A DNA stretch of 32,576 bases. Origin: a virus. Numbering within the stretch: position 1 is the first letter of the stretch; every line of letters starts with the position of its first letter. The stretch covers positions 1 to 32,576 of IMG/VR virus record IMGVR_UViG_3300012920_006502. One strand, written 5' to 3'. Of this stretch, positions 1 through 32,576 are shown one piece after another. The notes beneath the pieces are model-generated. The model saw only the letters and a program-made list of their open reading frames with translations. It did no database searches and had not been told where the DNA came from. A program made the translations under genes and the position numbers.

Positions 1-12
1 CAGCACCAACAG

Positions 13-20
13 GATAAATA
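13..20 (+). promoter_or_regulatory. T4-type late promoter box GATAAATA
   Basis: The octamer GATAAATA matches the T4 late consensus TATAAATA at 7 of 8 positions and recurs exactly before other late genes in this window. It lies 19 bases before the ATG of the first gene, with an AGGA ribosome site at about 30-33 between them, so a short normal leader is expected. Confidence 0.7.
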
Positions 21-39
21 TAACAAATAGGAAAGCAAA

Positions 40-615
40 ATGGCAGATTTACAAACAATTAATGTAGGAAATTTAGTTAATGACGGATTAGGTGATGACC
101 TAAGAACTGCGTTTCTAAAAGTAAATGCTAATTTTTCTGAACTTAATACAGGGCTTACAATTACAGCATCTAATAGCGGACTTGGTGCAGGTGTATTTAA
201 ACAGAAAACAAATAATGATTTAGAATTTAAATCACTTGTAAGTGGTACGAAAATCCTTATTGAGGAATCTGCAGATGTACTTACTATTAATACAACACAG
301 GAAGATGCTTTTATAAGATTTGATACTGACAGCGGTAGTATGTTAGCATCAAATCACGAACAAATTACACTACAAGGAATAGCAGCACCTGATTCTGAAA
401 CTGGTGTAAAAGATATAGAAGTAACAACTTCGGGCAGTGCAGTAAATTTTAAAACAATTATTCCTGTAACTGAGTATTTGCAGACTTATGATTTTGGATC
501 TATTAACGGTATATATCAAAATGCAATACAGTTAGCAATGCAAACAGCAAATATAGATTTTGGAACACTAACATTTACATCAGATATTGACCTCGATTGT
601 GGCGGTCTAACCTAG
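40..615 (+). CDS. fibre-like virion structural protein
   Basis: A 191-residue protein with the N-terminal signature INVGN...NDGLGDDLRTAF...VNANFSEL (about residues 7-36), which I recognise from tail-fibre and baseplate-associated proteins of marine T4-like phages. After it come short beta-rich segments and NNDLEFKSL (about 58-66); a similar DNDFELKSIS occurs in the fibre-like gene at 3210. There is no signal peptide or membrane segment. A late promoter box at 13-20 and an AGGA site support the ATG. The stop codon overlaps the strong AGGAGGA site of the large Ig-repeat gene, so the two are probably co-transcribed late. The virion role is inferred from motif, promoter and neighbours; the exact position in the particle is unknown. 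Confidence 0.7.
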   Translation: MADLQTINVGNLVNDGLGDDLRTAFLKVNANFSELNTGLTITASNSGLGAGVFKQKTNNDLEFKSLVSGTKILIEESADVLTINTTQEDAFIRFDTDSGSMLASNHEQITLQGIAAPDSETGVKDIEVTTSGSAVNFKTIIPVTEYLQTYDFGSINGIYQNAIQLAMQTANIDFGTLTFTSDIDLDCGGLT

Positions 616-629
616 GAGGATAACCACAT

Positions 630-3164
630 ATGGCAGTGACTTGGATAACGCCAGCAGGAGACCTAGGAACACTTGAAGAAAGAATTATTACTTCAGTCTC
701 TATAGAAGCAACAACAGATACAAACAATCCAATTGAATATTCTGTAATAGCAGGAGAACTTCCTAAGGGTATGTTACTATCTGGAAGTACTATTAAAGGA
801 TCACCAGCGGAAGTAACAAAATTTACAGAATATAGATTTGTGATTCGTGCTGATGATAATGATAAAGAAAAGGACAGAACTTTTAAAATAAGCGTAAATG
901 GTGCAGACATTCCCGAATGGATTACTAAAGAAGGATTCTTAAATGTTGGACCAGGACAGGCGTACTTTGTTCTTGATGATGCACCGGTAGACTTTCAATT
1001 AGAAGCAACAGACGATGATGTAGTAGCAGGAGAAACTCTTGAATATTACCTAGTGCCTAACAGTGGAATATTACCATATGGTCTAAAACTTTCAAAGACA
1101 GGACGTATAAGCGGATTTACTCAACCTATTCCAGCCATTGATTATACAACCTCAGTAACAGGAGCATATGATACTGCTAGTTTTGATACAGTACCTTTAG
1201 ACATAGCACAAAATAACAGTCTAGGTTTTGATTCTTTTTTTTACGATAATCAATATTACGACTACGGCGAACAAGGAATTGTTCCAAAAAAATTAAGTAG
1301 AGTTTATACATTTGGTATAGCAATTACAGATGGAATAAATGCAGTCAACAGAATATTTAAAATATATGTTGTTTCAGAAGAATTTTTGAGAGCGGACAAC
1401 ACATTAGTACAAGTTGATACAAATCTTTTCCAAGCAGATGCAACCAGCAACAGAGTTCCTTTTTGGATTACAGACTCATATTTAGGAAGATACAGAGCAA
1501 ACAATTATATCACACTGTTCTTAGATGTGTATGATCCGCCAACACTTTCAGGTGTAATAAGTTATTTTATTGTTGAAAATAATCCTGACGGAACTCCTAG
1601 TACATTACCCCCTGGACTTGCGATAGATAACACAACTGGTGAACTTGCAGGTAAGGTTCCATACCAGGCTGCTGTTACAAAAACTTATCAATTTACTCTT
1701 AAAGCAGTGAACTTTCCAGCAAGTATAGCACAGCAGAATTACACACTTGTTGGTGATTGGAGTTCTACAAGATTTTATGAAACAGACGAAGCAGTTAGAT
1801 ATGACGGATTTGTATATGTTTGTAAACAAGAAAACATAAATCAATTGCCAATTACGCCTAATAGCATATACTGGGAAATTGGGGTAGGAACTACTGACAA
1901 AACATTTACAGTAGACATAATAGGCGAGATAGATAGCAGTATAGAATGGAACACTGATAGTGATTTAGGTATAATCAAACCTAACCAACCTAGTAGAAAA
2001 GCCGTAGAAGCAACAAGTTTATTATACGGCGGTAGAGTAAGTTATACTATTACGTCAGGAGAGTTACCTCCTGGATTAGAGTTTTTATCAAACGGAAATA
2101 TTACTGGCAAAGTTACACAATTTGCTGATGCAGACCAACAAGGACTAACAAGATTTTTTGATAGAGATAGTAGCACTGTAGACAGCACAGGAACTATTTC
2201 CTACAATACAAAATTTGATACATCTACTACTACCTATGATAAAGTTTACACTTTTACAGTGGAAGCATCTGATTCATCTGGACTTGCAAAAGATACTAAA
2301 ACATTTACAATTAAAGTAGTTGCAGACAGTCAAAAATCTTTTGCAAATATTTTTGTTAAAGCATTCCAAAATAAAGATAAAAGACTTAATTGGTTTAACT
2401 TTATTACAGATGCAACTATTTTTGTACCTGACGATATATACAGATACGGAGATACAAATTTTGGTATACAAACAGAAATAAAAAGTTTAATATTTGCAGG
2501 AATAGAAAGCACTTCTGCAACTCCTGTTGTACAGGCATTAAGTAGGAACCATTACAATAAACGTTTTACTTTTGGACCTATTAAAAAAGCACAAGCGAAA
2601 GACTCTACTACGCAACAAGTATTATATGAAGTGGTATATGTTGATTTAGTAGATGAATATGAAAAAGATAATAAAAGTATTTCTAGTGAAATAAATCTTC
2701 CAGACAATAGCAATAGCAAAGTTCTTGTTAGTTATGATAATATCACTATAGATAGCGATATTCCGTATGCAAGTGATGCTGATCTACAAAGAGTTTTTCC
2801 TAATTCTGTAAAAAATATGCGAAAAAGAATATCCGAAATAGGAGAAAGAGATAGAGAATTTTTGCCATTGTGGATGAGAAGCATTCAACAAACAAGCACC
2901 TATGAATTGGGTTTTACAAAAGCCCTTGTACTTTGTTATGCAAAGCCTAATAGAGCAGATTCAATTATAAGTAGGATTAAATCTAGTGGTTTTGACTTTA
3001 AAACTATTGACTTTACTGCTGATAGATACGTAATTGATATATTAAACGGGCAAATACAAGACACTTATGTGCAGTTTCCACAAGATAAAATAACAAATCA
3101 TGCTAATAATGCATCAAAATCTACAGAAGAAAAGCCATTCGCTCAGAAAAACATTCCGAGCTAG
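630..3164 (+). CDS. large Ig-like-repeat tail/fibre protein with a carbohydrate-binding-like module
   Basis: An 844-residue protein preceded by AGGAGGA (614-620). At least four putative-Ig (He_PIG/cadherin-like) motifs are visible: GELPKGM near residue 40, SGILPYGLKL near 145, LPPGLAIDNTTGELAGK near 323, and GELPPGLEFL near 476. Each is followed by a G(K/F/S) strand and a YxFTxxA-like strand. Between repeats three and four, residues about 373-416 (GDWSSTRFYETDEAVRYDG...VYVC...YWEIG) resemble a CBM5/12 chitin-binding fold by its W/Y/W spacing. The last 150 residues are not Ig-like, with charged helices around NMRKRISEIGERDREF. Such repeat proteins in phages are surface-binding tail components. 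I infer an adhesion role; which tail substructure it belongs to is unknown. Confidence 0.75.
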   Translation: MAVTWITPAGDLGTLEERIITSVSIEATTDTNNPIEYSVIAGELPKGMLLSGSTIKGSPAEVTKFTEYRFVIRADDNDKEKDRTFKISVNGADIPEWITKEGFLNVGPGQAYFVLDDAPVDFQLEATDDDVVAGETLEYYLVPNSGILPYGLKLSKTGRISGFTQPIPAIDYTTSVTGAYDTASFDTVPLDIAQNNSLGFDSFFYDNQYYDYGEQGIVPKKLSRVYTFGIAITDGINAVNRIFKIYVVSEEFLRADNTLVQVDTNLFQADATSNRVPFWITDSYLGRYRANNYITLFLDVYDPPTLSGVISYFIVENNPDGTPSTLPPGLAIDNTTGELAGKVPYQAAVTKTYQFTLKAVNFPASIAQQNYTLVGDWSSTRFYETDEAVRYDGFVYVCKQENINQLPITPNSIYWEIGVGTTDKTFTVDIIGEIDSSIEWNTDSDLGIIKPNQPSRKAVEATSLLYGGRVSYTITSGELPPGLEFLSNGNITGKVTQFADADQQGLTRFFDRDSSTVDSTGTISYNTKFDTSTTTYDKVYTFTVEASDSSGLAKDTKTFTIKVVADSQKSFANIFVKAFQNKDKRLNWFNFITDATIFVPDDIYRYGDTNFGIQTEIKSLIFAGIESTSATPVVQALSRNHYNKRFTFGPIKKAQAKDSTTQQVLYEVVYVDLVDEYEKDNKSISSEINLPDNSNSKVLVSYDNITIDSDIPYASDADLQRVFPNSVKNMRKRISEIGERDREFLPLWMRSIQQTSTYELGFTKALVLCYAKPNRADSIISRIKSSGFDFKTIDFTADRYVIDILNGQIQDTYVQFPQDKITNHANNASKSTEEKPFAQKNIPS

Positions 3165-3174
3165 ATTGCAATAT

Positions 3175-3182
3175 GATAAATA
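3175..3182 (+). promoter_or_regulatory. T4-type late promoter box GATAAATA
   Basis: An exact GATAAATA box 11 bases after the stop of the Ig-repeat gene and 27 bases before the GTG start of the gene at 3210. A CGGAG ribosome site (about 3198-3202) lies between box and start. Confidence 0.7.
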
Positions 3183-3209
3183 TATACTGAATACAACGGA
3201 GATAATAAC

Positions 3210-3824
3210 GTGGCAAGATCAAATAACAGTTTAATAAACTACCTAAGTATTAATGAAAACTTCCCTGTGGCAGGGCAGGATAATGACACACAAGTTTTTA
3301 GAGATAATGCAGATACAATAAAAACAAGTTTAAGAAGCGCAAAAGACGAACTGACAGATATCCTTACAAATGCTGCGTTTAAGGATGAAGATAATGATTT
3401 TGAACTTAAATCAATTTCTAGAGCCGTACTTCTTAACAATAGAGTAGGCAAATTTGACGGCGGATCTGTAGATGCATCTCCAACTACAATCGATTATCAA
3501 AATGGCGATTACCAAATATATAGAATAGGCGCCAGTATGAATATAGACTTTTTAAATTTTCCTGGCGATCCTGTATATACGGGCGAGTCAACTCCTATCG
3601 GAATGGGAAAAGTAACACTTGAATTATATAGCGATGGGTCATCTAGAACTGTAAACTTTTTAACTTCCGGCGGTACAATTATTAAAAGCAAAGACTTTCC
3701 AGGTTACACAAGCGGCGGAACTCCTGTACTAACGTTGACTTCAGCAACAGATCCAGTCATTATTGAAGTATTCAGACACAGCACTGCGGTTATATACATG
3801 AGATATATTGGCGCATTTGCATAA
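3210..3824 (+). CDS. fibre-like virion structural protein
   Basis: A 204-residue protein starting at GTG, preceded by CGGAGATAA and a late promoter box. The N-terminus contains NYLSINENFPVAGQDND and VFRDNADTIKTSLRSAKDEL (about residues 10-46), a pattern shared by fibre-like or neck-associated proteins of marine T4-like phages. DNDFELKSISRAVLLNN (about 60-76) echoes NNDLEFKSL in the gene at 40, suggesting a shared module. The remainder is Gly/Thr/Ser-rich and beta-like, ending VIYMRYIGAFA. No transmembrane segment is visible. Its stop shares one base with the start of the gene at 3824 (TAATG), so they are translationally coupled. Virion location is inferred. Confidence 0.65.
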   Translation: MARSNNSLINYLSINENFPVAGQDNDTQVFRDNADTIKTSLRSAKDELTDILTNAAFKDEDNDFELKSISRAVLLNNRVGKFDGGSVDASPTTIDYQNGDYQIYRIGASMNIDFLNFPGDPVYTGESTPIGMGKVTLELYSDGSSRTVNFLTSGGTIIKSKDFPGYTSGGTPVLTLTSATDPVIIEVFRHSTAVIYMRYIGAFA

Positions 3825-4060
3825 TGTTTCACCCTTTCCAAGAAGACCCAAAATTATTATCAGAAACTGAATTAACACAGAAAATATCCGAATTGGGCAA
3901 AAAATATACCCAAGCCGCACGTTTAGGCAATGGTGAACTGTTGACACAACTCCAAACATTTGTTACAATATATAGAGATGAATTACGTAGAAGAGCAATG
4001 CAACCTATAAAAACAAATGATGAAGATAAGGATTTGGATCAACTTATAAATGTCGACTAA
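3824..4060 (+). CDS. small conserved phage protein, function unknown
   Basis: A 78-residue, mostly helical, charged protein beginning MFHPFQEDPKLLSE. Residues about 15-60 look like a continuous amphipathic helix or helix pair (ELTQKISELGKKYTQAAR, then FVTIYRDELRRRAM). The acidic tail is EDKDLDQLINVD. The start overlaps the stop of the gene at 3210 in TAATG, and its own end overlaps the gene at 4050 by 11 bases, so it sits inside a translationally coupled string. I recognise the look of a conserved small phage protein but no function; a coiled-coil adaptor or assembly factor is possible. Confidence 0.6.
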   Translation: MFHPFQEDPKLLSETELTQKISELGKKYTQAARLGNGELLTQLQTFVTIYRDELRRRAMQPIKTNDEDKDLDQLINVD

Positions 4061-4514
4061 CACAATCACAGAAGTAATTGACGGTATTAAAAAACACGGT
4101 GCTGATATATTAGAGCATTGTGTAATAGACAATGCTGACCAGTACATAGATAGAATAAACAAAGAATTTCTCAACTATCCTAAACCAAAAAATAAATTAG
4201 ATACAAACAATTGGTTTATGCCCGACAGTTATAAAAATATGGATATTGAAAAGTTTGTTTTAATGCAATGCAAAACAGATGAACAAATAGAACGAGTAAA
4301 TATAGAACTTAAAGAATTTGAAAAAAGAAATCTTATGATGCTACTTAAACAGGTAAAATACATAGTAGATACATTAAGATCAAATAATATTGTTTGGGGT
4401 GTAGGAAGAGGTTCAAGCGTAGCAAGTCTTGTGCTTCACATATTAGGGGTCCACAAGATTGATCCGATTAAATACAATATACCACTTAACGAATTCTTTA
4501 AACAAGGAGACTAA
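4050..4514 (+). CDS. fragment-like DNA polymerase III alpha (DnaE) homologue lacking catalytic aspartates
   Basis: A 154-residue protein. Residues about 90-150 align by eye with the DnaE palm region just before the active site: a long helix (QIERVNIELKEFEK...KQVKYIVDTLR), the nucleotide-binding GVGRGSSVASLVLHILGV (DnaE form GPGRGSGAGSLVAYAL), and DPIKYNIPLNEFF (DnaE form DPL.YDLLFERF). It ends there, before the PDxDxDF segment that carries the catalytic aspartates, and no PHP domain precedes it. It therefore cannot be a complete polymerase. The phage has its own family-B polymerase at 27832. It may be a decoy, a dNTP sensor or a replisome-binding domain; that is inference. The ATG overlaps the preceding gene by 11 bases. 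Confidence 0.65.
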   Translation: MSTNTITEVIDGIKKHGADILEHCVIDNADQYIDRINKEFLNYPKPKNKLDTNNWFMPDSYKNMDIEKFVLMQCKTDEQIERVNIELKEFEKRNLMMLLKQVKYIVDTLRSNNIVWGVGRGSSVASLVLHILGVHKIDPIKYNIPLNEFFKQGD

Positions 4515-4515
4515 A

Positions 4516-4746
4516 ATGGCTAGAACAGTTAAAAGCATGCGTGGCAAAGAGATTGATATGGAAAAACTTAATCTTAAAAATGAAACTTTACCAGCAGTTG
4601 GTAATATGAAAGTAAATGCTCGCGGTGATGAAATTGGCAAGGGTGGAAAAGTAGTAAGAACAAGAGAGGATATTCTTAAAGATTATTACGAGAAAAACCC
4701 TAGAGCAATTCAAGAAGAAGTTGTAAATAGATCTAAGAAACAATAG
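4516..4746 (+). CDS. small conserved phage protein, function unknown
   Basis: A 76-residue protein starting at the ATG behind AAGGAGAC. An upstream in-frame start at 4459 would place 19 residues inside the preceding gene and is less likely. The sequence MARTVKSMRGKEIDMEKL, then LPAVGNMKVNARGDEIG and GGKVVRTREDILKDYY, is basic, lacks membrane segments and ends NRSKKQ. The GNxxVNARGDEIGxGGK core looks like a small conserved phage family. I cannot assign a function. It lies one base after the DnaE-like fragment and just before the co-chaperonin gene, so it probably belongs to the same transcript. Confidence 0.65.
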   Translation: MARTVKSMRGKEIDMEKLNLKNETLPAVGNMKVNARGDEIGKGGKVVRTREDILKDYYEKNPRAIQEEVVNRSKKQ

Positions 4747-4760
4747 AAAGGTTACTGCAT

Positions 4761-5153
4761 ATGATTAAAGGCAAAATCAAAGCCATCCGTGGAGATGTTT
4801 TAGTGCATAAAATGCATTTTGGAGAAACTAAAACAGCAGGAGGCATAATTATTCAATCTGACGATGCCAAGGCACACGGAGTTAAACCACGATGGGCTCA
4901 GGTGTATGCAAAAGGACACGAAAACAAAGATCCTTATAACGTAGGCGATTGGATACTAATTGAACACGGTCGCTGGACACGAAAAATTAAAGTTCAAAAT
5001 GAACATGACGAAGAAATAGAATTACAAAAAGTTGAAACAGATTCAATCCTTGCTTGGCAAGATGAGGAACCTCATGATCTTGCATACTTTGGTCAAGAAT
5101 ATTCAGACGGATCTAAAGCGACTTTTGATGCCGGCATGTTCGGTGCTACTTAG
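4761..5153 (+). CDS. 31: gp31-type co-chaperonin (GroES-like)
   Basis: A 130-residue GroES-fold protein that would cap the host GroEL ring and enlarge or retune its chamber for phage proteins, as T4 gp31 does for the major capsid protein. RGDVLVHKM (about residues 10-18) is the first strand. GETKTAGGIII (about 21-31) is the mobile loop and matches the GroES ETKSAGGIV type, with III in place of the hydrophobic GroEL-binding tripeptide. YNVGDWILIEHG (about 58-69) corresponds to the VGDIVIF strand, and ETDSILAW (about 93-100) to the final SDILA strand. A 30-residue C-terminal extension (HDLAYF...GMFGAT) exceeds bacterial GroES (about 97) and the T4 gp31 length (111). It converges by 4 bases on the minus-strand gene at 5150. 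Confidence 0.85.
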   Translation: MIKGKIKAIRGDVLVHKMHFGETKTAGGIIIQSDDAKAHGVKPRWAQVYAKGHENKDPYNVGDWILIEHGRWTRKIKVQNEHDEEIELQKVETDSILAWQDEEPHDLAYFGQEYSDGSKATFDAGMFGAT

Positions 5154-5338
5154 TAACTATAAACTTTTTCAGGACACAATCTAAATGTCAAGGCCTTCCT
5201 AGGGCCTCTTGTTGTGTTTATGGATACCTCCCCGGATTTTGGATGAAATTCAATTTTGGTAATCTTTGCCTTACTGTTATTTTTTCCAACAAGGATTTCT
5301 TGGCCTACTTCAAGGCTTACATTAAGATTTTTAATCAT
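5150..5338 (-). CDS. small minus-strand protein, function unknown
   Basis: A 62-residue protein. I chose the ATG at 5338 because it follows AAGGAGAATCCC on the minus strand; an upstream start at 5398 would run through that ribosome site. The sequence is MIKNLNVSLEVGQEILV, then KAKITKIEFHPKSGEVSI and NTTRGPRKALTFRLCPEK, which suggests a small basic beta-barrel. It is one of only two minus-strand genes in the window. It overlaps the co-chaperonin stop by 4 bases and is divergent from the sigma-70 promoter at 5389. An RNA- or protein-binding regulator would fit, but nothing proves it. Confidence 0.6.
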   Translation of the reverse strand: MIKNLNVSLEVGQEILVGKNNSKAKITKIEFHPKSGEVSINTTRGPRKALTFRLCPEKVYSY

Positions 5339-5388
5339 GGGATTCTCCTTTTTCATAACGAATGTTATAAAAATATTTACCAGAATAC

Positions 5389-5417
5389 TTGACAACAATA
5401 AACAGATAGTATATAAT
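5389..5417 (+). promoter_or_regulatory. near-perfect host sigma-70 promoter
   Basis: TTGACA at 5389-5394 and TATAAT at 5412-5417 are separated by 17 bases, a full consensus match. Initiation would fall near 5424, giving a leader of about 24 bases with AAGGAG before the ATG at 5448. It should drive early host-polymerase transcription of the 5448-9834 operon. Confidence 0.85.
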
Positions 5418-5447
5418 AAACTATAATAACGCTAACAAGGAGTTATA

Positions 5448-5705
5448 ATGTTCACAGCAGTATTAGTGACAATTGCAGGTTTGTTTATGTATGATAATTC
5501 TGCCTTTTTTGCACAAGTTAAACAAGAACGCGAATTAGGATATAAATTTGAATACGTAGGCAAACGCCCAGCAGATGATTACAAATATAGTATTCCTGTA
5601 ATTAATCAAGAAACAGGAGATAAGTTCATCTATTGGGAACACAAAATCCCTGAGGATTATTGTACAGATGACGGTTGTCCTGAGTTCAAAGAACTATCAA
5701 AATAA
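5448..5705 (+). CDS. small membrane-anchored protein
   Basis: An 85-residue protein first in the operon behind the consensus sigma-70 promoter, with AAGGAG before the ATG. Residues 1-14 (MFTAVLVTIAGLFM) form a short hydrophobic N-terminal anchor or uncleaved signal. The rest is polar, with KFEYVGKRPADDYKYSI, KFIYWEHKIPEDY and a CTDDGC pair near the C-terminus that could form a disulfide if exported. No family is recognised. Being the first gene of an early operon fits a host-takeover or envelope-acting peptide, but this is inference. Confidence 0.6.
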   Translation: MFTAVLVTIAGLFMYDNSAFFAQVKQERELGYKFEYVGKRPADDYKYSIPVINQETGDKFIYWEHKIPEDYCTDDGCPEFKELSK

Positions 5706-5718
5706 AGAGGAGTAAAAA

Positions 5719-6132
5719 TTGGCACAAGTTGACCTAAACAAGTACAAGGAATTTGTACAAGAAGTTACATCAAAGGAAAGCAACCAACTTAGTGAAATGT
5801 TTTATAGGGCAAAGGATATAGAATCAAACAACCCTAATATTAACACAGCACTACTAATGACAGGTGCTATTGGTATTGCATCAGAAGGAGGAGAATTTGC
5901 AGAAATTGTTAAAAAATGTATATTCCAAGGTAAACCAATGGACGATGAAACTGTATTTCATTGTAAACGAGAACTTGGTGATATATTGTGGTATTGGATT
6001 AACTCTTGCCGTAGTTTGGGCTTGGACCCTAACGAGGTAGTAGAGGAAAATGTTAACAAACTAAAAGCAAGATATCCAGGCGGAGAGTTTGACGTACACT
6101 ATTCTGAAAACAGAAAAGATGGAGACTTGTAG
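5719..6132 (+). CDS. MazG-like nucleotide pyrophosphohydrolase
   Basis: A 137-residue all-alpha NTP pyrophosphohydrolase-like protein with a TTG start preceded by AGAGGAG. The Mg-binding helix pair is visible: EGGEFAEIVKK (about residues 56-66, ExxE) and ELGDILWYW (about 85-93, ExxD). MazG-type enzymes hydrolyse (d)NTPs to (d)NMPs and pyrophosphate. In marine phages they have been linked to nucleotide recycling or to lowering ppGpp; neither substrate can be told from sequence. It is single-domain, unlike the two-domain E. coli MazG. The stop overlaps the GTG of the cupin gene (TAGTG), indicating coupled translation. Confidence 0.8.
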   Translation: MAQVDLNKYKEFVQEVTSKESNQLSEMFYRAKDIESNNPNINTALLMTGAIGIASEGGEFAEIVKKCIFQGKPMDDETVFHCKRELGDILWYWINSCRSLGLDPNEVVEENVNKLKARYPGGEFDVHYSENRKDGDL

Positions 6133-6491
6133 TGTCTGATCAAAATAAGATTTACAGTGACGGTTTAAAATTTAAATCTTTAAACATTGAAGGAACTGTT
6201 GTTAAAAAGGACGATAGATATATTGTAAAAGATAACACTGTCCTTAAAAATCTTATTGTAAGTAGCACTCGATTAAATCCAAAGAAAAGTACATCTGGAC
6301 ACTTCCACAAAGGACAAGAAGAAGTCTATATGTTTATAGAAGGCCATGGCACCATGGAACTTGATGGTGTAATGCATAAAGTAGAAGCAGGGGACACAGT
6401 TTTAATACAAGATGGTGTCTTTCATCGTGTCCATGCAGACACAGTAGAACTATATTTTGTATGTGTGTTTGATGGAAGGAGAACCGTTTGA
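6132..6491 (+). CDS. cupin-domain protein
   Basis: A 119-residue single cupin with a GTG start sharing one base with the preceding stop. Motif 1 is GHFHKGQEEVYMFIEGHG (about residues 57-74), carrying the H-x-H...E metal ligands. Motif 2 is GDTVLIQDGVFHRV (about 87-100), with the last metal-binding His. The protein resembles the sugar-isomerase and epimerase-type small cupins. It lies between the MazG-like gene and hemC with 4-base overlaps, so it is part of the metabolic operon. The substrate is unknown; a nucleotide-sugar role would fit the cytidylyltransferase at 7218, but that is a guess. Confidence 0.75.
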   Translation: MSDQNKIYSDGLKFKSLNIEGTVVKKDDRYIVKDNTVLKNLIVSSTRLNPKKSTSGHFHKGQEEVYMFIEGHGTMELDGVMHKVEAGDTVLIQDGVFHRVHADTVELYFVCVFDGRRTV

Positions 6492-7225
6492 AAGTAGGAG
6501 TTCGTGGTAGTAAGTTAGCCTTGACCTATGCGCAAAAAGCAATCGATGCATTAGGCGAAGGTCAAATAGAAATAATCAAAACGGACGGAGACCTTCATCC
6601 TGATACTCCTATACATGAGATTGGAGGCAAGGGTGTGTTCTGCAATGCTATTGAACAAGCTCTTGTACAAGGACTTATTGATGTAGCAGTGCATAGTTTA
6701 AAGGATATGCCTGGAGATGTAGAACATCCAGATCTACATATATGCGCGGTGTTGGAACGTGCAAGACCTTATGATGTTATAATAGGCAAAGTATTTGATA
6801 GTTGTATTATAGGAACAAGTAGTCCTAGACGTAAAGCACAATTAGAACAACTATATGAAAATCATCATGTACAAATAAAACCTATAAGAGGAAATATAGA
6901 TACTAGACTTGCAAAATTAGATGCAGGTGAATATGATGCTATTGTACTTGCAGAAGCAGGATTAGATGCATTAGGTATTAAAAGAGATTACATAAGATTG
7001 CCTATTGTTCCAGCGGTTGGACAAGGTATAATTGCATTGCAGACTCGCAAAGACGATACAAAAACAAATGATATCGTTAGTAAAGTAAATCACAAATTAA
7101 CATATGCTCAGGCAAAATTAGAAAGAGCGTTGTTAAAAGGAATAGCAGGAGATTGTCATACTAAAGTTGCAGGCCATGCAACAGGTAGCAATCCTATTAA
7201 ACTAGAGGCAGTATATTATGAGTGA
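6488..7225 (+). CDS. hemC: hydroxymethylbilane synthase (porphobilinogen deaminase), C-terminally short
   Basis: A 245-residue HemC, the enzyme that polymerises four porphobilinogens into hydroxymethylbilane in heme, siroheme, cobalamin and chlorophyll synthesis. Visible motifs: RGSKLAL (6-12), DVAVHSLKDMP (65-75) with catalytic Asp73, IGTSSPRRKAQL (about 107-118), RGNIDTRLAKLDAGEYDAI (about 135-153), PAVGQGIIALQTR (about 175-187), and Cys223 in GDCHTKVAGHA, the expected dipyrromethane attachment site. All catalytic landmarks are intact. Only 22 residues follow that Cys, against about 70 in E. coli (313 total), so domain 3 is truncated to its core. The start is TTG, behind GGAAGGAG, overlapping the cupin stop as TTGA. 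I infer an auxiliary metabolic gene that boosts host tetrapyrrole flux. Confidence 0.88.
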   Translation: MKVGVRGSKLALTYAQKAIDALGEGQIEIIKTDGDLHPDTPIHEIGGKGVFCNAIEQALVQGLIDVAVHSLKDMPGDVEHPDLHICAVLERARPYDVIIGKVFDSCIIGTSSPRRKAQLEQLYENHHVQIKPIRGNIDTRLAKLDAGEYDAIVLAEAGLDALGIKRDYIRLPIVPAVGQGIIALQTRKDDTKTNDIVSKVNHKLTYAQAKLERALLKGIAGDCHTKVAGHATGSNPIKLEAVYYE

Positions 7226-7637
7226 CAAACGTGTAGGATTTACAGCGTCTGCTTTTGATTTATTTCATAGTGGACATGTTGCAATGTTGAAGGAGGCGAG
7301 AAGTAATTGTGATTATATGATTGTCGGCATACAAACAGATCCAACAATAGATCGTCCAGAAAAAAATCAACCAATACAAAGTGTATTTGAAAGATACGTG
7401 CAACTAGAAGGTTGCAAATATATTGACGAAATAATTCCATATGCTACAGAACAAGATCTTGTTGATATTTTGTTAACCTATAAAATTGACGTCCGTTTTA
7501 TTGGAGAAGAATACAAAAATAAGGATTTTACAGGCAAACAATTATGTGTTGACAAAGGCATAGAAATACATTATAATAGTAGACAACATTCATTTAGTAC
7601 AAGTGGATTACGAAAAAGGATAAGTGAGGCAAAATGA
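7218..7637 (+). CDS. TagD-like cytidylyltransferase family protein
   Basis: A 139-residue HIGH-family nucleotidyltransferase close in size to glycerol-3-phosphate cytidylyltransferase. HSGH (17-20) in TASAFDLFHSGHVAML is the nucleotide-binding HxGH. RYVQLEGCKYIDEIIPY (about 54-70) matches the RxxxL..CRYVDEVI region. FIGEEY and the C-terminal SFSTSGLRKRI replace the usual RTxGISTTxIxxRI loop, with the first Arg offset (SRQHSFSTSG). Family members couple CTP to glycerol-3-phosphate, ethanolamine phosphate or sugars. The variant final loop makes the substrate uncertain. It overlaps hemC by 8 bases and the gp44 gene by 4. Confidence 0.75.
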   Translation: MSDKRVGFTASAFDLFHSGHVAMLKEARSNCDYMIVGIQTDPTIDRPEKNQPIQSVFERYVQLEGCKYIDEIIPYATEQDLVDILLTYKIDVRFIGEEYKNKDFTGKQLCVDKGIEIHYNSRQHSFSTSGLRKRISEAK

Positions 7638-8548
7638 AAGATTTATGGGTAGAAAAATATCGTCCTAAGAACTTAGATGGCTATGTTTTTAGAGATGAAA
7701 ATCAACGTAAACAAGCAAAACTTTGGATTAAGGAAAAAAGTATTCCTCATTTATTGTTTAGTGGTGCAGCCGGTATCGGCAAAACTACTATGGCAAAGAT
7801 TCTTATAAATGAATTAGAAATTCCAGAGTATGACGTATTAGAACTTAACGCTAGTAGAACAAATAGTGTTGACGAAGTAAGAAATAAAATCACAAACTTT
7901 GTACAAATGATTCCATTTGGTCCTTTCAAAGTTGTACTATTAGATGAGGCGGATTACTTGTCTCCTAATGCACAAGCAGCGTTACGTGGTGTTATGGAAG
8001 AGTATCATAGCACATCAAGATTTATTTTAACTTGTAACTATCCAAACAGAATTATTCCTGCAATACACAGTAGGTGTCAAGGCTATCATATTGAACGTAT
8101 TGATCAAACAGAATTTACTGCAAGAGTTGCAACTATTCTAGTTGAAGAACAAGTAGATGTTGAACTTGAAACACTTGATTTGTATGTTAAGGCTACATAT
8201 CCAGACTTGCGTAAATGTATAAATATGGTACAGCAGAACGTTACAGATGCCAAACTTCATGCTCCTAGCAAAGGTGACGAAGGTGAAGCAGACTGGAAGT
8301 TCGATATGGTTGAACTATTTAAGGCTGGAAAGATTAGCGAAGCAAGGCAGTTACTATGTGGCAAATTACGTGCTGAAGAAATGGAAGAAGTATATCGTTG
8401 GTTGTATGATAATATATCTATATTCGGCGATGAACAAAAACAAGATACTGCTGTACTTGTAATCAAACAAGGATTAGTAGATCATACGCTTGTTGCTGAC
8501 CCTGAGATTAATTTAGCAGCAGTGTTAATTAAGTTAGGTAGACTATGA
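7634..8548 (+). CDS. 44: gp44-like clamp-loader AAA+ subunit
   Basis: A 304-residue AAA+ ATPase of the RFC/T4 gp44 type (T4 gp44 is 319), which loads the gp45 sliding clamp onto primer ends. It begins LWVEKYRPKNLDGYVF (the WxEKYRP box), then Walker A GAAGIGKT (44-51), Walker B VVLLDEADYLS (about 98-108), sensor 1 FILTCNYPNRI, and the SRC arginine-finger motif in HSRCQGYHI. In T4 the small subunit gp62 lies next to gp44. Here the next gene is a membrane protein, and no gp62-like gene is recognised in the window. ATG overlaps the preceding stop and the end overlaps the following start (ATGA), so it is embedded in the metabolic operon. Confidence 0.9.
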   Translation: MKDLWVEKYRPKNLDGYVFRDENQRKQAKLWIKEKSIPHLLFSGAAGIGKTTMAKILINELEIPEYDVLELNASRTNSVDEVRNKITNFVQMIPFGPFKVVLLDEADYLSPNAQAALRGVMEEYHSTSRFILTCNYPNRIIPAIHSRCQGYHIERIDQTEFTARVATILVEEQVDVELETLDLYVKATYPDLRKCINMVQQNVTDAKLHAPSKGDEGEADWKFDMVELFKAGKISEARQLLCGKLRAEEMEEVYRWLYDNISIFGDEQKQDTAVLVIKQGLVDHTLVADPEINLAAVLIKLGRL

Positions 8549-8790
8549 AGATAAGATACTATCACGACATAAATGGAGCAAGATGGGTAGGTTTTTTGCT
8601 TGCAATAATTGCTGCATTTATTCTTTCAAATGCTAATCCTAGCACACAATGGATAGGTTGGGCAATTGCATCTGTGAGTTGTAGTATGTGGATTTATTTT
8701 GGAATTAAAGATGGTGATACACCAAGAGCATTAATGGAAGGAATGTACCTGCTGTTAGCATTAAGGGCTATATATAACTGGCTAGTCTAA
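8545..8790 (+). CDS. small three-TM membrane protein (paralogue group)
   Basis: An 81-residue inner-membrane protein with about three hydrophobic helices: [14 protein letters not shown] (14-27), [19 protein letters not shown] (about 36-54), and [16 protein letters not shown] (66-81). The second helix, with W...S..W..YGI-like spacing, recalls half-transporters of the semiSWEET/PnuC type, but the resemblance is weak. Proteins at 26687 and 27497 have the same size and layout. It overlaps the gp44 stop by 4 bases (ATGA), occupying the place where T4 has gene 62. No function is assigned; transport of a small metabolite is one possibility. Confidence 0.7.
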
Positions 8791-8791
8791 T

Positions 8792-9142
8792 ATGACACAT
8801 GTAGTTGACGACAAATGTATTAATTGTAAACACACAACCTGTGTCAGTGTTTGCCCTGTTGATTGTTTTTATGAAGGAGAAAACATGTTAGTGATCAATC
8901 CTGATGAGTGTATAGATTGCGGCGTGTGTGTTCCTGAATGTCCTGAAGACGCTATATGGCAAACTGATGACGAAGAAAATAAATGGTATAAACACAATCT
9001 ATATTTTAGTACAGATGGTAACTTTCCAAGTATTACAGAAGAACAACAGCCTATGGATAACTATGTAGAGTATGCTAAAGAAAATTACAAAGAAGATAAA
9101 ACAAAATTATTTAAAGCAATCCCAGCAATACAGGTAGATTAA
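8792..9142 (+). CDS. seven-iron [3Fe-4S][4Fe-4S] ferredoxin
   Basis: A 116-residue low-potential electron carrier of the FdxA / Azotobacter FdI type. Cys9, Cys12, Cys17, Cys21 and Cys25 (first motif, ending CPVDCFYEG) and Cys40, Cys43, Cys46 and Cys50 ([16 protein letters not shown]) keep the FdI spacing exactly, shifted by one residue. FdI uses C8, C16 and C49 for the 3Fe cluster and C20, C39, C42 and C45 for the 4Fe cluster; the matching residues are all present. A C-terminal tail follows, as in bacterial FdxA. No strong ribosome site is visible, and the start lies one base after the preceding stop, so coupling is likely. SufE, three genes on, and HemC upstream suggest a redox or Fe-S function. 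Known phage ferredoxins I recall are mainly the 2Fe-2S plant type. Confidence 0.88.
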
Positions 9143-9145
9143 ATT

Positions 9146-9445
9146 ATGACAGGTATAGTTTTTTGGATAGGATTTACAGTAATGGTATTAAACGAAGGTT
9201 TCGTTATAATGCGTCATGTACACCCTTGGTTTGCACAAAAACGTGAAGCACTAATGGCCAAGTATGGTAGTAATTGGAAGCGTTTTCATGCTTTCTTTGA
9301 TTATGTATGGATCGGTGGTGTTATATTAGGCGTAGCAATAGATATTTCTAACTGGAAGTTCTACGCCACAGTTCTTGCAACCTTTTGGAGTATAGTCGCA
9401 GTATTTGTATACTTGCCATTACTCGTAAAGAAAATTAGGAAATGA
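9146..9445 (+). CDS. small multi-pass membrane protein
   Basis: A 99-residue protein with three predicted membrane helices: VFWIGFTVMVLNEGFVIM (5-22), YVWIGGVILGVAIDI (about 53-67), and FYATVLATFWSIVAVFVYLP (about 72-91). The loop between helices one and two is basic and His/Trp-rich (RHVHPWFAQKREALM, then NWKRFHAFF). The C-terminus is KKIRK. Its position between the ferredoxin and SufE suggests a role tied to electron transfer or iron, perhaps a membrane partner of the ferredoxin, but no family or heme-ligand pair can be asserted. The end overlaps the SufE start by 4 bases. Confidence 0.65.
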   Translation: MTGIVFWIGFTVMVLNEGFVIMRHVHPWFAQKREALMAKYGSNWKRFHAFFDYVWIGGVILGVAIDISNWKFYATVLATFWSIVAVFVYLPLLVKKIRK

Positions 9446-9834
9446 AACTAGATAAGTGGTCGGAAGATTTAAACTTACTAGAAGGCACAGATAGATTAGC
9501 ATATCTAGTGGACCTTGCAAAAAAAGCAACTTCATTACCTAAAGAACTTAGAACTGATGATAGACTTATAGGAGGATGTATAAGTCAGATATGGGTAGAC
9601 GTGGGCGTTGTTGAAGGCAACGTTCAAGTTTATTATGATAGTGATGCGATGATAACAAAAGGCATCACCAGTATAGTAGCAGATTGTTTTTCAGACATAC
9701 CTGTTGCAGAAGCAAAACAAATTACATTCCAAGACTTTGAAAAACTTAATATCCAACAATTATTAACACCGCAACGCAGAAATGGATTAGGAAACCTTAT
9801 AGAAACTATTAGACAGAAAATACACTGTCTTTAA
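9442..9834 (+). CDS. sufE: SufE-like sulfur-transfer protein
   Basis: A 130-residue SufE/CsdE family protein (E. coli SufE 138). SufE accepts persulfide sulfur from the cysteine desulfurase SufS and passes it to the SufBCD scaffold during Fe-S cluster assembly. The acceptor loop is RLIGGCISQIWVDV, with Cys46 at the position of SufE Cys51 (PGCQSQVW type). The C-terminal helix region LLTPQRRNGLGNLIETI matches the LSPSRxNGLxxM signature, and the expected fold elements are present at full length. No suf scaffold or desulfurase is in the window, so it must act with host SufS. It is the last gene of the operon. The pairing with a phage ferredoxin suggests the phage supports cluster assembly during infection. 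Confidence 0.85.
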   Translation: MKLDKWSEDLNLLEGTDRLAYLVDLAKKATSLPKELRTDDRLIGGCISQIWVDVGVVEGNVQVYYDSDAMITKGITSIVADCFSDIPVAEAKQITFQDFEKLNIQQLLTPQRRNGLGNLIETIRQKIHCL

Positions 9835-9880
9835 GGTAACCTTTTATAGCCAGCGGTGTCTAAGTAATTAAAGTTAAAAC

Positions 9881-10600
9881 TTAACTATCTCCGTATATAC
9901 TTAGAATTTCTTTTACCGCTTCATGTCTTTCTACATCTGCTCTTGTAAACTTACAGATATCCACAAACTGATGATTATTAAAGTTGTTATACAACTCAAG
10001 GAACTGTAATAAACCGTTATTACTAGGCCTATCTGCCTGATGTAAGTCACCGGTTACAATCATCTTAGATCCTTCACCTAACCTAGTTAAAAGCATTTTC
10101 ATTTGACTAGGTGTAGCATTTTGCATTTCATCCGCAATAATTACGGAGTTTTTAAACGTTCTACCTCTCATGTATGCTAATGGAGCAATTTCAACTACTC
10201 CTTCTCTTAGTTGTCTTTCTACTTCTGCTTGGCAAAAGTTTTCCGAAAAAACATCAAAAATAGGACGAGTCCACGGTGCCATTTTTTCATTTAAATCTCC
10301 TGGCAAAAATCCATGACTTTCGTCTACTGAAACTGCAGGTCTAGTTATTACAATTTTGTTACATAATTTGTCTCGAAATTCGTTAATTGCCCATTGAACT
10401 GCAATCATTGTTTTACCTGTGCCAGCAGGACCTATAGCAAATACTATATGCTTGTCCTTGTTGTCTAATTTTTGTAGATAAAATTTCTGATTTAGGTTTT
10501 TGGGAACTACCTCGTTTCTCTTTGATTTATGTGAGTTTATATTAACTATGTTGTTGTACGCTGCGTTATGTGCCGCATGGGCTTTGTTTTTTCTCTTCAT
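9881..10600 (-). CDS. phoH: PhoH-like P-loop ATPase
   Basis: A 239-residue PhoH-domain protein. Walker A is GPAGTGKT (57-64), and Walker B is SVIIADEMQNATPSQMK (about 152-168). MIVTGDLHQAD follows, with the family GDxxQxD motif, plus VVEIAPLAYMRGRTF (about 135-149). The PhoH fold resembles the ATPase core of superfamily 1 helicases; its cellular role is unsettled. It is common in marine phages regardless of phosphate status. The ATG follows GGAGG on the minus strand (near 10612-10616). It is one of only two minus-strand genes, facing sufE with a gap of 46 bases. The first 35 residues are basic and low-complexity. Confidence 0.9.
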   Translation of the reverse strand: MKRKNKAHAAHNAAYNNIVNINSHKSKRNEVVPKNLNQKFYLQKLDNKDKHIVFAIGPAGTGKTMIAVQWAINEFRDKLCNKIVITRPAVSVDESHGFLPGDLNEKMAPWTRPIFDVFSENFCQAEVERQLREGVVEIAPLAYMRGRTFKNSVIIADEMQNATPSQMKMLLTRLGEGSKMIVTGDLHQADRPSNNGLLQFLELYNNFNNHQFVDICKFTRADVERHEAVKEILSIYGDS

Positions 10601-10737
10601 ATTAGGGGTTTTCCTCCGTTAGTGAAAGTCTGCTCAACAACGGAATGAGGGTGGGTACAAAATGTAAAAAGTCCGTTATCGAACATACTATTATTTAAGT
10701 TCGCAGATAAAAAATAATAGCATAACATAAAGAAAAC
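10601..10737. other. divergent intergenic region with an AT-rich inverted repeat
   Basis: The phoH leader occupies the left side, with its GGAGG site. At 10688-10696 and 10712-10720, CTATTATTT and AAATAATAG form a perfect 9-bp inverted repeat with a 15-base loop. An overlapping 5-bp repeat (CGAAC/GTTCG) shares the same stretch. It could be an operator or processing site between divergent transcripts. No T-tract follows, so it is not a normal terminator. I found no convincing sigma-70 promoter for phoH. Confidence 0.35.
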
Positions 10738-10745
10738 GATAAATA
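10738..10745 (+). promoter_or_regulatory. T4-type late promoter box GATAAATA
   Basis: An exact GATAAATA box followed by C, as in several other boxes here. It lies 15 bases before the ATG at 10761, with GGAGA between. Its position argues against the upstream in-frame GTG at 10749, which would sit at or before the predicted transcription start. Confidence 0.75.
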
Positions 10746-10760
10746 CTTGTGGAGACTAAT

Positions 10761-11285
10761 ATGGCCAGCATAAAAGACGTTATATCAAATATAGAACAAA
10801 TTTATGGTTCTAACAATAGTTTAAACTTACTTAAAGATTTCGAGCGTGTCGTAGATGAGCTTGATCTTTATGTATTTGATAACTGGATGGACGGTGAATT
10901 AGCCGCTGGTCCAAAAGAAGATAGATATTTTATAGAATGCACATTTATGTGGCCTAAAGATAAAATGCCTGAACCTGCTGGTGGTAAAAGACTATTAGAG
11001 TATGGTTGTAAGGTAGCATACGCTGAATCAGCAATGTCTAAAGTTAGGAAGATTAAAACACCTGACGATATAAGACCAGGTACACGTAAAGGTAAAGTTG
11101 ACATAGAAGAAGTTTGGATGGTAAAAATTAGAATGCCTAAAACACTGATGAAAAATGTTGACAGAGGTTATACTAATCTTGACAAGAATAAAGTTCAAGA
11201 TATATTAAGTAATACAGCACAAGTTAAAAATCCAGAACCGGTAGAACAAACTGCACAGGAAACACCAGATGAAGCAGCACAATAA
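10761..11285 (+). CDS. conserved late phage protein, function unknown
   Basis: A 174-residue soluble protein starting at ATG 10761 behind GGAGA and a late promoter box. The N-terminal half is helical (IKDVISNIEQIYGS, DFERVVDELDLYVFDNWMDG). Residues about 50-140 look like a mixed alpha/beta domain, with YFIECTFMWPKDKMPEPAGG, LLEYGCKVAYAES and a DIEEVWMVKIRMPKTLM strand. The C-terminal 40 residues are polar and acidic. It overlaps the gene at 11269 by 17 bases in another frame. Late promoter control suggests a virion or assembly protein, but I do not recognise the family. Confidence 0.65.
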   Translation: MASIKDVISNIEQIYGSNNSLNLLKDFERVVDELDLYVFDNWMDGELAAGPKEDRYFIECTFMWPKDKMPEPAGGKRLLEYGCKVAYAESAMSKVRKIKTPDDIRPGTRKGKVDIEEVWMVKIRMPKTLMKNVDRGYTNLDKNKVQDILSNTAQVKNPEPVEQTAQETPDEAAQ

Positions 11286-12006
11286 AGTTTTAGAAGAAGG
11301 ACTAAGAAAGAATGATCTAGAGGACATGTTTTATCCTCTTATGGAAATAGACATTCATAAATCTAAAATGGGAGAAGATCCAGATGTTTGTGTAGTTACA
11401 TTTCAAGCAAAAGATAGACATCCTGCTAAAGACTTTATGGAGTTTATAGAAAAAGGATATCCATTTGTTTTAGATGCTGATGTTAGTGCAGGAGAAAATA
11501 AAAAAGGTGAATATAGTATTTTTGTTGAAGTTGAAAGAAATAGTAAACTTGCAGAAAATATTATGGAAATGCTTTTTGGTGTAAGCAAACTAACGAATAT
11601 CTCAGACTGGAAATTTAATTATTATAAGAATAAAGATAGTATGCCTGTTACTACAGAAAATTTAAGAAAGATTCCGTCAGATAAAAAAATGTACGAACAG
11701 GTAATGAACAAATTCAGAACAGATGAAGTTAAGAGTTTCTTCAATAAAACGTTAATGGACGATTTAGTTTTAGAAAATAACAAGATAACAATTCTAAAAC
11801 CGTTTGATGTTTCGGTTGAGTTTGAGATAGTTAGCGAAGGTGACGACAAACTTAGCGAAGGACTAGAAGATATTCAAGTAGATGACAATGCTACCGCTGA
11901 AATCTTTTGGTTAACAAAAGTTATGGGAGACTATAACATTACTAAATTTGGTGACAGATTTCTGTTTACCAACGAATCAAAGTCAATGGTTTTAAAAAGG
12001 ATATAA
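11269..12006 (+). CDS. conserved late phage protein, function unknown
   Basis: A 245-residue protein overlapping its upstream neighbour by 17 bases. AGGAAA lies upstream of the chosen ATG; an internal ATG at about 11341 is possible but would remove a conserved-looking N-terminus. The sequence is acidic and rich in alpha/beta elements: MFYPLMEIDIHKSKMGED, VCVVTFQAKDRHPAKDFMEF, YSIFVEVERNSKLAENIMEM, NISDWKFNYYKNKDSMPV. There is no membrane segment or known catalytic motif. It shares the late promoter at 10738 with its neighbour and probably works with it. Function is unknown. Confidence 0.65.
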   Translation: MKQHNKVLEEGLRKNDLEDMFYPLMEIDIHKSKMGEDPDVCVVTFQAKDRHPAKDFMEFIEKGYPFVLDADVSAGENKKGEYSIFVEVERNSKLAENIMEMLFGVSKLTNISDWKFNYYKNKDSMPVTTENLRKIPSDKKMYEQVMNKFRTDEVKSFFNKTLMDDLVLENNKITILKPFDVSVEFEIVSEGDDKLSEGLEDIQVDDNATAEIFWLTKVMGDYNITKFGDRFLFTNESKSMVLKRI

Positions 12007-12009
12007 ATT

Positions 12010-12522
12010 ATGGCAAAAGAAAATTATCAAGCATGTTTAGATATGATATTACATCATGAGGGTGGATACGTTAATCATCCTAAAGACCCAGGTGGTGAAA
12101 CTAACCTTGGTGTTACAAAAAGAGTTTACGAAGATTTCGGCGGCACAAAAAATATGAAAGACTTGACAGTCGAAGACGTTGCGCCAATCTATGAAAAGAA
12201 CTATTGGGGTCGCATGAAGTGCGATGATATTCCTAGTGGTTTAGATTTATGTGTATTTGATTTTGGAGTTAATGCTGGAACAGGACGTTCTGCAAAGTAT
12301 CTACAGCGTATGATCGGCACAGTTGCTGATGGCGGTATTGGTCCTAATACACTTAAGGCTTTAGGAAACTATATTGAATCAGAAGGTGTTGAGAAAGCAA
12401 TTAGAGACTTCCAAGAAGCACGTCAGTCTTATTACGAAAAGTTAAGCACATTTGAAACTTTCGGAAGAGGTTGGACACGCAGAGTAAATGAAACAACTGA
12501 AGCCGCTATCAAAATGATATGA
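12010..12522 (+). CDS. GH108 endolysin (N-acetylmuramidase)
   Basis: A 170-residue peptidoglycan hydrolase of the GH108 type. The N-terminal domain begins with the catalytic motif LHHEGGYVNHPKDPGGETN, with Glu17 as the expected acid. GVTKRVYEDFGG and YEKNYWGRM follow, matching the GVTxxxY...YxxxYW signature. The C-terminal half (CVFDFGVNAGTGRSAKYLQR, then DGGIGPNTLKALG) matches the peptidoglycan-binding part common to this family. There is no signal peptide, so release needs a holin; a candidate is at 13968. AAGGAT precedes the ATG. The stop overlaps the start of the small ORF at 12519 (ATGA). Confidence 0.9.
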   Translation: MAKENYQACLDMILHHEGGYVNHPKDPGGETNLGVTKRVYEDFGGTKNMKDLTVEDVAPIYEKNYWGRMKCDDIPSGLDLCVFDFGVNAGTGRSAKYLQRMIGTVADGGIGPNTLKALGNYIESEGVEKAIRDFQEARQSYYEKLSTFETFGRGWTRRVNETTEAAIKMI

Positions 12523-12662
12523 GCAAAGTTTGCCAAAACTGCGGAAGAGAACACGAAGGCAGATTAATAGAGACATTTATGGACGGAGATAACAAACCCT
12601 TAGAAATAGTTGTTTGTACCTATCCACGTTACCAAGAGGAAAACGATGAACAAAGTAATTAA
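12519..12662 (+). CDS. 47-residue zinc-ribbon-like protein
   Basis: A short ORF filling the gap between the endolysin and the acyl-carrier-like gene. Its ATG overlaps the endolysin stop (ATGA), and its 3' end overlaps the next gene by 17 bases. The protein begins MSKVCQNCGREHEGRLIETF and continues with MDGDNKPLEIVVCTYPRYQ. The CxxC pair at residues 5 and 8, His12 and Cys33 could form a small zinc site. Tight coupling on both sides and sensible composition argue it is real, although it is short. Function is unknown. Confidence 0.6.
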   Translation: MSKVCQNCGREHEGRLIETFMDGDNKPLEIVVCTYPRYQEENDEQSN

Positions 12663-12861
12663 AGCAATATCAGATCACTTAGGTATTGATGAATCTAAAG
12701 TTGTACCAACAGCACATTTAATAGATGATTTAGGTGCTGACGACTTTGATATCGTTGAACTTACAATTGCTATACAAGAAGCAACAGGTAAAAGCATTTC
12801 AAGCGAAGACGAAGCCAACGTTCAAACTGTTGGAGATTTTATTAAACTGGTAGAAGCATAA
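12646..12861 (+). CDS. acyl-carrier-protein-like protein lacking the carrier serine
   Basis: A 71-residue four-helix acyl-carrier fold. The alignment by eye with AcpP is clear: HLGIDESKVVPTAHLIDDLG (11-30), then ADDFDIVELTIAIQEA (31-46), then SISSEDEANVQTVGDFIKLV. The AcpP prosthetic-group motif is GADSLD; here it is GADDFD, so residue 33 is Asp and 4'-phosphopantetheine cannot be attached at the normal site. The remaining helix II contact residues (D-x-VEL) are kept, so it could still bind ACP partners such as AcpS, IscS, SpoT-type or acyl-transfer enzymes. The ATG follows AAGAGGA; an upstream TTG at 12610 is unlikely. It lies within the lysis region. Confidence 0.8.
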   Translation: MNKVIKAISDHLGIDESKVVPTAHLIDDLGADDFDIVELTIAIQEATGKSISSEDEANVQTVGDFIKLVEA

Positions 12862-13346
12862 TGTTTGGATCAATTAAAATAGCAATGATTGTAATTATGT
12901 TGGCTGGTGCAGGCGGCGGCTTTATGTATGTCAAGACATTAAAGTCTGATTTAGCAGTAAGCGAAGCAAACAATGCCAAACTATTAGACAGCGTGGCAGA
13001 ACAACAATCTGTAATTGAACAGCAGAAAAAAGATTTTACTGCAATACTAGAAGCAAATCAAGAGCTACAAGAGCAGAATCAAGTATTAAAAACTGAATTT
13101 GCAGCACTTGATAAACGCTTTAATAAAATAAACGGAAAAGGCGAAGTGCGTGATATTGGTGATCTAGCAACTAAAAGGCCTGAGTCCGTCGAGAAAATAA
13201 TTAACAAAGGAAGTACCAATGCAATGAGATGTCAAGAAATTGCAATGGGCGCACCTTTAACGGAGAAAGAGAAAAATGCAACTAAGAAGTCTCAAATCAA
13301 TTCTGAGTGTCCTAGTCTTGCTAATCCTAACTACGTCCCTTACTAG
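12861..13346 (+). CDS. i-spanin (Rz-like) candidate
   Basis: A 161-residue inner-membrane-anchored protein: one N-terminal helix, KIAMIVIMLAGAGGGFMYV (6-24), followed by a long periplasmic coiled coil from about 28 to 100 (LKSDLAVSEANNAKLLDSVA, then VIEQQKKDFTAILEANQELQ). The C-terminal part has two Cys and a YVPY end. This is the Rz architecture that links the inner membrane to an outer-membrane lipoprotein and fuses the membranes at the end of lysis. The lipoprotein gene at 13276 starts inside its 3' end in another frame, the classic nested Rz/Rz1 layout. The ATG shares a base with the preceding stop. Confidence 0.75.
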   Translation: MFGSIKIAMIVIMLAGAGGGFMYVKTLKSDLAVSEANNAKLLDSVAEQQSVIEQQKKDFTAILEANQELQEQNQVLKTEFAALDKRFNKINGKGEVRDIGDLATKRPESVEKIINKGSTNAMRCQEIAMGAPLTEKEKNATKKSQINSECPSLANPNYVPY

Positions 13347-13659
13347 TTGTAGTACAGTATCTAAGTTAGATGTATTCAAGACAGAAGTAGAACGAGCACC
13401 TCTTAATCTTCCTAATCCTGAAACACCTAAATTAGAAGAGGTTCGTTGGATTATTATCACGTCGGAAAATGCAGAAGAAGTATTTTCAAAATTGAAAGAG
13501 CAAGGTAAAGATCCTGTTCTGTTTGGATTAAGCGACGAAGATTACGAATTACTATCTAAAAACTTTGCACAAATTCGTGCTTACATGATACAACAAGGTA
13601 TAACGTTAGATCAGTATCGCAAGTACTATGAGCCTGTAGATAAACCTAAATCTGAATAA
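13276..13659 (+). CDS. o-spanin-like outer-membrane lipoprotein (Rz1-like)
   Basis: A 127-residue lipoprotein whose first 71 bases overlap the Rz-like gene out of frame; GGAGAAAG precedes the ATG. The signal peptide is MQLRSLKSILSVLVLLILTT followed by lipobox LTSC with Cys25. The mature part starts with a Ser/Thr stretch and a Pro-rich segment (APLNLPNPETPKLEE, about 41-55), as in Rz1 proteins. A folded C-terminal region follows, ending in KYYEPVDKPKSE. It is longer than phage lambda Rz1. Its role as spanin partner is inferred from nesting, lipobox and endolysin neighbour. Confidence 0.75.
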   Translation: MQLRSLKSILSVLVLLILTTSLTSCSTVSKLDVFKTEVERAPLNLPNPETPKLEEVRWIIITSENAEEVFSKLKEQGKDPVLFGLSDEDYELLSKNFAQIRAYMIQQGITLDQYRKYYEPVDKPKSE

Positions 13660-13662
13660 ATA
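13655..13662 (+). promoter_or_regulatory. T4-type late promoter box AATAAATA
   Basis: AATAAATA followed by C. Its TAA is also the stop codon of the lipoprotein gene (13657-13659). A start near 13668 leaves a leader of about 19 bases containing AAGGAG before the ATG at 13687. It would drive the two small membrane-protein genes. Confidence 0.6.
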
Positions 13663-13686
13663 CGTATATAAAACAAAGGAGCGAAT

Positions 13687-13968
13687 ATGTGGGAAATGAT
13701 TGAAAGGATGGCTAGCGATAGATTATGGATTTACACAGCATTAGTAGGTTCGCTATTCGGTTTAGCATTTTCAACATATTTTAAAAGCACACGTATAGGT
13801 TTATGGTTATATGGTCATTTTGATCGCATAGCAGATTTTTTAGTAGAACGATATGGGTGGACTTGGTTACAGCAACCGGAAGATGCTTGGCGTAAAAAAT
13901 ATCCATACGTAACTAAAAAAATAGACGAATTAGAAAAGCGTATTAAAACATTAGAGGGTAAAAAGTAA
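13687..13968 (+). CDS. small membrane protein in the lysis region
   Basis: A 93-residue protein with AAGGAG before the ATG. One clear membrane helix, LWIYTALVGSLFGLAFSTYF (13-32), is followed by an amphipathic stretch (IGLWLYGHFDRIADFLVERY, about 37-56). A charged C-terminal helix, KKIDELEKRIKTLEGKK, could form a coiled coil. Its position between spanins and the holin candidate, with a one-base overlap to the latter, suggests an accessory lysis function such as an antiholin. That is inference; no family is recognised. Confidence 0.6.
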   Translation: MWEMIERMASDRLWIYTALVGSLFGLAFSTYFKSTRIGLWLYGHFDRIADFLVERYGWTWLQQPEDAWRKKYPYVTKKIDELEKRIKTLEGKK

Positions 13969-14282
13969 TGAGCGATGATGTAAAGGTTGCAGAACCTAAA
14001 CAAAAAATTAAAGTAGACTTAGAAGTTGACACTAGTGTTAAAGACCTAGGTGTGAACCCATACGCAAAATTGATACACCTAGCAAGAGCAGTTGATGCTT
14101 GGAGAATCTTTCCAAGATTATTTTTAACTGTTTATATTGTACTGTTATACAAATGTGTCATTTGGTATATGGAATTAGCGGCTCCTACAATGGAACAATC
14201 AGGTTTGATTAGTATTGTGGTTGGTGCTGGCGCTGCTTGGTTTGGATTATATACAGGATCCAAATCTAAATCAGACAAGTAA
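13968..14282 (+). CDS. probable holin
   Basis: A 104-residue protein with a charged N-terminus and two membrane helices: LFLTVYIVLLYKCVIWYMEL (about 51-70) and LISIVVGAGAAWFGLYTG (about 80-97), ending in a basic-polar GSKSKSDK tail. The pattern WYMELAAPTMEQSG followed by VVGAGAAWFGLYTGSK resembles two-TM holins I know from marine T4-like phages. A holin releases the signal-less GH108 endolysin at 12010 into the periplasm. It is translationally coupled to the preceding gene (TAATG). The call rests on topology, neighbours and a remembered motif, not on an alignment. Confidence 0.6.
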   Translation: MSDDVKVAEPKQKIKVDLEVDTSVKDLGVNPYAKLIHLARAVDAWRIFPRLFLTVYIVLLYKCVIWYMELAAPTMEQSGLISIVVGAGAAWFGLYTGSKSKSDK

Positions 14283-14308
14283 AAAATTTCCGCACCCAGT
14301 TGTAATAG

Positions 14309-14316
14309 AGTAAATA
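14309..14316 (+). promoter_or_regulatory. possible late promoter box AGTAAATA
   Basis: AGTAAATA followed by CTATAGG has the same TAAATAC core as the other late boxes and the CTAT that often follows the T4 box, but differs at the second base. It lies 33 bases before the DnaJ-like ATG, with a strong AAGGAGGA in between. Confidence 0.45.
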
Positions 14317-14349
14317 CTATAGGATTGCTTAAGGAGGATCCTGTAAACC

Positions 14350-15192
14350 ATGGACTATTATTCAACACTAGGCGTAAGCAGAAATGCAAGCCAAGAAGAA
14401 ATAAAAAAGGCTTATAAAAAACAGTCTATGGCCCACCATCCAGATCGTACAGGTGGCAACGATACCAAATTTAAAGAAATAAACGAAGCATACCAAACAC
14501 TTAACGATCCTCAAAAGAAACAAATGTATGATCAGTTTGGAACTACTGATCCTAATCAGCGTAGATACAATTCACAAAATTTTGAATTCAATTTTAACGG
14601 ATCTCCATTTAGTGGCGGAATGGACGACATATTCGAATCATTTTTTGGCGGAAGAGGGCAATCTAGAAGAGCAGCCAATCGACCAATAAATGTCGCTGTT
14701 GATGTTTCACTAGAAGATGTTTTGCACGGTAAAACTATAGGCATGGAAATACAACTTCCTACAGGCAGGACAAAAGTTGTAACAGTTGACATACCAAAAG
14801 GTGTAGAACACGGACAAACAGTAAGATACAGAGGTATGGGAGAACAAAATATACCAAATGTACCTCCAGGTGATTTAAATGTGCAAATACGCATTCGGAA
14901 TCACAATAGGTTCCAACGCTACGGAGATAATATACTATGTGAAGTAAAAGTTGATGTATGGGATCTAATGTTAGGTTCAAAAGCAAAAGTTATCACGTTA
15001 GATAATAGAAGCATTGAAATTAATATACCCTCAGGCACACAACCTGATACTTTACTAAGTTGTAAAGGAGAAGGATTACCTAATATTAATACAAAAATTA
15101 GAGGTAATTTGCAAATAAGAATAAAAGCAAATATACCTAGATATACCGAACACCAAAAAAATATATTAAGAAACACAAAAAATGGAATATAA
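14350..15192 (+). CDS. DnaJ/CbpA-type J-domain co-chaperone
   Basis: A 280-residue Hsp40. The J domain occupies residues 1-66, with HPD at 30-32 in AHHPDRTGGND, the motif that stimulates the ATPase of host DnaK. A Gly/Phe region (about 77-102, NFEFNFNGSPFSGGMDD, IFESFFGG) follows. The C-terminal client-binding beta domains contain GVEHGQTVRYRGMGEQ and SIEINIPSGTQPDTLLSCKG. The CxxCxGxG zinc-finger repeats of DnaJ are absent, so it is CbpA-like (class B). No phage DnaK is in the window, so it would redirect the host chaperone. AAGGAGGA precedes the ATG. The end overlaps the deformylase gene by 11 bases. Confidence 0.9.
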   Translation: MDYYSTLGVSRNASQEEIKKAYKKQSMAHHPDRTGGNDTKFKEINEAYQTLNDPQKKQMYDQFGTTDPNQRRYNSQNFEFNFNGSPFSGGMDDIFESFFGGRGQSRRAANRPINVAVDVSLEDVLHGKTIGMEIQLPTGRTKVVTVDIPKGVEHGQTVRYRGMGEQNIPNVPPGDLNVQIRIRNHNRFQRYGDNILCEVKVDVWDLMLGSKAKVITLDNRSIEINIPSGTQPDTLLSCKGEGLPNINTKIRGNLQIRIKANIPRYTEHQKNILRNTKNGI

Positions 15193-15715
15193 ATTAGACA
15201 TAGATTATAAGTTAGGCTTACACGAAGCACTTAACCAGCAAAGTGATGTGTGGGAATTCGGCAAAGAAAAATACGACCCAGAAAAATTAGAATGGGATAT
15301 GTGTAATTTTATGATTCATAATAAAGGAATTGGCCTTGCTGCTAATCAAATAGATTTAACAAAAAGAGTTTTTGTAATGGGCAGCAATGATATTCCAAAT
15401 TTTCCTAAACCATTTGCGTTGTTTAATCCAACAATACTAGAAGCCAGCAAAGAACTTGTGTTAGATACAGAAGGATGTTTAAGTTACCCTGGCTTACTTA
15501 TAAAAGTATCAAGACCTGCATGGATTGTAGGACAATGGCAAAATTCAAAAGGGGAAACTAAGGAAGGAAAAATACAAGGTTATCTTGCAAAATGTTTTCA
15601 ACATGAGTTTGATCACCTAAATGGCATTTGTTTTGTTGACAGAGTGAGTCGGTTGAAGTTACAATTAGCATTAAAGAAATTAAAAAAGTTAAGGAAAAAA
15701 TTAAAAAATGATTGA
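15182..15715 (+). CDS. def: peptide deformylase
   Basis: A 177-residue PDF that removes the N-formyl group from nascent proteins using a bound Fe/Zn. All three family motifs are present: GIGLAANQI (about 49-57), EGCLS (97-101, Cys ligand), and QHEFDHLNG (about 140-148) with the two His ligands and catalytic Glu142. After the active site comes a Lys-rich C-terminal helix (LKLQLALKKLKKLRKKLKND), longer and more basic than in short phage PDFs and possibly a ribosome-binding helix like that of bacterial PDF. It overlaps both neighbours (11 and 8 bases), so it is co-expressed with the J-protein and ClpA. Confidence 0.92.
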   Translation: MEYKLDIDYKLGLHEALNQQSDVWEFGKEKYDPEKLEWDMCNFMIHNKGIGLAANQIDLTKRVFVMGSNDIPNFPKPFALFNPTILEASKELVLDTEGCLSYPGLLIKVSRPAWIVGQWQNSKGETKEGKIQGYLAKCFQHEFDHLNGICFVDRVSRLKLQLALKKLKKLRKKLKND

Positions 15716-18050
15716 GCCAAGCAAGCAATTACAAAATATATTTGATAAGTCTGTAGAGATTACTAAAAGTTATAAGCATAGATTGATTACACTAGAGCAT
15801 TTAATTTTTGCAATTGTTTCTGACGAAGAATCAGCCGCTGGCCTTAAGGCATTTGGAGCAGATGTAGATTATATTAAATCTAATTTAGATCACTATTTGA
15901 AAAATAATCTTAAAGATATTATTGCTGACCAACAAAATCTACTGCCAAAAAAGACCAACAGTGTTGAAAGAGTGCTTAATAGATGCTTTACACAGGTTTT
16001 GTTTAGTGGCAGAAATCAAATGGAAATTGCTGATGTTATAGTAAGCGTATTATCTGAGAAGAATAGTTTTGCTTTTTACTTTTTAACAAAAGGTGGAATA
16101 ACTAAAGAGAAATTTGTACAGCATTTCCAAAAACATTTTATAGAAGAAGATGAGTTTTTTGAAAACGAAAGCGGATCAGGTCCTTTAACAAACGATCAAC
16201 TTGACAAAATTATAAATCAATTTTGTGATAATTTATCTTTAAAAGCAAAACAAAAAAGAATAGATCCTGTAATTGGAAGAGATATTGAACTGGAAGATAT
16301 TGCGTTAGTTTTAGCACGTAGAACAAAATCAAATGTATTAATGGTAGGTGATCCAGGTGTTGGTAAAACTGCTATTGCTGAGGGGTTAGCACGTAAGATT
16401 CATGAAAAGAAAGTTCCTAAATTTATTCAAGATCACACAGTATATAATTTAGATATAGGTTCTTTAGTTGCTGGTTCTAAATACAGAGGAGACTTTGAAG
16501 AAAGAATCAAAGCAGTATTAAGTGCATTAGAAAGAAAAGGAAATATTATACTGTTCATAGACGAAGCTCATATGATGTCTGGTGCAGGAACTGCTAGTCA
16601 AAGTTCAAACGACTTAGCAAACATGTTAAAGCCTGTACTTGGAAAAGGCGGAATGAAAGTAATTGCTTCTACTACTTGGGAAGAATACAGAAAATACTTT
16701 GAAAAAGATCGTGCTTTAATGCGTAGATTCCAGCGTGTAACTGTTGATGAGCCTACACAAGAAACCACTATTAAAATTATAAAAGGATTAAAAAAATATT
16801 ATGAACAATATCATAATGTTGGTATTACAAATGAAGCAATAGAACAAGCAGTTAAATTGTCTATTAAATATATGTCAGATAAAAAACTTCCTGACAAAGC
16901 AATTGATATTATAGACTGTGCATCTGCTAGATATAAGTTGCATGATGATCCTGTTGAAGAAGGTATACAACAGATAGTAGATGTTGAACAGGTGACTTAT
17001 GAATTATCTAAAATGATAAAAATGCCTTTAGAAACAGTAGCACAGAAAGAAAGTAAAAATTTACAAAATCTTGAACCTGCTATGAAGTCTGCAATATTTG
17101 GGCAAGATGATGCAGTTGATAAATTACTAGATAAAATCTTTGTTGCACAGGCTGGCTTAAAATCTCCAGATAAGCCTATTGGTTCATTTTTATTCTTAGG
17201 GCCAACTGGCTGTGGTAAAACAGAAACAGCAAAACAACTTGCTGATAAAATGGGAATGACACTTATTAGATTTGATATGAGTGAATATCAAGAGAAACAT
17301 AGTGTAGCCAGATTGATAGGTGCACCTCCAGGATATGTAGGCTATGAAGAAAATGCAGGACAACTAATTACAAAATTACAAGAAACACCTAATTCAATAC
17401 TGTTGCTTGACGAGATAGAAAAAGCACACCAAGACGTTTCTAATATATTGTTACAATTTATGGATAACGGTTTTGTTACTGGATCAAACGGTAAACAAGC
17501 AGATGGAAGAAACACAATACTAATAATGACTAGTAACTTAGGTGCTGCAGACAATGAAAATAACACTATTGGGTTTGACGATCTAGAAAAGTATGATGAG
17601 GACGAGAAAGCAGTAAAAAACTTTTTTGCACCAGAATTTAGAAATAGGCTAGATGCTACAGTAAAATTTGGCAAACTATCGCAAACAGTTGTTAAAGAAA
17701 TTGTATCTAAATTTGTAAGTGAGCTAAACGCACAAGTTAAAGATAAAAATATAACTATTAAGGCAGATGCTGAAACTGTATCATGGCTCGCTAAGAAAGG
17801 TTATAGTAAAAAAATGGGTGCAAGGCCACTTGGAAGATTAATTGACACTGAAATAAAAACTCCACTTAGTAAAAAGGTACTGTTTGGTGATTTAGCAGAT
17901 GGTGGTATAGTTAACATCAATATAGTAGATGACAAGCCTACATTTACAATTACACCTGCTCCTAAGCCCATGACTAAAGCAGAACGTAAAGCAGCAAAAG
18001 CAGCAGCAAGAAAATCTGAAAATGAAACTGCCGACAGCCAAGAAAACTAA
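15708..18050 (+). CDS. clpA: ClpA-type AAA+ unfoldase
   Basis: A 780-residue Hsp100 protein. An N-domain-like region covers about 1-150. D1 has Walker A GDPGVGKT (about 214) and Walker B ILFIDEAHMM (about 281). D2 has Walker A GPTGCGKT (about 498) and Walker B ILLLDEIEKA (about 565). The long middle domain of ClpB is absent. IGF (about residue 621, in NNTIGFDDLEKY) sits where ClpA carries the IGL/IGF loop that docks on ClpP, just before FFAPEFRNRLDA. It can therefore be expected to feed substrates to host ClpP; no clpP or clpS is in the window. The last 30 residues are an Ala/Lys-rich tail (KAERKAAKAAARKS). The end overlaps the next gene by 29 bases. Confidence 0.9.
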   Translation: MIEPSKQLQNIFDKSVEITKSYKHRLITLEHLIFAIVSDEESAAGLKAFGADVDYIKSNLDHYLKNNLKDIIADQQNLLPKKTNSVERVLNRCFTQVLFSGRNQMEIADVIVSVLSEKNSFAFYFLTKGGITKEKFVQHFQKHFIEEDEFFENESGSGPLTNDQLDKIINQFCDNLSLKAKQKRIDPVIGRDIELEDIALVLARRTKSNVLMVGDPGVGKTAIAEGLARKIHEKKVPKFIQDHTVYNLDIGSLVAGSKYRGDFEERIKAVLSALERKGNIILFIDEAHMMSGAGTASQSSNDLANMLKPVLGKGGMKVIASTTWEEYRKYFEKDRALMRRFQRVTVDEPTQETTIKIIKGLKKYYEQYHNVGITNEAIEQAVKLSIKYMSDKKLPDKAIDIIDCASARYKLHDDPVEEGIQQIVDVEQVTYELSKMIKMPLETVAQKESKNLQNLEPAMKSAIFGQDDAVDKLLDKIFVAQAGLKSPDKPIGSFLFLGPTGCGKTETAKQLADKMGMTLIRFDMSEYQEKHSVARLIGAPPGYVGYEENAGQLITKLQETPNSILLLDEIEKAHQDVSNILLQFMDNGFVTGSNGKQADGRNTILIMTSNLGAADNENNTIGFDDLEKYDEDEKAVKNFFAPEFRNRLDATVKFGKLSQTVVKEIVSKFVSELNAQVKDKNITIKADAETVSWLAKKGYSKKMGARPLGRLIDTEIKTPLSKKVLFGDLADGGIVNINIVDDKPTFTITPAPKPMTKAERKAAKAAARKSENETADSQEN

Positions 18051-18702
18051 AAAGAAGTTTTATAACAAATACATTTATAAAATTACTCTTAATATCCCTG
18101 GGTCAAATGCACTTAGATATTATGATTTTGCACATCTATTAGATATGTGCAAGAACGGTGTTAAGCCTCAACGATTTACATACCTTGATCATACTTTGCA
18201 AAACATTGTAGACAATGCAGAAGATTGGACTAAACTATGCTTGTTCTTAACCAGTTGTGATAAAAAATCTTTTTCTAAAAGACTAGAAATGGATTGTGTA
18301 GATTTTTATACTAATGACCGTGTATTATATGACCAATTAGGTGATAATTTTACAAAATACGTCAAGTACAGATTCCAACCCAAAGAGGGTACAGAGCAAC
18401 AGTTACTCAGCAGTACTAGAAAAATATTTGTTAGTAAATTACCATTCGATATGTATGAGTACAGAGTTTATTTACAACCACACAAATTAAATACTAGTGC
18501 TAGAACATCAGTTGCTGAATGGTTGTCAAAGCAAACACCAAATGTAACATTTTCCGAAAGTATAAACAAATGGTTGATCAAAACTAGCACAAATTATGAT
18601 AGAAGATACATACAAGTCAAAGACGAAAGTACGTTGCTAATGCTACAATTAAGAGCACCTGAGTTAGTTGGCAAGGTTTTTAAATATATAATAAACCGAT
18701 AA
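18022..18702 (+). CDS. unknown protein downstream of clpA
   Basis: A 226-residue basic protein (many Lys/Arg and Tyr) overlapping clpA by 29 bases in another frame. It begins MKLPTAKKTKKKFYNKYIYK and continues ITLNIPGSNALRYYDFAHLL. Residues 35-110 look helical, then beta segments such as YEYRVYLQPHKLNTSART and the C-terminal RRYIQVKDESTLLMLQLR. No membrane segment or known enzyme motif is visible. The composition fits nucleic-acid binding. Its stop codon TAA lies inside the late promoter box at 18698. Coupling to clpA might make it an adaptor, but that is only positional. Confidence 0.6.
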   Translation: MKLPTAKKTKKKFYNKYIYKITLNIPGSNALRYYDFAHLLDMCKNGVKPQRFTYLDHTLQNIVDNAEDWTKLCLFLTSCDKKSFSKRLEMDCVDFYTNDRVLYDQLGDNFTKYVKYRFQPKEGTEQQLLSSTRKIFVSKLPFDMYEYRVYLQPHKLNTSARTSVAEWLSKQTPNVTFSESINKWLIKTSTNYDRRYIQVKDESTLLMLQLRAPELVGKVFKYIINR

Positions 18703-18705
18703 ATA
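18698..18705 (+). promoter_or_regulatory. late promoter box GATAAATA with almost no leader
   Basis: An exact GATAAATA followed by C, with its TAA serving as the stop of the preceding gene. The next ATG (18710) begins only five bases after the box, near the predicted transcription start, and no Shine-Dalgarno sequence precedes it. Confidence 0.65.
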
Positions 18706-18709
18706 CAGT

Positions 18710-19081
18710 ATGATCAATGGAACTAATATACTTTTACAAGACATAGATACTACTTCATCTTCAGCACAGTATAGTGATAAGAAGATAGGTGCTGGCTATT
18801 ATAAGAATAGTGACGGTGTTCATACGTTATATACTGTTGTTAATGCATTTTTAGGCAGCATAACAATACAAGGAACACTAGAGCAATATCCAAGTGATGA
18901 CGACACAGATTGGGTAGATGTAAACACTTTTGCTGGTGATAGTACATATTACAACCAGCCTAATAACAACGATGCTGTTGATTATGACGTTTCTAGCACA
19001 TTCACTGGCAAGTTTGTATGGGTAAGAGCAAAATACGAACTGCAAAATGGTACAATTCGCGAAGTTCGCTATAACTATTAA
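18710..19081 (+). CDS. small late protein, probably structural
   Basis: A 123-residue protein with a beta-rich, Asn/Asp/Tyr/Thr-rich composition: MINGTNILLQDIDTTSSSAQ, GAGYYKNSDGVHTLYTVV, GSITIQGTLEQYPSDDDTDW and FVWVRAKYELQNGTIREVRY. This resembles small phage decoration or tail proteins with a jelly-roll-like fold. The WV(R/D)V and alternating strand pattern supports all-beta structure. No Met, GTG or TTG occurs in frame near the start, so translation must begin at 18710, directly at the late promoter box. The virion role is inferred from control and composition. Confidence 0.6.
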   Translation: MINGTNILLQDIDTTSSSAQYSDKKIGAGYYKNSDGVHTLYTVVNAFLGSITIQGTLEQYPSDDDTDWVDVNTFAGDSTYYNQPNNNDAVDYDVSSTFTGKFVWVRAKYELQNGTIREVRYNY

Positions 19082-19094
19082 ACTTTACTTTTAC

Positions 19095-19113
19095 GCTAAA
19101 TACTGTATAAATC
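19095..19113 (+). promoter_or_regulatory. late promoter region with two candidate boxes
   Basis: GCTAAATA (19095-19102, followed by C) and TATAAATC (19106-19113) overlap this short intergenic stretch. Either is one to two bases from consensus. AAAGGG and the ATG at 19131 follow at normal spacing, so this gene has an ordinary leader. Confidence 0.5.
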
Positions 19114-19130
19114 TATAAAGGGATTATACT

Positions 19131-20204
19131 ATGCGAGATCTATTGGACAAACTTAATATGTTAGAAGGCTTTATGCCAGAACATATGGAAGGTGAAGTGG
19201 AATTTGAATTTACTGGAGATGACGGTGAAACGCAAATGGGAACTTTACACTACAAAGCAGAAATTAAACAAAGCGATGAACACGGTTACTATGCTGAAGT
19301 TGACCCTAAGTCACTAAAAGGCGAATGTGAACCAGACGGAAACGCTAAAGTAGATGATGACTTAGCAACATACACTGTGCAGCCAGGTGAAACAGATCAC
19401 GAAGCAGCAATGGAAGCAGCATTTGAAGATGCTATGGATGAAATCAAAAATGCAGATAACAAATACTCGCATGGTGAAAGCATTGATGATTCCGACACAC
19501 AAACTGAAGATGAAATTAAACCTGGACAGGGTGCATTAGATAAATTTAGAGAATTATATAGAAAAGGTATTGGCTCAGATGATGACGAATTTGTCTTGAG
19601 AGAGTTAATTGCAAAAATTAATGACGATGCTTTATTCGCAGATGAATTCACACAACTTAGACAATTTACTGATCCAGGACCGCATGGCCCTGATGAAGTA
19701 CTCTACGCAAAAAATGTTCCTGGTGATACTGCTGATGAAAAAATTGAAACACTTATAAAAACAATTGATGATGATGGGTGGGTAGAAAGTTTTGCACAAT
19801 ACTTAATGTATGATTTAAAAATGGATGAAAACGCAGAATTTAATAGAATTAAAGAACTATCTGGAGTGGATACTAACGAAGAAGATGAACAAACATTTGA
19901 AGGTGATGAGTTCTATGAATATTATGGATACTTACCATGGCACGAAGATCTGCCAATAGACGAAGCAGAATACAGAGGACGTAAAGTTTCTTTAGGCAAA
20001 CCAATGCGTGGTGATGTAAAGAAGTTTAAAGTATTTGTACGTGATCCAAAAACAAAGAACATTAAAAAAGTAAACTTTGGAGATCCTAATATGCGTATTA
20101 AGAAATCTAATCCAAAGCGTAGAAAGTCATTTAGAGCTAGACACAATTGTGATAACCCAGGTCCTAGAACAAAAGCTCGTTATTGGTCATGCAGGAAGTG
20201 GTAG
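19131..20204 (+). CDS. acidic late protein with conserved basic Cys-containing C-terminus
   Basis: A 357-residue protein. Residues 1-290 are strongly acidic (for example FEFTGDDGETQMGTLHYKAE, EDAMDEIKNADN, GVDTNEEDEQTFEGDEFYEY). The last 60 are strongly basic: KVFVRDPKTKNIKKVNFGDP, then RIKKSNPKRRKSFRARHNCD and a TKARYWSCRKW end. I recognise the FGDPNM..KRRKSFRARHNC..YWSC segment as a recurrent C-terminal module of late proteins in marine phages; its activity is not known to me. The N-terminus MRDLLDKLNMLEG may be a variant capsid-targeting peptide ending in a cleavable LEG. It may be a prohead core or scaffold-like component. Confidence 0.65.
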   Translation: MRDLLDKLNMLEGFMPEHMEGEVEFEFTGDDGETQMGTLHYKAEIKQSDEHGYYAEVDPKSLKGECEPDGNAKVDDDLATYTVQPGETDHEAAMEAAFEDAMDEIKNADNKYSHGESIDDSDTQTEDEIKPGQGALDKFRELYRKGIGSDDDEFVLRELIAKINDDALFADEFTQLRQFTDPGPHGPDEVLYAKNVPGDTADEKIETLIKTIDDDGWVESFAQYLMYDLKMDENAEFNRIKELSGVDTNEEDEQTFEGDEFYEYYGYLPWHEDLPIDEAEYRGRKVSLGKPMRGDVKKFKVFVRDPKTKNIKKVNFGDPNMRIKKSNPKRRKSFRARHNCDNPGPRTKARYWSCRKW

Positions 20205-20540
20205 ATGAGACTCAACGAATTATTTTCCCCAATAGGCGCACCTGAAGAAAACCAGGATATTAACTGGTTAGAAGATTTAAAATTCTTTATGGATAACGAT
20301 AATGAAGTTACATCTAATGTAATGTTCCCTGCAATTAAAAAACACAAAAAATATGCAGGTCATCCTGACGCATACAAAATATATATTAAACCAATACAAC
20401 GATGTAAAGAAATGTATTGTACAAAATACAATATAGAAGATAGTGGAAATAAATTTACAAAAGAAACACTAATCAATATGGCTAGAAAAATTGCCAGTGA
20501 ACAAGAACGGTTTATAGAGCGTGGCGATTATGAAGATTAG
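20205..20540 (+). CDS. predicted packaged internal head protein
   Basis: A 111-residue protein starting directly after the preceding stop. The N-terminus MRLNELFSP matches the capsid-targeting-like pattern shared by the genes at 20530 and 24220. The body is INWLEDLKFFMDNDNEV, then MFPAIKKHKKYAGHPDAYK and IYIKPIQRCKEMYCTKYNIE, a conserved-looking small phage domain with two Cys. It ends ERFIERGDYED and overlaps the nucleotidyltransferase gene by 11 bases. No function is known. Packaging in the head is inferred from the N-terminus and from late expression. Confidence 0.6.
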   Translation: MRLNELFSPIGAPEENQDINWLEDLKFFMDNDNEVTSNVMFPAIKKHKKYAGHPDAYKIYIKPIQRCKEMYCTKYNIEDSGNKFTKETLINMARKIASEQERFIERGDYED

Positions 20541-21156
20541 AGAATTATTTGAAGATGATACAGATAAGCATGTAACCTTTTGCTTCGGAAGGTTTAACCC
20601 TCCTACTCTAGGACACAAAGAAGTTTTTAAAACAATGGCTGCACAAGGCGGCGATATGAAAATTTTTACTACACAATCACAAGATTCTAAAAAGAATCCT
20701 TTAGATTACTCTACTAAAATAGATTTTATAAGAAAAATACATCCTGACTATGCAGAAAAATTAATTGAAGACACAAAGTTAAACACGATTACTAAAGTTG
20801 CTGAATACCTAAACGAACAAAATTATTCACATGCAACTTTTGTAGGAGGCGATGATAGAAAAAACTTGTATGATAGTTTGGTAGCATACAATGGAAAAAC
20901 AGAAGGAAAGAAAGGACCTTTAGAAATTCAGTACAAATTTGAAACACTAGAATTTGTTAGCGCAGGCGCAAGAGAAGACGGTGCTGACGGTGTTGAAGGA
21001 ATAAGCGGAACACAAGCAAGAGAAGATGCTGCTGAAAATAATTTACAGGCATTTACAAAACATACTGGTGCAGGTGAGCATGCAGAAGAACTTTTTAATG
21101 CTGTAAGAAAAGGAATGGGATTATCAGATGAAAAACCAAAAGACGATCAAGAGTAG
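20530..21156 (+). CDS. HIGH-family nucleotidyltransferase with capsid-targeting-like N-terminus
   Basis: A 208-residue protein. I chose ATG 20530 over GTG 20521 because it yields the N-terminus MKIRELFEDDTDKH, close to T4 Alt (MELITELFDEDTT as I recall it). The catalytic domain follows: FCFGRFNPPTLGHKEVFK (about 17-34), with T-x-G-H in place of H-x-G-H. ATFVGGDDRKNLYD follows, and the second nucleotide motif is GISGTQAREDAAENN (about 161-175, ISxTxxR form). This motif pair is found in NMN adenylyltransferases and cytidylyltransferases; the substrate is uncertain. If packaged, it would enter the host with the DNA. Confidence 0.75.
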   Translation: MKIRELFEDDTDKHVTFCFGRFNPPTLGHKEVFKTMAAQGGDMKIFTTQSQDSKKNPLDYSTKIDFIRKIHPDYAEKLIEDTKLNTITKVAEYLNEQNYSHATFVGGDDRKNLYDSLVAYNGKTEGKKGPLEIQYKFETLEFVSAGAREDGADGVEGISGTQAREDAAENNLQAFTKHTGAGEHAEELFNAVRKGMGLSDEKPKDDQE

Positions 21157-22168
21157 AGATCCGAATTGGAGAGACATGGAAGCATTACGTAAGAGTGGCG
21201 CAGCAGGTTCGCATCGTGATAAGAAAAAAGAAATGAAATTAGGTAAAGTCAAACACAAGGGGAAAACAATGGACGAATCTATCTATACAAATCCAGCAGG
21301 AGGTGAACTTTCTAAAATTGGAAGAATCCTAATGGATAAATCAGTCACAGTCAAAGATGATGCACTATCTAATGTGCTAGGTCGTGTTGGTGATGAACTT
21401 ACACGTTATGGTGATCCAGGAGGTGCAACTTCGATCGATGAACTTTGTAAGAAGGCAAGATGTACAAAAGAACAACTTATGAAAATGATGAAGTGGGCAC
21501 AACAGCAAAATGATGTTTTAGATAAAGTGAAAGACCCAGATCCTAAACCAGACGATGAAGATGATGATGATAAAAAAGAATCTATGGCATCTGAAACTTC
21601 TATAGGACACGTAGATGACGAACGTCATATGATTCGTAAAGAATTATACCAAGCAGCAAAATATGCTAAAGAACTTTTTGAAATGCTAGAAGACTTACCC
21701 GAAGACAGTGATTTCCCCCACTGGTGGCAGTCTAAAGTTACAAAAAGTTTACAGATGTTAAGCAAAGCAAAACACTACTTAGAGAACGAACTAGCAGTTC
21801 CAGATCAAAACACAGATGAATCAGGTATTATGTACAAAGCCGGAGTAAAAAAGTACGGCAAAGACGGAATGCAAAAGATTCAAAGTGCTGCTGGTAAAGG
21901 TGCAAGTGCTGAAGAAATTGGTGCTATCAAAGATAAGCACAACAAGAAAAAAACAGAATCAGTTGCACCCGTAAGTAAAGCATTGCTAGAATCTGTTGGC
22001 AAAGAAATTACAGAAGAAGAGTTTGATACGTTAGCAGAAAAACAAGATGCTTGTTATCACAAAGTAAAGTCAAGATATAAAGTTTGGCCAAGTGCATACG
22101 CAAGTGGTGCATTGGTACAGTGCCGTAAGAAAGGTGCTAAGAACTGGGGCAACAAGAGTAAAAAGTAA
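21128..22168 (+). CDS. modular Lys/Cys-rich late protein
   Basis: A 346-residue protein overlapping the nucleotidyltransferase gene by 29 bases. Segments in order: a basic DPNWRDMEALRKSGAAGSHR...KLGKVKHKGK stretch (about 9-46), a helical middle with an acidic PDPKPDDEDDDDKKES linker (about 137-152), a helical domain (MIRKELYQAAKYAKELFEML), and a C-terminal module CYHKVKSRYKVWPSAYASG followed by LVQCRKKGAKNWGNKSKK. I know that last module from phage and large eukaryotic-virus proteins; its function is unclear. A second possible start, ATG 21269 behind AAGGGGA, would give a shorter protein beginning MDESIYTNPAGG. Confidence 0.6.
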   Translation: MKNQKTIKSRDPNWRDMEALRKSGAAGSHRDKKKEMKLGKVKHKGKTMDESIYTNPAGGELSKIGRILMDKSVTVKDDALSNVLGRVGDELTRYGDPGGATSIDELCKKARCTKEQLMKMMKWAQQQNDVLDKVKDPDPKPDDEDDDDKKESMASETSIGHVDDERHMIRKELYQAAKYAKELFEMLEDLPEDSDFPHWWQSKVTKSLQMLSKAKHYLENELAVPDQNTDESGIMYKAGVKKYGKDGMQKIQSAAGKGASAEEIGAIKDKHNKKKTESVAPVSKALLESVGKEITEEEFDTLAEKQDACYHKVKSRYKVWPSAYASGALVQCRKKGAKNWGNKSKK

Positions 22169-22561
22169 ATGCGTATAAGTGAAATTGTAGAAGGCACACG
22201 TTGCTGGAAAGGATATGAAAAGAAAGGGATGAAGACTATGTTTGGCAAGAGAGTGCCAAACTGTGTTAAACGTGAGTCTGTTGATTTTTGTATTAATTGC
22301 AATGAACTTATATTTGATGAAACAGTAACTGAAGACCTACGCAAATGGTTTAAAGATAAATGGGTGCGTATGGGTCCAAAGGGAAAAATCAGAGGTTCTT
22401 GTGGAGGCAAATCAAAAGGCGAAGGTAAGCCTAAATGTTTGCCAGCAAAGAAAGCATATGCACTAGGCAAAAAAGGTAGAGCCAAAGCAGCAAGAAGAAA
22501 ACGTAGAGAAGATCCTAATCCTAATAGACGCGGTAAAGCGAAGAATGTTAAGACAAAATGA
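22169..22561 (+). CDS. small basic Cys-rich late protein (predicted packaged)
   Basis: A 130-residue, very basic protein. The N-terminus MRISEIVEGTRCWKGYEKKG contains a possible prohead-protease site IVE/G. Next come CINCNELIF, then EDLRKWFKDKWVRMGPKGK and CGGKSKGEGKPKCLPAKKAY, with a repeated-Arg tail (KAARRKRREDPNPNRRGK). The RKWFKDKWV...KGEGKPKC.PAKKA core recurs in marine phage proteins and may be a DUF6321-type domain, from memory. Six Cys suggest metal binding. It fits a DNA-condensing internal protein; that is inference. Confidence 0.6.
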   Translation: MRISEIVEGTRCWKGYEKKGMKTMFGKRVPNCVKRESVDFCINCNELIFDETVTEDLRKWFKDKWVRMGPKGKIRGSCGGKSKGEGKPKCLPAKKAYALGKKGRAKAARRKRREDPNPNRRGKAKNVKTK

Positions 22562-22758
22562 CACTAGAAGAATTAAAAAGGTTAGCAGGTATCTACGAAC
22601 GTCATGGTTGGAAAGCATATGACGGACCAAACTTGTCTATTACAGGAACTGAGAAGCAGTACTTAGAAAAGAAACATGACATCCAACCAGGAACTCCTGA
22701 ATGGTTTAAGTTATGGTTTTCATTACCTAAGTTAACAGGCGAGAAACCAGTAGAATGA
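22558..22758 (+). CDS. small protein, function unknown
   Basis: A 66-residue protein linked to both neighbours by 4-base ATGA overlaps. It begins MTLEELKRLAGIYERHGWKA and continues GTEKQYLEKKHDIQPGTPEW, then FKLWFSLPKLTGEKPVE. The LEELKRLAGI opening is a motif seen at the N-termini or cleavage regions of small phage virion proteins. No Cys or membrane segment is present. Tight coupling suggests it belongs to the same virion-associated set. Confidence 0.6.
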   Translation: MTLEELKRLAGIYERHGWKAYDGPNLSITGTEKQYLEKKHDIQPGTPEWFKLWFSLPKLTGEKPVE

Positions 22759-23909
22759 GAGCGCATCAATTCATATCAGAAAAAGCAGTCAGCAAAAAAC
22801 AACAGCAATTTTTTGGCATTGTAAGAGCAATGCAGAAAGGCGATATGAAAAAGAGTGGTGAAGCAGGTGAAGTTGCTAAGGATATTTCAAAAGCAGATGC
22901 AAAAGATTTTGCTAAAACAAAACACAAAGGATTACCGACAAAGAAAACATCTGAAGAAGCAGCAGGTGTTGGTATTGTTACAAAACAAAATGCTACCGCA
23001 GACGTTCCTGTAGGTGGTGAATATATGAATGTTAAAAAACTGTTTCCTAAGAAAAAGAAAAAGAAAACATATGAAGATATGTTTAAAGGGCTAAATCCAA
23101 AGTCAGAAATATATGTTGACATGGATGGAGTTCTAGCAGACTTCTTCGGCGAATGGAAAAAACTAGTTGGTAAAGATTGGCGCGAACTAGACAAAGACGA
23201 GATTGAACCTGCATTAAAAAAAATTAGAGACGAGGATAAATTTTGGTTAAACATTCCTCTAACATCAAACGCAAAGAACCTACTTGGTATTATCAAACAA
23301 GTTAAAGGCGACTACAAGATTCTAAGTTCTCCACTAGCAAATGATCCTAATTCGGAACCACATAAGCGTGAGTGGATTGAAAAGAACCTAGACTTCTTTC
23401 CACCAACTGAAGTCATCATAACTAAGGATAAGGCGAAGTATGCAACCAACCCCGACGGCACACCTAATATCCTTATTGACGATTATGGTGTTAACATAGC
23501 AGCGTGGGAAAGTGCCGGAGGCATAGGGTTCAAGCATAAGGATCATAAATTTGAAAGAACTGCTAAAAAACTTAAAGCAGAAATAGAAGAAAGTTTTCAA
23601 CATCTGATAAGAGAATATATAGAAGAAGGTTGGAGTGCAAAATACAAAAAAAGTATTAATTGCTCTAATCCAAAAGGATTTAGTCAAAAAGCACATTGCG
23701 CAGGACGCAAGAAAAATGAAGACATTGAAGAAAATTTTGCTGACGGTAAAAAGAAAGGCAAAAGTAGACCAGGGCGTGTAAAACGTTCAGGTGCTAGTTG
23801 TAACGGGTCCGTTACATCATTACGTAAAAAAGCAAAGAACGCATCAGGTGAGCGTGCAAAGATGTACCACTGGTGTGCTAATATGAAAAGCGGGAAGAAA
23901 AAGAAATAA
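22755..23909 (+). CDS. fusion protein: DUF3008-like, HAD nucleotidase, basic Cys modules
   Basis: A 384-residue modular protein. Residues 1-10 are MRAHQFISEK, resembling the T4 internal-protein leader (MKTYQEFIxE). Residues 12-65 (VSKKQQQFFGIVRAMQKGDM, then KDFAKTKHKGLP) match a small phage domain I recall as DUF3008. A Lys-rich linker (KKLFPKKKKKK) follows. Residues about 117-265 are a HAD-fold domain like 5'(3')-deoxyribonucleotidases: IYVDMDGVLADFFGEW with Asp122 and Asp124, KILSSPLAN, and NILIDDYGVNIAAWE with Asp242 and Asp243. The C-terminus holds two Cys modules, WSAKYKKSINCSNPKGFSQK and ASGERAKMYHWCANMKSG. Such a nucleotidase could dephosphorylate dNMPs; the fusion to packaging-like modules is unusual. 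Confidence 0.75.
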   Translation: MRAHQFISEKAVSKKQQQFFGIVRAMQKGDMKKSGEAGEVAKDISKADAKDFAKTKHKGLPTKKTSEEAAGVGIVTKQNATADVPVGGEYMNVKKLFPKKKKKKTYEDMFKGLNPKSEIYVDMDGVLADFFGEWKKLVGKDWRELDKDEIEPALKKIRDEDKFWLNIPLTSNAKNLLGIIKQVKGDYKILSSPLANDPNSEPHKREWIEKNLDFFPPTEVIITKDKAKYATNPDGTPNILIDDYGVNIAAWESAGGIGFKHKDHKFERTAKKLKAEIEESFQHLIREYIEEGWSAKYKKSINCSNPKGFSQKAHCAGRKKNEDIEENFADGKKKGKSRPGRVKRSGASCNGSVTSLRKKAKNASGERAKMYHWCANMKSGKKKK

Positions 23910-24109
23910 TGTTTAGTAAGCAATGTAAACTACACCTAGAGAAAGTAGGTGAAACTGGCCTACAGCATATGGTTAAAGCACTTAAGACTGCTGTTAAACT
24001 GCAATGTTTGGTGCCAGCATTAATTATACACAGTGTTGCTCCAAGATTCTTTACAAATACAGCATCACATGTAATGAAGGATATATTAGATGGAAGAGAT
24101 AGACATTAA
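23909..24109 (+). CDS. small conserved phage protein
   Basis: A 66-residue protein sharing one base with the preceding stop (TAATG). The sequence MFSKQCKLHLEKVGETGLQH, then MVKALKTAVKLQCLVPALII and HSVAPRFFTNTASHVMKDIL, matches a small family I recall from marine phages (DUF6356, from memory). The central AVKLQCLVPALIIHSVAP is moderately hydrophobic and may be a membrane-associating helix. Two Cys are present. Function is unknown. Its end overlaps the short ORF at 24090 by 20 bases. Confidence 0.65.
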   Translation: MFSKQCKLHLEKVGETGLQHMVKALKTAVKLQCLVPALIIHSVAPRFFTNTASHVMKDILDGRDRH

Positions 24110-24215
24110 GCATTATGTTGCTAAAATTAAGGAACACGATGAAAAACGTCTTAGTTTTAATGAGCGTATGGCTTATTGGAAAAGGTATCTAGAGGAACGT
24201 CAACAGGATAAATAG
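24090..24215 (+). CDS. 41-residue helical protein
   Basis: A short ORF filling the gap between the genes at 23909 and 24220. AAGGA (about 24077-24081) lies at good distance from its ATG, which overlaps the previous gene by 20 bases. The protein is MEEIDIKHYVAKIKEHDEKR followed by LSFNERMAYWKRYLEERQQD and a final K, a charged amphipathic helix. Its stop TAG overlaps the late box at 24207. Good ribosome site, gap-filling position and composition support it. Function is unknown. Confidence 0.6.
   Translation: MEEIDIKHYVAKIKEHDEKRLSFNERMAYWKRYLEERQQDK
24207..24214 (+). promoter_or_regulatory. late promoter box GATAAATA with almost no leader
   Basis: An exact GATAAATA. The following ATG (24220) is 6 bases after the box end, near the predicted transcription start. 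Only a weak AGG lies upstream, 12 bases away and inside the promoter. The upstream gene's stop codon overlaps the box end. Confidence 0.65.
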
Positions 24216-24219
24216 TATT

Positions 24220-24657
24220 ATGAGACTTAAAGAATTATTTGTAGAAGATAGTAGAACATCTATCACTAAAGATAAAGAAGATTATATAGCAAAGCGTAAA
24301 GCATTGCAGGATATCCAGTTGGATCCTGAAACACACAAAAGCGAAAAGTTAAAGAAAGAGCTTATGCGCAGAAAGTTTGAATTAGAGAAAGAAGCAGGTG
24401 AAAAAGGATATAAAAGCGAATCAGCAACAGCAGGTGCTACATCATCAGGAAACATTGCTAGTGTTGAAGCACCGCATTTAAGTCCAGGTAAAGCACGTGG
24501 TAAAAAGTCATATACAGGCAGTCCTTGGGGCGGTAAGTCGGGCACAAAAGCACCACCTCAACCAACAGTAAAACAACCTAAAAAAGGCGACGGAACAGCA
24601 GTAAACGCACTAGATATGAAAAATAGCATATTTGGAGAGAACCCGGTAAGAAGATAA
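24220..24657 (+). CDS. predicted packaged internal head protein
   Basis: A 145-residue protein beginning MRLKELFVEDSRTSIT, nearly the same leader as the genes at 20205 (MRLNELFSP) and 20530 (MKIRELFEDD). The middle is a long charged helix (RKALQDIQLDPETHKSEKLK, KKELMRRKFELEKEAG). The C-terminal half is Gly/Ser/Pro/Lys-rich and probably disordered: ATAGATSSGNIASVEAPHL, SPGKARGKKSYTGSPWGGK. It ends SIFGENPVRR. The layout of leader, helix and basic disordered tail is what T4-type internal proteins look like. The stop TAA is part of the next late promoter. Confidence 0.65.
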   Translation: MRLKELFVEDSRTSITKDKEDYIAKRKALQDIQLDPETHKSEKLKKELMRRKFELEKEAGEKGYKSESATAGATSSGNIASVEAPHLSPGKARGKKSYTGSPWGGKSGTKAPPQPTVKQPKKGDGTAVNALDMKNSIFGENPVRR

Positions 24658-24660
24658 ATA
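24653..24660 (+). promoter_or_regulatory. T4-type late promoter box GATAAATA
   Basis: An exact GATAAATA followed by C, with TAA (24655-24657) serving as the stop codon of the preceding gene. The ATG at 24684 is 24 bases downstream, with AGAGGAA between, so this transcript has a normal leader. Confidence 0.75.
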
Positions 24661-24683
24661 CTTACTATAAAGAGGAAACTACT

Positions 24684-25736
24684 ATGGACTTTAGAAAAAT
24701 TATAACAAAAATGCACGAACTAGATCCTACTACGCCAGGTCAAGATCTACAGCATTTCACACAACTGGCGGAATCAACAGGTATTGCGCTAGGTGCTAAA
24801 GAAGTAGTTACTGAAGCAGCAAAACCAGATTACATTGACATCGATGGCGACGGTGACAAGAAAGAGCCTATGAAGAAGGCTGTAAAAGATAAAAAAGATA
24901 AGAAAGAAAAAGTAAAAGAAGCAGCAGAAGGTAAAATGCCATCTAAAAAAGAAGTAATGAAATGTTGCAAAGATGGAATGAGCGTTGCTGAAATTTGCAA
25001 AAAATATCCAGATTGCGATCAGAAAAAATTAAAAGAGATGTGCAAAGACTGCAAAGAAGAAATGAAAGAGTCTGTTAACGAAGCAGAACAAATTATCAAA
25101 GCAGAAAAGAAAGCAAAAATGCCTAGCAAGAAAAGCATCTTAATGATGTGCAGCAAAGGTATGAGTGTCAAAGAAATGTGTGAAGCACATCCAGACTGCG
25201 ATCAAAAGAAACTTAAAGAAATGTGCGAAGCATGCATGGAAGAATACAAAGCAAAGAAAAACGAATCAGTTAGTTTTGTAGACATGGATGGCGAAATTGT
25301 TGAAGCAAAAAGTGCTGCGCAAAAGAAAGCACAAGAAAAGTTTAAGAACATGGTAAAAGGCAAAAAGTCCGATGATAAAGAAATGGACGAAGGTGCCTAT
25401 GGTAAAAAGAAAAAACCAGTTAAAGAATCTGTAGAAACTAAAATGTCATTCGTTGACATGTATAAGATAGTTAAAGAAAGTGGTGGACAGCAAGCCATTG
25501 ATCCTATGGACGATGTGTTATGGACATGGGCAAACAGAGTTGCTGTAACAAAAGTTGAAGAGACTAATAAACAAGAAATCTTCGCTGCTATGCTTTATGA
25601 AAGAAACGGCGGACGTTTTGAAATGTATGACGTTGTGGAAAAAGGCTTAACAGAAGGCAAAGACTGCAACTGTGGTCCAGATTGTGCTTGCAAAGGTAAT
25701 TGCGAACCAAACTGTAACTGCGGTCCAGAATGTTAA
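24684..25736 (+). CDS. late protein with duplicated Cys domain and metallothionein-like tail
   Basis: A 350-residue Lys/Glu-rich protein. A DIDGDGDKKEPMKKA segment (about 52-66) looks like a dockerin or EF-hand-type Ca-binding loop. A 61-residue unit is duplicated: MPSKKEVMKCCKDGMSVAEI (from Met85) and MPSKKSILMMCSKGMSVKEM (from Met146), each followed by a P-D-C-D-Q-K-K-L-K-E-M-C stretch. Two further short segments share SFVDM (about 195 and 255). Residues 327-350 hold eight Cys in 24 residues, in CNCGPDCAC, then CEPNCNCGPEC, as in metallothioneins. It probably binds metal. AGAGGAA and a late promoter precede the ATG, and a strong terminator follows. The role is unknown; a packaged metal-binding protein is possible. 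Confidence 0.7.
   Translation: MDFRKIITKMHELDPTTPGQDLQHFTQLAESTGIALGAKEVVTEAAKPDYIDIDGDGDKKEPMKKAVKDKKDKKEKVKEAAEGKMPSKKEVMKCCKDGMSVAEICKKYPDCDQKKLKEMCKDCKEEMKESVNEAEQIIKAEKKAKMPSKKSILMMCSKGMSVKEMCEAHPDCDQKKLKEMCEACMEEYKAKKNESVSFVDMDGEIVEAKSAAQKKAQEKFKNMVKGKKSDDKEMDEGAYGKKKKPVKESVETKMSFVDMYKIVKESGGQQAIDPMDDVLWTWANRVAVTKVEETNKQEIFAAMLYERNGGRFEMYDVVEKGLTEGKDCNCGPDCACKGNCEPNCNCGPEC
24933..25259 (+). repeat. internal tandem duplication, period 61 codons
   Basis: Two copies of a roughly 48-residue helical Cys unit start at about 24933 and 25116, 183 bases apart. Shared residues include K-M-P-S-K-K, G-M-S-V, and D-C-D-Q-K-K-L-K-E-M-C. The copies differ at many codons, so the duplication is old and under protein-level selection. 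Confidence 0.75.
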
Positions 25737-25758
25737 CAGTAAAATAATTTTAATAATT

Positions 25759-25788
25759 AAAGCCGGTAATCAACTGCCGGCTTTTTTT
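25759..25788 (+). terminator. strong rho-independent terminator
   Basis: The 8-bp stem AAAGCCGG (25759-25766) / CCGGCTTT (25777-25784) with a 10-base loop runs into a seven-T tract (25782-25788). It closes the late block ending with the Cys-rich protein. It is the clearest terminator in the window. Confidence 0.9.
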
Positions 25789-25792
25789 ATGA

Positions 25793-25800
25793 CTTAAATA
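25793..25800 (+). promoter_or_regulatory. probable late promoter box CTTAAATA, no leader
   Basis: CTTAAATA followed by C keeps the TAAATAC core. It is squeezed between the terminator T-tract (ending 25788) and the ATG at 25806. Any transcript that starts between terminator and gene must begin at or very near the ATG. Confidence 0.5.
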
Positions 25801-25805
25801 CCTTT

Positions 25806-26339
25806 ATGTTAACAGTTTTAGATCAACCATTAAACATTATAGGTAATGCTGAAAGCATATTTTCCAAAAGTAATGGACACATTATTGACAGTCTTCCTAC
25901 TGTAAGATTTAACAGGGCTGAAATAATTGATACCAACTCACAAGGAAGTAGATGGGATTTCTTAGCATCGAGCGAAATAAACACTTTTGAAAAATATAAT
26001 GCTGAGACTCCAAAGTTTCATACACTTATTTTTACACCAAACAAACAAGAATTTGAATACAAAATAAGGAAAGTAAAATTTAAAGCAAAGCAACTAAAAC
26101 TACCTTTGTTTCAATCACAATGGTTACAGAATATGCTAGATGCGCCGCCATCAACAGGATTACAAATCTTGCATTATCTAAGCGAAAGTAACAATACTAA
26201 TGTTAATATTTTTGGTTTTGATTTTAAAGAAACTAAGACTTTTTATGAAACAAGAAACAAAGGAAAACACGATTACGATAAAGAAAAACATTTTATATTA
26301 AATTTAGTTGATAAAAATGGTTGGAAAATTTATAGGTAA
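25806..26339 (+). CDS. GT29 (sialyltransferase-family)-like glycosyltransferase
   Basis: A 177-residue protein with the sialyltransferase motifs in order. Motif L-like: IIGNAESIFSKSNGHIIDSL (11-30), then VRFNRAEI (33-40), like VVGNSG...IDS...VIRFNRAP. Motif S-like: PSTGLQILHYL (115-125) with NIFGFDF. Motif VS-like: HDYDKEKHF (155-163), where His155 would be the catalytic base. GT29 enzymes use CMP-sialic acid. There is no membrane anchor, and at 177 residues it is shorter than animal enzymes (about 300-400). It stands alone, bounded by a terminator and by the sigma-70 promoter at 26343. It may decorate phage or host glycans; whether the donor is CMP-activated is unknown. Low-GC composition matches its neighbours. 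Confidence 0.75.
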   Translation: MLTVLDQPLNIIGNAESIFSKSNGHIIDSLPTVRFNRAEIIDTNSQGSRWDFLASSEINTFEKYNAETPKFHTLIFTPNKQEFEYKIRKVKFKAKQLKLPLFQSQWLQNMLDAPPSTGLQILHYLSESNNTNVNIFGFDFKETKTFYETRNKGKHDYDKEKHFILNLVDKNGWKIYR

Positions 26340-26342
26340 GTG

Positions 26343-26371
26343 TTGACACACGCTTAGTAATAATGTATAAT
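26343..26371 (+). promoter_or_regulatory. near-perfect host sigma-70 promoter
   Basis: TTGACA at 26343-26348 and TATAAT at 26366-26371, 17 bases apart. The start would lie near 26378, giving a short leader with AGGAG before the ATG at 26396. It begins a second early transcription unit (DsbA-like gene onwards). Confidence 0.85.
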
Positions 26372-26395
26372 AACAACTCAAACTAGGAGAATAAT

Positions 26396-26686
26396 ATGTC
26401 AAGAAGTTATGGACCAGAAGAAAAAGCAAAATTAGAAAGGCTAATTAGCGAAGGTTCAAATGTACTACGTGAAGTAGAAGATTTGAACGAAGGACTTAAG
26501 GATACTGTAAAAGCAGTAGCAGAAGAACTACAAATCAAACCAAGCACAATTAATAAAGCAATTAAAATTGCACACAAGGGTGATTGGGCAAAGCATGAAG
26601 AAGAATGGAACGATATTGAAGGCATTTTAGGTATAACTAAAAATTTGCCTGATGACGTTTCGGGACCACGTGCGGATGACGCATAA
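26396..26686 (+). CDS. DsbA-like dsDNA-binding protein
   Basis: A 96-residue charged helical protein. The N-terminal helix is YGPEEKAKLERLISEGSNVL. The core is TVKAVAEELQIKPSTINKAI followed by HKGDWAKHEEEWNDIEGIL, resembling T4 DsbA (89 residues), in which a similar helix pair ends in a K..D/E...E..E segment before the last helix. T4 DsbA binds double-stranded DNA and affects late-promoter activity. Here it follows a strong early promoter with AGGAG, consistent with production before the late switch. The match is by eye and moderate; a generic helix-turn-helix protein is the alternative. Confidence 0.55.
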   Translation: MSRSYGPEEKAKLERLISEGSNVLREVEDLNEGLKDTVKAVAEELQIKPSTINKAIKIAHKGDWAKHEEEWNDIEGILGITKNLPDDVSGPRADDA

Positions 26687-26968
26687 TTGGAAAAGATAAA
26701 ATCATTTTGGATTAACAGTTACCAAAGCGATAAAATTGCTTTTGGTTTTGAACTAGTTAGTTTTATTTTCACAGTTGCAGCAAGTTTAACACTTGCTATG
26801 ACAGCAATGGATCCAAACATGTTAATTGTGTATCCATTCTTTTTTGTAGGAAGTATTACTCAATGCTATGCATCTTTACGTAGAGGTGCTGCATGGGTAA
26901 CACTACTAACTTTTTACTTTGCTTGTGTTAATGTATTTGGATACGGTGTAGCAGCAAGTTGGTGGTAA
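26687..26968 (+). CDS. small three-TM membrane protein (paralogue group)
   Basis: A 93-residue protein with a TTG start placed directly after the preceding stop. Three hydrophobic helices: FGFELVSFIFTVAASLTLAM (about 19-38), MLIVYPFFFVGSITQCYASL (about 45-64), and WVTLLTFYFACVNVFGYGVA (about 70-89). Same size and layout as the genes at 8545 and 27497: helix, short N/P turn, helix with aromatic and Ser residues, short charged loop, helix with an N-x-Y/G end. No function is known; a small-metabolite half-transporter is one idea. Confidence 0.65.
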   Translation: MEKIKSFWINSYQSDKIAFGFELVSFIFTVAASLTLAMTAMDPNMLIVYPFFFVGSITQCYASLRRGAAWVTLLTFYFACVNVFGYGVAASWW

Positions 26969-26975
26969 AAATAAC

Positions 26976-27004
26976 TTGACAACATAATATAGTTGTGTTA
27001 CTAT
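26976..27004 (+). promoter_or_regulatory. sigma-70 promoter with extended -10, leaderless
   Basis: TTGACA (26976-26981), 17 bases, then TACTAT (26999-27004), preceded by TGT (26996-26998), an extended -10. The ATG at 27012 starts only 8 bases after the -10 end, so the predicted transcript begins at or one base before the start codon. No Shine-Dalgarno sequence is present. Confidence 0.7.
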
Positions 27005-27011
27005 TATAAAA

Positions 27012-27239
27012 ATGCCAAAACAAAGAAAGAGAACTAAAAAAGTGCAATACAAAGATGAATCACAATATGATCCTAAAAGGCACACTAAAACAAAAGGTGG
27101 CCTTGGTTTCGGAATGAAGAAAGGTATAAAGGATCTCGACTATGAAAATAGTGGTGTAAATTTAGCATCAGTATTTGGATGGGAAGTTCCTGAGCATCTC
27201 ATGCATATCAAAAAAGTTATTGATGAGCGAAATGGGTAA
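27012..27239 (+). CDS. small basic protein, function unknown
   Basis: A 75-residue protein: a Lys/Arg-rich N-terminus (MPKQRKRTKKVQYKDESQYD), then TKTKGGLGFGMKKGIKDLDY and NSGVNLASVFGWEVPEHLMH, ending KKVIDERNG. It is probably nucleic-acid binding in its first 25 residues. The start codon lies at the predicted +1 of a sigma-70 promoter. Its stop overlaps the next gene's start region by 17 bases. No family is recognised. Confidence 0.6.
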   Translation: MPKQRKRTKKVQYKDESQYDPKRHTKTKGGLGFGMKKGIKDLDYENSGVNLASVFGWEVPEHLMHIKKVIDERNG

Positions 27240-27516
27240 TACACTTATAGTTTCAAACCATATAGGACCAGGCGGTGAACCTGCTGATAGAATTTATGGT
27301 AATAACAACGGCAAGGTTAGATTAGTTAACGCAGATTATTCTGAATATAAAGGCAATATTACAAAAAAAAGTATTATTGTAAAATCGGCACTAGGTGACC
27401 ATAATATTAAATCATACATATATGTAACAGATGATGGCCGTTATTTTGATCGTGGTGGTATGCCTATTTTAAAACCTAATAATATTGAGCCAGATAATGA
27501 TGACACAACAGAGTAA
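27223..27516 (+). CDS. small protein, function unknown
   Basis: A 97-residue protein if read from ATG 27223 (MSEMGNTL), or 94 from ATG 27232; neither has a clear ribosome site, so translation is likely coupled. It appears beta-rich: NTLIVSNHIGPGGEPADRIY, GNNNGKVRLVNADYSEYKGN, KSIIVKSALGDHNIKSYIYV, then TDDGRYFDRGGMPILKP. The tail is acidic (EPDNDDTTE). No known motif is visible. Confidence 0.55.
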   Translation: MSEMGNTLIVSNHIGPGGEPADRIYGNNNGKVRLVNADYSEYKGNITKKSIIVKSALGDHNIKSYIYVTDDGRYFDRGGMPILKPNNIEPDNDDTTE

Positions 27517-27751
27517 ACCATATCAACCGCTGGCATGGGCAGGAACAACAGTTTTACTTTTTGCCGCTATGTTGATTTCAATGTTTCCTAATCAAATTTA
27601 TGGTGTATTTGGTTTCTTTTTTGCAAGTATCATTTGGACAATAGTTGGTGTGCTATGGAAAGAAAAAAGTTTAATTGTGCTAAATGGAGTATTGTCCTGC
27701 ATTTACACATACGGAGTCACAAAATACATTTACACTTTAGTGACAGGATAA
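27497..27751 (+). CDS. small three-TM membrane protein (paralogue group)
   Basis: An 84-residue protein from ATG 27497 (27500 is equally possible), overlapping the preceding gene by 20 bases. Helices: YQPLAWAGTTVLLFAAMLIS (about 9-28), IYGVFGFFFASIIWTIVGVL (about 33-52), and LNGVLSCIYTYGVTKYIYTL (about 61-80). FPNQIYG between the first two helices and WKEKS before the third mirror the layout of the proteins at 8545 and 26687. Function is unknown. It is the last gene before the DNA polymerase. Confidence 0.65.
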   Translation: MMTQQSKPYQPLAWAGTTVLLFAAMLISMFPNQIYGVFGFFFASIIWTIVGVLWKEKSLIVLNGVLSCIYTYGVTKYIYTLVTG

Positions 27752-27831
27752 GTAATTTAGAAGAAGGTATTGTCCGCCAAAAAGGACTTAATTGGTATTT
27801 GTCAGCCGCAAATGACATGTAAGGAGAACAA

Positions 27832-30495
27832 ATGAGCTACGTAGATGCATTCTATGATCGTAATGAAGATATAATACGTGTTGTAGAAAGAAAAAATAAC
27901 AAAAGACATTTTACAGAATATTCCCCAAGACACGTTTTTTATTACAAAGACCCAAGAGGCAAACATCAATCTATTTACGGTGACCAGTTACAACGTGTTA
28001 CTGCAAAGAACATAAAAGAACTTCGCAAAGAACTTGCAATTCATTCCAATAAAAAATTATACGAAAGCGATATAAATCCAATTTATCGTTGTTTAGAAGA
28101 CAACTATTTAAATGTTGATGCTCCTAAACTTAATATAGCGTTTTGGGATATTGAGGTTGACTTTGATCCCGAGCGTGGCTATGCAAGTCCAGAAGATGCG
28201 TTTATGCCTATTACATCAATTGCTGTACACTTGCAGTGGATGGATGAACTAATTTGTTTAGCAATTCCGCCTAAAACATTATCAATGGCAGAAGCGAAAA
28301 AAGCAATTGATGGCATTCCAAATACTATACTTTATGACAATGAAGCGGATATGCTTGATGCCTTTTTAGATCTTATTCAAGATGCTGATGTACTAAGTGG
28401 TTGGAACAGTGAAGGTTATGATATGCCTTATACTGTAAACAGAATTACAAAAGTTTTAAGCAAAGAAGATACTAGACGTTTGTGTCTATGGGATCAATAT
28501 CCTAAGAAAAGAACATATGAAAAGTTTGGTAAAGAATCTCAAACATATGATTTAGTTGGCCGTGTGCATGTAGACAGTTTAGAACTTTATAGAAAATACA
28601 ACTATGAAGAACGTCATACATATCGACTTGATGCTATTGGTGAACTAGAAGTAGGTGAAAAGAAAACTGTTTATGAAGGCAGCCTAGATGCTCTTTACAA
28701 CAATGATTTCAGAACATTTATTGAATACAACAGGCAAGATACTGCACTACTTAATAAACTTGATAAGAAACTAAAGTTTATTGATCTTGCAAATACTATT
28801 GCACATGAAAATACTGTGCTTATACAAACAACAATGGGTGCTGTTGCTGTTACAGAACAAGGTATTATTAACGAAGCACATAGACGTGGAATGATTGTTC
28901 CGAACAGAGTGAAACGTGAGCCAGGTAGTGAGCCAGCGGCAGGTGCATATGTTGCATATCCTAAGAAAGGAATTCACGAATGGATTGGTAGTGTTGACTT
29001 GAATTCACTATATCCATCTGTTATTAGAGCATTGAACATGGGTCCAGAAACTGTAGTAGGTCAACTTAGACAGGATGGAACTAAAGCACATATTGATTCA
29101 CAAATGGCAAAAGGTAAAAGTTTTGCTAGTGCGTGGGAAGGTATGTTTGGATCAGTTGAATATAGTTCAGTTATGGAAAAAGAAATTAGTAGAGAGATTA
29201 CTGTTGACTGGGAAAATGGTGACAGTGATAAACTAAGTGCTGCACAGATATATGATCTAATCTATGAAAGCAATCAACCATGGATGCTTAGTGCTAACGG
29301 CACAATCTTTACGTATGAAAAAGAAGGTATTATTCCTGGACTACTTGCACGTTGGTATAAAGAACGTAAAGAAATGCAGGCAAAGCAGAAAGAAAGTCAA
29401 AATGCAGGAAACAAGATTGAAGAAGAATACTGGGCAAAGCGTCAGTTGGTTAAAAAGATTCTACTCAATAGTTTGTATGGTGCTATTCTTAATCCTGGTT
29501 GTAGGTTTTTCGACAACAGGATTGGTCAAAGTGTTACACTTACAGGACGTAGCATTACCAAACATATGGCTGCTAAGATCAATGAGATAGTAACAGGAGA
29601 ATATGATCATACAGGCAAAGCAATTGTATATGGTGATACAGATTCAACATACTTTAGTGCATACAGTACACTTAAAAAAGATATAGAATCTGGTAGTATT
29701 CCGTGGACAAAAGACAGTGTAGTTGAACTGTATGACACAATTGGTGAAAATGCAAACGCAACATTTGGTAAGTTTATGAGTTCAGCATTTCATTGTCCTA
29801 AGAAGCGTTCAGAGGTAATTGCTGCTGCTAGAGAAATTGTTGCAAGTAAAGGCTTGTTTATAACAAAGAAACGCTATGCAGTGCTTTATTATGATATTGA
29901 AGGTTTTAGAACAGACACAGAAGGCAAAGCAGGTAAAATTAAAGCAATGGGTCTTGATCTTAAACGTTCTGATACTCCGGTTGTAATACAAGACTTCTTA
30001 AGCAATGTATTAGAAAAGGTGCTATCTGGTAAAGAAAAAGAAGAAGTACTTGATTATATTACAGAATTTAGAACAGAGTTCAAAGCACGTCCTGGATGGG
30101 AAAAAGGCTCTCCTAAACGTGCAAACAAAATTACAGAATATGAAGCCAAAGAAAAGAAAGCAGGCAAAGCAAATATGCCTGGACACGTAAGAGCAAGTAT
30201 TAATTGGAATACACTTAAACGTATGAACGGTGACAAATATTCTGTAAACATTACAGACGGTGCAAAAGTAATTGTTTGTAAAGTAAAAGACAATCCAATG
30301 GGATATACAAGTGTAGCGTATCCGGTAGATGAACTAAGACTTCCGGATTGGTTTAAAGAGTTGCCTTTCGATGATGCTACAATGGAAAACACAGTAATCG
30401 ATGAAAAACTTAAAAACTTAATTGGCGTTTTGGAATGGGACATAAGTCAAACTAGAAATGACAATAACTTTAACAGTTTATTTGATTTTGAGTAA
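27832..30495 (+). CDS. 43: family-B DNA polymerase (gp43)
   Basis: An 887-residue replicative polymerase with 3'-5' exonuclease (T4 gp43 is 898). Exo I is FWDIEVDFD (Asp106, Glu108), Exo II GWNSEGYDMPY (about 199-209), and Exo III YNRQDTALL (about 300-308). The palm has motif A SVDLNSLYPSVIRAL (about 387-401), motif B KKILLNSLYGAILN (about 541-554), and motif C YGDTDSTYF (from Tyr600). The C-terminus ends NFNSLFDFE, like the T4 clamp-binding tail (SLDFLF-type). It appears full-length and active. GGAGAA precedes the ATG. It is followed by gp45; in T4 the order is 43-regA-62-44-45, so the replication cluster is rearranged here, with no regA-like gene between. Confidence 0.95.
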   Translation: MSYVDAFYDRNEDIIRVVERKNNKRHFTEYSPRHVFYYKDPRGKHQSIYGDQLQRVTAKNIKELRKELAIHSNKKLYESDINPIYRCLEDNYLNVDAPKLNIAFWDIEVDFDPERGYASPEDAFMPITSIAVHLQWMDELICLAIPPKTLSMAEAKKAIDGIPNTILYDNEADMLDAFLDLIQDADVLSGWNSEGYDMPYTVNRITKVLSKEDTRRLCLWDQYPKKRTYEKFGKESQTYDLVGRVHVDSLELYRKYNYEERHTYRLDAIGELEVGEKKTVYEGSLDALYNNDFRTFIEYNRQDTALLNKLDKKLKFIDLANTIAHENTVLIQTTMGAVAVTEQGIINEAHRRGMIVPNRVKREPGSEPAAGAYVAYPKKGIHEWIGSVDLNSLYPSVIRALNMGPETVVGQLRQDGTKAHIDSQMAKGKSFASAWEGMFGSVEYSSVMEKEISREITVDWENGDSDKLSAAQIYDLIYESNQPWMLSANGTIFTYEKEGIIPGLLARWYKERKEMQAKQKESQNAGNKIEEEYWAKRQLVKKILLNSLYGAILNPGCRFFDNRIGQSVTLTGRSITKHMAAKINEIVTGEYDHTGKAIVYGDTDSTYFSAYSTLKKDIESGSIPWTKDSVVELYDTIGENANATFGKFMSSAFHCPKKRSEVIAAAREIVASKGLFITKKRYAVLYYDIEGFRTDTEGKAGKIKAMGLDLKRSDTPVVIQDFLSNVLEKVLSGKEKEEVLDYITEFRTEFKARPGWEKGSPKRANKITEYEAKEKKAGKANMPGHVRASINWNTLKRMNGDKYSVNITDGAKVIVCKVKDNPMGYTSVAYPVDELRLPDWFKELPFDDATMENTVIDEKLKNLIGVLEWDISQTRNDNNFNSLFDFE

Positions 30496-30503
30496 AAAAA
30501 TGC

Positions 30504-30532
30504 TTGTGTTTTATACAAAACCTAAATATAAT
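30504..30532 (+). promoter_or_regulatory. sigma-70-like promoter for the clamp gene
   Basis: TATAAT at 30527-30532 is a perfect -10. The -35 candidate TTGTGT (30504-30509) is weak, but the spacing is exactly 17. A short leader with AGGAG precedes the ATG at 30554. It allows extra clamp synthesis independent of gene 43. Confidence 0.65.
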
Positions 30533-30553
30533 GTAAATGTATAGGAGAATTCA

Positions 30554-31291
30554 ATGAAAGACATTTTACAAGATATTGTCAGCCACACACAGAACTTAGG
30601 TTTTCTAACAACTGTAAAAGTGTCTGGCGAAGAAGAAAAGACAGGAATGTTTTCAATGGCTGATGATAGATCAGTTATTATGGAAGCAGACACGCATAAT
30701 CCTTATCCGGATATGATTGGCACATTTGGTATGCCGCAACTTAACAAGTTAAAATACTTGATTGATGGTACTGAATATCAAAAGGATGCAAAAATTAGTA
30801 TAACAAGTGCTGAAAGAAATGGTGCTACTATTCCTGTAGGTATTCATTTCGAAAACAGTGACGGTGATTTTAAAAATGATTATAGATTTATGAATCAAGA
30901 AATCATTAATGAAAAAATGAAAACTGTAAAGTTTAGAGGTGTTAACTGGGATGTAGAAGTTGTTCCAACACTTTCAGCAGTACAAAGATTCAGTTTTCAA
31001 GCAGGTGCTAATCCAGAGCATCCAACATTCTTAGCAAAGACTGAAGATGGTAATTTAAAATTTATCTTTGGTGATGCTAGTACACATGGCGGTGAGTTTA
31101 TTTTTGCTACTGATGTGACAGGTACACTTAATAAAGGTTGGACTTGGCCAGTAGCGAGCATTCTTGCTATTCTAAAAATTGCAGATGTAAACAACACTAA
31201 GATGAGTATCAGTAATGAAGGTGCTATTCAAATTACACTAGATAGTGGATTAGCAAATTACAAATATATCATTCCAGCACAGGCGGCCTAA
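30554..31291 (+). CDS. 45: sliding clamp (gp45)
   Basis: A 245-residue protein (T4 gp45 is 228) that would form a trimeric ring tethering gp43 to DNA and, in T4, also activate late transcription. PCNA-like features: GMFSMADDRSVIMEADTHN (about 31-49), then DMIGTFGMPQLNKLKYLI (about 53-70), resembling the gp45 inner-helix region, and the second half LSAVQRFSFQAG, LKFIFGDAS, and EGAIQITLDSGLANYKYIIP (about 222-241). AGGAG precedes the ATG, with its own promoter. The clamp-loader gene lies 22 kb upstream. The stop codon is part of the TAAATA box before the last gene. Confidence 0.85.
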   Translation: MKDILQDIVSHTQNLGFLTTVKVSGEEEKTGMFSMADDRSVIMEADTHNPYPDMIGTFGMPQLNKLKYLIDGTEYQKDAKISITSAERNGATIPVGIHFENSDGDFKNDYRFMNQEIINEKMKTVKFRGVNWDVEVVPTLSAVQRFSFQAGANPEHPTFLAKTEDGNLKFIFGDASTHGGEFIFATDVTGTLNKGWTWPVASILAILKIADVNNTKMSISNEGAIQITLDSGLANYKYIIPAQAA

Positions 31292-31294
31292 ATA
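31287..31294 (+). promoter_or_regulatory. possible late box CCTAAATA, no leader
   Basis: CCTAAATA keeps the TAAATA core, with TAA (31289-31291) serving as the clamp stop codon, and is followed by ATACT. It is two bases off GATAAATA. The ATG at 31300 is 6 bases after the box, and no ribosome site lies between. Confidence 0.35.
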
Positions 31295-31299
31295 ATACT

Positions 31300-32576
31300 A
31301 TGAAACAACCAGTCAACTTAACACCATTACAGAAAGACTACGCAGTGTATTTGCCTGCAATTAGTTCTTTCTTCAGCACTTATATTGCTAAACAACGTAA
31401 GGAAGAGTTCGTTCCTAAGGAACGTATTCCGCAGGGTTTTGATCGCGGCATTGAAGGTATGAACTTTTTAAATGAAGAAGAAGGATACTTTACATACAAA
31501 TATGGATTGTATTCAGCAGGACACGCACAATTGAATCTCGACAAAACAATGGAACAAGATGCAATGGTGCAAACACGTGATCGTGGCAAAACAATGATAC
31601 TTGGTGACTCAGGCGGTTATCAGGTTGGTAAAGGTGTTCTTAAGTTTGATTGGCTAAACTTTGAAGGTGCTGCTGCTAATAAAGTTAGAGATGATATTCT
31701 TAATTGGCTTGAACTAACAGCAGACTGGAGTATGCTACTTGATGTTCCGACTTGGGCATGTGATCATATTCACTCACCTAAGACTGGACTTAAGAGTTTT
31801 GAGGATTGTTTAGATAAGACAAGGTTTAATAACAAGTATTGGTTAGAACGTAGACTAGGCGCAACTAAGTTTTTAAATGTGCTACAAGGATCAGACTGGG
31901 ATACTGCTGAGAAGTGGTACGAAGGTGTTAAAGAATTCTCCGATCCTAAAGTATGGGGAGACAAAGCATGCGAAGGTTGGGCAATGGGCGGTGCTAATAT
32001 GTGCAAAATGCCTATTACATTACGTAGATTGATGACTATGAAATTTGATGGTATGCTAGAAGGCAAGGACTGGATGCACTTTTTAGGTACTGCGCAACTT
32101 GATTGGTCGTGTTATCTTACATCAATACAAAGACAGGTAAGGAAACATATTAATGAGAACTTCACAATCAGTTTCGACTGTGCAAGCCCTTTTATTGCTA
32201 CAGCACATGGGTTGGTGTATACTAACTCGCAACACACAAGTAAACGTTGGTCAGTTATTATGGATAAAGCCCCTGATAATAAGATGTTGGCCGGACGGAA
32301 CGATGTTCCTTTCCCGTTCGAAAGTGAAATTGGAAGACGTTTGTCGATCGCAGATATTTGCCACTATGCGCCGGGCATGCTAAACAAGATTGGCAAAGAA
32401 GGTAAAACTAGTTGGGATAGTTTTGGTTATGCACTTATGATGGCGCACAATGTTTATCAACATATTGTTGCTGTCCAGAGAGCAAATAATCTTACTGATA
32501 TTGAACTTGCGAAAGAACGTCCAGACTGGAGACAGTGGCGCAAAGTTAAAGATGCAGATAAAAGTGATGAATATTC
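31300..32576 (+). CDS. TGT-fold DNA transglycosylase, probable DpdA (partial, runs off the window)
   Basis: An open frame of 425 codons without a stop before the window end. The tRNA-guanine transglycosylase landmarks occur in order and near the expected spacing: ILGDSGGYQV with Asp103 (TGT DSGGFQ), SMLLDVPTWA with Asp148, FLNVLQGSDW with Gln196 (TGT VQG), GWAMGGANM with Gly230, MHFLGTAQLDW, and FTISFDCASPF with Asp293, the expected nucleophile (TGT FDCV.P). The bacterial CxCxxC zinc site after the nucleophile is not visible. In phages, DpdA proteins of this fold exchange guanine in DNA for a 7-deazaguanine, protecting against restriction. No que/fol precursor genes occur in the window. The assignment to DNA rather than tRNA modification is inference. 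Confidence 0.75.
   Translation, partial: MKQPVNLTPLQKDYAVYLPAISSFFSTYIAKQRKEEFVPKERIPQGFDRGIEGMNFLNEEEGYFTYKYGLYSAGHAQLNLDKTMEQDAMVQTRDRGKTMILGDSGGYQVGKGVLKFDWLNFEGAAANKVRDDILNWLELTADWSMLLDVPTWACDHIHSPKTGLKSFEDCLDKTRFNNKYWLERRLGATKFLNVLQGSDWDTAEKWYEGVKEFSDPKVWGDKACEGWAMGGANMCKMPITLRRLMTMKFDGMLEGKDWMHFLGTAQLDWSCYLTSIQRQVRKHINENFTISFDCASPFIATAHGLVYTNSQHTSKRWSVIMDKAPDNKMLAGRNDVPFPFESEIGRRLSIADICHYAPGMLNKIGKEGKTSWDSFGYALMMAHNVYQHIVAVQRANNLTDIELAKERPDWRQWRKVKDADKSDEY

Follow-up and report, generated by a model that had tools for sequence, protein, structure and literature searches.

A conserved phage family of acyl carrier protein-like proteins that lack the phosphopantetheine serine

Results

An acyl carrier protein-like gene without its serine in a lysis cassette

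The window, the whole 32,576-nucleotide stretch of viral DNA that was analyzed (IMG/VR record IMGVR_UViG_3300012920_006502), contains a lysis cassette in which a small open reading frame with homology to acyl carrier proteins (ACPs) is placed immediately upstream of the inner-membrane spanin (i-spanin) gene (Table 1). Direct translation gives a 71-amino acid protein, MNKVIKAISDHLGIDESKVVPTAHLIDDLGADDFDIVELTIAIQEATGKSISSEDEANVQTVGDFIKLVEA, with a stop codon after the last residue. Its start codon is backed by an upstream AGAGG, by the TAATG overlap with the downstream gene and by a conserved start in relatives. The stop/start overlaps of the cassette suggest coupled translation, and from the operon context we infer that the ACP-like gene is expressed late.

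Table 1. Features of the cassette surrounding the ACP-like gene (window coordinates).
Feature	Position	Strand	Basis and remarks
Endolysin, GH108 + PG_binding_3	12010..12522	+	Pfam, PHROG 315
Small CxxC-containing ORF, 47 aa	12519..12662	+	Overlaps endolysin stop (ATGA) and ACP-like start
AGAGG ribosome-binding-like site	12635..12639	+	6 bases 5' of ACP-like ATG; read from sequence
Serine-less ACP-like protein, 71 aa	12646..12861	+	Translation, PF00550, PHROG 5934, AlphaFold2, alignment
Rz-like inner-membrane spanin	12861..13346	+	PHROG 739; ATG overlaps ACP-like stop (TAATG)
Rz1-like outer spanin	13276..13659	+	PHROG 812; overlaps i-spanin gene
Cassette gene w26, no function assigned	13687..13968	+	One membrane segment predicted by eye
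Holin-like membrane protein	13968..14282	+	PHROG 10198 (unknown function); 'holin' from position and membrane segments only

The protein matches PF00550 with 34.1 bits (cut-off 20.8) and PHROG 5934, annotated 'acyl carrier protein', and a profile of its family recovers genuine ACPs from the PDB with E values down to 7e-21. Its AlphaFold2 model (pLDDT 94.3) has four helices, and the PDB structures closest to it are holo- and acyl-ACPs (TM about 0.9, rmsd about 1 Å), so we are confident in predicting that the product folds like an ACP. The residue that is normally the modified serine in ACPs is Asp33 (codon GAC, 12742-12744), the first residue of helix II, which aligns with Ser36 of Escherichia coli AcpP; Phe34 replaces Leu37 of AcpP, and GADSLD of ACPs thus reads GADDFD. 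A sequence-only reading of this DNA had noted aspartate at the phosphopantetheine site of a preserved ACP fold, and the translation, PF00550, PHROG 5934 and the AlphaFold2 model agree. Because the modifiable serine is absent, the protein should be incapable of being loaded as an acyl carrier. The same reading had expected no normal acyl carriage, and this expectation extends from Asp33 in the window to all family members, which have Asp, Glu or Pro at the site.

Several other genes characterize the cassette and the window. The 47-amino acid CxxC ORF has no Pfam or PHROG match and recurs in most cassettes, whether or not they carry the ACP-like gene. The holin-like protein has 83-94% identical counterparts in dozens of short marine viral contigs, which otherwise have none of the tested window genes; more than 580 relatives were found, marking a very widely exchanged gene. 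In Pelagibacter phage HTVC008M a spanin homologue directly follows the upstream ORF, with no intervening gene; this i-spanin homologue (locus L169, 5001-5534) is annotated as two gapped ORFs and is possibly split or frameshifted. Elsewhere the window encodes HemC (porphobilinogen deaminase; 6488-7225, 245 amino acids), which matches the first Pfam domain only, appears truncated at its end relative to cellular HemC, and has a match among the sampled loci only in L006. A 4Fe-4S ferredoxin gene (8792-9142) is common to most relatives. A 154-amino acid stand-alone piece of the DNA polymerase III alpha domain (4050-4514; PF07733, PHROG 11127) occurs alongside a T4-type DNA polymerase (27832-30495).

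For that T4-type polymerase, PhoH (9881-10600) and the clamp loader (7634-8548), the nearest phages are the jumbo phages Phosso, Atu_ph07 and PA5oct; the window phage is suggested to belong to an uncultured marine lineage with large genomes. Neither the matches of these three proteins nor that of SufE pointed to a specific host.

The loss of the serine is conserved

Relatives were collected by a protein-pattern scan of IMG/VR. One of the patterns ended before the serine site, so serine-bearing members could have been found. Nonetheless, the 27 close relatives (70-85% identity) have aspartate (13) or glutamate (14) at the site and none has serine. In total, 48 non-serine viral contigs were found besides the window; aspartate, glutamate or proline occupies the site in them, and the flanking leucine is always phenylalanine. 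The serine is present in all 80 of the nearest bacterial ACPs and in viral ACPs of at most 51% identity, except in a separate lineage of two contigs, L018 and L019, which has aspartate.

An independent scan used the neighboring i-spanin gene as bait and was blind to the ACP. It returned 80 cassettes, 27 with the ACP-like gene (12 with Asp, 13 with Glu, 2 with Pro, 0 with Ser) and 53 without it; an all-frame HMM search of these 53 loci found no divergent ACP hidden there. Phenylalanine follows the site in 24/24 non-serine sequences compared to 1/122 serine ones, counts that represent related sequences and not independent events. No close relative was found among 50,697 phage records searched for isolated relatives.

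Whether relatives carry serine was the check that the earlier reading had proposed, and its outcome, 27 of 27 with Asp or Glu, rules out a sequencing error or single-genome change; the ACP-blind scan rules out chance or biased sampling. Judged from these alignments, the loss of the serine is conserved and is more than one genome's change.

Three sub-clades share the trait

Following the two proline cases led to a sub-clade of 14 contigs reading ADPFDT(I/V)EL, with the same phenylalanine after the site and the same fold when modeled. In those contigs whose context is covered, the Pro-type gene follows the spanins and precedes the holin-like gene, instead of standing 5' of the i-spanin. A third sub-clade (L372, L373 and L375-L377) has Asp or Glu at the site. 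Its gene context was read in L376, a 204-kb contig, in which the ACP-like gene is flanked by a virion structural gene on one side and a tail-sheath-stabilizer homologue on the other. The place of the gene among lysis genes is therefore not constant: the Asp/Glu and Pro sub-clades have it in a lysis cassette and L376 in a tail-sheath-stabilizer operon.

With the trait column and its neighbor masked, the three non-serine sub-clades group together (bootstrap 98, SH-aLRT 84) in a tree built on few columns, for which the bootstrap had not fully settled. The sister of this group is L033, a serine-bearing freshwater viral ACP. L018 and L019 are placed outside the main group, but the test does not reject a tree in which all non-serine sequences arose once (p-AU 0.44). 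On the tree the site switches at least nine times among Ser, Asp, Glu and Pro.

Aspartate, glutamate and proline are all commonly favored in the first turn of an alpha helix, where the site falls. The restriction to these residues, with repeated switching among them, argues that the site has no charge requirement. Most simply, one or two losses of carrier chemistry were followed by relaxation of the site to helix-start residues. The sequence-only reading had instead suggested that the aspartate mimics the charge of the modified serine, in which case an acidic residue would imitate the holo-ACP phosphodiester and fool SpoT, IscS-type complexes and fatty-acid enzymes. Two of the sub-clades do have aspartate or glutamate, with several switches, as does the separate L018/L019 lineage. 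However, the Pro sub-clade is uncharged at the site while keeping the flanking phenylalanine, the fold and the position, so charge mimicry of phosphoserine is not a common property; Asp, Glu and Pro equally suit a helix start; and both the presence of changes of the M44I/F50S type and the lack of SufE conservation, described below, speak against the partners invoked. We consider charge mimicry very unlikely.

Remodeled surface residues and disfavored ACP partners

In the Asp/Glu lysis-cassette and Pro sub-clades, D35, D38 and E41 of helix II (AcpP numbering) are invariant, and the changes E49A, F50T and M44I/V are common to both; the window's sub-clade additionally has E47Q. Taken together, these positions show a putative recognition surface remodeled around D35, D38 and E41. 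As acidic and hydrophobic contacts of C-terminal helix II are lost, many ACP partners would be expected to bind poorly.

SpoT was among the partners proposed earlier. In E. coli, M44I and F50S were among ACP mutations selected for loss of the SpoT two-hybrid interaction; F50 forms the bottom of the acyl pocket, and the loss was confirmed by pull-down and co-purification for F50S but not for M44I, which showed it in only one two-hybrid orientation (PMC3340395). The phage family has Ile or Val at position 44 and Thr at position 50, which weakly disfavors SpoT. Binding of the IscS/ISD11 type is generally known to use the acylated arm of ACP. Since the phage protein cannot carry this arm, an IscS/ISD-type complex, likewise proposed earlier, is disfavored too. 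The suggested link to the window's Fe-S genes fares no better. The window SufE gene (9442-9834), whose product is 41% identical to a match in a 1.2 Mb genome of alphaproteobacterial class, recurs in just one of the 38 other contigs that were searched, many of which are fragments; this contig, G015, is the one that contains L019 and is part of the separate Asp lineage. SufE is not common to the family, and the Fe-S link fails.

Each of 18 carrier contigs has exactly one PF00550 gene. A search of 34 contigs, many of which are fragmentary, gave no second, serine-bearing ACP, and a search of 23 phage contigs, mostly fragments, gave no PPTase. The latter result bears on whether the protein might carry a group via another residue or chemistry. 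The pocket region of the fold is kept, and L354 and L018/L019 have a radical-SAM gene in the vicinity of the ACP-like one. In the first of these (1160-3219) the ACP-like gene is of the Pro type, and in the separate lineage (1559-6207 of L019, and L018) the Asp-bearing gene follows two radical-SAM genes. Yet we know of no 4'-phosphopantetheine acceptor role for Pro, Asp or Glu, F50 has become Thr, and the PPTase is missing from the contigs searched. We regard such alternative carriage as the least probable of the explanations weighed here.

The gene is an optional and exchanged module under selection

As an insertion of ~200 bases, the ACP-like gene separates the small ORF from the i-spanin gene, and it is optional, with otherwise similar cassettes lacking it. 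With a median dN/dS of about 0.22, it is by this estimate under purifying selection. Its similarity does not track phage relatedness: the window protein is 85% identical to that of L001, with virion protein 2, DnaJ and deformylase only 40-44% identical, and 79% identical to that of L003, with 86-93% for the same three proteins. More generally, virion protein 2 and DnaJ are 37-51% identical in phages whose ACP-like proteins match at 70-85%. Synonymous divergence, as a proportion of sites, is also lower in the ACP-like gene (0.345) than in the adjacent spanin (0.596). Both patterns point to recent exchange between phages, and a different codon constraint could add to the low synonymous divergence.

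A captured host ACP that has degenerated and lost its function would account for the absence of the gene from two thirds of related cassettes. It would not account for the dN/dS value, for a site limited to Asp, Glu and Pro, or for ACP-like identities that stay high in phages with diverged virion protein 2 and DnaJ, a pattern consistent with exchange and retention, and we think it highly improbable. As far as comparative data can tell, the gene is an optional, exchanged and selected module of late operons.

Discussion

A disarmed ACP that may act by binding

A protein that cannot be loaded would act by binding. We tentatively favor, while recognizing that it may well prove wrong, an obligate-apo ACP mimic that binds proteins, most likely as a decoy at the ACP-docking site of a host enzyme; a decoy role had been raised by the sequence-only reading and stays plausible. 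The family would represent a phage-specific, cytoplasmic, late offshoot of ACP that lost the phosphopantetheine serine for good and kept the fold and D35/D38/E41. Its target would be a host ACP-dependent enzyme, for example the glycerol-3-phosphate or lipid A acyltransferases, fatty-acid synthase enzymes or AcpS. Late in infection the mimic would sit on the ACP-docking patch of this enzyme, and the outcome would be slowed host lipid synthesis or a membrane tuned before lysis. There is precedent for such an effect: E. coli growth is suppressed by overexpression of Ser39Ala, an obligate apo-ACP (PMC4736557), and apo-ACP is described as an inhibitor of glycerol-3-phosphate acyltransferase (Keating 1995, as cited in PMC4736557). 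It is this precedent, together with an unloadable ACP acting by binding, that leads us to prefer the host-enzyme decoy. A bolder proposal, that these phage proteins form a natural class of obligate-apo ACPs that jam an ACP-dependent host enzyme at a late stage of infection, such as AcpS or an acyltransferase for phospholipids or lipid A, is less likely, although possible.

Two observations count against a host decoy: the contacts lost from the second half of helix II (E49A, F50T and M44I/V, with E47Q in the window's sub-clade), and the L376-type sub-clade, where adjacency to a tail-sheath stabilizer also fits a role in the virion or its assembly. The main rival is accordingly an adapter internal to the phage, in which the ACP fold is reused to bind a late phage protein and no host ACP enzyme is involved; candidates are a spanin, the holin-like protein, the tail-sheath stabilizer or another virion protein, and ACP serves as a structural subunit elsewhere. 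All three sub-clades have the gene within late modules (by the small ORF and i-spanin; by spanins and the holin-like gene; by structural genes near the tail-sheath stabilizer), the stop/start overlaps hint at translation coupled to its neighbors, and the residues lost from helix II are those that contact host partners. Against this, the 53 of 80 closely related cassettes that have the same spanins without the ACP-like gene indicate that it is dispensable for the lysis machinery, and since the neighbors vary among sub-clades, position singles out no phage partner common to all. We therefore view an adapter as possible but rather unlikely.

Relation to known ACPs

The phage family shares with bacterial AcpP-type ACPs the fold, the length, the D35/D38/E41 face and the PF00550 and PHROG 5934 matches, and the nearest bacterial ACPs are 34-52% identical to the phage protein. 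It differs in having no modifiable serine, in L37F, and, in the Asp/Glu lysis-cassette and Pro sub-clades, in M44I/V, E49A and F50T. Obligate apo-ACP mutants (E. coli S36T, Synechococcus ACP S39A) likewise cannot be phosphopantetheinylated, and S36T cannot substitute for the wild type in E. coli (PMC3340395). These mutants were made in the laboratory, whereas the phages have the serine-less state naturally, conserve it and combine it with further changes.

Phage-encoded ACPs are themselves known. Prochlorococcus phages P-HM1, P-HM2 and MED4-213 encode an ACP (T4-GC457), located near a baseplate hub gene in P-HM1 and P-HM2, and the latter two also encode an ACP synthetase (PMC3037559); unlike the window family, this ACP has the serine and is apparently a working carrier. 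Roseobacter prophages, also from phages of marine bacteria, carry fabG-acpP-fabF (PMC8224337), but their acpP has a described phosphopantetheine attachment site and is linked to fatty-acid genes. The literature searched, coverage of which was incomplete, did not turn up any conserved family of phage ACPs without the serine; serine-bearing phage ACPs are thus known already, and the conserved serine-less family is apparently new.

ACP genes of phages are usually taken for auxiliary metabolic genes (AMGs), and here is a selected, exchanged marine family predicted to be unable to carry acyl groups, whose function the automated label 'acyl carrier protein, AMG' would misstate. The family may serve as a natural tool for telling what ACP does by binding from what it does as a carrier, and, as a possible means by which viruses control host lipid synthesis, it can be tested directly. 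If the decoy reading is true, a virus would reprogram membrane synthesis using a disarmed copy of its host's own carrier.

Follow-up and report, generated by a model that had tools for sequence, protein, structure and literature searches.

Five unrelated proteins of a marine T4 relative share a short N-terminus, which raises the question of what this sequence does. The window, i.e., the whole stretch of DNA analysed, is a 32.6-kb fragment of this virus on which 50 ORFs were scored. A first-pass annotation had named five ORFs, here referred to by their start coordinates, and all of them exist with the N-termini it gave: MRLNELFSP (20205), MKIRELFEDD (20530), MRISEIVEG (22169), MRAHQFISEK (22755) and MRLKELFVED (24220). 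The start of 20530 is the ATG at that position, and the GTG listed at 20521 is not needed. The shared N-terminus is very probably the T4-type capsid-targeting sequence of a cluster of internal head proteins, with cleavage of this sequence inferred and the proteins probably being delivered to the host. The cluster comprises the following genes.

19131..20204, + strand: 357-aa acidic protein that opens the cluster; start MRDLLDKLNMLEG, a different leader type
20205..20540, + strand: 111-aa protein with leader MRLNELFSP; no clear L/I-x-E site
20530..21156, + strand: nucleotidyltransferase of NMNAT/PPAT fold; leader MKIRELFE at 20530-20553, predicted cut after LFE8
21128..22168, + strand: modular basic protein with a C-terminal CYHKVKSRYKVWPSAY module; no leader in this copy
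22169..22561, + strand: 130-aa basic 6-Cys protein with leader MRISEIVE; modules CWKGYEKKG and GKIRGSCG..KPKCLP
22558..22758, + strand: 66-aa small conserved cluster protein without a classical leader; G001 homologue at the same place (24472-24687)
22755..23909, + strand: 384-aa modular protein with leader MRAHQFISE
24220..24657, + strand: 145-aa basic protein with leader MRLKELFVE; capsid-segment copy SATAGATSSGNIASV at 24421-24465
24684..25736, + strand: 350-aa protein with 19 Cys and a KPDYIDIDGDGDKKEPMKKA module; E 7e-7 to S-SCSM1_92, a virion protein

Leader motif and predicted cleavage sites

The leaders were scored with a position matrix built from 179 leaders on other contigs, with the window and its nearest relatives excluded. 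This held-out matrix picks exactly the five ORFs among the 50, at 16.5 (20530), 15.1 (22755), 15.1 (24220), 13.3 (22169) and, for the weakest of the five, 8.9 bits (20205), and the next-best ORF of the window scores -1.5 bits. The 198 internal methionine positions of the window all stay below 5 bits (best -0.8), and 0.024% of shuffled N-termini score 8 bits or more. A loose leader pattern fits 10.8% of N-termini versus 1.0% of internal methionines and 1.6% of shuffles (2,854 distinct ORFs from 182 loci). Because this pattern was drawn up after the finding was known, and the 182 loci were chosen around the cluster, the held-out matrix and a scan of T4 are the cleaner tests. In the latter, gp24, Alt, IPI, IPII and IPIII all rank among the 14 best-scoring of 248 T4 ORFs with the marine-trained motif, whose top list also contains the likely false positives nrdC.9, vs.6 and gp3. 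The held-out matrix and the transfer to T4 thus agree on the T4-like capsid-targeting shape proposed in the annotation. An ungapped motif derived from the nucleotidyltransferase leaders only ranked T4 IPII and IPIII 6th-7th but missed Alt and gp24; it was too narrow, and a broader motif with allowed shifts was therefore used. The jumbo-trained leader score showed no association with the "virion protein" labels of cyanophage S-SCSM1, a test that is uninformative because cyanophage leaders are rare and differ in shape (MKxFxxFLxE type); the S-SCSM1 virion proteins are mostly tail parts.

A site for a gp21-type protease was expected near each leader. Of 278 distinct leaders, 213 are followed by a [LIVMF]-x-E site, compared to 24% for shuffled sequences, and the residue after the site is most commonly Ala. 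In the window, the expectation holds for four of the five ORFs, with LFE in 20530, ISE in 22755, IVE in 22169 and the variant F-V-E in 24220, and fails for 20205. Similar sites also lie upstream of most internal modules. The protease gene itself (Peptidase S77) was not found on the window fragment; of 12 long relatives, possibly fragments themselves, 6 encode it. Besides this cluster, leader genes also adjoin the gp20-gp23 head block. The description of the set as late genes is only partly right, as a search of the window for T4-type late promoters gives no support, with one TATAAATA versus 5 expected by chance. This lack of late promoters is a point against the capsid-targeting reading, as are the missing cleavage site of 20205 and the failure of the jumbo-trained motif to separate virion from non-virion proteins in S-SCSM1.

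Enzymes and modular proteins of the cluster

The annotation placed a HIGH-family nucleotidyltransferase and a HAD nucleotidase in the set, and both domains exceed their Pfam cut-offs. Protein 20530 matches CTP_transf_like (PF01467, 3.5e-7) and carries the catalytic motifs GRFNPPTLGH and ISGTxAR, of which (H/T)xGH and ISxTxxR are conserved in a 12-sequence alignment. Foldseek with its AF2 model (pLDDT 84) gives PPAT, NaMNAT and NMNAT as the best matches (E 2.5e-5 to PPAT), PPAT and NMNAT being about equal, and all NCBIfam matches fall below cut-off. Membership of the NMNAT/PPAT-type adenylyltransferase superfamily is thus met, while the fold does not assign a substrate. In all 52 nucleotidyltransferase homologues recovered, the leader precedes the catalytic motif by 16-20 residues. 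A second nucleotidyltransferase of the window (7218-7637) has no leader. Protein 22755 consists of a DUF3008-like part (residues 11-64; E 0.0097, below cut-off), an NT5C/HAD nucleotidase domain (residues 119-260; PF06941, 30.7 bits versus a cut-off of 24.8, E 3.6e-7; phrog_2643, 4.8e-24) with a conserved DxDx catalytic motif (DMDGVLADFF), and YKKSINC and SRPGRVK basic modules, both preceded by L/I-x-E-like sites. PDB sequence searches with the two enzymes gave no meaningful match.

The C-terminus of 19131 matches phrog_7595 (1.8e-11), and its counterpart in relative G001 lies at the same place (20248-21360, start MRDLLSKLDSIVNE). Relatives of 20205 begin MKLNELFSP or MLLKEMFSP, and proteins related to 21128, e.g., MKAKEFIIELKK..., do have leaders. 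The bodies had been called mostly basic and Cys-rich. The former is true of 22169, 22755 and 24220 (pI 10.3, 9.6 and 9.7), not of 20205 and 20530 (pI 5.5 and 5.2), and the latter is only partly right, with 2, 1, 6, 4 and 0 Cys in 20205, 20530, 22169, 22755 and 24220, respectively.

Protein 24220 holds a copy of the stretch located just behind the protease site of the relatives' major capsid protein, which in G001 reads YLAE/SATAGATSAGNVATLN (slash, protease site). Its alignment to the relatives' capsid-protein arm scores 58, a value reached by 0 of 1000 shuffles. Cyanophage and T4 equivalents exist, each matching the capsid protein of its own lineage. The T4 equivalent, gp61.1, is likewise built of a leader (MKTFKEFIKE) and, behind it, a copy of the N-arm of the capsid protein of T4 itself, yet it is only 54 aa long and its arm matches T4 gp23 rather than the marine capsid protein. 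Matches to the gp61.1 query cover residues 1-42 only, and for PX29 and PVA8, whose own capsid arms were not in the test, the scores are meaningful only as a cross-comparison with other T4-type arms. Local alignment detected no significant mimic in G003, G006, G007 or the partial S-SM1 genome, so the capsid-arm copy is not detectable in every genome.

Virion association and proposed fate of the leader proteins

Homologues of the nucleotidyltransferase have been detected by mass spectrometry in purified virions of S-SM1 (PMC3037559), S-SCSM1 (PMC9602691) and S-CREM2 (PMC10665884), and all three copies carry a T4-like leader. Further cyanophage virion proteins match 21128 (S-CREM2 ORF160, 74% identity over 53 aa, E 1e-22), two stretches of 22169 (ORF160 again, 2e-9 and 2e-4), the DUF3008 part of 22755 (S-SCSM1_93, 60%, 1e-15) and 24684, while no virion-detected homologue was found for the HAD domain. 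Packaging into the virion is therefore well supported by the published detection of homologues, in the absence of proteomics for this virus. In Atu_ph07, a virion-protein cluster (CDS 284-329; PMC6102473) spans the corresponding region, and the printed genes lack this leader; the region was placed by counting from two named tail-fibre genes, and its support is weak and positional only.

The central idea of T4-type targeting leaders and prohead-protease sites on a gene set with two enzymes is supported and passes nearly every available test. A common label with a cut site on unrelated proteins points to their probable packaging into the head and, possibly, to their entry into the host together with the DNA. 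The leader would carry its cargo into the prohead core, where the phage's gp21-type protease would remove it at the L/I-x-E site, cleavage being inferred. The resulting internal head proteins would comprise the adenylyltransferase-fold enzyme, the NT5C nucleotidase with its basic modules, small basic modular proteins and the capsid-arm copy. After DNA packaging, they may stay with the genome and probably be released at infection, and the enzymes could act on host NAD-type or nucleotide pools before phage gene expression. Head location, injection and substrates are likewise inferred, and injection of the enzymes into the host has not been shown.

The leader proteins could instead belong to the prohead core or scaffold and serve assembly only, the enzymes being expelled, degraded or used in packaging. 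The gp22 of relatives itself begins MLDIVKQLFE, the T4 core proteins gp22, gp67 and gp68 are for the most part fragmented and lost (PMC9026906), and the repeated L/I-x-E sites between modules suggest heavy cutting. Yet homologues are found in mature virions and both enzymes retain their catalytic motifs, making a role in assembly alone unlikely. A different destination within the virion, such as the neck or the inner shell surface, could be imagined, as one member copies the capsid-protein N-arm and could bind the shell; however, the closest known leaders, those of T4 Alt and the IPs, target the core interior (PMC9026906, PMC5694885), and this destination appears improbable.

It also remains conceivable, though with low probability, that both are auxiliary metabolic enzymes of the usual intracellular kind, present in cyanophage virions as contaminants, and that the leader has an unrelated role, e.g., in translation or as a hot spot of recombination. 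The cyanophage authors themselves leave carry-over of abundant proteins open, and GAA TTA TTT is common to three window leaders. Against this, the leader is conserved as protein sequence while its codons vary, it is coupled to a protease site, it recurs on processed T4 head proteins, and the nucleotidyltransferase bears it in each of three separate virion proteomes.

Capsid targeting with delivery thus remains the preferred reading, and it has close precedents. T4 Alt and many IPs are ejected into the host at infection (PMC9026906). The T4 internal head proteins (Alt, IPI, IPII, IPIII and the gp24 propeptide) share with the cluster a short leader with an E/Q-L/F-I/L/F core, an L/I-x-E site, a cargo of small basic proteins and an enzyme, and a gp21-type protease (in the window's relatives). 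However, no resemblance of the window's cargo bodies to those of T4 was found, its enzymes are of nucleotide type, and many of the proteins are multi-modular with repeated cut sites. The cyanophage core protein T4-GC190 ("cytidylyltransferase"/NMNAT) belongs to the same enzyme family (33-41% identity) and has a leader, e.g., MKKFSAFLNE/A, but a longer linker to the enzyme domain; no link to leader-dependent packaging was found in the portions of the literature available. The ejection proteins of phiKZ-type SPN3US are also numerous propeptide proteins packed with the DNA and then ejected, but differ in their mostly longer propeptides, S/A-x-E sites and protein families (PMC5694885, PMC9026906). 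The cluster represents a targeting system of the T4 type whose enzyme cargo is unusual.

A "cytidylyltransferase/NMNAT" has repeatedly turned up in the proteomics of marine T4-like virions, together with small proteins of unknown function, and contamination remained possible; the leader and protease site explain why these proteins are present. The leader also predicts other packaged proteins from sequence alone, including the superoxide dismutases and lipase among the leader-bearing cargo of relatives. For gp61.1, an unexplained T4 protein, capsid-arm mimicry offers a testable role. More tentatively, and with somewhat less than even confidence, it could be speculated that T4-superfamily phages preload their virions through a general capsid label with an exchangeable set of enzymes (adenylyltransferase-fold enzyme, nucleotidase, superoxide dismutases, lipase) acting on the host at time zero, in a set that includes a capsid N-arm copier tracking the capsid protein across lineages, T4 gp61.1 included. 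It thereby becomes possible to test directly whether metabolic enzymes are injected by marine phages along with the DNA.

Gene neighbourhood of the leader-bearing genes

The window, a 32.6-kb linear fragment of a virus in IMG/VR, encodes a DNA polymerase whose closest counterparts are in Sinorhizobium phage Phosso (51%) and in the Agrobacterium jumbo phage Atu_ph07. Genes for a clamp loader of T4 type, for PhoH and for a Clp-type ATPase also occur, in a shared neighbourhood, and the flagged genes are flanked by:

15708-18050, Clp ATPase
27832-30495, DNA polymerase

By eye, 18710-19081 is similar to the 'DGWYGYSDGLHT' proteins that Atu_ph07 and Phosso encode beside their Clp gene, which makes the neighbourhood appear conserved. 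Host-type genes encode hydroxymethylbilane synthase (hemC, 6488-7225), ferredoxin (8885-9142), SufE (9442-9834), acyl carrier protein (12646-12861) and peptide deformylase (15182-15715). The leader cluster includes a 66-aa DUF6356 protein (23909-24109; 1.1e-10), and the equivalent cluster of one relative holds, by eye, an IscA/HesB-like iron-sulphur protein (G001:24680-25006, L193). The T4-type late promoter TATAAATA occurs once, counting both strands of the window, versus five times expected by chance; such promoters are absent or different here.

The leader and its predicted cleavage site

The five T4-like N-termini claimed by the first-pass annotation are all there as described, in ORFs named by their starts: 20205, 20530, 22169, 22755 and 24220. 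Scored with a motif trained on 179 leaders from other contigs, the window and its closest relatives excluded, they reach 8.9-16.5 bits; the sixth-ranked window ORF scores -1.5 bits, and none of 198 internal methionines scores at least 5 bits. The leaders are real. They also recur across related genomes, where 1.5-4.6% of ORFs in five long relatives exceed 6 bits versus 0.3% in shuffles, mostly in the equivalent cluster and next to the portal-protease-scaffold-capsid block.

The proposed likeness to T4 held up as well, as the marine-trained motif placed gp24, Alt, IPIII, IPII and IPI all in the top 14 of 248 T4 ORFs (chance ~3e-7 by our own arithmetic). These T4 head proteins carry short N-terminal propeptides cut off by gp21 at L/I-x-E (PMC9026906, PMC5694885). 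The top ranks also include some unrelated T4 genes, so individual matches are not proof. Six of 12 long relatives encode a Peptidase S77 protease. An [LIVMF]-x-E-like triplet begins at residues 5-12 in 213 of 278 distinct leaders versus 24% in shuffles confined to residues beyond position 7, and Ala most frequently follows it. Judged from sequence, these leaders belong to the T4 type, the putative protease site is kept together with them, and leader cleavage is strongly suggested.

Leader-bearing enzymes, modular proteins and virion homologues

In all 52 homologues of the nucleotidyltransferase (20530), the leader lies 16-20 residues ahead of FGRxNPPTxGH, and M1, F7 and E8 are invariant in a 12-sequence alignment. 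The 121Q homologue begins right at the domain, and a second window nucleotidyltransferase (7218-7637; HldE/glycerol-3-phosphate cytidylyltransferase type) is without leader. The predicted model (pLDDT 84) fits phosphopantetheine adenylyltransferases about as well as nicotinate/nicotinamide mononucleotide adenylyltransferases, leaving the substrate undecided; its low confidence at leader residues 2-9 would be expected of a detachable peptide. The HAD enzyme in 22755 is an NT5C-type nucleotidase by profile matches. Similar leaders precede other enzymes in relatives:

L135:9171-9716, Fe/Mn superoxide dismutase
L174:13044-14078, pterin dehydratase-Cu/Zn superoxide dismutase fusion
L066:4108-4833, class 3 lipase

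DUF3008, YKKSINC, SRPGRVK, GKIRGxCG and the HAD domain recur as modules in varying order. [LIVM]-x-E stands immediately upstream in 65-100% of distinct contexts versus 11-24% at random positions. Internal copies keep the pattern, some modules being represented there by small numbers. This suggests, without showing it, that the modular proteins are cut into several mature pieces.

In published cyanophage proteomics, the T4-GC190 'citidylyltransferase' was among the proteins of purified S-SM1 virions (Sullivan et al., PMC3037559), and a homologous enzyme is reported from S-SCSM1 and S-CREM2 virions (PMC9602691, PMC10665884). Their leaders, with a slash at the predicted prohead-protease cut, are MKKFSAFLNE/A, MKSFLQFLKE/A and MKNFSSFLTE/A, respectively. 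By blastp, 20530 matches the S-SCSM1 (2e-40) and S-CREM2 (1e-26) enzymes, the DUF3008 part of 22755 the virion protein S-SCSM1_93 (1e-15), and window ORF 24684 S-SCSM1_92 (7e-7). Window ORFs 21128 (1e-22) and 22169 (2e-9) match separate parts of S-CREM2 ORF160, reported with seven peptides in virions. Contamination is not excluded by the authors of these papers, and the portions consulted do not discuss a targeting leader. Leader-bearing G001:186977-187690 (L201) and L253:14013-14726 are homologous (37%) to S-CREM2 ORF156, a pol-beta-type nucleotidyltransferase listed there as present in virions.

A capsid-arm segment behind the leader

The capsid protein of long relatives reads TRKYLAE/SATAGATSAGNVATLN; 24220 contains a counterpart of this arm segment, SATAGATSSGNIASV, and a small protein of many relatives is little more than leader and segment (MKIKDILE/SATAGATSSGNIATV). 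When each genome was probed with the capsid arm that it encodes itself, one match stood out, above every one of 200 shuffles, in T4 (gp61.1, score 69; next best 39), G001, G002, S-SCSM1 (ORF97) and S-CREM2 (ORF160), the last two being virion proteins; none stood out in relatives G003, G006 and G007 or partial S-SM1. Small proteins that carry a copy of the capsid-protein stretch lying beyond its prohead-protease site, each matching its own lineage, are:

L182:18966-19130, T4 gp61.1
L253:16343-17236
L246:33122-33307

Mimic-arm scores within lineages (T4-type 64-104, cyanophage 72-95, window clade 58-60) compare with 16-41 across them, so matching is confined to the own lineage. Of six T4-like genomes, four independently yield the 61.1 gene when searched with T4 gp23 (E <= 1.8e-4); in several GenBank records 61.1 goes by the name 'major capsid protein'. 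The cyanophage clusters occupy the same gp41-gp61 neighbourhood as T4 gp61.1. Lineage-matched mimics may reflect shared ancestry or co-evolution, which these comparisons cannot distinguish, and shell binding and a protease decoy are both possible roles. There is good support for packaging by means of a targeting leader of T4 type; that the proteins are injected and function in the host is an inference.

Follow-up and report, generated by a model that had tools for sequence, protein, structure and literature searches.

A diverged DpdA-like transglycosylase gene beside the polymerase and clamp genes of jumbo phages, predicted to represent a new family linked to deazaguanine synthesis

The gene at the right edge of IMG/VR virus record IMGVR_UViG_3300012920_006502, a fragment of 32,576 bases that was analyzed as a whole (referred to here as the window), raises two questions: whether it encodes a DNA-guanine transglycosylase of the DpdA type, as an earlier note based on the letters alone had proposed, and which base such an enzyme would insert. 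The open reading frame (ORF) (positions 31300 to 32574, plus strand) starts 8 nt past the stop codon of the clamp gene (31291) and has no stop codon up to the window end, the right edge truncating the gene. The remainder, which the earlier note had suggested seeking in adjoining sequence, was recovered from the near-identical contigs L001, L002, and L005; these share ~95 to 97% nucleotide identity across the window end and complete the ORF to a protein of 515 aa. The gene, its motifs, and its upstream neighbors are listed in Table 1.

Table 1. Positions in the window of the dpdA-like gene, its motifs, and the genes upstream
Feature	Position	Strand	Remarks
dpdA-like gene, TGT/DpdA superfamily, predicted new family	31300..32576	+	5' 425 codons present; ~90 3' codons beyond the window
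DSGGYQ motif, residues 103-108	31606..31623	+	D, S, G, G, Q invariant 38/38; D103 is the predicted general-base Asp, TGT D102 type
LDVP motif, residues 147-150	31738..31749	+	D, P invariant 38/38; aligned with DpdA2 FDEIP
VLQGS motif, residues 194-198	31879..31893	+	Q 31/38, S 7/38; TGT substrate-pocket Gln
EGWAMGG motif, residues 225-231	31972..31992	+	G226 38/38; GGL-type loop of TGT, aligned with 'fdgyaiggl'
MHFLG motif, residues 259-263	32074..32088	+	H, L, G 38/38; YLMGVG of TGT, HxLG of DpdA2
SFDCASP motif, residues 291-297	32170..32190	+	D 38/38; aligned with E. coli Tgt MFDCVMP
Sliding-clamp gene (phrog_12062)	30554..31291	+	phrog_12062 E=2e-37; directly upstream of the dpdA-like gene
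Family B DNA polymerase, T4/Rak2-like jumbo-phage type	27832..30495	+	PF00136 E=3e-34, phrog_262 E=3e-197; best relatives in jumbo phages
DsbA-like late transcription regulator	26396..26686	+	phrog_12534 E=2e-19, phrog_639 E=2e-12; upstream of the polymerase

Conservation was assessed in 38 diverse members with identities down to about 30%, and 14 positions were invariant in all of them (D103, S104, G105, G106, Q108, D148, P150, G197, G226, H260, L262, G263, D293, and S296). (i) The motif DSGG(F/Y/L)Q with its general-base Asp was found in all 78 sequences of a wider set. (ii) An (F/Y)D(C/S) motif carrying the nucleophile Asp follows HxLG in 38/38 members, and D293 is the predicted catalytic nucleophile, of the TGT D280 type. 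(iii) The three Asp residues D103, D148, and D293 are kept in 43/43 phage-type relatives of the wider set and in 35/35, 35/35, and 34/35 (one gap) of the cellular relatives, respectively. (iv) The CxCxxC zinc site is absent from all 38 members scanned, in agreement with the earlier note. Its further claim that the catalytic landmarks of TGT are all present in order held as to presence and order, whereas the second motif differs: it reads LDxP in 38/38 members, against an FDEIP that is invariant in seven DpdA2 proteins, D148 corresponding to the Asp of the TGT motif FDE and the Glu being lost. The missing Glu, the diverged sequence, and an additional C-terminal segment of ~100 to 200 aa in this family would fit a protein that has kept the fold and the catalytic residues but carries out a different base exchange (at the level of free nucleotides, for example) or is no longer an enzyme. 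Such a change of function appears very improbable to us, since the Asp triad is invariant in phage and bacterial relatives and the gene is linked to deazaguanine genes.

Neither Pfam, PHROGs, NCBIfam, nor PADLOC gave a match for the dpdA-like protein, and sequence and profile searches of the PDB returned nothing meaningful. HMMER searches with DpdA2 and TGT models ranked the candidates highest among the ORFs, though with E values of only about 0.01 to 1; the case therefore rests on profile-profile comparison. With an alignment of 38 relatives as the query and eight neighboring-gene families as controls, we obtained E=2.6e-7 for seven DpdA2 proteins (range, Prob 93 to 95 and E of 3e-8 to 3e-7, with motifs in register) and E=2.4e-6 for four canonical TGTs, while the comparisons with arcTGT/bacterial DpdA (E=0.017) and with DpdA1 of 9g/CAjan (E=0.12) were not significant. 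The profile alignments brought DSGGxQ, LD-P/FDEIP, QG, GWAMGG/GYAIGG, HxLG, and SFDCASP/MFDCVMP into register. Values of 1e-6 to 1e-7, against at least 0.07 for all eight controls, confirm at the level of sequence that the likeness to DpdA2 and TGT exceeds chance. In addition, when the Marzo genome was searched with the family profile, the sole match fell in the annotated DpdA2 gene (E=0.0015). As judged by sequence, these comparisons show that the predicted product of the ORF belongs to the TGT/DpdA superfamily.

Within this superfamily, the DpdA2 of Vibrio phage nt-1 (YP_008125322; PMC6884629) shares with the window protein the order of the DSGGxQ, HxLG, and S(F/Y)D motifs and is likewise associated with FolE, QueD, and QueE. 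Unlike DpdA2, however, this protein lacks BLAST-level similarity (E=0.83 against nt-1 DpdA2) and has LDxP in place of FDEIP, phrog_10773 (DpdA2) matches neither it nor the relative in Vibrio phage 2.275.O, and the new family adjoins the polymerase and clamp genes and usually lacks QueC. Only the 2.275.O protein links the family to nt-1 DpdA2 by BLAST (E=8e-4). Canonical E. coli Tgt has its catalytic Asp motifs in register with the family but differs in possessing CxCxxC and queA/queF neighbors and in matching PF01702, a profile that matched nothing in the window and 0/21 relatives, against 14/14 control genomes. DpdA1 of 9g and CAjan shares the probable function, and its gene also adjoins the replicative clamp gene; it differs in its profile and smaller size (about 310 aa) and in the presence of QueC in 9g. 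Since the sequence tests for tRNA TGT, DpdA1, and DpdA2, the groups covered here, failed, we describe a new DpdA-like family, which by sequence is separate from DpdA1, from BLAST-level DpdA2, and from tRNA TGT; DpdA3 and DpdA4 are further groups, reportedly defined by Cui 2023. The call of a diverged DpdA-type transglycosylase is thus supported by the profile comparison, the invariant catalytic Asp residues, gene linkage, and the lack of PF01702 and QueA matches; of the comparison with DpdA groups that the earlier note had recommended, the likeness to DpdA2 was upheld but membership in DpdA1 or BLAST-detectable DpdA2 was not.

The gene neighborhood was analyzed within 10 kb of the dpdA-like gene in 46 non-redundant loci. 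Genes found near it were those for the clamp (44/46), a GT-B glycosyltransferase (43/46), a phrog_17812 protein (43/46), the polymerase (40/46), the DsbA-like regulator (39/46), QueE (37/46), and FolE (36/46), so that the placement directly after clamp and polymerase noted earlier proved to be a conserved linkage. The consensus order is DsbA-like regulator, polymerase, clamp, dpdA-like gene, 176-aa protein, 131-aa protein (phrog_17812), 364-aa GT-B glycosyltransferase, FolE (PF01227, E=8.5e-41), phosphoribosyltransferase-like protein, QueE (phrog_2076, E=1.8e-51), and RNase H; QueE lies downstream in the relatives and outside the window. Because a PDB search with the clamp gave no match, its identity rests on position and on a homologue annotated as DNA polymerase III sliding clamp beta in Sinorhizobium phage Phosso. 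In that phage, the dpdA-like gene has moved to the primase/helicase region, and polymerase, clamp, phrog_17812, glycosyltransferase, FolE, and QueE are still together. No match was found for the 176-aa neighbor, to which the "glycosylase" that takes its place in Phosso is not homologous. The conserved protein between FolE and QueE (L008:16457-17011 and 31 further loci) carries a PRPP-binding-like motif, DDINDTGAT, and one may speculate that it salvages the released guanine.

A census of pathway genes in 21 contigs and genomes, several of which are fragments, detected QueE in 21/21, FolE in 19/21, and QueD in 11/21. QueC was strong in only 1 (2.275.O), with a 55-residue partial match in another; QueF and YhhQ were each found in 1/21, and QueA in none of the 21 phages carrying the dpdA-like gene. 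The 2.275.O member adjoins QueF, YhhQ, QueC, and FolE. PA5oct encodes FolE, QueD, and QueE, and QueC was not found in it; the absence of QueC is firmest for the complete genomes of PA5oct and Phosso. Of the folE/queD/queE/queC-type genes that the earlier note had proposed to look for, three were thus present in relatives and the fourth was nearly absent.

These data bear on the substrate. A transglycosylase acting on tRNA, with which the phage would boost queuosine or archaeosine, belongs to the same superfamily, the canonical TGTs gave a significant profile match, and FolE, QueD, and QueE feed queuosine as well. We nevertheless regard this as improbable in view of the missing PF01702 match and zinc site, the scarcity of QueF and lack of QueA in the carrier phages, the constant polymerase/clamp linkage, and a likeness to DpdA2 at least as close as that to TGT. 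A true tRNA TGT is therefore not indicated, and the pointer to 7-deazaguanine is supported by the conserved linkage of polymerase, clamp, FolE, and QueE; we infer that the substrate is DNA, that the base is of the 7-carboxy-7-deazaguanine (CDG) type, and that the modification would protect from restriction.

As to the base, the gene content of the 21 contigs and genomes does not indicate a full phage pathway to preQ0 (FolE, QueD, QueE, and QueC), and these phages are predicted to be able to make CDG themselves but not preQ0. The near-constant lack of QueC makes preQ0 from a full phage pathway an improbable base. The host may supply QueC, giving preQ0, in which case the DpdA-like enzyme would insert preQ0 or a later product and the neighboring glycosyltransferase would be unrelated. 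Host QueC is common, host help was considered by Hutinet et al. (PMC6884629), and one relative, 2.275.O, encodes QueC and QueF itself. We consider this host-dependent route somewhat unlikely, given that FolE, QueD, and QueE are equally available from the host and yet are kept by the phages, and that the pair of glycosyltransferase and phrog_17812 tracks the absence of QueC in two DpdA families, which is hard to reconcile with an unrelated gene.

This pair was inspected further. The glycosyltransferase, which may resemble mannosyltransferases, was matched by PF00534 in 12/27 members (best E=3.4e-7); examples of the family are found at L008:12934-13971, L226:4257-5285, L227:1734-2894, and L230:4644-5810. 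Its profile matches 20/21 phages with the dpdA-like gene and also phages with a true DpdA2, namely, Acidovorax phage ACP17 (E=3e-85), Xanthomonas phage X1 (2e-49), and Synechococcus phage BUCT-ZZ01 (5e-118), in which the glycosyltransferase gene either adjoins dpdA2 or is two genes away from it. Like the new family, these three phages combine FolE, QueD, QueE, a dpdA gene, the GT-B enzyme, and phrog_17812, with no QueC detected in a genome search; their transglycosylase, by contrast, is DpdA2. Conversely, QueC is present in pf16, nt-1, Marzo, 9g, and 2.275.O, which lack both glycosyltransferase and phrog_17812 (in the last four, the former was searched in whole genomes and the latter in genome parts). 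The exclusion is perfect, five lineages versus five, with a one-sided probability of 1/252 for lineages that were chosen after the fact. Holding across two DpdA families, it supports a QueC-independent, CDG-derived, sugar-bearing base and suggests that the pair takes the place of QueC, with CDG or its product as the substrate, in combination with either DpdA family. That FolE, QueD, and QueE make CDG, a DpdA-family enzyme inserts it, and the pair glycosylates it, as a QueC-independent DNA modification, is a tentative but possible scheme. The modifications described in PMC6884629 do not include a glycosylated deazaguanine in DNA. The phrog_17812 protein (121 to 146 aa; L122:13851-14213 and 42 further loci) has HxH, SCEM, and SED motifs that resemble a QueD/PTPS fold, and it lacks the usual Cys; with weak statistical support, this resemblance is a lead only (hhalign gave E=3e-4 after trimming and 0.1 before, and Pfam PTPS matched 4/24 members at E=0.03). 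We know of no report of glycosylated deazaguanine in DNA in later work either.

Taken together, we consider it highly probable that the gene encodes a DpdA-like DNA-guanine transglycosylase of a new family, with a CDG-type base made via FolE, QueD, and QueE and modified DNA that would resist restriction. We count against it the BLAST result with nt-1, the absent Glu of FDE, and the location of QueE outside the window. The enzyme would cut the glycosidic bond of guanine with the nucleophile D293, as in TGT and DpdA, hold a covalent DNA intermediate, and, after replication, rejoin a 7-deazaguanine base with D103 as the general base. This base would be supplied by FolE, QueD, and QueE, whose genes lie a short distance downstream or at other places in related genomes, synthesis stopping at CDG where QueC is missing, and the modified DNA would withstand host restriction. 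Our best reading of the inserted base is CDG or a derivative; its further decoration by the GT-B glycosyltransferase and the phrog_17812 protein is more speculative. In known systems, DpdA is required for DNA modification and the modification protects from restriction, but phage Orion has dpdA and unmodified DNA (PMC6884629), so the presence of such a gene does not necessarily imply that the DNA is modified.

Members of the family occur in more than 500 IMG/VR stretches, and jumbo-phage contigs carry them by the hundreds. By its polymerase and clamp relatives, the present phage belongs with the Rak2/121Q/Phosso type of jumbo myophages. Scans with single sequences (the 2.275.O and Phosso proteins) retrieved few loci, whereas alignment-based scans succeeded. 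Among named phages, members with 44% identity are found in eleven Pseudomonas phages of the PA5oct type, and others in Phosso and 2.275.O; they are annotated as hypothetical protein in PA5oct, Paride, Callisto, MIJ3, Phosso, and 2.275.O, and deazaguanine goes unmentioned in publications on PA5oct, MIJ3, Callisto, and Paride. An abundant, unannotated family, including proteins of cultured phages, is thus added to the DNA-guanine transglycosylases, and PA5oct, Paride, Callisto, MIJ3, and Phosso probably carry modified DNA. The linked glycosyltransferase and the missing QueC amount to a specific prediction of a new DNA base, of relevance to restriction, type IV restriction, phage editing, and sequencing artifacts.

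A scan of bacterial genomes retrieved about 40 relatives with ~26 to 34% identity and the same Asp triad on proteobacterial contigs (L265 to L302, e.g., L267:6307-9308, L278:6264-9254, and L302:6073-9242), which in a quick tree fall nearly into a single cluster. In 27/40 loci they directly follow an unannotated gene for ~540 to 660 aa; neither gene was matched by Pfam or PADLOC in the examples tested, and no FolE, QueE, or QueD homologues were detected nearby. Tyrosine recombinases lie near these members, as do restriction-modification genes in two loci examined, and this branch is a candidate two-gene mobile module.

Other ORFs of the window, all on the plus strand, include one of 154 aa (4050-4514) corresponding to part of the NTPase domain of DNA polymerase III alpha (PF07733, E=2e-12), the phage polymerase being of family B; one with weak, below-cutoff similarity to sialyltransferase (25806-26339; PF00777, E=3.5e-4); a porphobilinogen deaminase-like protein (6488-7225; PF01379, E=1.4e-59) with a weak, partial match to the C-terminal domain; and tandem genes for DnaJ, peptide deformylase, and a Clp ATPase (14350-18050), which form a phage proteostasis cluster.
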